A stretch of DNA of 64,000 nt from Nymphaea colorata (taxonomy: Eukaryota > Streptophyta > Magnoliopsida > Nymphaeales > Nymphaeaceae). The stretch is taken from positions 23,372,802 through 23,436,801 of the forward strand of contig NC_045145.1 in NCBI RefSeq assembly GCF_008831285.2, given 5' to 3'. The position numbers and the translations under genes were made by a program. The notes under the pieces are model-generated. The model saw only the letters and a list, made by a program, of their open reading frames with translations, was not told the DNA's origin and made no database searches. Shown one piece after another: positions 1 through 64,000 of the stretch (its first letter is position 1; each line of letters begins with the position of its first letter).

Positions 1-525
1 ACTCAAGCAAACACGCTTTCAAAAATTTGACAAGAAATACTTCTCCTGCCACTCCACCACTAGTTTCTGATGCAGTGATAGGGAGGATCGACTCGTCTTA
101 TGAATCACTAATCAACTAATTGAATTGGATGGGTAAGATAAATGATCAAGGGTTTAAGGGATCACATTCAAGTGAGACTGCGATCAAATTTGAGTGAGGT
201 CGAGTAGACTTAGCGCCCAAACCAAAACAGCGCATTTAGTCTTAATTAACCAAGAGATCAAATTAGTGCCCTAGGCCGGACCAGATCTAAACCAGCCATG
301 CACTTCTAAATAAGTGTGTAACTATCGAGTCCAGCTCGAGCTCAAGCTCCACCCAGCTTGAGTTCAGGCCTAACATGTCAAATTCCCTAGTTGTCCATGG
401 GCTTAGTCTGGCTTGTCGAGCTCACTCTGGCTCGGTCACCTAACCCAGCTGAAGCCATCTACACAAACTTTTGGATACTTGTCTTTTTAAAAATATAACA
501 ACTGTCGGCGAAATTTCCATGGTGT

Positions 526-550
526 AATAAATAAATAAATAAATAAATAA

Positions 551-592
<42 letters not shown>

Positions 593-609
593 GGAGAGAG
601 AGAGAGAAA
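526..609. repeat. Compound microsatellite (AAAT)n-(TA)n-(GA)n
   Basis: Three simple repeats run directly into each other: AAAT units, then a pure TA run, then GAGAG units. Confidence 0.95.
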
Positions 610-939
610 GATAGAATGTTTTAAGAGTTACTGCTATGTAGCATAATTTTGTTGGTCAGCTATCAAAATCCCCTCAAAGTTCTATCATGATTTTAAAACA
701 TATTATGGCGGATACTCCATTACCAACGTCCACGAATTACTTACGCTTATCAGAGATCGAGAAGGGACCTCTGCAATCCTTTTTTCTTATGATCAAAGCA
801 AGGAAACGAATATATAAAATATATCATATGCTTTATATTTCCACCAAATACTTCTTTTATATATATATATATATATATATAATTTTACTTTTGGAAAAAC
901 ATCATGGAGAGATTACCCAGGATGGGAAACCCCTAAACA

Positions 940-1088
940 AGTGGTGGAGCCAGAAAAAAAATTTCTAGAGGGGCACCAATGTACATAAATAGTCACATAT
1001 ATATGAAGACAGCAATATAACAATAATGATATTTTGTGGGGTTGGTGCAGTCAATTGCCCACACAAAACTACATGTGGCTCTGCCACT
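940..1088. repeat. Short TIR element (MITE-like), copy 1
   Basis: The left end reads AGTGGTGGAGCCAGA and the reverse complement of the right end reads AGTGGCAGAGCCACA, so the segment has imperfect 15-bp inverted ends. Internal words (GGGCACC, and GGGTTGGTG followed by CAATTGCCC) recur at about 31205-31348, which shows it is a dispersed element. It has no coding capacity. I could not assign the superfamily. Confidence 0.5.
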
Positions 1089-1959
1089 GCCCTCAAATCC
1101 ATTTTCCATTTTGACATGCATGGGCTTGTTTAATAGACGAGAGCCTTTGATATTCAAACCAGTGACTGGCCACTGCTGCCCAGCCATATGCACCAAACTC
1201 ATTCGGGCTTCCATTTAGAGATGTCAACAGATCAGATATACCTTTAATCATATTCACTTTTTTGGATATTTACATATTCAAATTTGATTTCGGATTTGAA
1301 TACAAATAAAGAGAAGTCATATCTGAATTCGATTTTTATATTTATATCTGAATCCAATCAGATATTTATGTATATCTAAATATGATCAGATGTCATTTCT
1401 TAAATCCGAGTCCAAACAGATTTCTTAACCGGATATTAACTTTTTTTTCATATCTAATTTTTTTGGACCAACTCGTTCAAATATCCGATTCAAATCAGAT
1501 ATATTAACATTCTAACATCCATTTACACTTTGGACATTTTTCCATGCATGATATTTTTCTTCCTCACCTTATTCTTCTAAATCCTTTGGCTGAAATAGTA
1601 TGAAGGAGGCATAACCTCCTGCACATCTGTTTTTAGACTAATCTCTCTCAATTAAAAGATATAAATACTTGAATGGCAGTAAAAATGGCCCAATCATAGA
1701 CATCCGATATCCAATAAGGGCCGAAAATTGACTTCGAAGTTCCTAAGTTACTTTTATCAGATCTGGATCCTGATTTCAGAAATTCTGAATCCAAATACGA
1801 GAACGGACCCGATGAACGAAAACAGGATTAAGTCAATTCTGATGAATAGTAAAGCCTTCTCAAATCCAGAACTTTTAGATCCCTTACTTCCACTACAGTC
1901 TAAAACAGCCAATTTTCTCCTCTAATGTTTCGCAAATCAAATCCGGGACATCGATCTGA

Positions 1960-1966
1960 TATAAAT
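1960..1966 (+). promoter_or_regulatory. Candidate TATA box of SPPA
   Basis: TATAAAT lies 164 bp upstream of the SPPA start codon. This would give a 5' leader of roughly 130 nt, a normal length for a plant gene. The assignment rests on motif and position only. Confidence 0.45.
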
Positions 1967-2129
1967 CCAAGATCCAAGCGAAGTGAGACCACGCGAACGT
2001 TGAGTGGAGCCAAATCGGAGAGCTCCCAGCGAGTGACGTGGCGTCCCCTCTTTCCCTCCATTGTCGCCCATAAATTAACTCGCCTTGCCCGGCAAGCATC
2101 ATCTCGCTCTCCCTCTCTCGACACAGAAG

Positions 2130-3584
2130 ATGCTGAAGCATTCTTCCCCTCACCTCCGTCTCTCACTCCGCAGTCTCCTCCCTGCGCCCTCCTCTCGCTC
2201 TCCCATAATTCCGGTTGCCCGATTTCCTTACCGGCCGGAGAACTGCTTCCGTTCACTCCTTCGCAGCTCCTTCTACCGTTTCGCCGTCGACGAGAAGTCG
2301 TTGCCCGCGGATGCGCAGACGGAGCCTGGAGCATCGGGGATTGAGTCGCCGGATAAGGAAGGGAATGGGAGTTGGATAGGGAAGGACGATTATCCCAGCG
2401 GTGAGCTCGAATTTCGGCCCTGCGGGCCGTGGATGAGCTTCTTGGTGAAGCTTCGGATGCTCTTCGCCTGGCCGTGGGAGCGCGTTCGCAAGGGGTGCGT
2501 CTTGTCGATGAAGCTGCGTGGACCGGTGTGGATGTATTTGCCATTCGGTTTGTCTTATTGTGTTTCCTTTTCCTGTTTGATTTAGTTGTTTCTTTTTATT
2601 GCCGAAAGATGTGAGTGATTCTGTTTCCATTGTTGACCTTTAAGGTGCTTTCGCTCTGGTGAAATGAAAAGTTTATGCAGTTGTATGTGAAGAGCTGGAT
2701 GTTAGTTATATATTTCTAAGTGGGGGGATTGTTATTTGCGAATATAGAGATGATATACCTAGTAAATGTGCCTCATTTCATGCCTACTCTAGATGACAAA
2801 ATCATTTGTGAGCCAATTGTCGTTAGTAAAACAATGCATGATGAACCTAAGGTGCATTTTGTCTAGCTGCTATGCGGACTTAATTTGGAAGGGAGTAGAC
2901 GAGAAGCAGTATGATCTTACTGAAACCTATTTGTCTGTTCAAAGAATGATTACCAGATTCAAGCCTTGTTCAACTGCAGTATGCTATATTTCTCGATGTA
3001 GTATTTTCTTACGTATAATTTCTTCTTGCTATCAGGTGTCTGATCAGTTGCAAAGTCGCTTTTCTTCTAGATTATCTCTTCCTCAAATATGTGAAAATTT
3101 CATAAAGGCAGCTTATGATCCTCGTATTTCTGGCATTTTTCTTCAAATTGAGCCTCTTGAATGTGGATGGGGCAAGATAGAGGAAATTAGAAGACATATA
3201 CTGGACTTTAAGAAGTCAGGTAAATGATTTGGGTCCTACGATTCTTTTTCTCATGAAGCATCAAGTGATGTTTTAACTTTGTCGGTCTTCACTGTTTCAA
3301 ATTATAACGTTATGTCCATGAATATTATGAATGTTCTGTTTTGTATATATTTTGACAGTTTGATGATATGAAAGGAATTTTGACTCTACACTCTGCGTAA
3401 GTTGTAAACTTGTAACTTAAGTAGAGCAAACCTTATAGTAGAACTGCTTTATTTAGTAAGATTTGTTTGAAAAAAACTACAAAAGAAAAAACTAAAAAAT
3501 GTATGTGGCTGAAGTTGGTGCATACAAAAGAACAAGGGTGTGCTAATACATCGAGATCTGCATGTCCGTAGAGTCTACAAATCA

Positions 3585-3621
<37 letters not shown>

Positions 3622-5253
3622 CGTCTTTTTTTTTTTTGCTTTGCTTAAGGCATAAAATTCAGTTAAAAAACAACATTTTACAATTCTTTGTACATAGCAT
3701 GGCACATAATATTTGACTAACCCCTAAATGGGTTGAAAAGTGAAGAAACTAATGGTTCTTGCTGCAGATTGTGCAATGTCTAATTAACATGTTGGCTTCT
3801 ACTCTGCTGAAAATTACCATGCATCTCCAGAATTCACCATCGTTTGCAGCAGCATGCTGATCTTATCAATATCAATGTTCATAAATCACATTAAGAGGAT
3901 AGAGCATATTGTTCTTTCATACTGTAGCTGTTTTCCCCTGTAACTGTAAGATATGTCCCAAGACAACAACAACATCAATAACAGGAAAAGGGAAAGGTGG
4001 GAAACTCAGTAGAATACAAAAAAAAAAGATACATGCTAACATTAAAAGTACCACGTTAAGCAAAATTTAGATGTAGAATATGAAGTATGATAAATTTTGT
4101 AAGCAGCAAAGGTCACTGAAGTACTTGGAGAGTCACAAATTTACATTCCACTTGTTAATGTACTGAAAAACATTACGGAAGTTTAACTGAATCTTCTAAT
4201 GTGTGGCCACAGGTAAGTTCATTGTAAGTTATGTTCCTGTATGCCGAGAGAAGGAGTACTACCTTGCCTGTGCATGTGGAGAGTTGTATGTGCCTCCTAG
4301 TGCATATATCAGTTTGTACGGTTTGAAGGTTGAGGCATCATTTCTTGGAGGTAAGCCGTATCAAAACTTTAGAACTTCTTTCACTAGACCACTGAAATTT
4401 ATTCAGGCACTGGACAGAATTCAATTGGAAAAAGATTCTTCAGGAGATCAGGAAAATTTTACATTTCTGACATAGAAAGAAAATGTTGTATGCAAGTACT
4501 TTGAAAGAAAATGGAGAAATCCATAAATAAATGTGTAGAACCAGGTTTAGGAAAAAAGAATATCCACTTCATTAGAAAGCCCTAATCCCATTTTTATAGT
4601 GATTAGGGGGTAAAGAGGAATTACACAAAAATCCATAAAGAAATAAAAAATAATAAAAAATTACTACCCAACTTCCTAAATATTTCATAAAACCACCTAA
4701 TGACTTTTATTTCTTAGTACTCCCCCCAATTTGGAGCATATATGTCAATCACACTCAGCTTGTTACTACATCTTGATCAGAAATAGGAAGAGGCTTGGTG
4801 AACACATCTGCAACTTGATCTTTTGAAGCAACATGACTAGTAGATTATGACGAATAGAGTCAGTCGTACATATCTATTTTATTTAGACCCTTGTCATGGA
4901 AAAATAAGGAAAAATGAGAAAAATGAATTATGATACTTTGAAAGTACCACCAAAAGAAACATATCATGTTTTTGTTACCACATCTTCATGTTTTTTTCCT
5001 TGCAAAATTTTTTCTAGTAATTTTTGAATTTCTGAGATTTCCTCTAGGAAAACAAACTTTCTGGTTAATTCCAAGAGAAAACTGACCAATAAAAACCCTA
5101 GCATGACACTTGTGACATTGATCCAGGCCCATGATCCTCTAGTAGAGTACCTTTTTCATAATTATGAAGGGTATTTTTTAACATGGGGAATAGTTAAATA
5201 CTATATAACTATATATAACCCTATGCATGGTGGCATAACAAAATTAGGATAAG

Positions 5254-5287
<34 letters not shown>

Positions 5288-8200
5288 GTCTGTGTGTGGC
5301 AAGCTTCAATTCTGCCACTATGTTGTTTTATTGAATGGGTGAAGATGTCTCAGTGGCTTTCTTTGCCACTGTGGGTATTTGATGGCTTTTACAAACCACT
5401 TTTTGCCAGATTTGTAGTTCAACATTCAGACCTTTAGCTGTACAAGCTTAAAAACTGCATATCCTAGATAAATTGAAAGAAACTTTTCTAAATTAAGTGC
5501 TGCTTTTGTAATATGTAAAGAATAGGTGATCAAAGGGTACTGATTCTTTCTGCTATCAATTGAAATTTCAGTGCAACTTATGATAGTATGGCCTTCTGAA
5601 GCTATTGATGCCATCCTTTCTTCTGATTCATATTGTTATCTCTTGTTCCTGTATGGTTGAGCTTCATCTACAACTTCTAGTTCTCTTATGCTGATATCGT
5701 GGCATTCATATATCTGTTTTCTCAGGAGTTTTTGAGAAAATTGGAATAGAACCACAAGTACAAAGAATAGGTAAATACAAAAGCACAGGAGATCTACTTT
5801 CACGCAAGAGTATGTCAAAGGAAAACTGTGAAATGCTGACTACATTGCTTGATAACATATATGGAAATTGGCTGGACACAATAAGCTCTACCAGAGGTGC
5901 TCCTTGAGCTTCTTATTTCTTTGTTCATTGGTGCTAATGTTCCACTGGTTAAAAAGCTAATTGACCCTTTATGTCTCCCGCATTTTTAGGGAAGCAAAGA
6001 GATGAGATAGAGAATTTTCTAAATGAAGGAATTTATGAAGTACAGCGACTGAAAGAAAATGGGTGGATTACAGATATAAGTTACGAAGATGAGGTTTAAA
6101 TTTCTGTCCTGTCTTTGAATCTGTAAGAACATGATGCTGTTGCTAATGAAGCTGATAATATGCAAGTGAATATGCTGAGGATGTGATAAATAATGCATAG
6201 TCATGTCTTCCCTTTTATTCTGGATAGCTTAGATTGAGAGAAAGAAAAAGGTTGATGCATGGCTATGCATCAACCTCATCATTCAAAAATTATAGGAAGT
6301 GGGTATGTGTAGCTGCCCACAGGATACTGTTATTTTATAAATGTCTGTTGTCTTCCAGGCAAATCATTGGTTGATTTTTCTAGGTTCCTGAGAGAACATT
6401 TCCCTGTATGGTTGATTCAACATTTGAATGTGGTCAATCTTGTTCTCCAGCATATTTACTCCCTATTGATTGAGTATTTGAAGTTCTGTTTGGAGTTAAT
6501 GCCATGTGCTTCTGTTTAAAGTGTCTTTGAGCTTGTCCATTGTTATCTAGTAGAAGATAATGCCATGCATTTTTCTCTTAACTTCTGTGAATTGCCGAAG
6601 TGGTTGTCAACTTTGAAATGTGGCGAGCAGAATAATTTTTGAATCAACTTCCTGCCATGGAGCCTCATTGGGAATCTATTTATGAACTCCAAATTTCTGA
6701 ATGTGGTGGCTGCCTTTAATTCTGAAATTTGTCGGTTCAATAACAATTCCTGCTATTTTTTTGATGCTTTAAGATAGCTTGAGTGAAGTTTAGTTATTGG
6801 AAACCCATTTTCTGCACATATGGATTCTAAGATCATAATTGCCTAATTAGCATAGAAACATTGATTGCATGATCTTCCCTAGATATGCATTTGAAATGTT
6901 ACCCAGTTGATAACTTAATTTTCCAATGTTACCAAAAAGCAAAAGCTGAAGGCCAGTCTGTTATGTTAGGTTCTATGCTTCTGAGTTCCAATGTTAATGT
7001 CTGAGGAAATATGTTTCTTAAAGAGAGGGAGGTCCGACATTCATCCATAATGAGTTGGTACAATTATATAGTGTGTTTATGGCTGCCGCCCTTGTTCGTA
7101 TCTTATTCTTAAGGATATGGAACTAGAGGTTGGGCACTAGATTGCATTCTAGTGCCTTCCTACGATATAATGGTCTCTGTTGGACAGGTAGAAAACCCTC
7201 AGCCTGAACAATGTACCACCTCCTTTTCTGCTATCTAGTCTAGTTTCGTTACATGCTGCCACCCTATCTTAAATTTGTATAATTCAAGGGTTGACAAATT
7301 CTGTAGTTATCTACATGATTTTTGGTCAAATAGATTATATGATCATTAGGTGATCAAGACACATTTCAATATGAAGCACAAAGAAAAAATTGAAATCTGT
7401 CCCCTTCTCTTTCTTTTGAAATTCTTGATATTTCTGGCACAAAATATTTATCTTTTAGTTCAGTATCCACTATCAAATTATTGACTTTTCTTTCAACATA
7501 GGCCTTTTTTACAAAAGATTTATTATAGTAGATGATTTGCATCTTTTAATTGTTTTCTTTCTGTACATTGGATAAGTCTCACTTGGTAGGATTTCACTCA
7601 TTTTTGTTATATTCATGTAACAGGTGATGGATTTGTTAAAGGAGAGGTTGGGCCAGAAAGGAAAGAAGCTGCTCACAGTTGACTACAAGTAAAGTTTTTC
7701 AGTTTCATGTCATGACATTGCTCATCTTGTTTGTTCCCTATGTCACGTAGGTGGGGGTGCGGGTGCCAGAGCAGCACATCCTAAAAAATTTGGGTGCAGG
7801 GGTGCGGCGAGGGTATTTTATTATGATTATTACTAATTTGTTATATATATGAATAATATACAATAAAATTATCTATAAGCAACAAAATTATCTATAAGCA
7901 ACAAAATTATCAAATGACAGCATGATATCTATACCAAACACACTATGTAGTGTTATTGTTTATTAATATAATAAAATTTAAAACGTTACAGGAAAAGCAA
8001 GAAGTGAAAACTGTAAAAGTAAAACACGATGAGAATTAAGAAAACAGAATTTCAAAATGAAAACACACTGTAAACAAACAGGAACTCAAACATTATAAAA
8101 AAAGGACAAGGTTCAAACACTAATAGCCTAACAGAAATGATGCATCACAGTTTCAATGACTAATAGTTTAACGAAACAGATCATCGATACATGAGCATCA

Positions 8201-11028
8201 CACATATTCACAACAAAAAGCATGCTGCAAACAAGAAAATGGAGTTGCACTCACAGTATGGTAATTAACATAATCGGTTCAAAATAAAAAACATGTGGCA
8301 AATAAACTCATTGCACAGAAAAACTTAACAGTAAAAAAATAATTATGAATAGCCATCACAAAACAAACCCAGTCGCCGGAAAAAGAAGAAGGGGCTGCCG
8401 CTGAAAAAAAATGTCTGAAAAAGAAGAAGAGGCTGCTGCTGAAAAAGAAACCAGTTCGAACGGCAGTATACGCAGGAGCTAAAGGTCACCCCGTTGCCAG
8501 AAGGAGATCCGTTGCTGGAAAGAGCACAACCTGACGATGAATAGTTGCCGGAAGCTGCTGAAGGTCACCGGAAAGAGAGAAGTGCCCAGGCGGAAGGGAA
8601 AAAATGGGAAAGGGGCTTCAGTCAAGGGTTTTGACCGAAACCCTAAATCCTTTGGCGCCTCATTTTTAACAAGTGATATTTAAAAAAATAAATAAAAAAG
8701 ACAAAAATAGGCCTGACGTGAGTCAGGTGCGTATCCACAAATACCAATTTTGACCAGGTGAGCTGGTTGCACCTGATTCACTTTGACCGCACTCGGGTGC
8801 GCGTCTGAACCGTACTTGAGTCCACATCTGCACCCACACCCGCATCCGCACCCGCATCTGCACCCGGACCCGCATCTGCTCCCGCATCGTGTTGACGTGG
8901 GTGCAGCTTCTAAATCAAAGCACCCGTATGACCTTGTTTGTTCCCCTGTTTCCCTGGCTGATGTTCCTTCAGTGCCATGTTCACTTTGTAGTCTGTACCA
9001 TGCAAAGTTTATCATATTTTCCTTCTCCTATTTATAGTTTATAACTTTGTCGACTATCTGTTTGTATATGATGCTAAAGAAGTCAGAATATGGTCATATT
9101 TGTGGCTTTTCAATGTAACTATAAAAAATTTAGGGTTTTTCTGAAGCAATGAACTTCATGCTTGTTTCACCAACCATGAAGGAAGACAATTAGCAATGTG
9201 AATACACATTAAGTTCGTTATGTTGGGATCTGTTTGCAAATCATGTCATTATAAGCTGTGTTGCTGTAGGAACTTTATTGGTCGTTTTTGCATTCAACCA
9301 ATTTAAGGTTAACAATGTTGTATTTCAGTATAATCAAGTCTAAACTATGTCACATGGGTGCAAGGTGAGGGTGCAAATGCGGCAATTTTTCAAAAAAAAT
9401 TTAGGTGCGGGTGCAGTGAGGATGTATATATATGTGTGTGTATGAATGTGTATAAATAATTTGTCACAGAGTTATTTAACTATTTACTAACGTTATTTAT
9501 CTATATTTACATGTAAACTTTTTGTATCAGAAATAGTTTAGTTATGTACAGTTGTGCACATTTAAAATGGTCAGTTTTGGCCTGGTTCGGCTAAACGAAT
9601 TGTATGTGTTGTGTCAGAGAAGCACCAACACCAGCACCAGCACCAGCACCAGCGTAGACATAGGTCCGACATGGGTGTGGCAGCCATTTAGAAGCACTCA
9701 TGGACACAGAGTCTAAAATTGACCATTGAGTTTGGGACGTGAAAAGCAGGATTTGTTCAAGACGGTGTTTAGTTCACTAGTTTTTCATGTCATCATCATA
9801 AAACCTTTTGTACTATGTCACATAGGTATGGGTACAAACCACTTTCAAAAAACTTGGGTGCGGGGGTACGGCCGTACACACACATGCACATATATATATA
9901 TATATGTCAAAAAATTTCAAACAGAATAACACATTCGCACATTTATATATATAAAAAAATTACAAACTTATATGAAAAACACCTAACAAGAGCTGCAAAG
10001 ACGCACGCAAAAAAGAACACGATGACCATGAGTCACTAAACTTCCCCAAACTGTCAAAATTTTTACAGAATCAGTCACTAAACTTCCCCAAACAGTCACG
10101 ATTTTTTACAGAATAACTTTGGCAAAGACTTTCCCAAAATCGAACACGCTGTAAATAACGCACAAAAGAAAAACGAAATTTCTATTGAGTAAATAACACG
10201 CGCAGAAGAACAAATGATCAAAAACTGATGCATATGAGAACAAATGATGAAAAACTGATGAGGCGCACAACACATGATCAACGATGAAAAAATGATGTGC
10301 GGCGTTTAAAGTATCTCCAAGACAGACGAAAAAATGATGAAAAACTTAACTACGAGATCTAAGAAATGAAGAGGCGCACAACATATGATCAACGATGAGG
10401 AGGAGACAAAGTCATAACCATCGAGAGGGAAGGAACGAAGAGGAGGTAGGGAGGAGGACATGAAATAGAAGAAATTGGTCAAACAGAAGCTAATACCGTC
10501 CACAGTCGCTGCCGTTCGTCCACCGGTCCACCCAAGTCGCCGATCACCGTACGCTGTCGCCGGTCACCACATTTCGTCCACCCAAGTCGCCGGTCACCGT
10601 ATGCCGTCGCTGCCGTTCGTCCACCCAAGTCGCCGATCGCCCCAAATGCAGTATTCGTGAAATGGGTAGAAGGAAGAAGATGTCGAGGGTTTAGGCCTTT
10701 AGGGTTTCATTTGACCAATTTAACGTTAGATTAGTTTTAAAAGTTAAAAACTTAAAATCGTTAATTTCAAAATTGGACATCTTTGGACTCGGTCAAAGTT
10801 GACCGAATCCGAAAATGGACCGATTTGAACCCGGGTACGTTGACCGTACCAGGTACCGCGTTGACCGAATTAGTGACGCACCCATAGCCGTACCGGTACC
10901 GTGCGGGTACTCATACGTATCTGGAATGTCAGACATAGCTTTTGTATATGTCTATGTCACATGGGTGTGGGTGCAAACTACAAATACTGGTGCAAAGGAC
11001 ATATATATATATATATATATATATAGGG

Positions 11029-11062
<34 letters not shown>

Positions 11063-14000
11063 CAACAATAAGATTTCAAACACATAAATTTATTGTTTAA
11101 ACTTTAAATTTATAAAGTCTGAATTATTAAAAAAATTCAAATTTTCCAAAAAATTAATGAAAAATAAGTCAGAGGTGTCCCATGCCCGCACGTGTGTCCA
11201 GCTATGTTGACATGGATATGGTGCCCTTCCAGAGTGTATGTGTGATGTAGGTATATCTGTGGGAACTTCATTCATGTCAATCTCCTCTTGTTTGAAAGCA
11301 TGACAACCTAATTTGGATAACTCCAATACATATTTGGCTCATGCAGCGGAACAAGCATGTTCTTGCCTAAAACAGTGCATTAATTTGGTTGGAGAATTAC
11401 TGTATCCCTTTCTACTTTTTGGGCGTGTTATGTTGAGAAGCATCTCATGTTTGATGCTCCACAGCTTCACATTCTTGCTGCCACCCTCCTAGAAGAACCA
11501 TGGTCCTTTTGCCTAACAGTTTTGCTCTTGCACTTATCTTTTGTTGATTTGAATATTTTTTTTTCTTTTTTCTTATATACAAGTGTTACTTTTCTTAATT
11601 TGAATATCTTTTTATTGAATGATAAAACTTCTTCTGTATGTTAAATTAATTAAATTATATTATCTGGAATGTCAGACAAGTGTTATCCTATTGGTGAAAA
11701 TAATTTTCTGGAGCATTTGTCATTCATTGAACATCTCATTGCAGTGGTGTTCATTCAAAAACATGTTCCATGTAGATTTGTACTATGAATTCTCTTTTTT
11801 TTTTTTCCTTTTGGAAAAGTGATTATTTGGTGGGTGTATTTTAATTTTTAAATGTGTCATTCATGTCTCTATCAGGAGATACTCAAAAGTTAGAAATTGG
11901 ACACTTGGATTGACAGGAGGTAAAGATCAAATTGCAATAATCAGAGCTTCTGGAAGTATAAGTCGGGTTCGTAGTCCTCTCAGCGGTTCTGGATCTGGTA
12001 TTATTGCAGACAAGTTCATTGAGAAGATCCGTAGTGTTAGAGGTTGGTATTCTGAAGTTACAATTCCTTACATTCTTTCCATGCTGGTGGTCATAGGGTT
12101 TATATGTTTCACAAGAAATGTAGAAAGCTTTTATCTGAATAATTGGAAGTCTAAATTTTCTTCTTCAAGAACACAACAGTCATTAAGCATTCTAGATTAA
12201 AATATTAGGTATTCCACTAGCTTATAAACTTCAAATCACTGATGAACGAAAGAAGTGGCAAATGGCAAACTCTGTTGAACACCTAAACATGGTCATGCAG
12301 CTACCGATGGTTGTTAGATGGAGCAAGACTTCATGTATCCAGAGTTGGATGTGAATCCAACTGGCTCACTGACATGATGAACACTCAAGTTGGTTATCTA
12401 TATTACTCTTACATGAACTCTTGAGTTGGATAAGAGTATTTTATTTGAAGTATGGTTGGTTCAATAGTAAAAGTATTTTACTTGGGATATGTACCTTCAA
12501 GTATGGACATTGTTGTATGAGACCTTTTCTATTGTAGCCTTCTCTGCTCCTCAATTCCTTCATTTTTTCATCATTTACTTCCAATTTTTTTAATCCTTTA
12601 TAAATCAATATGAATATAGCTCTCCAAATTTTAAGAAGATGCAGCCCATTTGGTTCAAGCTGCTGGGCAAGACTCATTTTTGCTATGTCACACGGGTGCT
12701 GGTGTGGGTACAGGTACAGACCATTTTCAAAAAACTTGAGGGCGGGGGTACAGCCCTACACACACGCACATATATATATCAAAAATTACGAACAAAATAA
12801 CATATTCCGTTTTACCTTCAATTTTATAAATATGTTATTCTGTTTGTAATTTTTTTGATATATATATATATATATATATATATATCAAAAAAATTACAAA
12901 CAGAATAACATATTTATAAAATTGAAGGTAAAACGGAAGATTAGTAATCTAGTTTTACTTTCTATACTTCACATCCAGTTTAGCTTAGCTCGCAAATTTA
13001 CTGTCAGCTCCTTTACTACGACTCAAAGAAAGGAAGTCTTCTATTCTGACACAGTGATGAATTAGTTCCCTACATGGTCTTAACAAAAGAAAGAAGATGA
13101 AGAAAAACGTAAACTGGGATTGAACTGAGTTCGATCCTCCAACAAGTCCTAGGTAAAACGGAAGAGATTAGAGGACAAGAACAAACTCAACACAGTGAAC
13201 CGTCTGCAGCTGCTCGCTTACACCATTTTCCCTTATTAACACAACAACAACCACAAAATATACAGTCTTATGCATTAATAGAAGAACGGAAGGACGAAGC
13301 TCGATCAAGCAGTCAAGAATGATTACAAAGGCACTTGTGAGAAAATCGAAGAACAAAAAACGAAGAGAGGAGCTCGATCTTCACAAAACCCTAAAAACCA
13401 AGCAAAACCAAAAGAAAGAGCTCGCTGAAGAGGAAGAAGCAGAACCATCGAGTTGAATCGCTGCTCTCGCTCGCCACTCGCCATTCGCCGCTGGCTGTTT
13501 GCCTCTCGTCGTCGGTCTCTATCAGTGAAGAAGAAGACAAAGTGAAGAACCGTCATCAACGAAAGGATTTTGATGGGTTTCGATGTTTTTAACGTGAAAA
13601 ATGTAAAAAAACGTTAAAATGTAAAACATGTTAAAAACTGAACGCAAACAATTTTGGACTTTGTCAAGTTTGACTGAGTCTGAAAATGGACGGACTTGAC
13701 CTCGGGTACGTTGACCGTACCTGGTGTGGTCAACGGAGTACCTGAGTCGCACCCGATGCCACACCCGTACCCGTATCAGTGTCGTACCGGTTCCTTGCGG
13801 GCAGTACCCGTGTTACATAGCATTTTTGATAAACACATGCCATATGATTGGATTCTTTTTTGTTGTTTGAATTGATGAAGAAAATGAAAAAGAGCTGAAA
13901 TAAGGTTATCATGTTTCTCCAATGCTGACTTCATTCCTTCACTACCATCCCATGAGGAAAGTGTCTTATTGATGAAACTTTACCTGAATGCCTCTTGGTT

Positions 14001-17000
14001 TAAAACTTTAAATAACTGAAGAAAAGCATCTGGCCACTTTTCTTGATATAGTAACTTGTATGTGATGAACTTATTGTTGATGGAAGGATCATGTGATCAC
14101 TAATTATTCAGAAGAACTACTTTGAGTATCATCAATATAGTATATTCATGTTGACCTCTAGTTTCTCAATGCCAGCTTAGGGTAATTGGCCTGCTTACAA
14201 GTATGTTTTCTGTGGCTTTGATTGCATATTTTGCCAATTTATATGTATTTTTTGTTAAATCATTGAAGATTAATTTCATCTTCCTTCTTTTTTCCCATTT
14301 AGAATCCAAAAAATACAAAGCTGTTGTCATTCGGATTGATAGTCCTGGTGGTGATGCTCTTGCTTCTGATTTGTAAGTGCCTTGTAAAATCTTTTATGAT
14401 ACTTGTCATCATTCCTAAGTGATTTAAAAATTCCATTCCCATGTCAATATGTATTCCTTGCTTGGGCATCACATTAAAGTGCTTTAGACTTGCGTTTTAT
14501 TTGAAAAAAACGCGATAAATGCGCTAAATATAAGTCAGCTGTATAAAACACCAATAAAACACATTTTTTCAAAAAGACGTCAGAAAATAAAAAAGGCAAA
14601 AAATACACGCTTTTTTGTGTTTTTTACTGAATGTTTGATTTATTTTTAACTGTTCAGCCAAACCGTGAGTTTCTATCTTTTAAATGTATTAAATAAGAGA
14701 GAGAGAGATAGGTGATTAACCAGAAAATTAAGCATAATAGAGGAGAGAGAGTGCTGAAAGGTACACATAGTAATGAAGATTAATTATGTAATAAAGAGGA
14801 GAGAGAGATGGTTTACAGATAATTTGATGCAATAAAGAAGAGAGGGAGAGAGAGCCCAGCTTCTCCTATGAAACCCCTAACCCATAGCACTAAGTTACTA
14901 ACTCCTTCATAAACTCAGCCTTCATATCATGCGGCTGAGTAAATTGGGTCTAGCATGGAGACCAACCAAATTTATTATTTCATAAGTCTTACATATGGCT
15001 ATTATTTGCTTTTAATGTACTACGTTTCACCACATCCTGTCATGTTTATGATTTTATCTAATCATTTTTTTAAAGTCTTATTATTAGTTTATTTATTTAT
15101 TTTACTTTTACCTAATTTTTAGGATTTTTTAATTTATTAAAAAGTTTCCCGAGATTTTGCCGAGATATATAATTTTGCCATATTATATCTGAGAATTAAC
15201 TCGCCGTATAATACCCGTAAGATATATGTGACAATGCTTTAGAGTATATGTCTTCATTGTGGTCACCCAACCTAGGCACATCTGACACCGACTGTGAGGA
15301 ATTTGGCCACTGCCTAGGATGCATTGATGTAATTCAATTAATTAATTACCACAAATCTGTTAATTATTAATTTGAGGAACATGAGAGCATTATTCTTGTA
15401 ATACTATCTAGCATGCATGAAAGTTACGTAGATTTTCTAGTTTAGTTATTTACATAATGGATTACTAAATTGATTGAACTTCTTTTATGCTAGTGAATGT
15501 GATTTTTGGAAAATAAACTTCCTTCATGAGTGGCAGAATCTAAGTCACACAGTTGCATTATGGGTATATAGTGGTAGACAGAATTGAAGCAAAGTAGGTT
15601 ATAAGTTCATACATAATCCATCACAATTAAAGACAGAAAATTTGTTCATGGTCCATAAAAAGATCATCAGGATACTAGCCACTGCACACTTGGAGATGAA
15701 AAGATGCTAAAAGATGAACAGAGAAGAGTCTGAAGAATCAATGTTTCAAAGTTGTGACAAACTTGTGCAGTATATATAATGGAACATTAGAATGTAGTAT
15801 CTCTCATAGAAATCCGCTCATCACTGTATGACTTGATGAATAATCACGTTTAAATGTCTGGAATAATAATTTTTTTTTGTATTTCCATGTGTTGTGCCGT
15901 CTTCCAACTAAGGTCATGATGACCTGAAAGACTCCTTAGAGAAAGACACTGTTAGCGCACATTGTTTTTGTCAATTAATTAATTACCACACAATCTGTTA
16001 ATTATTAATTTGAGGAACATGAGAGCATTATTCTTGTAATACTATCTAGCATGCATGAAAGTTACGTAGATTTTCTAGTTTCGTTATTTACATAATGGAT
16101 TACTAAATTGATTGAACTTCTTTTATGCTAGTGAATGTGATTTTTGAAAAATAAACTTCCTTCATGAGTGGCAGAATCTAAGTCACACAGTTGCATTATG
16201 GGTATATAGTGGTATACAGAATTGAAGCAAAGTAGGTTATATGTTCATACATAATCCATCACAATTAAAGACAGAAAATTTGTTCATGGTCCATAAAAAG
16301 ATCATCAGGATACTAGCCACTGCACACTTGGAGATGAAAAGATGCTAAAAGATGAACAGAGAAGAGTCTGAAGAATCAATGTTTCAAAGTTGTGATTGAA
16401 GCTTACATGATACATGTAATTGTAATTCAAACAGGCGGTCTATCTTTTCACAAACTGAGCAGTTAACAGAAAAAATGGTTATGCAATACAGGGAGTTAAA
16501 TAGAAAATAGCACAAAATCTAGAAACAAAGGCTTAATGGAAAAATAGACAGTACAGAACAATAAGAAGCCTGCATTGTCCGAAAAGCAAACAAAAAATAA
16601 ACAGAAAATGATCTGTACAAAATATTTAAAAAAAACATACAACACTGTAACTTTCTCTTTAAAAATTTAGTGACTTACTCAAAATTTGGCTTTTCCCATG
16701 AAAGCTAAAACCTTGTTAACAACAATACTTTAAAAAGGACAGAAGAGAGGGCTTTGGAGAAATCTGCAAAGCTAACCTTACCTCAAAAACAGAGTTTTCT
16801 GCTGTTAAGGAGAAAACCATTTGTGTTTTTGGGGAGAAGTGAAAAGAATAAAGGAAAAAAAAAAAAACCTGGTTGCCATCATCTGTCGCTGGAGTTGGCT
16901 ATGAATATCGAAGGCTGTGTTGGTGCCCAGTAGCATGGGAAATTGCAATGGAAGGAAAAAGCATTGGAGATTTTAGGGTTACCAAAGGGGGTGAAACATT

Positions 17001-20000
17001 TAAAAGTTATTAGTTTAAACAATTAGATCCGTCTGGAGCTGTCCTGGACCTGATCTGGACATAGTGACATACCACCTTGGTTAGAAGTACCTGTGTCTGA
17101 AAACAGGCCTACTGGAATGGACGTGGGACCCATATCCATGTAGCCATGCAACTTAAGGCAAAATGTAGAGTGTAGATTAGGTGTAAAAGTTGAGAGTAAG
17201 TTTCTTTGGAACATATTAAGTAATTAAGCATAGAACGGCTTCTGCCAGTTTTATCTAAAATGAGAAGCATACTATGGATCCGTGCTTGTGAAGTAGCTGA
17301 GAAGTTTTTTTCTTTGGCCTTAGAATGTGGAGGGAGATTAGACTCTTAGCTGAGTCTGTACCTGTTATTGCCTCCATGTCCGATGTGGCTGCAAGTGGAG
17401 GGTACTATATGGCAATGGCAGCAGGGGTAATTGTTGCTGAAAATCTCACGTTAACAGGCTCAATTGGAGTTGTTACAGGTGAAGCTTGTCCTTCTTCCAA
17501 ATTTCAAATAAAAACAAATTGCATTTTTTGAAAATATTTTCTGATTAGTGGTTGAAGTTATTATTCATGTCTTGGTTTGTACGTAGTCAAGCTTCTTGAT
17601 TTATATTCCACGGAAGATATTTATTTAAGATTTTTGAAAGTGTGGCAGCTGGAAGCTGTAGTCTATATGTATCATTCTGGTGTCTTTATCATACATGACT
17701 TGAACATGCATTTTTAAGTCATGGTTTTGTAGATGTGAATGTGACATAATGTCGATGTGTAATAGTTGAACAAATCTTCATGGGTAAAAGAAGTGTATTC
17801 TCCTAGTTGAACCTGCTTGCAGGTGGGGTGAAATTAATGAGTAAAAATAATAAAAGTGTAATGTAACATAATAGTAAAACCACAATTCTTTGTCACATCA
17901 TCATTATTATAGTAGCCTACTTTCATGCTCTTTTTATCCCGGAAATATGTCTGTGTTGGAGCTGTTCTGGCAACATGATTTGATGTTTCATATACCCAAG
18001 GTTGGAAACTCTAGTCCCTTACGTTAGAACCGACTTTGTGAACTGATTATGAGTAAAATTTTTAGGTTGAAAACAAAAAAAGGTGTTCATTTAGAGGATA
18101 ACAATGGTGAATAAAACTGATCTAACTGGTGATGGTGATGGCACCTACAAGGCGGCATTTAAGGATAACATGGGCACTGAGTGCAATCTTGTAGGCAAGT
18201 TGGGAAGTAGTATAAATGAGAAAATTTTATGTTTGATAACTTCTTGAGAAAAAGAGAGAGTACAGAAAAAAGAATGCACTACGAAAAAAATTAGATAGGG
18301 AGAAGAACAAGAGAAATGTAAGACATTTGAAAAAAAAAAATTGCGAGTGGGATTTAGGAAAACAAAGTATATAATGGAGAGCGATGAAGAAACAAAGGAT
18401 GGATATATGAAGATGCTTGAAGCAATAAAAATCTTTTGATAGAATAAACCGAACCTAACTATTACAGATCTCCAAGATTGGCAGCTTTTGTAACATGGGA
18501 TCCCAAGCAGAACTTGTATTGCTACTGTATATTTTCAAGTCTAGTAACTGCTACAGCTACTGGAATTATCTACACAGGCAGCTGAATTCCTTGACTATTG
18601 AAATAGTTGGAGGCATAGGCATCTCTCTTCAAGTCAAGCTGTAACTTCCCAAAACTCAAAATGTATTAAGGCTATTTGATGACTTTGACCTAAGATCCAA
18701 GGGAATCTTAGCTATAGGTTGTTGCATCTAGATACCTGGAACAGATTGAATCTCTTTACTAATTGGTCTCTGTATCAATGGAGTACATAATTGCACCTTC
18801 AATTACAGAGAATGGCACGGATTGCCTAGTTCCATTCTTTTTTTTATATTATTTCCTATCCTATCCTGTCCTCTTTCAAAATCGCCTCATGACAAATCCT
18901 GTTTCCCTTACATATTTTTGCTCACCTATCTTAGTGTAAGTCATCTATCAAGCCCTACCCAGAAAGAGGAGAAAAATCAACACTGCCTTAAGCTAGCGGA
19001 CCACAGAAGTTTCTCAACTAAAGCTTGTTTCATGTTTACTGTGTTATAGTAATGTCTAGTGGTGGAAACTTCACTAGACATCCTCACCAATGGAGTTTGT
19101 GGTTTTGCTTATAAGCAGGCATGTACTGATCTCATGTTTTCTTCCTTCTTGCAGGAAAATTGAATCTGGGCAACTTATATGAAAGGATTGGATTCAACAA
19201 AGAAGTTATATCGAGAGGAAGATTTGCTGAGCTGGATGCAGAACAAAGACCTTTCAGGTAATACTTTCTTCATTTGTTGTTTCATCTTTTCATTTGGTAG
19301 GAATGTTACTAAACATTATGCTGTCTTAAATTGGCACTATTATTGTATCTAACTTTATTGTGAATGAAGAATAAGGGTTGGATATGGATGTGAACATGGG
19401 TGCATAGCATTTTCAAAAAGCATTGGGTGTGGCTATATTATGTATATGTATGTGTGCACACACACACACACACATATATATATATAAACCAAAATGCCAA
19501 AGTTGACCAAAAAAATACCAAATATCATTTTGCTGTGTCCAAGCTATGTCCCTGCACCTGTACCCCTCTTAGCTGTGTGACACGGGTGGAGCACCCTTCT
19601 TGGTGAGCCATGTGACATAAGTTGTAGTGTCTATGGATTCATAGTCCTAGAAGTTGGGTAAACGTTAGCATTTTAGGTTGTTGCCTTCAAGTGAAAAATT
19701 GAAGAGCTATGTCACATAGGTACAGGTACGGGTGCTGGTGCTGGTACTAGTGCGGGTATGGGTATTGACCATTTTCAAAAAACTTGGGTGCGGGGGTACG
19801 GCCCTATATATATATAAACAATAAGAAATACTTAAAAAATATGTATCAAAATAAAGAATATACATCAACATAAACAAATAAATAACATAGAAATATATAT
19901 CAACGGCTCTTGCAGCAGTGTGTTTAAGAAACCTATGAAAAACTTTAAACATATGGACAACCAAGCAGCCCCTTAGTCAAATATGAACATCAATCGAATT

Positions 20001-21857
20001 TTCACATCCAAAGAATAGAATAAAAGTTAAGGTGAAAAAAATTAAATCAACGTAAAATTAAGCAGTTTGGATCTATAGGTACCCAAGTGTCAAAGTACCC
20101 ATTTTGGGTACGGGTACGGCGACACGGGTACGTGGACCTTACTGAAGTACCCATGTGACTTAGCTTAAGAGTGAAGCTGCTAGTTAAAGAATTTAGTGCT
20201 TTGGAGTTAATAGTAATTACTTGTCCACTTTGGTTGTTAAATATGTTTCTGTTCCAAAGCATGCTGGTCTACTATCTTATATCCAAATTCCTGAATGAAT
20301 AATGATATTCACATGATGCACCCTAATGTCGTCTATATACCTGATGAGTTGAGATTGATGTAGCTCAAGGAAGATAAGCAATCCCCAACTTCTTGTCTGT
20401 CCTTTTTTTTCTTATTCATGATTATTTGTTTGTTTTTCAGGCCAGATGAAGCTGAGCTCTTTGCAAAATCTGCACAGAGAGCGTATGAGTTATTTAGAGA
20501 TAAAGCAGCTTTCTCTCGATCAATGAGTGTATGTTGACATTCTTGTTTTATCTTGAAACTAATGGATGTGTCCAATCCATGTTGACATCAAATAGCATTT
20601 CCAATCTCTAGGTAGATAAAATGGAAGTGGTTGCACAAGGCAGAGTTTGGACTGGTGGTGATGCTGCCTCTCGAGGTTTAGTTGATGCTGTTGGTGGGCT
20701 TTCACGAGCTGTTGCCATTGCAAAAATGAAAGCCAATATACCACCTCGCAGACCGGTACCCTTCCTGTTTCCATTTGTTTTATTTGCAGATGTCATATAT
20801 AGACTGCTTAAGGCTTATGGGAAAATAAAGCAACCATTAGGAGATTAATACATAATATGTTAATGCTTTTTGAAAACCTAAATTATCAGGATTTCAGTGC
20901 CGTATTTTCTTGTGCAATTAACTTAAGTTGCCAGGTTGTGTCTGCTTGCTTTCTTGGGTAATCTTGAGATTGTCTTGGTTGCTGCACCTAGACAACTACC
21001 TTCTTTCTTGAAGAGTTGTGTAAGTTTATATCTGGATACCTGCAGTGTAGTAGAATTATAGAACGAAGGTGATCATAAATACTAGAATCGCACAGGAGAC
21101 TGAACCACCATATGTTCATTGATAGATGGTAAAAACCCCTAATTGTGCAGTTACAAATGCTCTTCTCTGTCATGTTTTTGTCTCTTTTCAGGTTGTCTGC
21201 AACCTGAAGTAGACTGGTCAAATACTGGGGGCATGAATAGTTTGGCATCTTATATAAAAAATGTCTGTGGGTTCATGTGATTCAGTAATGGTTCTCGTGA
21301 TGAGATTATCGGCTGTATCGGACCATCTAAAGAGATGGGAAGGTGCCGTAGTCTCGTTCCAAGAAACAGGTTTCTAATGTACCACTTCACTCTCTCTATA
21401 TATGTTGAGTCAATTTTGTTAGTTTCTGATTCTGGCCTTTCCAATCTTGTCTTCTAACGGTTTCATCTGAATCCATAAGTTCCTTTGTTTCTCTTTTCAG
21501 TCTGTGTAGACAAAGTCAAATATATTTTTGTAATCATTTTTATAATTCAGTAGAAGTATCTTTTTCCCCTTTTTTCTAGCTGAAGTGAATTACAATTATG
21601 TGGTGCATCTTTGTGTTTAAATTTAGGTTAAACTAGTGGAGCTAACAAAGAGCTCGCCTTCTTTGCCTGAGGTCCTTGGTGGTATTGGAGGTGCCCTTGC
21701 TGGAATTGACAGATCTGCAAAAGAGTTGTTGCAGGAGTTGGCTTCATATGAAGGGGTTCAAGCTCGAATGGATGGGATCATAATTGAGGGATTAGAAGGT
21801 GTTCCTTATGGGAACTCCATCTTTTCACTGATAAAGGATTATTTTACCTCTTTCTAG
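2130..21857 (+). CDS. SPPA: Signal peptide peptidase A, chloroplastic (protease IV, peptidase family S49)
   Basis: Plant SppA is a light-inducible thylakoid membrane serine protease with a Ser-Lys dyad. I assembled 13 exons: 2130-2525, 3036-3219, 4213-4350, 5726-5896, 5990-6093, 7624-7688, 11876-12042, 14303-14372, 17324-17478, 19155-19257, 20441-20528, 20612-20755 and 21627-21857. All introns are GT..AG and all phases join, giving 671 residues, close to the roughly 680 of plant SppA. Residues 1 to about 50 are Ser/Arg/Leu-rich and look like a chloroplast transit peptide. Two S49 halves follow. The first holds the catalytic Lys in RIGKYKSTGD (Lys258). The second holds PGGDAL and the nucleophile in SDVAASGGYY (Ser456). 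Both catalytic residues are present and no exon is broken. The start was chosen as the first ATG opening a transit peptide in frame; an in-frame ATG at 2085 would add 15 residues. The oddity is the length: introns hold many transposon fragments. Confidence 0.97.
3590..3618. repeat. (TA)n microsatellite in SPPA intron 2
   Basis: A run of alternating TA. The rest of intron 2 (3220-4212) is A+T-rich, with no recognisable element. Confidence 0.9.
4540..4860 (-). mobile_element. Ty1-copia retrotransposon remnant, antisense in SPPA intron 3
   Basis: On the minus strand, 4784-4848 reads SKDQVADVFTKPLP followed shortly by a stop. ADVFTKPL is the conserved C-terminal tail of Ty1-copia RNase H/polyprotein. 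Downstream on the same strand comes a purine tract (TTGGGGGGAGTA at about 4720-4733), as expected of a polypurine tract, then what is probably LTR sequence. Only the last part of the polyprotein and part of the 3' end survive. I cannot place the outer boundary exactly. The insertion is antisense to SPPA and inside an intron, so it does not touch the coding sequence. Confidence 0.75.
5255..5285. repeat. (CT)n microsatellite in SPPA intron 3
   Basis: A pure CT run inside intron 3. Confidence 0.95.
7739..8932. mobile_element. hAT-like non-autonomous element, copy 1 (SPPA intron 6)
   Basis: The left end reads TATGTCACGTAGGTG and then GT-rich GGGTGCGGGTGC words. The right end has a mirror array of CACCCGCATC-type units and finishes CACCCGTATGAC, resembling the family's CACCCGTGTGACATAG with the last bases missing. 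The direct repeat CTTGTTTGTTCCC (13 bp) flanks it at 7726-7738 and 8933-8945, longer than the 8 bp seen at sister copies. No transposase reading frame is present; open frames across the GC-rich right arm are Cys/Gly or His/Pro low complexity. Confidence 0.7.
9345..9709. mobile_element. hAT-like non-autonomous element, copy 2 (SPPA intron 6)
   Basis: It begins CTATGTCACATGGGTG and ends CACTCATGGACACAG, with family words such as TTTTTCAAAAAAAATT near the left end and a small CACCAG tandem array near 9628-9655. A perfect 8-bp target-site duplication AGTCTAAA flanks it (9337-9344 and 9710-9717). At 365 bp it is an internally deleted relative of the 1.1-kb copies. It is non-coding. Confidence 0.85.
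9813..10938. mobile_element. hAT-like non-autonomous element, copy 3 (SPPA intron 6)
   Basis: It begins CTATGTCACATAGGTATGGG and ends in CAGACATAG, with a perfect 8-bp target-site duplication CTTTTGTA (9805-9812 and 10939-10946). The left arm carries CAAAAAACTTGGGTGCGG, shared with the copies at 12683 and 19707. The right arm carries the TTGACCGTACC motif shared with the copy at 12683. A GC-rich tandem block (CCACCCAAGTCGCCG units, about 10500-10640) sits inside. No transposase is encoded. Confidence 0.88.
10952..11250. mobile_element. hAT-like non-autonomous element, copy 4 (SPPA intron 6)
   Basis: It begins CTATGTCACATGGGTGTGGG and ends GTGTGATGTAG, with a 7-of-8 target-site duplication (GTATATGT at 10944-10951, GTATATCT at 11251-11258). 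It starts 14 bp after the previous copy ends, and its left duplication overlaps that copy's right duplication by three bases. It contains a (TA)n-(GA)n microsatellite at about 11001-11059 and no coding sequence. Confidence 0.75.
12683..13820. mobile_element. hAT-like non-autonomous element, copy 5 (SPPA intron 7)
   Basis: This is the best-preserved copy, 1138 bp. It begins CTATGTCACACGGGTGCTGG and ends TACCCGTGTTACATAG, so the ends are inverted repeats. The flanks are a perfect 8-bp duplication CATTTTTG (12675-12682 and 13821-13828). An 8-bp duplication points to the hAT superfamily, but no transposase exists to confirm it. The right arm repeats TTGACCGTACC and GTCAAGTTTGAC-like words found in copy 3. 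A 134-bp palindrome sits inside at 12805-12938. Confidence 0.9.
12805..12938. repeat. Perfect 134-bp palindrome (67-bp arms)
   Basis: The left arm starts TTCCGTTTTACCTTC and the right arm ends GAAGGTAAAACGGAA. Reading inward, the arms match base for base and meet in a TA run, with the axis between 12871 and 12872. There is no spacer. Transcribed as part of the SPPA intron, it would fold into a long hairpin. Confidence 0.92.
14490..15240. repeat. Degenerate A+T-rich repeat in SPPA intron 8
   Basis: Runs such as ACGCGATAAATGCG, several GAGAGAG tracts (14697, 14797 and 14840 areas) and a CCCGAGATTTTGCCGAGAT stretch near 15149-15167 mark old non-coding repeat DNA. The CCCGAGATTTTT word recurs near 24323, which suggests a dispersed family. 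I cannot name it. Confidence 0.4.
15334..15757. repeat. Direct duplication in SPPA intron 8, copy A
   Basis: About 424 bp from TCAATTAATTAATTACC to CAAAGTTGTGA is repeated in the same orientation at 15971-16395. I count only about five or six differences between the copies, including CCACAAATC versus CCACACAATC and GTAGACAG versus GTATACAG, so they are roughly 98-99% identical. The ends are not TG..CA, which argues against a pair of LTRs. Confidence 0.93.
15971..16395. repeat. Direct duplication in SPPA intron 8, copy B
   Basis: Second copy of the 424-bp unit, 213 bp after copy A ends. Sequence beyond TTGTGA differs between copies (CAAACTT after A, TTGAAGC after B), so the duplicated unit ends there. 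The simplest reading is a recent local segmental duplication in the intron. Confidence 0.93.
19383..19620. mobile_element. Degenerate hAT-like element, copy 6 (SPPA intron 10)
   Basis: The left side retains TGTGAACATGGGTGCATAG and TTTTCAAAAAGCATTGGG, similar to the family's left arm. The right side ends GAGCCATGTGACATAA, close to the family's inverted terminus. I found no convincing target-site duplication and the left border is approximate. A CA/TA microsatellite lies at 19457-19486. Confidence 0.45.
19707..20163. mobile_element. hAT-like non-autonomous element, copy 7 (SPPA intron 10)
   Basis: It begins CTATGTCACATAGGTACAGG and ends ACCCATGTGACTTAG. The left arm carries CAAAAAACTTGGGTGCGG, exactly shared with copy 3. 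The 8-bp flanks TTGAAGAG and CTTAAGAG agree at 6 of 8 positions. It is 457 bp long and non-coding. Confidence 0.7.
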
Positions 21858-24800
21858 TTCATAGTAGATAGCCTCATCAAACATTTAGTGGTAGCATAAT
21901 TGCTGCAAAATTTATTCCACCATGGTTCTAAATGGGTGGGGTACATGTTTCCCATATCCCCTTGGTGCATTTATGTAAATGAGTATTTCAAATGTCCAAA
22001 AGAAGATGCACTTTACAATCGAAAATTGCCATGTGACGTCATGGGCTCTGTTGTATTATGAACAATGCATTTTTTATAGTTTTACATTTGCAGAAATAAT
22101 GTAAGCATTGTAACTGATGGTGAAACTGTGCTGCTAGCTAACTTTTTCCTAAAAGCAAGATATCTTTTGTGCAATTACAGTGTTCAAGAGAGCAGCATGT
22201 AAAGTTGGCAAGAGATGAAAAAGTAAAATTTTTTCTAGTCATGATCATCGCAAAGCACAAGATTTCTTCTGAGAAGATAAAGTTGAGTTGGAGATATTTG
22301 GTCGAGTAACTTACTTCCTTGAAAAGCAATTCGTGTTTCAACGCTCCATTTCTAACCGATGTTCGTGCCATGTAGTCGTTCCTGGTAGAAGGCAAGAGCA
22401 GCCGTGGGGGGAATTTAACCTAAATCTACGGCTGCTAGTGGTAATCTGGTTTCGATTTTGCTATCGATAGATCACAGTTAGCAAGATACAAAAATAGATA
22501 TGGGCAGCAGATGCTTGGAAAATGACTTCAAATCAGGAGGAAACTGGATATTGTATACAAAATAATTATAATGTGCAGAAAAACGGGAAGAAACGGTGGG
22601 ACACGATTTGGATTAAATAAAACATGAAAATATGTAAAAAGTAAAATAATGAACAAGTTAAAATTGTACCTCATAATTTCAGACGCAAAAACCACAAAAA
22701 TTCATCGTGAAAAGGTGAGAACAAAACAACGAATAACGAAAAAAGAGTTGACAAAACTAAAATAAATTATATGAGATTCTCATTCTAAATGAAACAACCT
22801 TGTCACAAGTAAGAATTCTTCAAGCTTTCGCCTCTTTCAGTTTCTGAACAGGTTTCTGAGGAAACGAGATATCTTTCTGAATATAGAAGTTCCAGTAACC
22901 GTGGGATAGGCAGAAAAAGAAAACCATGCATGACCAAATAATTTGAATTTTAGAAAAAATACAATGGGATGCAAGTCTTTATTCTTAAACATATCTCAAT
23001 ACTATCATTTTCAATCCATAGTTGCTAACACCAAAACATTTGAATTTTTTGTCAATATCAATTGGTTTTCAATTGTAATTGTGATTGAATTATTTTTAAA
23101 ATCCTGCTAAGTTTGCAAGATTTTCCAATTAAAAACAAAAGAAAAAAAAATCTAACGAGAAATTGGATGTTCATAAATCGCTGTTTTGAACCCTTTCACC
23201 ACGCATGCAGCTTCTATAAAAACAGACGAACGATATTCTCGACATATATATATGCTCCCTGATTCTCTCAGTTGTCTTTCTTGAGGCAAGCCAAAAATCA
23301 ACACCAGAAAATGCACTTCCCATGAACAGATTGCTAGGAGGTAGGCTCCCCTCCTTTATTGCAAAGGAATGTTCTTTACAGGAACGAACACAAGGGATGC
23401 TTTGCATCAAGCCGGAACAAGAACTCAACGAATGGCCAAACCCAGCCAGTAAAACCAAAATAAACTATATAGCAATCGGAGAAAATTAATGGAAACCTTT
23501 GCAGAAAGCAGTATACATCACCAGAAAATGCAGTTGCAGAAAGCTTCAAAAACTTAAAAAGAGGTTTTTGAATAGTAGTTGAGACAAGCTCCTCCAAATG
23601 TGACTTCAGCTGCCTTATTTTGTTAGATATCCGGCTCAACCAGATCCTCGAACCAGAAAGGTTCTGGATTGCTGTTTTTTTTCCACATTTGACAGACTTG
23701 AACTCGAACTAAGCCAAGCATACTTTCTCTTTTTAACCATGTTATACCAAGGGACTAATCCATGCCATAGCAGCTCCTCATGATTCGTACTGCATTACTG
23801 GGCCTATTTCATGTGGGAGCATCAGGTTCATCGTCCTTATGATCATAAATATGAATACCAAAAGATACATTGAAACTTTATGTTCTTGAACGACTGCAGC
23901 TCATCTTCTTGGTGGGATCGATGTCATCATCTCGCAGACGGTCCTGCAAAGGTTTGGTGGCCATTTGGGTGGTCTTCAAATCTTGATTTCCCAAATCACG
24001 CTGCCAAACTGTTCTAACCTAACTACTGTTAATTACCATGATTGATCACGATCATCATCAAGAGCAGTGATAGTGCAGTCACTGGCACCGTTGTTGCAGG
24101 CCCACCAGCTGCCACTTAGTCCGGCCGTCTTTTTGAAAAAGTTTTTTAAAGGAACTTTAAAATGACATTTTCACGTTTTATCGTATTTGTTTCTCATCAT
24201 TTTTACGTTATTTTTGCTTTAAAGTTTAAAACTTTGTTTTGTTATTATTATTTTATTTGTTTTATTTCTTCCTAGTTTTTTAATATTTTTTTTCTTTCCT
24301 AAAAAAATTGCCAAATTTTTTCCCGAGATTTTTCAAAAAAATACCTAAAAAAAAATCACCGTTCAAAACCAATGTGGCTATGTATGGAGACTGTCGTATG
24401 AAAAAAGAGATCTAAGTGGTTTACACGCTAGCTTTTGAGGTTTAGTTTTTTCCAAATCTACTGAATTGCAACCGTATCCTGCTCTAGTTTATCCAGATTT
24501 TCACCAATTACAATATTCCTATGTTGGGATCTTTCTGCCGACGGGGACATGAAGCATCGACTTGGCTTGGCAGGTAACTGGATCTTTCAATACATGTTTC
24601 TTTGTACCTCACCCAACCTCCTAGATCGCCACCTCTCAGTCTTATTGTTCAAGATCAGATTCACAACTCAGCGTTAGTAGGATACTTTTCCGGGCAGTTC
24701 AGGCCCACCCACTACCGGACACAAGGCCGTGTCAAGTGTAGGACCGCAGAAGGTTGAGATGGGTGTACGAGCTTTGACATTTATCGGCTATTCGACGTCC

Positions 24801-25186
24801 AATCAAGATCTAATTTTCTATGTATTTTAGCTGATCTGGTTTCAATTCGCCGCTGGCGAGAGGACTGTACTTGGGTACGACTCTCGGCCGCTTACAGCAC
24901 GTTTGATGGCATGGAGAAGTTGTCTAAGATGCTTCACCTTCGGAAACTTGTTCTCCCTAAAAAATTGGCAGTTGGATGACTGCTTTCTACTACTGTTGTC
25001 CGGCTCTTCATGGGTGTCTTACTTTTTTTTTCACTTAGGTCCCAAAGCAACCTTCAACTGGGGGGGGCTGGATGGGCTTCCTCCCGCTTCCTCAGGTAGT
25101 GCCAATGATATCTCCTATGTTTGAAGAGGAGATGTACACCTCCTACTTCACTTAACATGGGATTATCCTTCAGCTTGCCAATAAAA

Positions 25187-25230
<44 letters not shown>

Positions 25231-26700
25231 GGTTAACAATTTGTACACCATTAATCTATAAAGCTTGCCTGAGCAATGCTGTAGCAGAACCCCTTTTAGG
25301 TGTCAGGTGCTCCACATGGGTTCTATTATATGTGCTCCCTGCACCGGCACAGAAGGAACCTCTTCTGATTATGTTGAGATGGACACTAACTTTCCGTATT
25401 ATCAATGTTTCTTCCAACATTTCTGCGTTGTGATGCACATTAATTGTCTTGCCAACTTTCTGGAGTCTTCTCAATTTTCATATTACCTCATCTTCCTTTT
25501 AATATTACCAAACATTAGATTTGTCAGAATTTTCATTGGTGAATGCGCAGTAACTGTGGCAGAATCAACATGATGAGTTACTGTGACCACATTTAGTGGC
25601 AGGCATTTGCCAATGTTCTATAGGTTGAGGCAATATTATAGGCAGTACAATTTGTCTGTTACCACCATCACCACTTCTGCCATCTGCCTGAGTTCAAAAG
25701 AGGGAATATGCACCGACTGACTCCTGTTTCCCTGCAACCATCATCACTTGTTACAGGTTTTTTAATGGATAAATTCTCTTTTTCTGGAAATCTGAACAGG
25801 AGCGCATTTATGAAATGAAAGGAACTACTGTTTTTTTGCTACCATCTGCATTCTCTTTTGCGCATACTTTTCTTTACATCACACTCCATTTCTTGGTTGC
25901 TTGGTTGCTTTCCTCGTAAAGGTTTCTGGTGAATGCACTAAAAAATCAAGGCTGCTGTCTTTGTTGATGAAGAGAAAACAATAATGACGAACTCCGTATT
26001 ATGTGTGAAACAAGCAGGTGCTGAATAATAGAAGTCAGCAACGTCATATGAATAGAATATTACATGTTAATCCATAAACTTTTTATGGTTTTTTCTAGAC
26101 AAAAAAACCTATTGCCAATGTCAATTTCTTTACTGGCTCCTACCTTGGAGAAGACAACTGCGGCAGGAAAGAATGTTCATTTATAGTGGCAAAATATAAA
26201 GAGGTCCTGACAGTGTTTCATCAAGCCAGTTGCGGGTTTGATTTCTTGGGGAGGCAATTTTTGACGTAGGATTCTATCTCAATCTTTTAAAGATTTTCTT
26301 AATAATTAAGGGTTCTGTGGACATCTCAATCCTTTAAAGATTCTCTTAATAGTTAATACCCAAAGTTTTATAGGTCATCACTTAATTTTCTGTTGATAGG
26401 TCAGGAGAAAGCTCCTTATCTCAGGCTTGCCTTAGTAGGTCTCAAATTGACAAAATCGTTGAGATCTCTGCTGACTATAGGACTTGAAGCATCTACCTTG
26501 GACCTTCAAACAACAGAGTTTCGGCTTAGGTTTCTAATTTGTGACATCCTGTGAATATGATAATTTCTGTACGTTGACCTTAAAAGTTTTCCAGAAAATA
26601 ATAAATCGTGTTCATTTCTTAAGAAAATTCACTTTCCACCTCTTCCTTTTTTCTTTGCCCAAAAAACGCTGCATATCAATAAGAAAGTGAAACAAACAAA
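21858..26700. other. Gene-poor intergenic DNA between SPPA and the bZIP gene
   Basis: The first few hundred bases probably include the SPPA 3' UTR. I recognise no protein domain in the short ORFs of either strand. An A+T-rich repeat-like segment lies at about 24130-24370, containing the CCCGAGATTTTTC word also seen in SPPA intron 8. A (GA)n microsatellite lies at 25193-25227. The rest shows no structure I can name. Confidence 0.6.
25193..25227. repeat. (GA)n microsatellite
   Basis: A pure GA run following a short ACACACA stretch. Confidence 0.95.
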
Positions 26701-26883
26701 ATTTTTATTTATTGGCTGCTTAATCTATTCATACAGATAAGCGGATCAAAATGTAAGAAGCCTAGGTAGCTTCCTCAGGGATCGATAACAGTCACGTACG
26801 GCAGAAAAGAAAAGAAGAAGAAAAAAAGGAAAAGAAAGAAAAAAGAAAAAAAGGATGAAACAGAAAGAGAAGAGGATGTTTCA

Positions 26884-27471
26884 TCAGTGTAGCAGATCAA
26901 CGGACGCAGTAACAGGGTGCTGATTGGCCATCTCTGCTCGGAGGTAGGCTGCGTTGCAGGGCACCTCTTCATGATCGGGGTGAACATCAGAAGGATCTAA
27001 ATGCAGATCACTGAGCTTCTGTTGAAGATCGGAAGCCTTTTTTCTGAGGCAGTGGTTCTCCCTCATGATCTGTTCATGTTGATCAGATAAAGAATTAAGT
27101 CTCTCAATGAGTTCGCGGTTCTCGGACCGGAGGTGCACCACCTGTGACCAGAGCTCATCAAGGAGCCTCTGTTTCCGCATGCGGGACCGGCGCGCAGACT
27201 CTCTGTTCGAGAGCATCCGCCTCTGCTTCCTGTCGTTGATCATGTTCTGCTGCTCGTCGGCCTCGTCTGAAGCTGAACTGCTCCAAGAACAGGCCTGCGT
27301 GGCGAAGTCCTGGATTGGGGAGTGAACTTGGAAGCTTGAAGACAAGTAAGGCATGGAGAAGCTTCCAGGGCTGAATTGGCCTGAGGAAATGGTCTTTGTA
27401 GCAGCAATATCAGCCTGGAGTCCGCTGAAGAAGGCGGCCGGTGAATAAGCAATTGTTGCAACTTCATCCAT
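26884..27471 (-). CDS. BZIP43: Basic leucine-zipper transcription factor, bZIP43-like (group S)
   Basis: A DNA-binding regulator expected in the nucleus, predicted to recognise ACGT-core elements as a dimer. The 195-residue product has a Ser/Phe-rich N terminus and a basic region at about 81-101 containing the invariant N-x7-R (Asn89, Arg97; NRESARRSR). A long zipper follows with hydrophobic residues every seventh position: L107, L114, L121, L128, I135, L142, L149 and L156. The signature KQRLLDELWSQV after the basic region is typical of Arabidopsis bZIP42/43-like proteins. There are no introns, as usual for group S. The frame stays open upstream to 27720, but a TATA box at 27624-27631 places transcription start near 27600, so the ATG at 27469-27471 (MDEVATIAYSP) is the first in the leader. 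I saw no sucrose-control uORF of the S1 subgroup. The exact orthologue is not certain. Confidence 0.92.
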   Translation of the reverse strand: MDEVATIAYSPAAFFSGLQADIAATKTISSGQFSPGSFSMPYLSSSFQVHSPIQDFATQACSWSSSASDEADEQQNMINDRKQRRMLSNRESARRSRMRKQRLLDELWSQVVHLRSENRELIERLNSLSDQHEQIMRENHCLRKKASDLQQKLSDLHLDPSDVHPDHEEVPCNAAYLRAEMANQHPVTASVDLLH

Positions 27472-27623
27472 ATCAGGTAGGGTTGTAGCCTTCAGGCGAG
27501 GTCGCAGAGAGGAGAGAAATTGTGGGTTGAGGTGTGGGAGGTAGTGGAAGGCCTTGAGTTTGCAGAAGGATGCAGTTGTTTCCTTGAGAGAAAAAGAGGT
27601 GGAAAGAAGAAGTGAGGATGGAT

Positions 27624-27631
27624 GTTTTATA
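27624..27631 (-). promoter_or_regulatory. TATA box of the bZIP gene
   Basis: On the minus strand CTGCTATAAAACATCC contains TATAAAAC, about 150 bp upstream of the chosen start codon. A CT-rich leader follows, a common arrangement in plant promoters. Confidence 0.6.
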
Positions 27632-27739
27632 GCAGGAGGGGAAAGGCTAAGTGGGCCTCTTGCTGAAGAGAAAGAGAGAGAGAGATGCTGTGTTTGTTGA
27701 AAGAGCAGACAGCAACTCATGCATCCAGTGAAAGCTACC

Positions 27740-30700
27740 TGAAAAGATTAGTTCATAAATATGCATAATAGTTTCTATATTTTTTATATACCGGCTTGTT
27801 TCATTTGCCACCGGCAAGCACTCCCTAATTTCACAGTTTATATAAAACTGCCATTATGACAAAGTGCTATTTTTTAAAAAGGTACTTTGTACTAATGGCA
27901 GTCTCTGTGAAATTACTGGATTGCACTCCAGTGGGGCTGTGCGGCCTGTGCCATGACGTGCACAAGGGAATTTATGAGTTTTTTAATTGCCTGGGGAAAT
28001 TGACGTTTTTGTCCTCAATCTTCATTTTAGATGCAGATATCAACAGTGGCATATAAAAAATATATATAAAAGGAGGAAACTCATGGAAGATAGCTCTTTG
28101 GACAACATCTTTGCGTACATGCATCTCTTACTTACCAGACAAACCGTGGCCGACATTTGTCTTACGTCATTGTTCTCCGTTTACAAAATTAGCCATGTCT
28201 ATGTAGCCTTCATACCCAAAAGAATTTAGGCATCTATATAAAAACCATGTCTTTCCAGTGTATACATGAGATTTATAAAGGTTGAAGAACTACCAATCTG
28301 AAAATCATAAATCTTATATTATGTATACCAAAAACTTGTAATTTCTACGTTTTTGGGCATGAAGATTATAGATAAACGTGTACACACACACACATATATA
28401 TATACCATATTTTCTTCTGTAAAGGTATTATTGATAATTCAGGATATCCTTTCCTGTCTTCCACACGTTCGTCAATAGCTCGAAAAGAAGAAGAAAGATA
28501 GGTCACAGAAAGTTTCTGCACCATGCCAGTTGGACAGAACACATAATAATATGAAAATGGACACCAAGTAGCAGAAGGGCAGAAAACGATGATGCTCATT
28601 CTGCTAAGCGCTATGGCTGTCTGTATAAGCCAAAGGCGAAAACTTTTCTCACTTGGGAGTGCAAATTCGCCCATTTTATGAAATTGAAAAAAAGATGTGA
28701 ACCTTCTTCTATAATTAGTCTTTGTCAGCAGTAAAGTTGTGCTTTAGGCCTTTTAGAAACTTCAGTGAAACCAATAATTGAGCAAGCCAGCTTAGCCAAG
28801 CCAAAGCTAAGCTCAACTCAGTGTGTGAGTTGCGTAACCTTTGAGCTTTTTGCTTCTAACATTTGTGGTGTTTCTTCTCTAGGCTTTCTTAGTTTTGTTA
28901 TTCAACTTTCCATGAGCAGCACGATAAAGGTGTATTTTGCAAACAAGATATGCATGCAAAGTGGAAAAATTGCGTAGTCGAAAGAAATTTTCTATCCGAT
29001 GTTTTTGGTGTATTCTTACCTAACTCTTCTTGGTTTAAGAATTTCCTTTTTCTTAACGCCCCCAAGAACTCCAGACAACATAGAATAGTTGGTCCGGCCG
29101 GTGGCATGGATAAGATGCGATGCCTATTCAATTTTGCAAGTGTTGTGCTCTTGTGACTATCTCTTTACTAGGTACCGATGCAACCTTGGACCCTGAAAAC
29201 AAGGAAACGTCGACGTGTACATTTCCCAGCATTAGGTTGTAATCTTCTCAATCTTCTCATTCACACAAAAGGCGAGCCCTGAAAAGACTCAAACTTGGTC
29301 TAGGTTCTTCAACTTGACTCCCTTCATAATCCTCTCCTAAAACATGCTCACCACCCTTGACATGCTGAGCCGAAGCCAAGCTTGGTTCCGGGTTTAAAAA
29401 CTTATTGATAGTGGGGGTATCTACAGCATTAGATCCTCCTCCTTTAGCCATTATATTTTATGCCTTCTACCCTTTCTCATGCAATTATGAGAAGCCTGGG
29501 GCTTCCAACAGGTCCCAACTCTGAAAATGAGGTTACCATATTAAAATCATGAACCGTCTTATTAATGACATATATGAAATTTATAAACCTAACATGGAGG
29601 GGCACTTTAAGTTTTCATTTCTCATAACACAAGAAGCTAGACTCTAGATCCCTGTTGGTAGTACTCCTGCCTCTAGGGCCTATGTGAACTAATAACAACT
29701 GTACTATAATTTTTATGTTTTAGGAAGCCGAAAACAAGTATGAAACGGCACTAATTGGAACAATTTAGCAAGTCAAATATTAACTCTTGTTAAGTGCTAA
29801 TAAAGTGATAAAACTTTTAAAGAAAGGCAGATACTCCTAAGAGGCCTTCTCTATACTTCTCCATGGTAATGAGTTCAAGACTGTTTTGAGACATAGGTGG
29901 TGAGAAGTACACCTGTCAACTAGAGTATCATGCATCCATTGTTTACAATATAGAAGAGTACTAGTATCCATGAGAATCAAACTAATAACTGAAGTTTTAC
30001 TGACCTGCCAGTTTGACCAGCTGTGCTACCAGGGCCAGAGGCAGGGGGTGGGGGGGGGGAGGGGTGTATTTTTTGTATTCGGCTTTAGTTTGAGCCTACC
30101 TGAATAAGTTCGTTGAATCGTTTGGCCCACCCTAAAAAAAAATCTTCGCTCCACCCCTATGTGCTATGCTCCTCGGAGCTTGAAAAAATAAGAACAAGGA
30201 AATGATATTGGAAAATCAAGTAACACATCAACTAAGAATCTCTGGCCCATGTTTTTGGCTTCATACCTTCCTGGTTATTCAGAATAAGTAGTTCCAACTG
30301 CTACTCTCTACAGTACCTCATGTCATCGATAGATGGTAAGAAGGGAGATTGAGGGTTTTGAAGTATAATCCATGTATTTTAGCTTTCTTGTCATATATAT
30401 TTGCCTCTTCAAGCATGGAAGTGGGGGCTCACCCAATATTCATCTGTCATAAGCTAGCTCTAAGTAAACCCATCTTAATTATTTAGTAGTTAAGCTCTTA
30501 AAGGGTGCTCACCATTACATAGAGAAAGAGCTATACACTCCAGGTTGATGCAACAGAATTTTAATAATTATTTTGTAGTACTTAATTTAAATTTCATACT
30601 CAAATCCGTATAATTAACCAAAAACCTTCAACTGCAGGTTATCGAATAAACGTGAGTATTTCAGGCTGATAACAGCTCAAATGAAAGGAGAACTCCTGTC

Positions 30701-31200
30701 TACCTAATTAATTGCCGGAGCGCAGCCAAATTTTATGGTGGAACTAGTTAGCCAGATTGAGTTCAATACTGAATCGTGTTGCACCTGGTGCATATTTGCC
30801 CGTATCGTTCGGTGCACATGGTATCGGGAGTTAAGGGCTGACTCGGGTCTCTCACAGAGAATATCTTAATAAAATGATAATAATAAGAAAATAAAATACT
30901 TTTTATATTTAAAAATGATTGGTTTGATGCGACACACCAATGGGCGTTTGGTTTTCGATTCCACATAAAAACCCGATATCCACAAAAGTGTCAACAATAA
31001 TGAAGTCGACTCAAGGATCACTAATAGCTTTATGGGTCTCATTGAATTTCCATGAATGCCCTTCAATGCTGGTGAAGCCATCTATAATGCCACTGAACGC
31101 GTACCATGCAATCCATGGCTATGTTTGTTTAGCTCGGATCTCAGATCTCAGGATTTAAGATTAGTTGCTATTTAAACAGTTGATCCCTCAGAAGGGGGTA
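27740..31200. other. Intergenic DNA, no recognisable gene
   Basis: This includes the bZIP promoter. ORFs are short and match no family I know. A short CA/TA microsatellite lies at 28382-28404. Around 30035-30175, G-rich text (GGGGGTGGGGGGG) and CTTCGCTCCACCCC suggest a fragment of the dispersed element whose better copies lie at 940 and 31203. Confidence 0.55.
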
Positions 31201-31202
31201 CA

Positions 31203-31350
31203 ACTTAACGGCAGTAGCGGAGCTAGAATTTTTTGGTTAAGAGACATTTAGTAGTTAATTAAAATTTTAAATCAGAAAGGGCACCCATATATAAATTAAC
31301 AATACAAAAATAAGAGAATTTGTATGGGTTGGTGTTGGCAATTGCCCCTT
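31203..31350. repeat. Short dispersed element, copy 2
   Basis: It begins GGCAGTAGCGGAGCTAGAA and contains GGGCACCCATATATAAAT and GGGTTGGTGTTGGCAATTGC, matching the order of motifs in the copy at 940-1088. The 3' terminus is not clear, so the right border is approximate. Confidence 0.45.
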
Positions 31351-31729
31351 GCTTGTGCTTGGGCCGGCGGCCTCGGGCTGTATGCTAAGTGTCACTATGT
31401 AATTGGATCTCCTGGCTGGCCCCTTGCTTGTCAATGATGATCAAGAATCAGATCCTGTGGGATCAGTCCCTTTCATAAACCCACCCTTTAGCTTAAACCT
31501 TATAAGACAAAAGGGTTCTAACTTAAAGCTTTTTTGTTGCACGGGCCATATCAGACTAAGTTAGAGTGGCCGGATCGATCGATGTTACGCAGTTTCAAAG
31601 GGAGTTTGTATCAATCTATCATTAGCAACTAAGCTAGGAAAAATTTGAAACCAATGCTTAATATTCCGGACTTCAGAAATGAATAAAGAGAGAGACTTTT
31701 TTGTTATTAAAAAAAAAAACTAACTTTAA

Positions 31730-31913
31730 GGGTGTGTTTGTTTCTCCGCAGATCTCAGATGAGATTTGAGATTACTAGGATTTTAGATCCACAAGTTTAA
31801 GATCGAACACCTCCCCCATATCTGACTTTGAATCTATTGTTTTTTACGTGCAACATAGATTTAAGATCCATGACACAGTTTGTTTAAACTGAAGATCTTT
31901 CAAAACACACCTT
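31730..31913. mobile_element. PIF/Harbinger-like MITE
   Basis: The left end GGGTGTGTTTG and the right end CAAAACACACCTT are imperfect inverted repeats. TAA flanks both sides (31727-31729 and 31914-31916), fitting the 3-bp TAA/TTA duplication of PIF/Harbinger elements. It is 184 bp with no coding capacity. Fragments with similar words (ATGTTTGTTT..CTCGGAT) occur near 31122 and 38062. Confidence 0.6.
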
Positions 31914-31949
31914 TAATGCAACCTCGGATCTAAGATTCAAAAACTATCA

Positions 31950-34740
31950 GATGCGACCTAAGGCTTGCGATCCCAACGATGCCGGAGGACAATGCTGATG
32001 CCCAATGAAGTTGGCAGGCTCGATACCAGAATATACATAAGAGAATCGAGCCATCCGTATATGGGAGGATGGATAATGGAAGAGTGGCCCAGCTTTGACA
32101 AAACCCAAGCAAAAGGCAATCACCATCTTTTATCTCTACAACAATAATATTGGGGGGGCCAAGATTGATGTCACCATACATGTTGGCTCACATACATGGC
32201 AAAATTTGGCACATAATCTCTCATAGAAGAAATTTTGCTTTCTTTCTGCCATTGTAGTAAAGAATCAAACACAGAGAAATGGATATACTGCTCACCAATC
32301 ACCAGTCCTCAACAAATTGTCGTTCTTTCTATGAAATCATGCATCACTGTGTGGTACCCACAATCTATATATAAGTAAATGCCTGCATCATCTAATTGCT
32401 TGAATTCCAATGGCAGGGATATGCATGATCATGCTTTTATGTGGAAAAGCTAATCATACAAAGTATGCATCTGCATAATTTTCCACTATAAGGGAACTCT
32501 ATCCATTTTTCAAGAGAGAGAGAGAGAAAACAGAGAGAGAGGGAAGCGGTTTCTAGAGAAAACAGGCTGGTTTCTGTACTTTCACTTTGTCACGGAACTT
32601 TTATATTGATGTTGGTAGGTTGGGCCTATCATTTTGCAAAGTTGTGTGCATCTTTTTCTTTATGCAGCAAGGGAGGGTAAGCAGTGCAGTCATTGTGCCC
32701 CTTGAAAAAAATTGACAGAGACATTGTCTTCATAACTTTCTTTCTAAAATGACAACATGTCCTGCCATGAGCTTTTCTATATTGCATGGGCCAAATTTAT
32801 AAGTGTCCTCTCCATTATGAGTGCCTTCCTCACATTATTTTGGGGGAATACATGCCAAATCCTGTGTGCCTTTTCCAATGCCAATATTGTCAAAATTGAC
32901 CCTCCAGAGAAGCCAAGCTGCAAAACCTTTGACCTTCATATCTGGTTGCTGTGGCTCAGATTGTGCCACGTTGGATCCAGCTCCATGTTGATTCTGGTCC
33001 CACTTTGCCCTTGGTGAATTGATCAGTTGATGAATGTGCTTCATTTTTATATTGGGAAGTCTCCAACAATGAGAATGCCTTGAGCAATAGGCTCAGAATA
33101 GTAAATTTTTTTGTCCTGATATATGATGGAAACCCAACCTAATCTGGATCAGTTTTTGTCAAAGAAAAGAATAAAATGAGGATGAGCGTTTCTATAAGGG
33201 TTTCATGCATGCACCCAGAGCTGCATGTAAACCTAGGTGAACTTAAGGCCTTCAAGTTGAAAGATGTCAAGGTTGGATGACTTTTTAAGTTTCGCAATTA
33301 CAAAGGAATGCCTTATAAATAGATTGTCAAACTATTATCCAACTTCTGGTCAAGTAATTGCCTTTTTAATCAAAGAGGATGGTATTGCCCTTAAAGAGGT
33401 TGGTGCAATGGTTGTAGTGGAGGTAGATAAGCGGGTAGTTCTCATTTCGAATCCTTGAGGCATCAACTCTCTATTCTGCAAAAAGAGAGCCATTGACATA
33501 CAAGTTAAAGCACGCTAGGAGCATCACCCCGAGACACCGAAAGCATGCCATGTACTTTAGGGAGACGATGGGTTGGGTGGAAGTTTGGGCTCTTGTCTAT
33601 TCCTGTTCACTTTGATGATGGATGCTATTGCTTGTAAGTCGAACCTATATATATCACCAGCACGTGCACACCCACACATCCCAACCTGATTATTCTGGAG
33701 TGGGCAGAATTTGGGTGAAGGATATTCACGCCCTTTAATTTGAAAAATATCATTTTTTCGCAACAGTTTTTTTTTGAAACTAGTTTTGACGGTCACCCAA
33801 ACACTCTTTAAATGTTGCTTTAGAGGCAAAACAAAATTTTCCCAATGGTTTTGCCTCTAAATTAACAGCGTTTTAAAGTGTCACCCAAACACTCCCTTAC
33901 ATTCTTTTTGGCCCTATGTCGCCGGGGATCGTATCGGCCCCATTATTGTATCGGTGAGCTGCCAATACGATGGGTATGTATCGGCCGTCACGAACTACTA
34001 CATGCCCATGTTGATAACACTGAGTTTGACGCATCAAGTCATGGTGTATATGATGAAAACTACCCAGCCCCAACGTCCAGCCATGGTTTTGACTTTGTTC
34101 ATTTCCCTCTCAAAGAAGCTTTTTCTTCATTCCAGTTCTGTCAATTCTTGACATCATATTCTTAATATTTCTTTACAAAACCATAATGCAAGTCTTTGTC
34201 TTTTTCCTGACTTTGAGAGCTTCTGCTGACTAGATGGTCTGCAGAGTGAGGGTTACAGGTTTTTATTCAATGGAAAAGAATGAGGAGGAAAAAGAAAGAA
34301 AGGGAAGTGAGAATGACGACGCAGAAGGCCTCCATTAAATAGTTCGAGCCCGTCGAATCAATGTCTTCTCTCGAAAAGATGATTGTGTGTGCATCTCTCT
34401 CGGTTTCTTGCAACACCAGCACTCCTGAGAAATGCTTTGATTATGAATGACTGAGTCACTAAAGTTTGTAGGCATAGTGTGAAGGCAAGCATAGATTTTT
34501 TGGGGCGTCATGATAGCCCCAAATTTGTTGGCTTCCTGCACGGATTGCATCATCTAAAATGAATAGTATGACCCTATAATAAATTTGGACTTTCTGTAGC
34601 CACTCTCTCTTGATATATATGTATATATCCATAGTATGATTAACTTTTAAGCCATTAAAAATTTGACGGCTCTTACAACCCTAACATTTGGGAATAAACC
34701 AAATACAAACTTGTACCAAAACATGTTTTATGATAAATTA
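31950..34740. other. Intergenic DNA, no recognisable gene
   Basis: A+T-rich, with a GAGAG tract near 32513 and the hairpin repeat at 33793-33894. I see no domain in any frame. Confidence 0.55.
33793..33894. repeat. Hairpin flanked by 14-bp direct repeats
   Basis: TTTAGAGGCAAAAC (33819-33832) and its exact reverse complement GTTTTGCCTCTAAA (33848-33861) are 15 nt apart. The pair is flanked by identical TCACCCAAACACTC copies at 33793-33806 and 33881-33894. This looks like a very small foldback element or the remnant of one. Confidence 0.6.
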
Positions 34741-34749
34741 ACAGATTAT

Positions 34750-34780
34750 CCTCTCTCTCTCTCTCTCTCTCACTCTCTCA

Positions 34781-34835
<55 letters not shown>
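34750..34835. repeat. Compound (CT)n-(TA)n microsatellite
   Basis: CT runs broken by two CACTCT steps are followed by a pure TA run. Confidence 0.95.
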
Positions 34836-34836
<1 letters not shown>

Positions 34837-35374
34837 TCTTCTCTCAAGAAAACAGGTAGTTACCAAAACCTTATATATCAAACTTGATGGAAATCATTTG
34901 TTCATCAATTCTAACCAAATCAATGGATGAAGATTAAATTTCAAAATCTGGAAACCAAGCTGTTTTCTAAGATAATAAAATACCCTAAAAAGTAGAATAT
35001 TCTCGTTTAAGAAAGACTAATATTTTTTCTATTTCACACACACACGTTCTCTCTCTTCTCGATTGTGGGGTATTTTGGTCTCTTAAAAGACAAAATGACC
35101 TCTATATTTTTATTTTAATCTCTATTATCTATTCTGTTTAGAATTTACAGCCTACTATTCCGGTTAAAACTAGTATATAAAGGCCGATTCGGCCAACTCT
35201 ATGGCCGAATAAATAATTTTTATATTTTGCTATGCTAAAAGCTGTCACAAATGGTACATTAAACAACGACAATTAATTGGTCAGAATTTTTTGCTAAGGA
35301 ATGCACCATTTGCAATGGTTTTTAGTGTAAAAAAAAAAAACCATCCACCATATAGGTAGTCAGCTGATTCCAAT

Positions 35375-35382
35375 ATACATAC

Positions 35383-35466
<84 letters not shown>
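35375..35466. repeat. (CATA)n-(TA)n microsatellite
   Basis: Several ACAT units lead into about 70 bp of pure TA, the longest simple repeat in the window. Assembly length here may be unreliable. Confidence 0.95.
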
Positions 35467-35469
<3 letters not shown>

Positions 35470-35499
35470 ACCGTTCCGTTTATTGTTGTAAATAAAATG

Positions 35500-38400
35500 T
35501 GGATAACGGCTCTTCTCCTTAATTTGTCCATGCATGAACAGGTCGACAAATCAATTTCTTGAACTCCTTCTCTCATGCATATTGTTTAATCATGATCTCC
35601 AATTGCATCATAAAGTGAAATCTTTCACGTTGGTGAAAAAGCAACAGCCAATATAACTTCGGGGCGTGGTGATGCTCTCAGAGTGGTGATATTAAGTAAG
35701 CTCATACTCAACACATGAAAATAGAAGAATCAACATGATCTAAATTAAGGTTATTTTTTCGTCTCAAAGTTATAATGTGTGAAAATCAACTGTTTATTAT
35801 TATAAGCCATGGCCATATTATTTTGCAAGCCTTTTTCTTGTTCTACCAAGAAAAGAAAATTCATTACTAATGCTTGAACTAGTTTTACATAAAGTAATAT
35901 AAAATTTTATGGTTAATTAGCGAATATCTATATAGAATTCCAATATAGCATGCATGTTCTCCATTAATTAGTGAATATTTGCGTTTTTACAGGCGAACCA
36001 ATTCACTTCTACTCTGCTGTCACTGTGTAGCTGTCGTGCTGTATGACACAAATTAACTAATCTTTTTTTTTTTCAGGAAACAAAATTAGCCATTTTTTAA
36101 AATTGTAAATGCTGGTTAACATCAGGATCATTTTCTACTTTTTTCTTTTCGACTCTGGTGAAATATAAAAGAAGGCAAGTATAGGTAAAATTTCAACAGT
36201 AAGTTAATTTAGAAACAATTGTTTTAAATGTTTGCACAAAACTGCATGTTTATCTCCAAAGTGAAACACCAAATTGAATTTTGTCGGTTGAGCCTAACAA
36301 ATAGAGGAGGAGGATAATTCCCGTTGTCGAAATGCAAGCATTATCATAATGGGAAGTGATGAAATGGTTTTTATCATAAAAACTGCAAGAACATTATCCA
36401 TGGCCATCCTTTGAGAGTTCCCTACTTTTTGAGAAAGTTTTGTCAAATACTACCAAATTAATTAAGGATGTAATATCTCATTTTCAATGGGTTGGCACAA
36501 AGAAATTAGCAAGAATGGCGTTTCTATTTTGTAAAAATGGTGAGAGCACCAATATATAAATTGAAGTATAGTGACACATCACTTCGAAACACCGAAAGTT
36601 AGTCTGGTATCGTAAAGAGAAGAGAGGAAGATGGAAGCTTCGATTTTCTTGTTGGGTGGTAGGATGAAATATTTCTGACTTTTTTTTCACTATCGGATAA
36701 CTGAAGTAAGTGTGTCACTATCGCGAAAACATTCTAAACGTGCCTAGAGAGACATATCGGTCAACCTCTCCATTGCCATCGTAAAAAGAAAAGGAGTGGG
36801 ATTTGTTCTTCTTTCTCAGATGAGGAGGCGACAAACCTAAATGCAGAGGGCTGTTGTACCCCAGAAATGGCCGAAAGAGCCACTCCATAATTACCAAACC
36901 CACCTTTTACTTTTTCCCTTTTTTCTCTCCAGCCCACCTTTCCTTTCTCCTTTTGGAGGACCAATTGGTCATGCCTGCCTTCAAATTGCGTACACACTTC
37001 ATACCCTCAAGCCATTTGCCTTGAGTTGGCTTCCCACTCAGACCTGATTATGTTGAGACTTTCTTCATGAAGCCGTGATTTCAAAGGTGATGTTTGGCAA
37101 ACACAAGAGTGTTGACCAACAATTAGAAACTAGTCAGGAATCAGGTAGCTGATTCCTCAATATGAAAAGGAAGAAACTTAGCTATTCCCAAGAGATATGA
37201 TCACAAACAAAGTTTTCAGTAGAGATATATTTTCCCACGTCAGGGTTCTACAAGAAACAAGCAGTTTGGATGTGTTACTTTACAGTATGGATCAATTGGA
37301 TGAAGACATTGTTTTTTTTTTCGTTATTGTCGCTAACTAATTATTGTTATTATTAATTTATTATTATTGAAACAAAAAAAAAAAGAAGATGAAAATGTGG
37401 ATGAAGTGGGGAGGGGAGGGGCCAGCGTGTGCGGGGGGTTGAGGAAGTGACGTGTGGATGGCGTGGGTGGCTCCTGATTAGTGGATGTGTATGACTTTGA
37501 GAGAGAGCGTGGGACTCGGCGACTGACAGCATAAAGGGGGAGGAGAGTGGTGGGTCCCATGGTCTAAGATGGAGAGCCACGCGTGGGTGGCGGCAGCACC
37601 ATCTTCGATTCTTCACCTCACCACACACAAAACTGGGCCCACCTCCGACCTCAACTTTTTTTTGTTTTTTTTTTTTTAATACAAGCGAGCAGGGTTTTTC
37701 TTGTTCTTTTCTAAGGCCGACACTTTCACCCAACTCCTTATTCTTTTGTAATACAAAACCTTAGTGATTCGAAGTATTGTTTCTGCCATGTTTCAACTTG
37801 TACATCACGCAGCATAAAAAATAACATCCCCAAGAATTTGAAACTAAACCTGGTCACCTACAAGCAATGTTCAAAGGTTGTTGACAGCAATATATCTTGA
37901 ATTCGAGTCTCATTCAACATCCAAGCTATTTAGGAATGTGCACGCTATGGATTATATATATATATAACCCTAAAATGTCAGGTTTCAAATCCACAAACAA
38001 TTAGATATTTAGGAAATGAAGACCAAAGGAATCTTAAATATAGCAAATACACCTTAAGGTTATGTTTGTTTTCCCTCGGATGTCGGTTCATCACTGCATG
38101 CAAGCATGGATCTCATATCCTTGCCGCCACAAAGCTGAGTTTCTCTTTCAGATCGTAACCTAAAAGTTGGATCAGGTTAGCTTGGTGCAAAATCAAATAG
38201 ATTTACAAAACCAATCAAGTCTGGTTGGTGCTCTAAAGGGCTTAATGCAGCTGGTCAGGCAGTTGCACAATTGAAAGTCTCATTATCAGTTCAATTCAGT
38301 GCTAAGTCCTTTGACTGCAAACCTCCAAGGTATTAGAAGTAGTTTTAGTGTCTCTAAGTGGTGCTCAAAGTTGACACCTCGAGAGTTGAAACAGACATTG

Positions 38401-39700
38401 ACCTCATTTACTGTGCCAATTCCATTGGAGCAACAACTTCTTGCCAATATAATGGGGACAAATGACTGAATGAATATTGGATTAATCATGACATGAGAAG
38501 CCTCTCATGTTTGAGACGCAAGATGGAATTTCAAAAACTCGATTTTCAAATCAACTAAGCTAAAACCCACGTTAGAGTTAGTTCTTCTTCATTTTACAAG
38601 CATAAGCCACAACCTGAGATATTGTCTTTTACTCAGATGTATAAAATTACACGAACCCAGTTAAAACATTTACATTATACGACAAATATTTTCACGACAA
38701 TTCAGCAAAAATACCTTCTGCACACCCACCCCATTTTTTAGCTTCGGTGGAAATGGCAGCCATTAAGATTATCACTTCAATAGTACTGAAATTTAATATC
38801 AAGCCATTCGAAGACTAGAAACTAATGCTACGATGTTCACATATGAATGTAATTGTTAATTTACTCAAGATTGCTAGAGTTAGGCTCCCAGATGAATCTC
38901 ACATTCAATTCCATCGCAACCAATTTCAGACTTTTCTTGTTTGTTTTTCTTTTTCTTGTCAAATCCTCCCAGATAAAGCCACCATTTGTCTCGCCGTATA
39001 AGACAAATCAAGCAGATCTGCTTCATGATATATGTTTTTGTTTTTTTATTTCAAAATTAAAGAAACAAACTCATGATGTCAGGAAATTGAAAGCATCTTG
39101 ACGCTTACTTGACCAATTATATACATATATATATAATCAACTTAATTAGTAGACCACAAACAATATATACAAAGAATGAAAGAAAATTGAGAGGAGTCTG
39201 GTGCCTTCTGTCATTAGATACGTGCCCACAAAATTATATAAATGTAGCCTGCATCAGTGCATGTTGCACTAATTTTGCACATAATGCAGGAACACACATA
39301 TAGTGCAGGAGACCAGAGTTCGTCTTTATCGATCAATTATTTGATGCTCCAATACATATATGTCTGCCCACCATATAAATCTAGTTGTAGTAAGATTAAG
39401 ACAAGTTGGTTGATCCTGGAATTGTGACAAAAAAATTAAAAAAAAAAATTGTCTAGTGGCCGATTTTTCTGTTCAAGTTTGGGGACGAAAATGTATATAC
39501 ATCTTCATGTAACCAAAACTTTTAGCTACTATGCATGCATTTCTCTACTGCTTTGTTCTGCTGCTTCTTTTATTCTTTCTTTGGTATGTTGCGGTTTCTT
39601 GCACATATATAATATATCATTATGCGCTTCATTTTGGTTACTTAGTGGGGCATACTGCATTGGTCAGTAGTGGATAAGCTCATCACCATCTTCTCATACC
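35500..39700. other. Intergenic DNA, no recognisable gene
   Basis: The 37300-37735 part is G+C-richer on one strand and gives overlapping Ser/Pro-rich ORFs on the minus strand, but no domain is visible and the frames overlap each other, as low-complexity shadows do. The remainder is A+T-rich and featureless to me. Confidence 0.5.
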
Positions 39701-39754
39701 CTTCTTTCTTTTAAATAATGAACATATTATTGATTTGTGCAAAGATAATTAATC

Positions 39755-39755
<1 letters not shown>

Positions 39756-39818
<63 letters not shown>

Positions 39819-39819
39819 A
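39756..39819. repeat. (GA)n microsatellite
   Basis: About 60 bp of nearly pure AG repeat, ending GGGAGAG. Confidence 0.95.
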
Positions 39820-39829
39820 AACTTTTCAC

Positions 39830-42800
39830 TATAGTGCCCATTTTAACAAGAAACTTTTTATGTGAATCATGACGTTTTGGCAACCTCACCATGAAGGGGA
39901 TGAGTTTGAAATCACAGAGTAATTCTTTGAAACGTCACCAAAGATTGCAAACTCATGAGTTCCCTGAGCAACACCGTACAAAACTCGGCGCATTTACAAA
40001 ATTATGCCAAACGGTTTCGTGTCAAAAAGTTCAATTCTTGGCAGCAAACAAGTTACATCAGGATATCACGATCAGTGCGACCAAGTTCATGAACTGTGGC
40101 CAACTTTTTCTGCACCACCAAACATAGCCGGCGCTTGGAATATCAATAATTATTGCAGTTCACGAACTTGCCTCCACTTGATTTTTGGCGTTTCCTGCAG
40201 AAATCAGCGTTGACATCCAGCGCGTTTGATTGCAGATGAAAATTTCTTGCTTTTTCCATCCTCATGTGTCTCTTTTAGTCCATTCTTTTGAATGATCTGA
40301 TTAACTGTCTCCCATATCCAAAATTAAAGGACAATATATTTAAACTTTAAACATACCAAAAAGTATATTAATCATGTTCTTCGAAGATCATAATTACTGC
40401 TCCTAAACTTATTAATCGAGTGGCACGTCACATTGATCTTCATGCCAATCACACTCATAAGCTTGTAATTAGGCAAAGTCATTAAAGAAACAAATAAACA
40501 AAATAAAGCAGAGCATGTTAGTGGAGATTTACATATGCAAGCTTTGTAGCTTGGCACGCTTCTTCTGCACTTGAACCGAATGCCACATACATGATAAAAA
40601 AAGAATTTCACTAGAAGCCCAACTTGGTGTTGCGGTAAAGGTCATAAAGTTCGGCACGTAAAAAACAGCTTCTTCTTTTTTATGGTCATCATATGCGCAT
40701 ATACATGGGACCATGCACCTTTACACTTGTTGCTGGGTGCCACGGAACTGTACCAAAATAAGCATTTCCTTTATGTGGTGAAGAACAAACCAGAGTTGGC
40801 ATCCAATCTATGTGGGCCCAAAATCCAAGTTGGTCCTTAATTCAAGAGAACAATTATAACAACTCGACCCACTCACCCATTGAGCTCGAGCTCCTGGTCC
40901 ATGGATCCAACCCACTTCCTAGCAGCTTCGGTTTCATCCCAAAAAAGATTAACAATCAGGACAACCAACTACTTAATATCCTCCTTTACATGCCCTTGAA
41001 GTTTCTAAGACTAAACTCTAAAAGTAGGGTGTTACAACATTTATCCTTAAAGTTTGATCTCCGGTTCGAATATAAGGTTAATCTAAACGCATTATATGGA
41101 TCTCACTTTGATGCGAAGAATTGAATTATCCTTTGTGGGGCTGAGAACCAATGGCTTATCTAGCTGGTTAGCATGAGAATCAGTATGTTTGAAGGCCCTA
41201 GATGTGATCAGTTGTATTTTCTCTAGGATCAAACATGAGACATTCATGGGGCAGCAATGTAGGGTTAGTTCACTCTTGAAGTCTATTGGTACCAAATGGG
41301 ACCATTAATCTAGATGTGCCACATGAAGGAAAATGACTGAGTTGAATAAAAAATGAAGAGGGACTCACAAGACATTCAGGGCCATTGACAGCTTCATTGT
41401 GTAACTGATCAGAGGGACAAAAAGGTGCCAAACCCTGACTGAAGAAGTGAAATCAAACAACATTGGCCGGGTTCGGTCCAGGTTGATCTGGATAAACTTT
41501 AGAGAAGATGTCGTTTGCAAGCATGTTAAACAGGTTTTGGATCCGAGCCGGCTCGACCCAGGTAGGCGTATCGCATCCATTAAGACTTGTGGTCCTCATG
41601 GCAGAGGAGTACCAGGAATATTGGTGGACCTTCATGTAGGCTCTCCATCCCCAATTGTGGATAAAATGAAGCCAAAAGAAGCAAAGCAAGAAAGATGTGG
41701 CTGCAAATTGACTTGTTTCAACAGGAGAGCAGGGATTTGATTGCACCTTTAGACTTTGTTGGTTTGGTCTGCTTTTTGCACCATCTAGTGACTGGGACAA
41801 CCAATTTGTCACTTGCTTTTGTTTTTTTATGTGCCCACTACTACATAATTCTTTGGTTTGTAGCCTAACCTCTCTCTTTCTCTCTCTACGCTCTATGATT
41901 TCATTAGTTGATTAAACAAATGGTAATGAGAGATCATGTTGAGTGTCTTTCACACATAATCCAAGCTTTTTTGGCAGAGCAAGTACTCTTCGGTGATCTG
42001 AAAAATTCATATGCTTATGTGGTGAATGGTGATTATCTGGTTGAGCACAAACATCCCCAAGAAATTTCCCTGTTGTTTTATGCACTGAATTCATTGTTAT
42101 TGGAAAGAGAGAGAGAGAGAGCATGGGCCACTTTCTGACTCTCTCTACCCCACACCTGCGTAAGCGCAATTTCTGCACTCTTTTTCTTTTTCAGGAATAG
42201 GACCTTCCCCTCCACCCCCTCTTGCCCCCACACATGCGTAAGCGAAACTCTCTCTCTCTCTCTCTGATGCAGATATGATCCAGAAACCTATAAGATCTTT
42301 CACTGATTCTTTAGTATTTAAAATACTTTGCATCTACAAGAGCTCCACTCATCTGGCAGAAGCAATATAATAAAAGTTGCCAACTTGACAGGAGTTCCCA
42401 ACCGGATATCGTTCCTGCCAGACGCCAAACTTGAGCGTACTTTCTAGCGGATAAGGAAATCTGGAGAGTCTTACTAATAGAAGCCCTCCCAATCTGCTGC
42501 CACAATGAAAGTAAAAAACCTTGCACTGAGAATAACAAACTGAACAAAAAATTCATGGACAGTTGTTGTCATGTACCTTTGATACCATTTAATTGAACAC
42601 TACATCTCTCGTCTGCTTATAAAGGGAATTAGTTTTAATAGTCACAAAACACATGCACAGACAAGCGCGCGCACACCCCATGCACTCACACATCTTAGAA
42701 TTTATAATCAGAAAGATCTACCAAATTGGGTGAGGTTGCAGTGAGTTATGGTTTTAGGTGCTAGTTTTTCCTATCTATGTTCACAAAAATCTTTAAACTG

Positions 42801-42838
42801 AATAGGATGGCCAATAGCAGACACAATCATAATGCATA

Positions 42839-42889
<51 letters not shown>

Positions 42890-45812
42890 CATTCTCAGTT
42901 TGGTCCCACATGCAGTCTAGGGTGTTGGTGAAGGACAGACAGAGGCTGGTCCTAACCTTCTGCTCTAAGATTCAAACAGGTAAGCTCTCATTGGCAGCAC
43001 CCAGCACTCATAATTTCAGTACCAGGCAATGGCCCTTAAAAGCAAATGGATCCATGTCAGCCCTACTGATCTATAACAAAATGCTCCGTCTCTGCCTAGG
43101 GTACTGGCACCAGGTCAATGGCCTTCTTCAGTTAGCCAGGAACATAGAAATCCAAACCTGGATAGTTGCTAGAGTTTGCGCATTGAAAACCTTACTTCCT
43201 GCATTTTGTGTATCACTACCCAAGTCCTAATTTTCATGGCTGGATCTGGCTGGGAACTATCTAGGCTGGCAAAATGCTGGGTCTTCATTTGCTGCAGATG
43301 AGTATACCAATTAGACATACATGCTTTATGTCCAAGTCACACAAAAGGTTCAAGGAAACTGCATATCAGAGTGCTAATTGCTTCCCGTCGCCACCAAGAA
43401 CAGTCAAATGGTTACAAATAAGCAAAACCCATGGTGGATCAGTTCATCTTCCATGAATCCATCTCCATGTCTCTTTTTCTTTTGTTCTGCAAACTCAAAG
43501 GGAGAAGTGAAGGATCCTCCATCCTGTGCTGTAAGTGAAGCGCATTGTCCGGTATTGAAATGGAGGATCCTTTCCAAATGGCCAAATGCCCATGAAATTA
43601 TGCCTGAATAAATGTGATCTAGATAATTGCGTGATACGAATTCAGGATCACATACATCGACGCTTTCTATATGGAACACCTTATTTACAAACTGAAAGGT
43701 GGTTTTCATTGAATGGGTATGAAGGTTTCTGAACAAGACCAGTCGTCTGCACCGTCAAGCTTGAGGAACTGCAGGTAGACCTGCATGACCAGCAGACCAA
43801 GAATATCTCCTTGTAAGTCATGGTTGCCCAATTCTGGGCACCAACATTGGCCCAAAAAACAAAAGACTGAGAATCAGGAGCCGTATGCCTCCCAAAAATC
43901 AGCTTCCAGCTTTAATTGCAGCCCGCAACTTGATGAGGTTCTCAACCTGTGAACTTTGTCTTCGCTTCAGAGGGATCTAAATCAGGTCTTCGAACGTCCA
44001 ACCCACACATGCACGTCGCCTGAATTCATGCAAAATCATGAGTCTCTGTTGAAAGTGCAAGATATTGAAGACTACGAAGTGGATATCGAAATTTTAAGGT
44101 ATACCAACTGCTCCAACACAGACCAGATCAACTGCTCACGTACCGAATTATTTACTTTGGTGGACCTATTGGTGCAGTGTGCCAACCACAGGCTCAACCC
44201 TTGATCACCAACTGTAGAGGGCCAAGGTAGGTCCGAAGCCATAAATAGCTGGAAACAGGGATCTAGAAAAAGCTAAGCAACTGCTGCTAGCCTGCTACTG
44301 CTCACAATCACCTACCGTTCGTGCTTTAGTTGTCTCATTCTCTGTGCTTCACTTCCAGAGAACGGCGGACCAAGACAATAATTTAGACCGTAGTTACCAA
44401 CGTCGTTCTGGGAAATTGCTCGGGAAGATTTTCACAAAATGTTTCCCTTCGTGGAGAAATATCAGAATTATTAGGAAATTGCAAAATATAAAACTTTTGA
44501 GAAAAGGTGCGGGAAATGTATTGTTACTTTAACAAAAAGTACAAGAAGAAAGAAAAGTAACGAGGTAAGCAGAGGAAAATCTTATGCGTAAATCGTGTAA
44601 AAGATATTTCTAAAAGAGAATCTCACATAAATTTTGCAATCATATCACGCTATTGTCATGATAACAACACACTAAATTTTTGTTAATGAGAATTTGAGAG
44701 TCTCGCAAGCACATTTTCCAGCTTTTATGGGGAATATCCAAATTGGTAATGTTATCAAGTTTTTTCAAGATATAAGAGGCGTCGGTGACCATATTTTGAA
44801 TTTAATTAAGAAAAAAAGCATCTCCGGATCTTTCACACGGAGGTAGGCTTGAAGAGATTATTATGCATGTCAACCAGCAGACTCAAGCCGACAGATAAAA
44901 CAGTTCCGTATATGCGTATGTGTGGGCACGGCTGTGTACATGTGAGCACACGCCATAAAACAGACTAACAACGAGGGAGCTCAAAGAGGGAGAATTTCAT
45001 CAACTTTTAATTTGTCAGACACTTTGGCAAGTAGATCTTGTAGGATATTCTTCTTACTCTGAGACAAGACTGGAGATAGAGTCTCATAGAAGTGTACCGG
45101 AGTTCTCAAAAATTTGAAAGTTTCAGCAAGATGCCCTCACATAGACTTGACCAAGATCTGCACAGACGATCGTCCTGCCCAGCCTCACAGCCCGGGCTTC
45201 GCAACTACCTGTCGAAAGATCTATCAGAGCTCTTGGTGGTATACCTACATGGAGAAGTAATTGGGGAGAGTAGAACTAAAAGAACATGTCAACAGCACCT
45301 TTCATGATGACTGACATAACCATGCTGACTTCACGAAAAGGTTTCTTAGGGGTTATCGATGAACAGATCAAAACAAACTTAGTATCACGGCATTAGTTAG
45401 AACCCTCAAGCAGGAAGTTTGTAAACATAGAACAAAGCTCAGATACAAAGAAACTTTCTTCCAAATAACAAAAACACGGCTCAATGTTAACGATCAACGG
45501 AAGTGGTTGTTGGCTGACTGCAAGGTCAAAAGCTCAACAAATTTAAGAAAAAGGAAAATTTCCTTCTAATAATGAATAAGGCTCCTGGAAGGTTAACGAT
45601 CAAGCAAGGTGGCTAAACGTAAGGTCACCAGTTCAACACATTTGAGCGGAGAAATCTAAAACAAGCACGAGTTAACAGCTATGGACTGAACCCAGAAGCA
45701 CAAGCACTGAACTTTTAATGGGAAAAAAAAATAGCCATCATCAGAACATGTGCTATTGAACAAAGAATAAACTTAATGTCTAAAAGGGGAATCCAAATGC
45801 ATTACAAAATCA
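39830..45812. other. Intergenic DNA downstream of RPL28, unassigned ORF fragments
   Basis: ORFs up to 132 codons occur (for example 42832-43230 on plus and 43404-43736 on minus), but none shows a family I recognise, and the first begins in a CT microsatellite. Short GA/CT tracts lie near 41870, 42108 and 42249. An 18-bp word CCCACACMTGCGTAAGCG occurs at 42148 and 42227. A minus-strand stretch at about 44984-45125 reads like coding sequence; see the findings. The last bases before 45813 are probably RPL28 3' UTR. Confidence 0.45.
42842..42885. repeat. (CT)n microsatellite
   Basis: A pure CT run of 44 bp. Confidence 0.95.
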
Positions 45813-48800
45813 TCATTTTTTCCTGAGGTCGATGCCAGCTTCTTTAGCCACAGCATCTAAGCCTTTCTTCTCGATGGTCTTCAATGCTTTCGTGGACAAC
45901 CTCAATTTCAAGTACCTCTTCCCAGCTTCCCACCACACTTTCTTGTACTGCAAATTTACAAACTGCAATTTCTTTGTCTTGTGATTTGAGAAGGAGACTT
46001 TATTGGCACGGTTTGCCTTTTTGCCTGTAAATGGGCATACACGACCTGAAAGAAAAGAACTAGCAGGTTAGTGACTTTACAGATTGTTTCGGATGCAGCA
46101 AACGGCTTAATGACGCATACATACATCCGTGTTTCTTCTATGCAGAAATTATCACACCTGTGCTTATACCCCAACTGATGCAGATAAAAAACACGTAACT
46201 TGAAACCGTTCTATCATTTACTCAAAAAACTGATTTCAATTGCCTCAGAATATGAAGAATCAAGAGAGACAAGGTTATGAAATTTCCATTTTACATCTTT
46301 AAACTTAATCCAGATGTAAATTTTAAAAACCTGAAAGTTCATAACAAGAATTAGATGTTTATCGACAAAAATATTCAAATCAAATTAAGAAGATAGAAAT
46401 CCCAGCAGATCAACAACATTAGTTCCATGTTCTATAAATAAATACGATAATGCTAAACCCCAAGTCTGCTGGAACAACCTTACCATGCCAGTTAAGAAGG
46501 AAAATACAGTAAATAAAGTACACTATGATTCATCCTTAATCAGTCATTCCACAAGAGCATGATGTGAAATTTCAAATCACAAAAATCCAACCTCATAGAT
46601 CAGTCATGAATAATGTTTCCTCTCTTACTAAAAGTGCAACCATACAATAAGATCCACAAATGCAGTCTCAGAGCAGACGAAGGGTCCACAAGGCAGATCT
46701 CAACGAAGCTCCAAAAATGTTCCTTTTTCACACTATCAGCAGACAGGATCTGAGACGTGGAAACAGCATGTAAGGAACTTCCAACTATCACAAATAATTA
46801 CATATACGGTTTCAATGTGCTCAGGATTTTAAGATGGCTAATGTGCTGAGAAAAAGCTTTACTCCACTTGCTTCAATATAGCAAGAAAAGAACCTTTTAC
46901 TAGGAAGACATAACAAGAAGCCGATATTTGGATTTCCTTTACTAGGTAAGATTCCATAACCACTCACAGATTTTCAGATGATAAACTGCCCTTCAGGTTA
47001 GTAGCAATCCAACAACTTTAGGATGCGGCTCATTTTGAAATCACTTTAGAGATTGTCTACAATGTTAATTGATGGGAAGATGTGCAAGTTTATCCAAAGA
47101 CACCCGATCTTGACATCTTTATATATTCCCTTGGTCCCATTGATTATCATAAATATTGCCTTTTTTCAAAATATAAAACACAACATAATGGAAATAAAGA
47201 AACAGAACAACACAAAAATCAAGATATTTTAAAAATTGCCAAAATGAAAACCTCATGTTTTTCCATTTTATAAGGAAAAAATTGTTTAAACATACTTTAT
47301 TTTTTTTATGCTTTTTTAATATTTGAATAATTATTTTGAATTCTGGTTAATGTTTTTACAAGAAAATCAGTAGAAAACCCATTTTTTATTAATACTATTT
47401 TTTATTTTTTGAATTCCTGAAATTTTCCCAAAAAAAATTAACTTCATCTTAAGTCTTGATAAAAGCCCAAGTCAACAACAGTATTTGTGACAATGATCCC
47501 AATATGATGCATTGCAAAATCAGCACAAGAAATGTGTGTGTGTGTCATCTTAGGGTTTCCTCGTAAAGGGTTGGTGAGTTAGCAAGGTCTAACGATGGTA
47601 TCAGAGCTGGAAACCAGCAGGCCATTGCAGACGACCATTTATGGGCCTCTTCAACTAGCAACGAGATTCAAAAAGACTTCATATTTCTGCAGCTGGGATC
47701 CCAGCTGTATGGCATCCCCAGCCCTGAGTCATGGACCCAAAACCGCCCAAAGAGTATGACAAGTACATTCGTAACATTGCAAGCTTCAGTTTATGGCTTC
47801 GGTGGAAACTATTCCTCTTCCTGGGTAGGGAGAAATACCAGAAATCATGCATCCCTGAGGGAGTTGCCTTCTGGCCAAGCTGGCCCAAGGAGCAGAACCT
47901 CAACGGTGGAGTTGGAAGAAGAAATTGAGAGATTGCATCAACGCTATTGGTGGTTAAGCATGAAACCAGGGAGTGAAGGGAGCCGACTGCAGTTTCCTGG
48001 ACAAAGTTGGGCACCTTCTAAGCACATGCCCACGCTGGAGACCAGAGAGCAAATAATTGACTGAATATTGAGGCAATTAGAAATTTAGAAGAACATGAGA
48101 AGAATTGGCAGAACGAAGTATGCAGCAAGAACCTTGACCAACAGTACAGCAGGTGTGGAGGAGTTGAGGAAGATGATGCGCAGAATTCAATAGAGAAGGC
48201 AAACCACAGAGTTGCTGACCATGGATTTGCTACCACAAGGCAAGACGAGGTAGGTTCTAGCAAGACGAAATGGAAACAAAAGGAGCAGGCATCAGATCAT
48301 CCCTTCATTCCTGTTAGCAGATGCGAACATGGCGACATCGAAGGGTGGGGCAGAAGGTTAATAAGGCAGCCTATGAAACCCCGTCGAGGCGAGTCATAGC
48401 AGCAACAAGAGAGTATGAGGGAAACATCTTTGGCAATGGTGGAGCCTTGCCACCAACTGAAAATCTGAGCCAATGAGAAGGAGCCCTCCATCGCCACCGT
48501 AAAGACAACCGTCGCCCTCTAGACAAATCCCCCACCGGTCATTTTTATCCAGAAACATCCGACTACAAAGGCCAAGGATCAGAGCGCATTCAATTTCTGG
48601 GAAGCCCCAACATGCTTGCATCTCCAACTTATCAGAGGTCATCTGTCCACCTATCCTTTACCTCCTTGGCCAGCCTGAGGCGGAACTCTAGTCATTCTAC
48701 CAGCCGAGGGAAGGCTGCTACTTCGGCTCTGGACTACGCCTCCAACAAGCTCCAACAGGGACAAAGCCTAAGGGAGGCCATAATTGACAGTGGATGTGCT

Positions 48801-51800
48801 AGCGGTCCACTATGGAAATCATAGTGAAGAATGATCGGTAGGTGTTCTTGATCCACATGAGTGATCTTTCCCCTGACATGATCATCCACCGGATGACAGA
48901 AATGATGATGAACATGCCCTCAACTGAACTAGAATGCTTGGAATGGGAACTGGAGTTGACAGTATATTCTTAATAACCATATGGGAGGTGTTGTGGAGGA
49001 AGAAGGTGTCAATATAGAAGCTAAACAGAAACCACAAGACATCAGCAGCAAGCAAAACCAGGCACAACATGCAGGTGGTAAAGAAGCCCCATGGTAAGGC
49101 GCTACAGAGAGAGAAGGAGACAAGGCAAATTTGGGTGAGCATCAGGTATAGGACTGCCCATTGGGCAAGTCGTGAGCCAATGATGCATAAAATAAAATTT
49201 TATAGCAGACAAGTTCCACACTTCCAGTTCCATTGCATCAGGAATAAGTCGATTGTGTTAGCTGGAACGTCCATGGCCACACCTGTGGATTATATATTGT
49301 CAACATGCAATTCTATAGTTCATATTGTCAGAAATTGGAGCGGCTACCACAATGGCTTCGTTGGTAAGAACAGGGTGTGTGCCAATTAATTGATGAAACG
49401 TTTTGCTGAAGAGTGGTGTCAGGCGTTGCTTTCTTGAAGGTTCCATCTCATTCTAGTGAACAAGTTGAAACACTTGGTGAAATGGAGTTTGTCTACCAAG
49501 ATTATTCTAAGGCTCACATCAGGAAAGAAAATTGGAACCTCTTTGTGTTTTTTTACCATGTTTTACATAAGCAAAATGGAATCACCTTACCTACTGGAGG
49601 TCCATTTTACAGAAATTATGAGATTCAGCTTCTGGTAACGATGCTGCTTTCGGGAGATACACCTGAAGCGTTTTACCTGCCGATCAAGTGTTGTGGCAGA
49701 TGGCAAGCAAGCCACTATGTTTTTGTCTCCATCCATCAGTGTCATGCCACTTGGGGTGCTCAAGAAATATAAAGGCTTCAATTGCAGCTATTCAAATATG
49801 ACAAAATGAGAAAGCTACGGAATGAAAATTCCATGAACCAGGACACTGGCTTGCATTTATCTATGGCGCTGTCTTGTGCTAATTGTGAGGAAGCTTCTAA
49901 GCACGAGGAGCAGATTTTTAATAGTGCACTTACACTATCAGGACTGCTGTTTAGACAGGTTCTTACAGTGGCAGTCCACTTTGTTTGGCTGAAAGCAAGG
50001 AAACAATTTTCGATGTCTGCATCCATTTTCCATGCTCACACCTTGAGGACAAGGTGTCTTTCAAGGGGGGAGTATTGTTAGTAACTGGTTAGGTGATTTG
50101 GATCGGCATCCTATTTGGGCAGTCCCAATAAGGCTATAAATAGGTCTAAGGTCTAGAATGGAGGGGGTATCGCAGCTTTGAGGGTGTCTTACCTCTGGGA
50201 GGAAGAAGCCCTAATCTGGGATTAGGGTGTGTGTGTGCGTGTGTCATCTTAGGGTTTCTTTGTAAAGGGTTGGTGAGTTAGCAGGGGGCTAACAATTTCC
50301 TACCAGGAAAGAAACTAGAACTTGCCACCTCTTTCTTAAGAGGCCCAAGCTCAACCCCATTAAAAGACTAAATTCATACCCAACAACACAAGGTAAAACC
50401 CATGTCATTGGTACATAAAACAGTTATTGATGTTTTGCCTCGTGCTAGCAGGTTACATCTTCACAGACAAAGCTGATTCCAATTTAAATATCATCTAAAT
50501 ATGTACTTTGTATCTGTCGACTTTTGCCTCTTCCTAACAGCAACAGTCCAATTACTGCAGTAAATTAATGTGATACAATTAGTGAAAATACATGGCTGCT
50601 CCATTGGCTCCTAGATGATAAAGGTGTCCTGTTGTTGATCTCACAATGGGTGAAAACAGTTGTCATGATCTGTACCAGCAACTCATTATGACATAAAAAA
50701 AAAAGGAACTTTCCAAGCCTGGATCACTGAACAGTCCACTCCGCACAATTTCCCAAGGTTGTGTTACTAGTTACTACAGCTTGCCATGCTCTATCAACCT
50801 AAGATCATTCTACTTGTGCCTTTGACTTCTGCATTGTCTTTCACGATCTGGAAAAGCCAGATTGCATCACGGGATTCAATATCATGGTTCGGTGACCTAA
50901 ATGTGTAGAAACCATGGATCCAGCATCTCAAAACATGCAAATTTTGCTTTTGTTTTTTTCCCCATGGACCCAATGAAATAAGAATAACATTTGTTTGGAA
51001 AAGTTCATTAATACTATTTCATCAAACAGCAACCAATAAAAGGTAATAGCCTGCATCTGCTTTCTGTCAAACCATTAGCACCAGTGAAATACTTGGCATA
51101 AGGTGTTAAACAGGGAAAATAACAAAGAAGAAATGGCCATTTCTGAAAATAGAGACTAAAAGATGATAAGTTGTTGAAAAAATATACTGAACCGCAAGTC
51201 TATACTCTCAATTTCAAGGAATTAAAGATAATTAAGAACAGAAAGAATGAACCCAAAAGACCAGAAACAATGAACCAGATGAATTCAAACTAAAGAACAT
51301 CAGAATCAGCCGCAGAACGTCCACACTCTAGAAGCAAAAGGCCTTATTGAACGAAACATGTACATCTATGTGCACCCTCTCTTTAATTCTTCTCATTCAG
51401 CAAAATCTTAAGCCATATGGGGAAATAGTGTTACACTACACCCCTTCATGTAGTAAATACCGCAACATAAGTGTAAGAGAATATCAAGTGAGCCTAGAAA
51501 ACTGATGCCATAACCACCATGCCATCAACATGCAGAAGAGAAAAGAAAGAAAAAACAAGAACTGATGTCTCTCTGCTCCCAACAAACTAACACGCTTTTC
51601 GTCCAGTGCACTCTCACTAACCCAGAAAATTAAGTAATTTACCAAATTTATTCAGTTTTCAGGACTTTAAATGGTTCAATCAGACAGTCCGTAATTCCAT
51701 TGAAGGAGGAGAAGAAACAAGAACAGAAATGACATCATATACACAATAAATGGCAACACCAAGAAACAGAAAGAGGGAGAGAGACAGCATACGGGCAACG

Positions 51801-51985
51801 ATGGGCAGGCAAGTTGCAGCAGAGGATAGAGAAGAAATGGGGAGAGCACGACAGGGCGCGGAAGAAATCTTGATGCCTCTGAATTGTGAGCACAGAGAAC
51901 CCAACTGACAGGAAGAAGACCTGGAGCTGGTGGAGGTGGCAGTGGCGAAGAGGGAGGGAGGAGAGAACACGGCAGAGGCTGCCAT
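45813..51985 (-). CDS. RPL28: 50S ribosomal protein L28, chloroplastic (bL28c)
   Basis: A nuclear-encoded protein of the large subunit of the plastid ribosome. Exon 1 is 51793-51985 (64 codons plus one base). It is rich in Ser/Ala/Arg with almost no acidic residues, a typical chloroplast transit peptide ([18 protein letters not shown]...). Exon 2 is 45813-46045, and the GT..AG junction restores [19 protein letters not shown], the hallmark start of bL28. The rest ends AGIDLRKK and a stop, as in Arabidopsis RPL28. Total length is 141 residues, close to plant orthologues. The start ATG at 51985 sits in GTAGCCATGGC, a good plant context, and the reading frame has no upstream ATG nearby. The single intron (46046-51792, 5747 bp) is unusually long because it contains a degraded LTR retrotransposon. 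All bL28 core residues I can judge are intact. Confidence 0.96.
47532..47593 (+). repeat. Truncated 5' LTR
   Basis: Only the last 62 bp remain: the TG run, then TGTCATCTTAGGGTTTC and GTAAAGGGTTGGTGAGTTAG, matching the end of the 3' LTR apart from a few changes. The truncation point falls at the (TG)n run. Confidence 0.85.
50076..50294 (+). repeat. 3' LTR, 219 bp
   Basis: It starts TGTTAG and ends CTAACA, a perfect 6-bp inverted terminus with the TG..CA ends of LTRs. Inside, GGCTATAAATAGG (about 50130-50142) is a good TATA box for the element's own transcript. Confidence 0.9.
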
Positions 51986-54835
51986 GGCTACCAAAAGGAT
52001 AGTCTTGGCGCTTCGGTTGTTCGCCTCTTACCATTCCTTTTTAGCGAAGCAGATAGCGCTCCCGAATGACTTGTCGGTGCATCCTCATCTCAGCCGTTGA
52101 TCTTCGCCAATCTAATGATAGGCCTTCGGTGATCTGCCCCCTTTCATCCGAAGGCATTGAATCTGGGCCCTCCATTCTTGGTTCTCAAGAAAGTAAATGC
52201 TTCTACCTTGATGGTAAGCTCTTTTTTTTTTTTTCCCTACTTCCAGTATATCGACAAGTTCTACGGACAACTTCTCCAGAGCAAAAAAAAGGTGGAGGGT
52301 CATACAAGCAGCATTTGTTTTCACCACTTGCTTTTTACAAATAGACAGAGTCAGCCATAGAGAAGTTGTCTAGTGATGTTCTTTTACTCATGATTGATTG
52401 TGTCGTGTTTGAGCTAATTGAGTGGAAAAGAACATGTTAGACATTCTGTCGCACCTTCAAAAGTAAGACAAAATGACCCTTTTTCGTGAGGCATAGTCCA
52501 AGCCCCAAAGTATTTGGCTGGCCTGCGAAGTTTTCTTCACGGTTTTATCTCCTTTTTTGGAAGTGAAAAAAAAAAAAAAAGAGTTCTAAGACCAATGTAA
52601 TGTCCCTCTGCATAACTTGATAAGAATGTCCTTAACTTGTGTTTGCCAATTTAAAGAAATCGACAAAGCTTTGTACAGTTAGGCAAGTGATTGATTTGAT
52701 TGTTTCATATTGAAACAATCACGAATTGGACCAACCCCAAATTATACTATAGAAAGGAAAACAAGGAATACCTTGGACGAGTAAAATTTGTAAATGAGCA
52801 TACTATGTTGCGTTTCTACAAAATACAATCACGAAACCAATAATCTTTAGTCAATGAAATTTAAAAGCTCCAAGCCTAGGCAACTAAGTGCATTTGATGG
52901 CCGCAATGGATTTGAAATTGAATTCGGGGTGAGCAGAGCTATTAGTTTGACCGCCCAAGTGAGAGCCGAAGTCCCACACTTCTCTCTACGAAAATGAATT
53001 TATCTACGAAGTTGTCATTGCTGGCTCTATGTTTGTTTAGATAGATGGATGTGCCTTTCTTTCATGGCCATTCTTGTTAGCTCATTTGTGTGTGTTCGAG
53101 GGTCGAACACTCCATACCAAGTTCACCCTTGGGGCAAAATGGTAAAACTTCTTTTTGTTTTTGCATTTTATTTTTGTGGTGGGCTTCCCTTTTATATTTT
53201 TAGGAGGGTATTTATGTCATTTCAGACACCCAGGAGCCAAACATACAACCATCTTGGCATTCTTGTCAGTCTTTTGGATCATTTGTAACGTATCTTCCTC
53301 TACCAGTTGTTCTTTTTGCTCCTGGAGCTTGTCCCTCTTTCTGCGTGAAGAGCTTGAGCACAACCTTTTGTTATTTCCAAGTAGTCTCGAATTCATTGAC
53401 ACCGGTTCATATTCTTGACTTATCCAGCCCTTCAGTGAACTTCATCAAAGTCTTCGTTTCGACATTTCATGCTTCAAATGTGGTTTTCTTAGAATGCATT
53501 GGAAATGAATTTGATATCAAACATGCTTTCCTCCACCATCAAATTTTGATGTTATGAGCTGTTCAGTTTTATTTTATTATAGAAGTACGATTAAGTTCAA
53601 AAAATATTTAACCGAATATGTGTTTCCCAACCAAATGCATGTTTCTCATCAACTTAAACTTATTCCTGAGGCTATCTATAAGGTTAGATTGCAAAAGACA
53701 CCTTAATTATTACATTTAAGCAGTCTGGTTTTTGTCTGTGACCTATTGGCTTGGGACCTAGCCCTCTACCTTCGTAACTCGGAGCTTAACCTGCCCCGTT
53801 TGTTACGGAACCAAGGAAGAGCTCTGTTCAAGCCATGATAACCTTAAAGAGTATGCTGGGCCAACTCAGCGTATAGAAATTTCAAAGTAGTACGAGAACC
53901 CTTTAAAAGCTATTTGGCAATCTAATGAATCCATACAGATTCATTCATCACTTTGTTACATTATTCTATGAATCAGCTCTAGCTTTCACTAGACAGTAAC
54001 AATGTGTTACTGTTGAACATGGGGCTGCTCAGATCAAGGCCACGGGTTGTTTTGTGAAGCATGCCATATCAACAGTAAACAAGAAAAAAAAAAATCACGC
54101 CCAGGAGAATATCAATGTGTAAGTACAAACTTATATTGCTAAATGAGTAAGCATCAAAAGCTGCACATTTATGATGTACATTTCACATCCGGCAGAATTA
54201 CTCGATAAGGCGCAGATGCTTTTCTCTCTCGCTTGTAGAAATGAAAGGTTAAACGGAGCAGATTTGGTACGGAGGACTTGTCATTTCTGGTCATACCAAA
54301 TTTGAATTGACCGATTACTTTCTGCGAGCCGTTCCACATTCCAGTGCTTAAACGGCAAACTGTATGAGATACGCATTTGGACGGCGGTAACAAGCAGAGA
54401 CGGGTAAATGTTATGAGCAGGGGACCTTTGCAGCAGGACATAGAACTCATAACAAGCATTGTATTTGAAGAGAAGATACCACTTAAAGTTACTGCATTTT
54501 GTTCCATTGCCTAGAACAGGAAAAAACTCGACAACCGGTAGGCAATCTACTGTCCAACAATGCAAGAATGAAGAAAAAATAGAGAAAGAAAATTAAGATT
54601 TTTATTGGAAGAGTACAAGGAAGCCCTTCACAGGGTTTGTATGCTGCGCCGGCCTTCAACATCTGAATTCATGTGCGGAACTTTTATCAAATGTAAAATA
54701 AACACAGCTTCAAAGTGCTCTCTATTGTTTAACAAACAAAGACAAAAATTCAGATCTGAGAGGATCTATATTTACATGAAAGCTTCTGGTGCGTAGATGC
54801 TCGGCAGTGGTAGGCAATCCCATCCCATATGAGGT
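51986..54835. other. Intergenic DNA between RPL28 and the RING-H2 gene
   Basis: The left part is the RPL28 promoter; the right part (about 54590-54835) should be the RING gene's 3' UTR, with AATAAA on the minus strand at 54599-54604. The short ORFs between (for example 53049-53557) match nothing I know. Confidence 0.55.
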
Positions 54836-56425
54836 CTATCGGGGATTTTGTAACCTCCGCTGCTCATAATCAGGATCGTCGGTCGGCAACTGATATCGGC
54901 ACACAGGACAAGTGCTTCGAATGCTCAGCCATGGCAAAATGCAGCTGCTATGATAGCAATGGGAACAAGGAAGTTGCTTCACCAACTCCTCTCTTGAAAC
55001 TTCATCCTTACAAACAGCACAAACACTTCTTGAGCCGTCGGGATTTTCCACCATTAAAGAGACAGAGGGCAATCTAGCCACGAAACATTTCGACGCCGGT
55101 TGAATTCCTCTTGGCAAACTATCATTGTTCGTGAACTGCCCAGCCAAAATCTCAAATACCTCAGCGGGCAAAAAATCCTCACTCCCACGAATTTGAATCG
55201 GTGCTCCATGGTCTTCGACATCATAATCGCTGGTTCCCAAGTTGTTTACCTCAACAAGAAGCGCCCAATCTAGATTCTCCGTCGTCTCCAACGTATCGTT
55301 GCCATTGGCGACATTAGCTTCAGTATCTGTAACTTCTATTCCACTTGATTCATGCAAGTCCAATACTTCAGGGAGGACCCTGTGTACTAAAACATCATCG
55401 GATGTACTCTCACCATATACAGAATTGAATTGCGGAGAGACCTCCATCATATCCACGCCGTTATCGACTTCCTCCCACTCATAATCTTCATCCGAATCGC
55501 TCTGATCACAGAAGTGGAGACAATCCCAGCACAGTTGATAATCTATATCATGAGCCGAGGCATCTGATTCAGACGGATGATCTGCCTCCAAATTAGATCT
55601 CCTTCCAACAATTGGAGAGCCATCCTCTTGAGGATCTAGGAATTCTTCATCAGAATCAGTTTCCAACCCGACAACGCCAAAACATTCACTTCCCCTATTA
55701 GGATCATCATTCATGTAGGAATTACCATAAATATCAACCAAATCCGCAGCTTCGGTGCCGGCAATCGACGTTGAGGCTTCAAGAGAACCTGATTGAGCGC
55801 CCAGCATCATCGAAGAGTCACCAGATTCAACCACCGAACCACTGGAGACGGAATTCTGCGCCAAAACCACAGGGCGGTCGACACCCAATTCTTCCTCCAC
55901 CATCCATACATCATCAACAGGAGGATTTTCGTGACTTCCGGGACTACCACCAACATGGCCCACATAATGTTCCTGACAATTTTGCGCCCAGAAGCATCCC
56001 CAATCCCCGTCATCAAACCCTAACCCTAGCCCGAGATAATAAGAACCCAAATCATATTCTCCCCCACAATCGACACTCGAAAGGCTTCCCACGGAAGAAT
56101 CCGTCCTGGAACCAAATTGACCACTCGACGAATGGTCGGAAATACCGAGATGGAGGTCTACCTGGTGGAGATGCCGGGCGCTCGAAGGCTCCTCAGTCGA
56201 ATTCTGAACTACAGAGCAGTCCAGGGTTAGGCTTTTTTCAGGACTGCCGGGCAGGTCGTTGCCGGAAAACGGAGACTCGGGTTCCCCACCTTCGGAAGGA
56301 CGGTTCTTTGCATCATAGCTGAACGCGAACTGGACAGAGAGATCAACGGCTCCATCTTCTTCGTGATCCTCCTCGTCATCATCTAAAAGAAAGTGGAGAT
56401 GTTGGATCTCGGAGAATTCCGTCAT
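54836..56425 (-). CDS. RING-H2 E3 ubiquitin-protein ligase
   Basis: A predicted ubiquitin ligase that would bind an E2 through its C-terminal RING and select targets through its long acidic N-terminal part. From the ATG at 56423-56425 (MTEFSEIQHLHFL) it has 529 residues. Residues 1-460 are strongly acidic and Ser-rich with no other domain I can name. The RING lies at 469-509 with spacing C-x2-C-x14-C-x1-H-x2-H-x2-C-x10-C-x2-C (CAVC ... CSHCYHSSC ... CPVC), the RING-H2 pattern, including the Pro-Trp pair (ILPWLSIRSTCPVC) needed for E2 contact. There is no intron, no signal peptide and no transmembrane segment. The layout resembles plant CIP8/RDUF-like ligases. The frame is open 38 codons further up to an ATG at 56539, but that stretch is CT-rich leader-like text, so I prefer the shorter form. 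Confidence 0.92.
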   Translation of the reverse strand: MTEFSEIQHLHFLLDDDEEDHEEDGAVDLSVQFAFSYDAKNRPSEGGEPESPFSGNDLPGSPEKSLTLDCSVVQNSTEEPSSARHLHQVDLHLGISDHSSSGQFGSRTDSSVGSLSSVDCGGEYDLGSYYLGLGLGFDDGDWGCFWAQNCQEHYVGHVGGSPGSHENPPVDDVWMVEEELGVDRPVVLAQNSVSSGSVVESGDSSMMLGAQSGSLEASTSIAGTEAADLVDIYGNSYMNDDPNRGSECFGVVGLETDSDEEFLDPQEDGSPIVGRRSNLEADHPSESDASAHDIDYQLCWDCLHFCDQSDSDEDYEWEEVDNGVDMMEVSPQFNSVYGESTSDDVLVHRVLPEVLDLHESSGIEVTDTEANVANGNDTLETTENLDWALLVEVNNLGTSDYDVEDHGAPIQIRGSEDFLPAEVFEILAGQFTNNDSLPRGIQPASKCFVARLPSVSLMVENPDGSRSVCAVCKDEVSREELVKQLPCSHCYHSSCILPWLSIRSTCPVCRYQLPTDDPDYEQRRLQNPR

Positions 56426-56539
56426 CGCGTACAGACTGAACCAAGAGCGAGAGAGAAGGGGGGAGGAAGAAGGGAGAGGGAACGAAGCCAATGGAAGAAA
56501 GAAGCGAGCCAGTTTATCTAAGGAAAAAAGAGCAGACAT

Positions 56540-59500
56540 AATTTCAAAATTTCAGCTACTAAAGTAATTTCGCCTTTAATCTACAAACCCCTCAAACATT
56601 TCAAATTAACAAACTGGTCCACTTATTTTTATGAAAACTTACGCATGTCGCATACCAAATTTTTTTTTTTTCACAGAACATGCTTCAGGATCTATTACAA
56701 TCTAAAAGAAGGTAGTGAGGTTGTGACTACGATAGTAAGTTTTGACTATAAAACCTTTTTAAAGTGGATCACTTTGCCGTCTAATACATTGTAATTCCTT
56801 GGTGAGCATATCTTGAACTAAACCTTAGTCAATTGATAGGTTGAACTTTGTAAAATCAAATATAGCAACAATATGAAAAAAGATTGGGACCTTGACCGAA
56901 ATTTTATTTTGGAAAAGGACTAAATTATTGATTTTTCAAATACAAAAAGTTTGAGTATATCAGACTCACTTTCACACTTTTGTCACCTATCTCGCAAACT
57001 TTTTTGTAAAGGGTGAAGGCCCACAGTTAAGAGGACGAAAGAGAGGTGAATGGAACACAAAAAATGCAAAGGAATGCCTTAATATTTAAGGAAAAGGCTC
57101 TTTCTGGATAGCTTCTCGTTATTTAAGAAAAAAAGTAGAAAAGAAGGAACTGGCCTTTAGCTCTCTACCTCTCCAATTAGAAGAGAGCGAATGTCATCAC
57201 ATGCAAAGGCTCCTGATCTCTTGCCTAAAAAATAAACCTGTCGGTGAAAATATGTGAAATTTTGAAAAAAAAGTGTTCTTTTGGAAAGATTTCAATTAAA
57301 GCACCGCTTCTCTTTAGTAATGCACAGGTGAAAGTGTTTTTGGAAAGTCTTTTTCTAAATCATAAAAAAAAATTGCATGGGTATTGAATTTTTTATAAGA
57401 TCTGTTAAAAAAAAAAAAACTCAATATGGCGATGATGTAAAAGATTGAACCTTCAAAATTGAGAAATGTGTGTTCAATTCTTTTTTGCTGTTTACCATCG
57501 ATGCAAGTTGCAAGGTAACTTCACTCATTTGCTTTGCTTTGTCTGCTTAGTTTTTTGAATTTCAAGATCTCCCACCTACCATTTTTTTTTTCACCCTTCA
57601 GCGTTAAACTTTTCGAATCTTATGAAATCATAAACAGGGATAGTGAAAATGAAATTTTTGATTTTTTAAAATTTTTTCTTAAGGAGGTTTTATGTCAATA
57701 AATTTTTTAATAACAAATCTTATTACTTAAAGAAAAGGTTTATTTTTTACTCAACTACAACAGTTAGTAAAAAGTAGCCTATCAGTCACATAATCAAGTT
57801 ATTAAACTAATATATGTAAGATGAAAGCTTTTTTTTTTTTTTTTTCTGGTTTCTCTCTTCAGATATTTGACTTAGAGAACAAAAGAGCAAAGGAATGTTT
57901 GTTAAGCTTCAGCCTACCTATGCAACTTACTCAAACGGCATTTCCTTGCTTTCAAGAAAGAGTAAGGTGGGGAACAGAACTCTCTCCAATGCCGCTGCAT
58001 TAGGAGTGTGCAGTTATATTTTATAATTGAAGTTCTCACTAGAGTTCATGTGGTTTGGAGAGGCGTGGCATGCAGACACTACTCTTCTAAACTGTAAACG
58101 GTAGATGCGCAACACTCTAGTTGATAACATACCACTCTCCACTCAAGTCTCGAAGCAGCTAAAAATTACATATTTTGAAAAAAACAAGAAGAGTTTTGAC
58201 CTCTTGAGGTATCTCCCCACTAGGGTTCATATAAATTTTGTAGTTTAAAACCTAGAAATCTATTATTAAATAGGTTTATATAAACACATGAGTTCATTTT
58301 TCTATAAATTTTAAATCTTATTTCGTATAACCTTATTTACAGTTTACGATAAGCTAATAAGTTTTGAACAATGGAGAAATCACATCATATGGGGAAAATT
58401 TAGGAAACAACTTAAAATGCCAGGCCCCCTTCCAAATAATTTAAAATGCCATATAAATTTGAGGACGCAATAAAATAGAAATAAAAACAAAAAATAAAAA
58501 TAAAAATGCTACGGGATAGTTTCTTCTTCTGTTGATTTTTACGCAAGCTGGAATTTTGAGGAAAACTTTCAAAGAGCCACTTTTGGAAGAAAAATATGAA
58601 AATAAAACAACAACTTACGAAGTTAAACCTCTTAACCAAAATCGTATGTTTGTTTCTTCCTTTTGAAAAAATAAAATTGACTAATTTATAAATTACTCAT
58701 CCACTTGATTTTTTTTTTTTTTTTCATTCATGTATCTTTGAACAAGCCAAAACTTAGGTTACCTCTTGTGCTAAGGGTCTGAGTAGGAGATTTTTCAAAA
58801 AGTTGTAATTCATGGTAAATGATTAAACTATCTTATCTTTTTTTTCTCTCAATGGTCCATGTAAAAGAATATTAAGAACCAAGATAGTTCTTCTCTGTGG
58901 CTTATTCGTAATGACTATGACTTATGATAGAAGTCCAAATATTAAAAATTGTAAGATTAAAAGAAAAGTAAAAGAAAATGATGAGTAATCACATTTTACA
59001 AAATTGAGTTTATTTAAAAGTCTCGAATTCGTTAGCTAAAAAGTGACTTATACATTAATTATTTTCAAATTTATAAAGTTTGGACATTTTCTGCACATTT
59101 TCACAGTTGAATTTAGAAAAAATGAGCTTCGGTAGATGGGAACACAAAAGCTCTCTTTAGACCGCGTGTGTGAGGATGAACATCGGCACTCGATACCCGA
59201 CTGAGGCTTCGGGCTTTAAAATTGGAGCCTTGAGCTGACCCGAACCCGAAAATCATATATTATTACGATTAAATGTATATTAAAAATTTATTTATATATA
59301 TATATAATATTAAAAATGTATTTAAATCTTATCGAGTCCGGTTTCGGAGTGAAGCTGCAATCACGAAATTCGATGGTGCAGTTGATATACTTAAAAATAG
59401 ACTAAACCTGTTCAATATGGGATGATCTTGCCTTTTATTTTGAATTATTAATTATACAATAATATTTAATACTAAAAATATATAAATAAGCACAAAAAAG

Positions 59501-59590
59501 CTTCTCTTTGTTTTCTAGTCAACGTCGAGTTTAAAAAGCCAGGAAAATCGAGACATCCTATATGTATTTTTTTTATAAATTCACATTCTT
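56540..59590. other. Intergenic DNA between the divergent RING-H2 and sigma-factor genes
   Basis: A+T-rich, with many poly-A and poly-T runs and no recognisable gene. Around 59195-59250, CCCGACTGAGGCTTCGGGC and GACCCGAACCCG resemble a dispersed plant repeat, followed by TA-rich text. Either end should hold promoter and leader sequence of the flanking genes, but I see no strong TATA box. Confidence 0.5.
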
Positions 59591-59933
59591 TTAAATATTA
59601 TAGAGAAAACGAAAAAGTTGAAAACGAAAGAAACCGGGCAGCTGCGGCCGCGGTTGACTGTAGACCCATTGAAGCTCCGATCAGCCAAGATTTCGTGGCG
59701 GTGGAGAGGGAGAAAGGGAGATATATCCTCAGTTGCTCCGCGGCTTCGGCAAGTGGACGAGGTGGTCCCCAAGCAATTCCAAGCAGAGGCTTAGATTGTA
59801 CAGGAGCCATCTTTCACCATTACCATCCACCATCTGTATTGCCCTTCTGGCTTCTGGTGAGCGAAGCTTTCAATTCAACAAAAATAGACTTGGGGAGGCT
59901 CGATTTTTTTCCTGGTGGTGGACGGGAGTGAAA

Positions 59934-62900
59934 ATGGCTGCTCCTGCTCTGCTTCATCAGCTCCCCACTATTACTAACTACCATCTCAACAGAAGAAGAT
60001 TGGGGAGAGGTTCCAGACCGCCGGAAATTCCCCACAGTATTCACTTAACCTCTTCTCTGTTTCTGCAAAATTCGAGAGTCGAAACCATTGATTTTGAAAA
60101 GATTTCAGAGGTTTGTTAAAGTGGATCAGTGGTTCAACATGCTAGTTCTTTGCTCTTATTCATCGGTTTTCCGTTTCTTCTTTGAACTTCTGCTTTCCAT
60201 TTTTCTCAACTGTACTCATCAAACTATGGACTCTTCCTGCCTTTGGTATTTCTTCTTGTTTTCCTGTTCGTGAGGCTTTATTTTCATTCAAAATGGTTAC
60301 TGGTTATTCAGCGCCAAGGATGATGCTGGTAGTCGGAGCAATTAATATTAATCTTCTTGGCCAACAGTTGGCTTTCCTTGATCAAGGAAATGTTTAGTAC
60401 GATCGATAGAAATTTTACAGTTAACATGACCAATTCGTCTTAAGATCTATAAAGGGTTCTTTTGTTTCTTTTTTCTGGTGTTCCTTTTAATGGAGATCAC
60501 TGGAAGTTATATCTTTGCTAAAACTGGAGCCTTTCTCGCTCGACTATGAGATGCAATACGTGAATGAATTACTGTTGGGTTCGTTTGTAAATCGTGTGCT
60601 GTTAGGCATTCTCACTATATAAACACCATGATGGAGGCATAATTCTGTAGACATTTGAGATAGATTCGTCACTTATAGTGCTTAGCCTCCTAACATAGCT
60701 TGAATGACATGAAGGGAACATTTAAATATTGCGTGTATATGAGCAAGATAGGTCGCTCTACTATATATTCTAGGCTTCTTGATCTGATTGTTAGTGAATG
60801 ATATCTGATGAAGCTATGAAAGAATTAGTGGTTTTAATTTGCCAACTGCGATCTTTCTCTCAGAAATTGGGCTATAATTTGTCCTGTTTGGATTCAAGCA
60901 ACAATGTTTTACAATGAATAAGTTCCTTTAACATGTCTGCATGTTGAATGAACGGTTCTGCAAAGCTGCGAAAATTGTGGTGGTAACTAAACAGTCCCTC
61001 AGCAGGTTAGAAACTATTATTGTGTATCTTCATTAGTTTAATGGGACAGTAGAAATGAAAGTGCAAGGTCTTAGCATTTGGCTTTTTATCTTACTTTAAT
61101 TTTTGTTTCTACGATTTAAGCACTGAACTAAGTGGCACTAGATTAATTTGTTCAGGGATTGCTTCCGAGGTATCCATTCAGTTTGGGGTTTATCTACATC
61201 GGACACGTGTCATATGTACAGGAGCTTCTAAAAATTGTATTCACATGCCATTTGTGGCAATGGTGAAGCCATTGGATGCTGCAGATGAGCCTGAATTACA
61301 TGATAACAGCACAAGCAGAAACAGTTCAGTTGAACCAGATCTCAAGCTGGTGTGTGTTGGTGTAATACAGTGTCCCTTTTTGTTACCATCCATACCCGTT
61401 GTGGGAGTAATCTCCTTTAAATAGCCTTTCAGAAGCTTTCTGGAAATTTATTTGCTTTTGTTGTCTAAATTTGCAAACAGAAACACATAAATTTAGAGTC
61501 AAAGCACTGACTGCAGCTAAGAGAACTTTTAGCTAAAAATAATGAAGGGAATCTAAGTGAATTAATCAGGTGGCATTTGCTTCTTTTGTAGCTGTGCTGG
61601 CAACTATGCTGCTTCAAGTTCAAGATATTCATGCTGAATTGTTTGAGATTTGCACTAATATGACCAATAAGAATCAGTTTCATGGTTCTGGACTGCATTT
61701 TCATTGGGAAAATAGCGGAACAGGTGAAAAATCATGCAAGGGAAAGAATAACAAAATCTTGGACTCATGTTTTCCTGTTACAATGATTATTCACTGTTAT
61801 ACCCTCATTCATGGGGATATCTGGATGTGTGTCTGTTTGCAATCCAGCTATCTCTTTGAATTTCTCCTTTTTCGTGAAAGCATGAGCATGTCCTATTGAA
61901 ATTTTCAATCTAGCATATAAAATTGAAAAAAGAGATCTTCCTTTTAGTTCATTTTCTATATCCTTAAGCTCTCTCATTGGAAGTGTATGTGAGAAATCTA
62001 TGAGTTCCTTTATATTTTTTAACTGACCTTTTCAGTTCTCCATCTATAACAAATTTACTTTCTTGTATGTTTGGTCTCCAAGTTGATTCGTGACCCACAC
62101 TTGCAATATAAAATGTCTTTCCATCAGGGTATTTTTATTCTTGCTTGTAGGTTTTCATGACTAGGTCTGATTCTTCTTGTCACTCTCAGGTTCTTAGGGA
62201 GGGCTTTAGGGAAAATTTTACAAGCATTGAAGGAAATCGACAGGCTAATGGAACAAATTTTAGCTGCAATCAGAATCTTGATCCAGTGTAAACCATCCTT
62301 CGGAAGATCTTATATATTGTCACAAGTATCAGAAATATCTTGAACTTGATTTAATATTTGATATTATATGTAACAATGCAATATATATTGATGGAATATT
62401 ACTTATCTATATGTTTTCATGAGATGCTGATGAAACAATGATAATGATCACATCCTCACAGTTAAAGCAAACATTTGAAGTTTTAGAGGGCAAAACTGCC
62501 ATATGATCATTACCCTTACAATTTAGTCTCAAGCCTTTATGTTTGGCACTGTCACAAATATGTCCAATATTTTGAAACTGTCCTGATATTATCACCACTT
62601 CTGAAACTAGTTGATAATATGTTAAAACATCTATTAGAAAAGGAAGATTTTGTGTTATTATCCCATGGTTTCCTCATATTCTCCCTGAACCTTCTAAAAC
62701 AAGTTCCTTTTATATCACTAAGCATGTGATTTTCTCTTTTCTATTTATTTGATGTTTTCCAAACCCTTCTGCCACTTGTCCTTTTACATTTTCCAAAGTA
62801 AAATACTAAAAAGACCGTTTTCTTTTCCGCTCATTATGCTTTTCAAGCTGTGGAACTTCATAGATTTTCCCAATATTTTCTTGAGAAGAACCATGCCTTT

Positions 62901-63797
62901 AGGGTCCGTGTATTAAAATGTGAACAATATCCGATAGATGATAGCAAAAACTCCTCCTATTAAGGGAAAATGTGCACACTCTTCTCCATTTTTGGACCAG
63001 TGAACCAAGGATCTTCTGTCCTTTTCCCAAGTACAGGGCTGCCATTTCTTTTCCAGTAAAGTGGAGTTCTATCCAGATCTTGTAGGGACAGGAACACACT
63101 AGAGCTTATAATAACATTTTTCATTTTTTCCCCTCATATTTCCATATATTTAATACGATTCCTTTTTGCTATTCTAGAGTCATAATCTTTGTAAAGTACT
63201 AAAATTTTTGGTATTAATCTAAACGAAGAATGATGTTTTATTTCTTTTACATCTTACGAAATAATTGTGCATGGCGTATCAGTGATGGTTATTAGCTTGA
63301 TAGTTTCACACATGCAGGAGGAGAGATGGCTCTAATTCGTCGTCGACCACAGGAGGATCTGAAGTAGCATTTTTGCGTAGCACAGGAATCACCAGGTTTG
63401 AGCTAGTGTTTCCTTGATTGAACCTTTTCTTTCTTCCAAATGTTTTGTCTAAATTGGGAGAACTATCTTTTGATATTGTCAAGTTTCACGTGGTCCTTGT
63501 AATAGAGATGATGAACACTCTGGCAAGCCCTCATGTAAACCAATCAAGGAGCAAGATTTCTGGCAAGATAGTCTGTTGGACACTGGAACTACTGCGGCTG
63601 TCAGGTCAAGGAGGCTTCTTGAGAGAAAATCTAAGAATGAGAGAAGAAAATGGAACTCTAATAAACCTTCTGAAACTCTCACTAGTGTCAATCAAGAAAA
63701 GACTGTGTGGCTAGTTAATAAAGGAAAACCAAGGTTGCGAGTCAAAGCTAGAAGGCTATCAGTCATTGAAGAAGCAGAGATTTCATCTTCAATTAAG
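59934..63797 (+). CDS. SIG3: Plastid RNA polymerase sigma factor, SIG3-like (5' part only)
   Basis: Plant SIG factors are nuclear-encoded and direct the plastid-encoded RNA polymerase to its promoters. Proposed exons are 59934-60110, about 61156-61349, 61570-61723, 62190-62287, 63318-63395 and 63506-63797; the gene runs off the right edge. Exons 4-6 join in phase (...NLDPVRRDGSNSSSTTGG... then ...STGITRDDEHSGK). Exon 3 carries AELFEICTNMT, and exon 6 carries AAVRSRRLLERKSKNERR, KPSETL and a stretch ending RRLSVIEEAEISSSIK. From memory these follow the same order as in Arabidopsis SIG3, and VRS-R-ERK patches occur just before region 1.2 in other plant sigma factors. The conserved regions 2-4 are not in the window. 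Weak points: the exon 1/2 and exon 3/4 junctions do not keep phase with the best splice sites (alternatives 61170 and 62151). The start codon is provisional; exon 1 (MAAPALLHQLPTITNYHL) reads like a transit peptide. Confidence 0.55.
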
Positions 63798-64000
63798 GTC
63801 TGTTTTTTTGCTGTATGAACGGTTGTTTACTTGGAGGATTATCGTAGAAAAGAGAATATTCCAAGGTAAAAACTAGGGAATACCACAAAATGGGAGGGGT
63901 ATTTTATTCGCGGACCAGCTTTGGTCCATTAAGTAGTTTAATGTGAAATTTGATAGCCTAATTATCTGTCCAATTTTCCCTTCTCTTTTTGTGTCCTAAA

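Follow-up and report, generated by a model that had tools for sequence, protein, structure and literature searches.

The stretch analysed here, a 64-kb window, contains a plus-strand gene that, judged from its sequence, is SPPA-like. One exon lies within an open frame matching Peptidase_S49, PDB chains of SppA/protease 4 match the gene with E=1.2e-6 to 4.4e-6, and a second exon frame that was tried gave no family match. The introns of this gene contain seven related non-coding insertions with CTATGTCACAYRGGTR ends, and all seven segments with common ends that the first-pass annotation had placed there were re-found. Copies 1-4 make up 71% of the intron at 7689-11875. The features are as follows.

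7689-11875, plus strand: SPPA intron with copies 1-4; 4187 bp, GT-AG, reading frame kept across it
7738-8936, plus strand: copy 1, a non-autonomous insertion of hAT type, 1199 bp; perfect duplication TTTGTTCC at 7730-7737 and 8937-8944
9345-9709, plus strand: copy 2, 365 bp; perfect duplication AGTCTAAA at 9337-9344 and 9710-9717
9813-10938, plus strand: copy 3, 1126 bp; perfect duplication CTTTTGTA at 9805-9812 and 10939-10946; internal junction near 9959-9967
10952-11250, plus strand: copy 4, 299 bp; imperfect duplication GTATATGT/GTATATCT, 7/8
12043-14302, plus strand: the next SPPA intron, with copy 5; 3' boundary read by eye
12683-13820, plus strand: copy 5, 1138 bp; perfect duplication CATTTTTG at 12675-12682 and 13821-13828
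17301-17531, plus strand: SPPA exon within an open frame; Peptidase_S49, E=5.3e-14
19258-20440, plus strand: a later SPPA intron, with copies 6 and 7; 1183 bp
about 19382-19620, plus strand: copy 6, about 239 bp, decayed and weakly recognisable (left end 6.7 bits, right end 8.8 bits)
19707-20163, plus strand: copy 7, 457 bp; duplication TTGAAGAG/CTTAAGAG, 6/8, read by eye from the flanks

Ends, target-site duplications and orientation

Each of the seven segments starts with CTATGTCACAYRGGTR or a decayed form of it and finishes with an inverted copy, likewise intact or decayed. As in hAT elements, the terminal inverted repeat is short, measuring about 16 bp and resembling CTATGTCACAYRGGTR at either end, and several of the right ends have decayed. 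Copy 1 scored 35.6 bits at its left end with the left profile and 20.8 bits at its right end with the right profile, and the ends of copy 2 scored 55.0 and 36.0 bits, respectively. The right terminus of copy 1 is the mutated CAAGGTCATACGGGTG, which ends at 8936 rather than at 8932 as first annotated; the coordinates of the segments otherwise mostly stood. Perfect 8-bp target-site duplications, as expected for hAT elements, flank four of the seven copies, where the first-pass annotation had counted three, and one further copy has a 7-of-8 match. At copies 2, 3 and 5 the bases adjoining the duplication differ on both sides, which fixes its length at exactly 8 bp. The repeat around copy 1 runs beyond 8 bp, and the boundary of this copy was therefore set by its terminus. 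The left target of copy 4 overlaps the right duplication of copy 3, and inspection of the flanks of copy 6 (19382-19620) found no target-site duplication.

Within copy 5, positions 12802-12941 form a near-perfect palindrome of 140 bp (70-nt arms, 99%, without a spacer) centred on an AT run. Inverted matches of this kind are present in relatives elsewhere in the genome, and the palindrome is a possible hairpin source of small RNAs.

No further copies were found in the 64-kb window with end profiles built from the window itself (best match elsewhere E=1.5) or with profiles from other genome loci (none at E up to 1), in agreement with the first reading, which had noticed none outside the seven segments. 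The same reading had reported no transposase, and none was detected in the window at E 0.01, the best match in a search with transposase frames from contig C2 (described below) having E=0.43. A loose rule (CTATGTCACAYRGGTR with at most 2 mismatches) gave 11 matches in the window, nine of them within the copies. The other two, at 15540 and 16178, were not counted as copies; each falls in one unit of a local direct repeat. This repeat (15340-15762 and 15978-16397, about 415 bp) lies in another SPPA intron, its units are 99% identical over 300 bp with the remainder compared by eye, and transposon ends were not recognised in it.

Orientation was scored with independent profiles. The left ends of all seven copies scored higher against the left than against the right profile, weakly so for copy 6 (6.7 vs 4.8 bits). 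Four of the seven right ends favoured the right profile, that of copy 5 slightly favoured the left one (5.2 vs 4.6 bits), and those of copies 3 and 4 matched neither. All seven copies appear to be oriented as the SPPA gene (two-sided p=0.016 for 7/7).

Genome-wide relatives and a partner element

The genome searched comprised 407.8 Mb in 783 contigs. The loose end pattern gave 9,916 near-matches genome-wide against 702 for the reversed pattern, and the family is therefore genome-wide. A strict end pattern occurred 679 times (control 1) and a right-type end pattern 242 times (control 2), and chance similarity of the ends was rejected on these three comparisons. Twenty regions (L009-L028) were chosen for holding exact ends, and among them elements of 318-385 bp were found with perfect (four elements) or 7-of-8 (five elements) duplications. 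The elements took two main forms: one resembles the window copies, and the other, about 350 bp long, has right ends similar to CTATGTCACACGGACACGG. A duplication test on the sampled ends found a partner for 8 of the 34 rows listed, some loci being listed twice, and profile searches gave plausible partners for several more. The small share of partnered ends indicates that many copies are old, truncated or longer than the stretch examined. Two candidate long elements, C1:12847693-12853770 and C1:41724665-41728090, were rejected as the ends of separate short elements. A right-type end is also carried by a 2.1-kb stretch at C7:5.28-5.30 Mb (L061 and L062), which is duplicated about 9 kb apart with 99.8% identity.

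Copies 1, 3, 5 and 7 were searched individually against the genome, and the best-scoring candidates were scored. The best scored relatives of copy 5 were 81-82% identical over about 0.8-0.9 kb (contigs C5 and C7), those of copy 3 84% (C1 and C6), and that of copy 1 75% (C5). Copies 3 and 5 of the window can be aligned to each other in two stretches, one of about 112 bp (79% identity) and one of about 73 bp (84%). For copy 7, the best 40 of 1,257 candidates were scored and all 40 matched near full length, one being copy 7 itself and the other 39, at 91-95%, lying outside the window. Copy 7 is thus a member of a homogeneous, high-copy subfamily of 450 bp and has the features of a MITE, for which this copy was tested: it is short, non-coding, present in many copies and uniform in length and sequence. 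Copies 1, 3 and 5 are too long and variable for that label.

The first-pass annotation had proposed a search for a full-length relative with the same ends and a transposase, and such an element of 3,357 bp lies at C2:4472500-4475856. Its ends are CTATGTCACATAGGTA and CTCTGTCACACGAGTA, and it is flanked by a perfect 8-bp duplication, CTCTATAT. Separate frames of the element match DUF659 (E=2.2e-20) and the hAT dimerisation domain Dimer_Tnp_hAT (E=8.9e-8), and a second DUF659 piece is below the cut-off (E=9.2e-6). The same-ended element with a hAT dimerisation domain therefore exists, in broken form, its transposase being split over three open frames on the opposite strand (stretch L065). The outer parts of copy 3 match C2:4472500-4472654, C2:4475001-4475148 and C2:4475476-4475796, and copy 3 lacks the 2.3 kb of the C2 middle that contain the transposase frames. 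At the junction in copy 3, TTACAA is common to both flanks, a short microhomology that suggests an internal deletion. A stretch of copy 3 (bases ~294-773) is without a counterpart in the C2 element, and simple deletion from this very element therefore does not account for copy 3.

With the first open frame of the C2 transposase as query, 134 genome matches were obtained from the best 131 of 1,102 candidates. Of the seven distinct loci that best match the long right part of copy 3, six have a transposase match no more than about 0.5 kb away, on the opposite strand; the seventh (C6:20274508) has none among the matches listed. Four of the relatives of copy 5 likewise lie within about 0.7 kb of an opposite-strand transposase match. 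These nearby opposite-strand matches place the counterpart of the right parts of copies 3 and 5 upstream of the transposase gene. Comparison by eye showed no transposase, among the matches listed, near the three longest relatives of copy 1.

At least 11 transposase frames of 670 aa are free of stops (49-50% identical), and seven of these have the same score, which suggests recent amplification. One stop-free, 50%-identical frame lies at C8:7391953-7392774, with CTATGTCACACGGATACGGC, an end of the CTATGTCACACGG type, about 0.9 kb upstream. The locus C1:1673668-1677219 has both ends and a transposase match inside, but it was rejected as a clean full element, having no matching duplication (GTTAAACC/GCCACAGG). 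No transposase was detected in L009-L028 or L059-L064 by tblastn with other hAT proteins of the genome, whereas the C2 transposase frames gave matches in L007-L009, L021, L022 and L025. The tblastn result was negative for L009, L021, L022 and L025 because the other hAT queries are too distant. Three of these loci (L021, L022 and L025, at C1:3.90-3.98 Mb) share their flanks and represent a single segmental duplication in three copies; each carries the same type of left end and a degenerate transposase.

Classification and proposed movement

Elements of the hAT superfamily have 8-bp target duplications, short terminal inverted repeats (under about 30 bp) and a transposase with a C-terminal dimerisation domain, and their terminal motif 5'-YARNG is typical but not defining. 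The CTATG termini of the SPPA family fit this motif at positions 1, 3 and 5 and have T instead of A at position 2. The same-ended C2 element with a hAT transposase, together with the block missing from copy 3, identifies the SPPA copies as non-autonomous hAT elements with unusual termini, and we regard as real a genome-wide hAT family with atypical ends. The initial description of the segments as one internally variable, non-autonomous and hAT-like family with unusual ends held. Very probably, the seven segments were inserted independently of one another and are all non-autonomous members of a single high-copy hAT family.

An origin from another superfamily of DNA transposons with 8-bp duplications, either P-like or a MULE with short duplications, is extremely unlikely. 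The CTATG terminus departs from the usual hAT motif, as such an origin would allow, but the same-ended C2 element combines hAT dimerisation and DUF659 matches with a perfect 8-bp duplication, and on these two domain matches a P-like origin was rejected. MULEs mostly have a 9-bp duplication and encode a MULE transposase; they were rejected on the same domains of the C2 transposase and on the duplications of copies 2, 3 and 5, which are exactly 8 bp.

For the hAT family, a mode of movement can be proposed. Larger elements elsewhere in the genome, with like ends, would encode the hAT transposase (DUF659 core and C-terminal hAT dimerisation domain). This transposase would bind the 16-bp ends (CTATGTCACA ends) and the adjoining GGGTRC-type repeats, excise the elements and insert them via an 8-bp staggered cut. 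The larger copies 3 and 5 have both ends and sequence from upstream of the transposase gene but not its coding part, for which internal deletion is the simplest cause, and the short copies resemble MITE-like shortened forms. Ds arose from Ac by internal deletion. We infer that a transposase of the C2 type moved the SPPA copies, that the repeats serve in binding and that deletion removed the coding part.

With the hAT elements Ac/Ds and Tol2, the SPPA family has in common the 8-bp duplications, the short inverted repeats, the dimerisation domain and the copies formed by internal deletion. The ends of Ac/Ds and Tol2 are CAGGG/TAGGG-like, whereas those of the SPPA family begin with CTATG, and its transposase core matches DUF659. 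Another hAT group of the same genome (L046 and L047, with L048 and L030-L031 similar) has different termini (TAGGCCTGGGCA ends with GGGCC arrays), but it too combines a hAT dimerisation domain with G+C-rich short repeats inside the ends. Among 30 loci of other hAT elements, no CTATGTCACAYGGGTG-type end was found at up to 3 mismatches and four were found at 4, in flanks of 1.5 kb that may miss the borders.

Solanaceae hAT-like MITEs have the ends CTATGTTGCTCGGACTC and 8-bp duplications. They share with the SPPA family the first six bases CTATGT, CGG-containing ends and the duplication length, and differ from it in the inner sequence. The tobacco small RNA nta-miR390c resembles the end of such a Solanaceae hAT-type MITE more than it does a miR390. 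In the passage that gives its sequence as AGCTATGTTGCTCGGACTCTC, this small RNA carries no transposon label (PMC3237444). According to another paper, hAT elements have short terminal inverted repeats and 8-bp duplications in common (PMC4818426). Plant hAT MITE families are described in Brassica nigra (BniHAT; PMC7385995) and across 207 plant genomes (PMC12550479), and the main text of the latter mentions neither Nymphaea nor CTATG. Like the short SPPA copies, these are short non-coding hAT-derived elements, a likeness of description and not of sequence. A literature search with the terminal strings found no transposon paper.

These results give an unrecognised-looking repeat a candidate partner transposase and a known superfamily, and with them a start for annotating maybe several thousand copies. 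The combination of CTATG termini with a DUF659-hAT transposase also indicates that a terminal motif alone can misclassify hAT elements.

Crowding in the SPPA introns

The first-pass annotation had proposed a local insertion bias or a tolerance of the SPPA introns. The density sample for this comparison consisted of the first 16.73 Mb of C1 (4% of the genome), in which exact ends were listed: 100 in total, or 95 after merging obvious end pairs. In SPPA, 5 exact ends fall within 10.4 kb, whereas no span of this length in the sample has more than 3, and under the loose rule the window has 11 matches (including the two not counted as copies) where 1.56 are expected. The local density is therefore high, but the family is not special to SPPA, as it has thousands of end matches genome-wide. 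General clustering in the sample is slight, with neighbours less than 5 kb apart found five times against 2.6 expected.

Local amplification, in which the other copies would descend from a single SPPA insertion through short-range jumps or tandem duplication, is very unlikely. The habit of hAT elements of jumping to linked sites and the 99% direct duplication within SPPA would fit it. However, the nearest scored relatives of copies 1, 3, 5 and 7 lie outside the window, which speaks against a local origin, copies 3 and 5 have about 112 and 73 bp in common within the window (79% and 84%), and the target duplications differ between copies. It was rejected on the out-of-window relatives and the differing duplications.

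The introns could instead be a true insertion hotspot, the transposase being drawn to the locus or to one orientation by, for example, open chromatin or a local target feature. We consider this improbable. SPPA exceeds the sample in exact ends (5 vs at most 3 per 10.4 kb), only 0.001 clusters like that in SPPA are expected genome-wide under uniform placement, the left ends put all seven copies in a single orientation (two-sided p=0.016), and just 13 bp separate copies 3 and 4. Against this, the window was picked for its clustering and the sample covers 4% of the genome with exact ends only; about one such cluster is expected if the copies are confined to one sixth of the genome; and three sample stretches hold at least 5 exact matches per 64 kb, with end pairs unmerged. 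Moreover, the orientation is weak for copy 6, the right end of copy 5 scores slightly better with the other profile (5.2 vs 4.6 bits), and intron tolerance explains the crowding equally well. The fuller proposition, that a DUF659-hAT family, non-canonical in its CTATG ends and with related transposase copies still free of stops, has a true and orientation-biased hotspot in the SPPA introns, is a shade less probable again. If the hotspot reading were true, the insertion-site choice of the DUF659-hAT branch would be open to direct study.

Because the window was selected for its apparent crowding, we prefer intron tolerance and chance to targeting, and read the crowding as tolerance plus chance more than targeting. 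SPPA is denser than the 16.7-Mb sample, but nothing in this comparison shows targeting, and the locus offers a modest, testable example of tolerance by introns or of preferential insertion.

In other parts of the window, a 55-nt direct repeat (47533-47587 and 50232-50286) is 93% identical between units 2.7 kb apart, and long open frames at 26884-27747 and 54836-56551, both on the minus strand, have bZIP and RING-finger matches.
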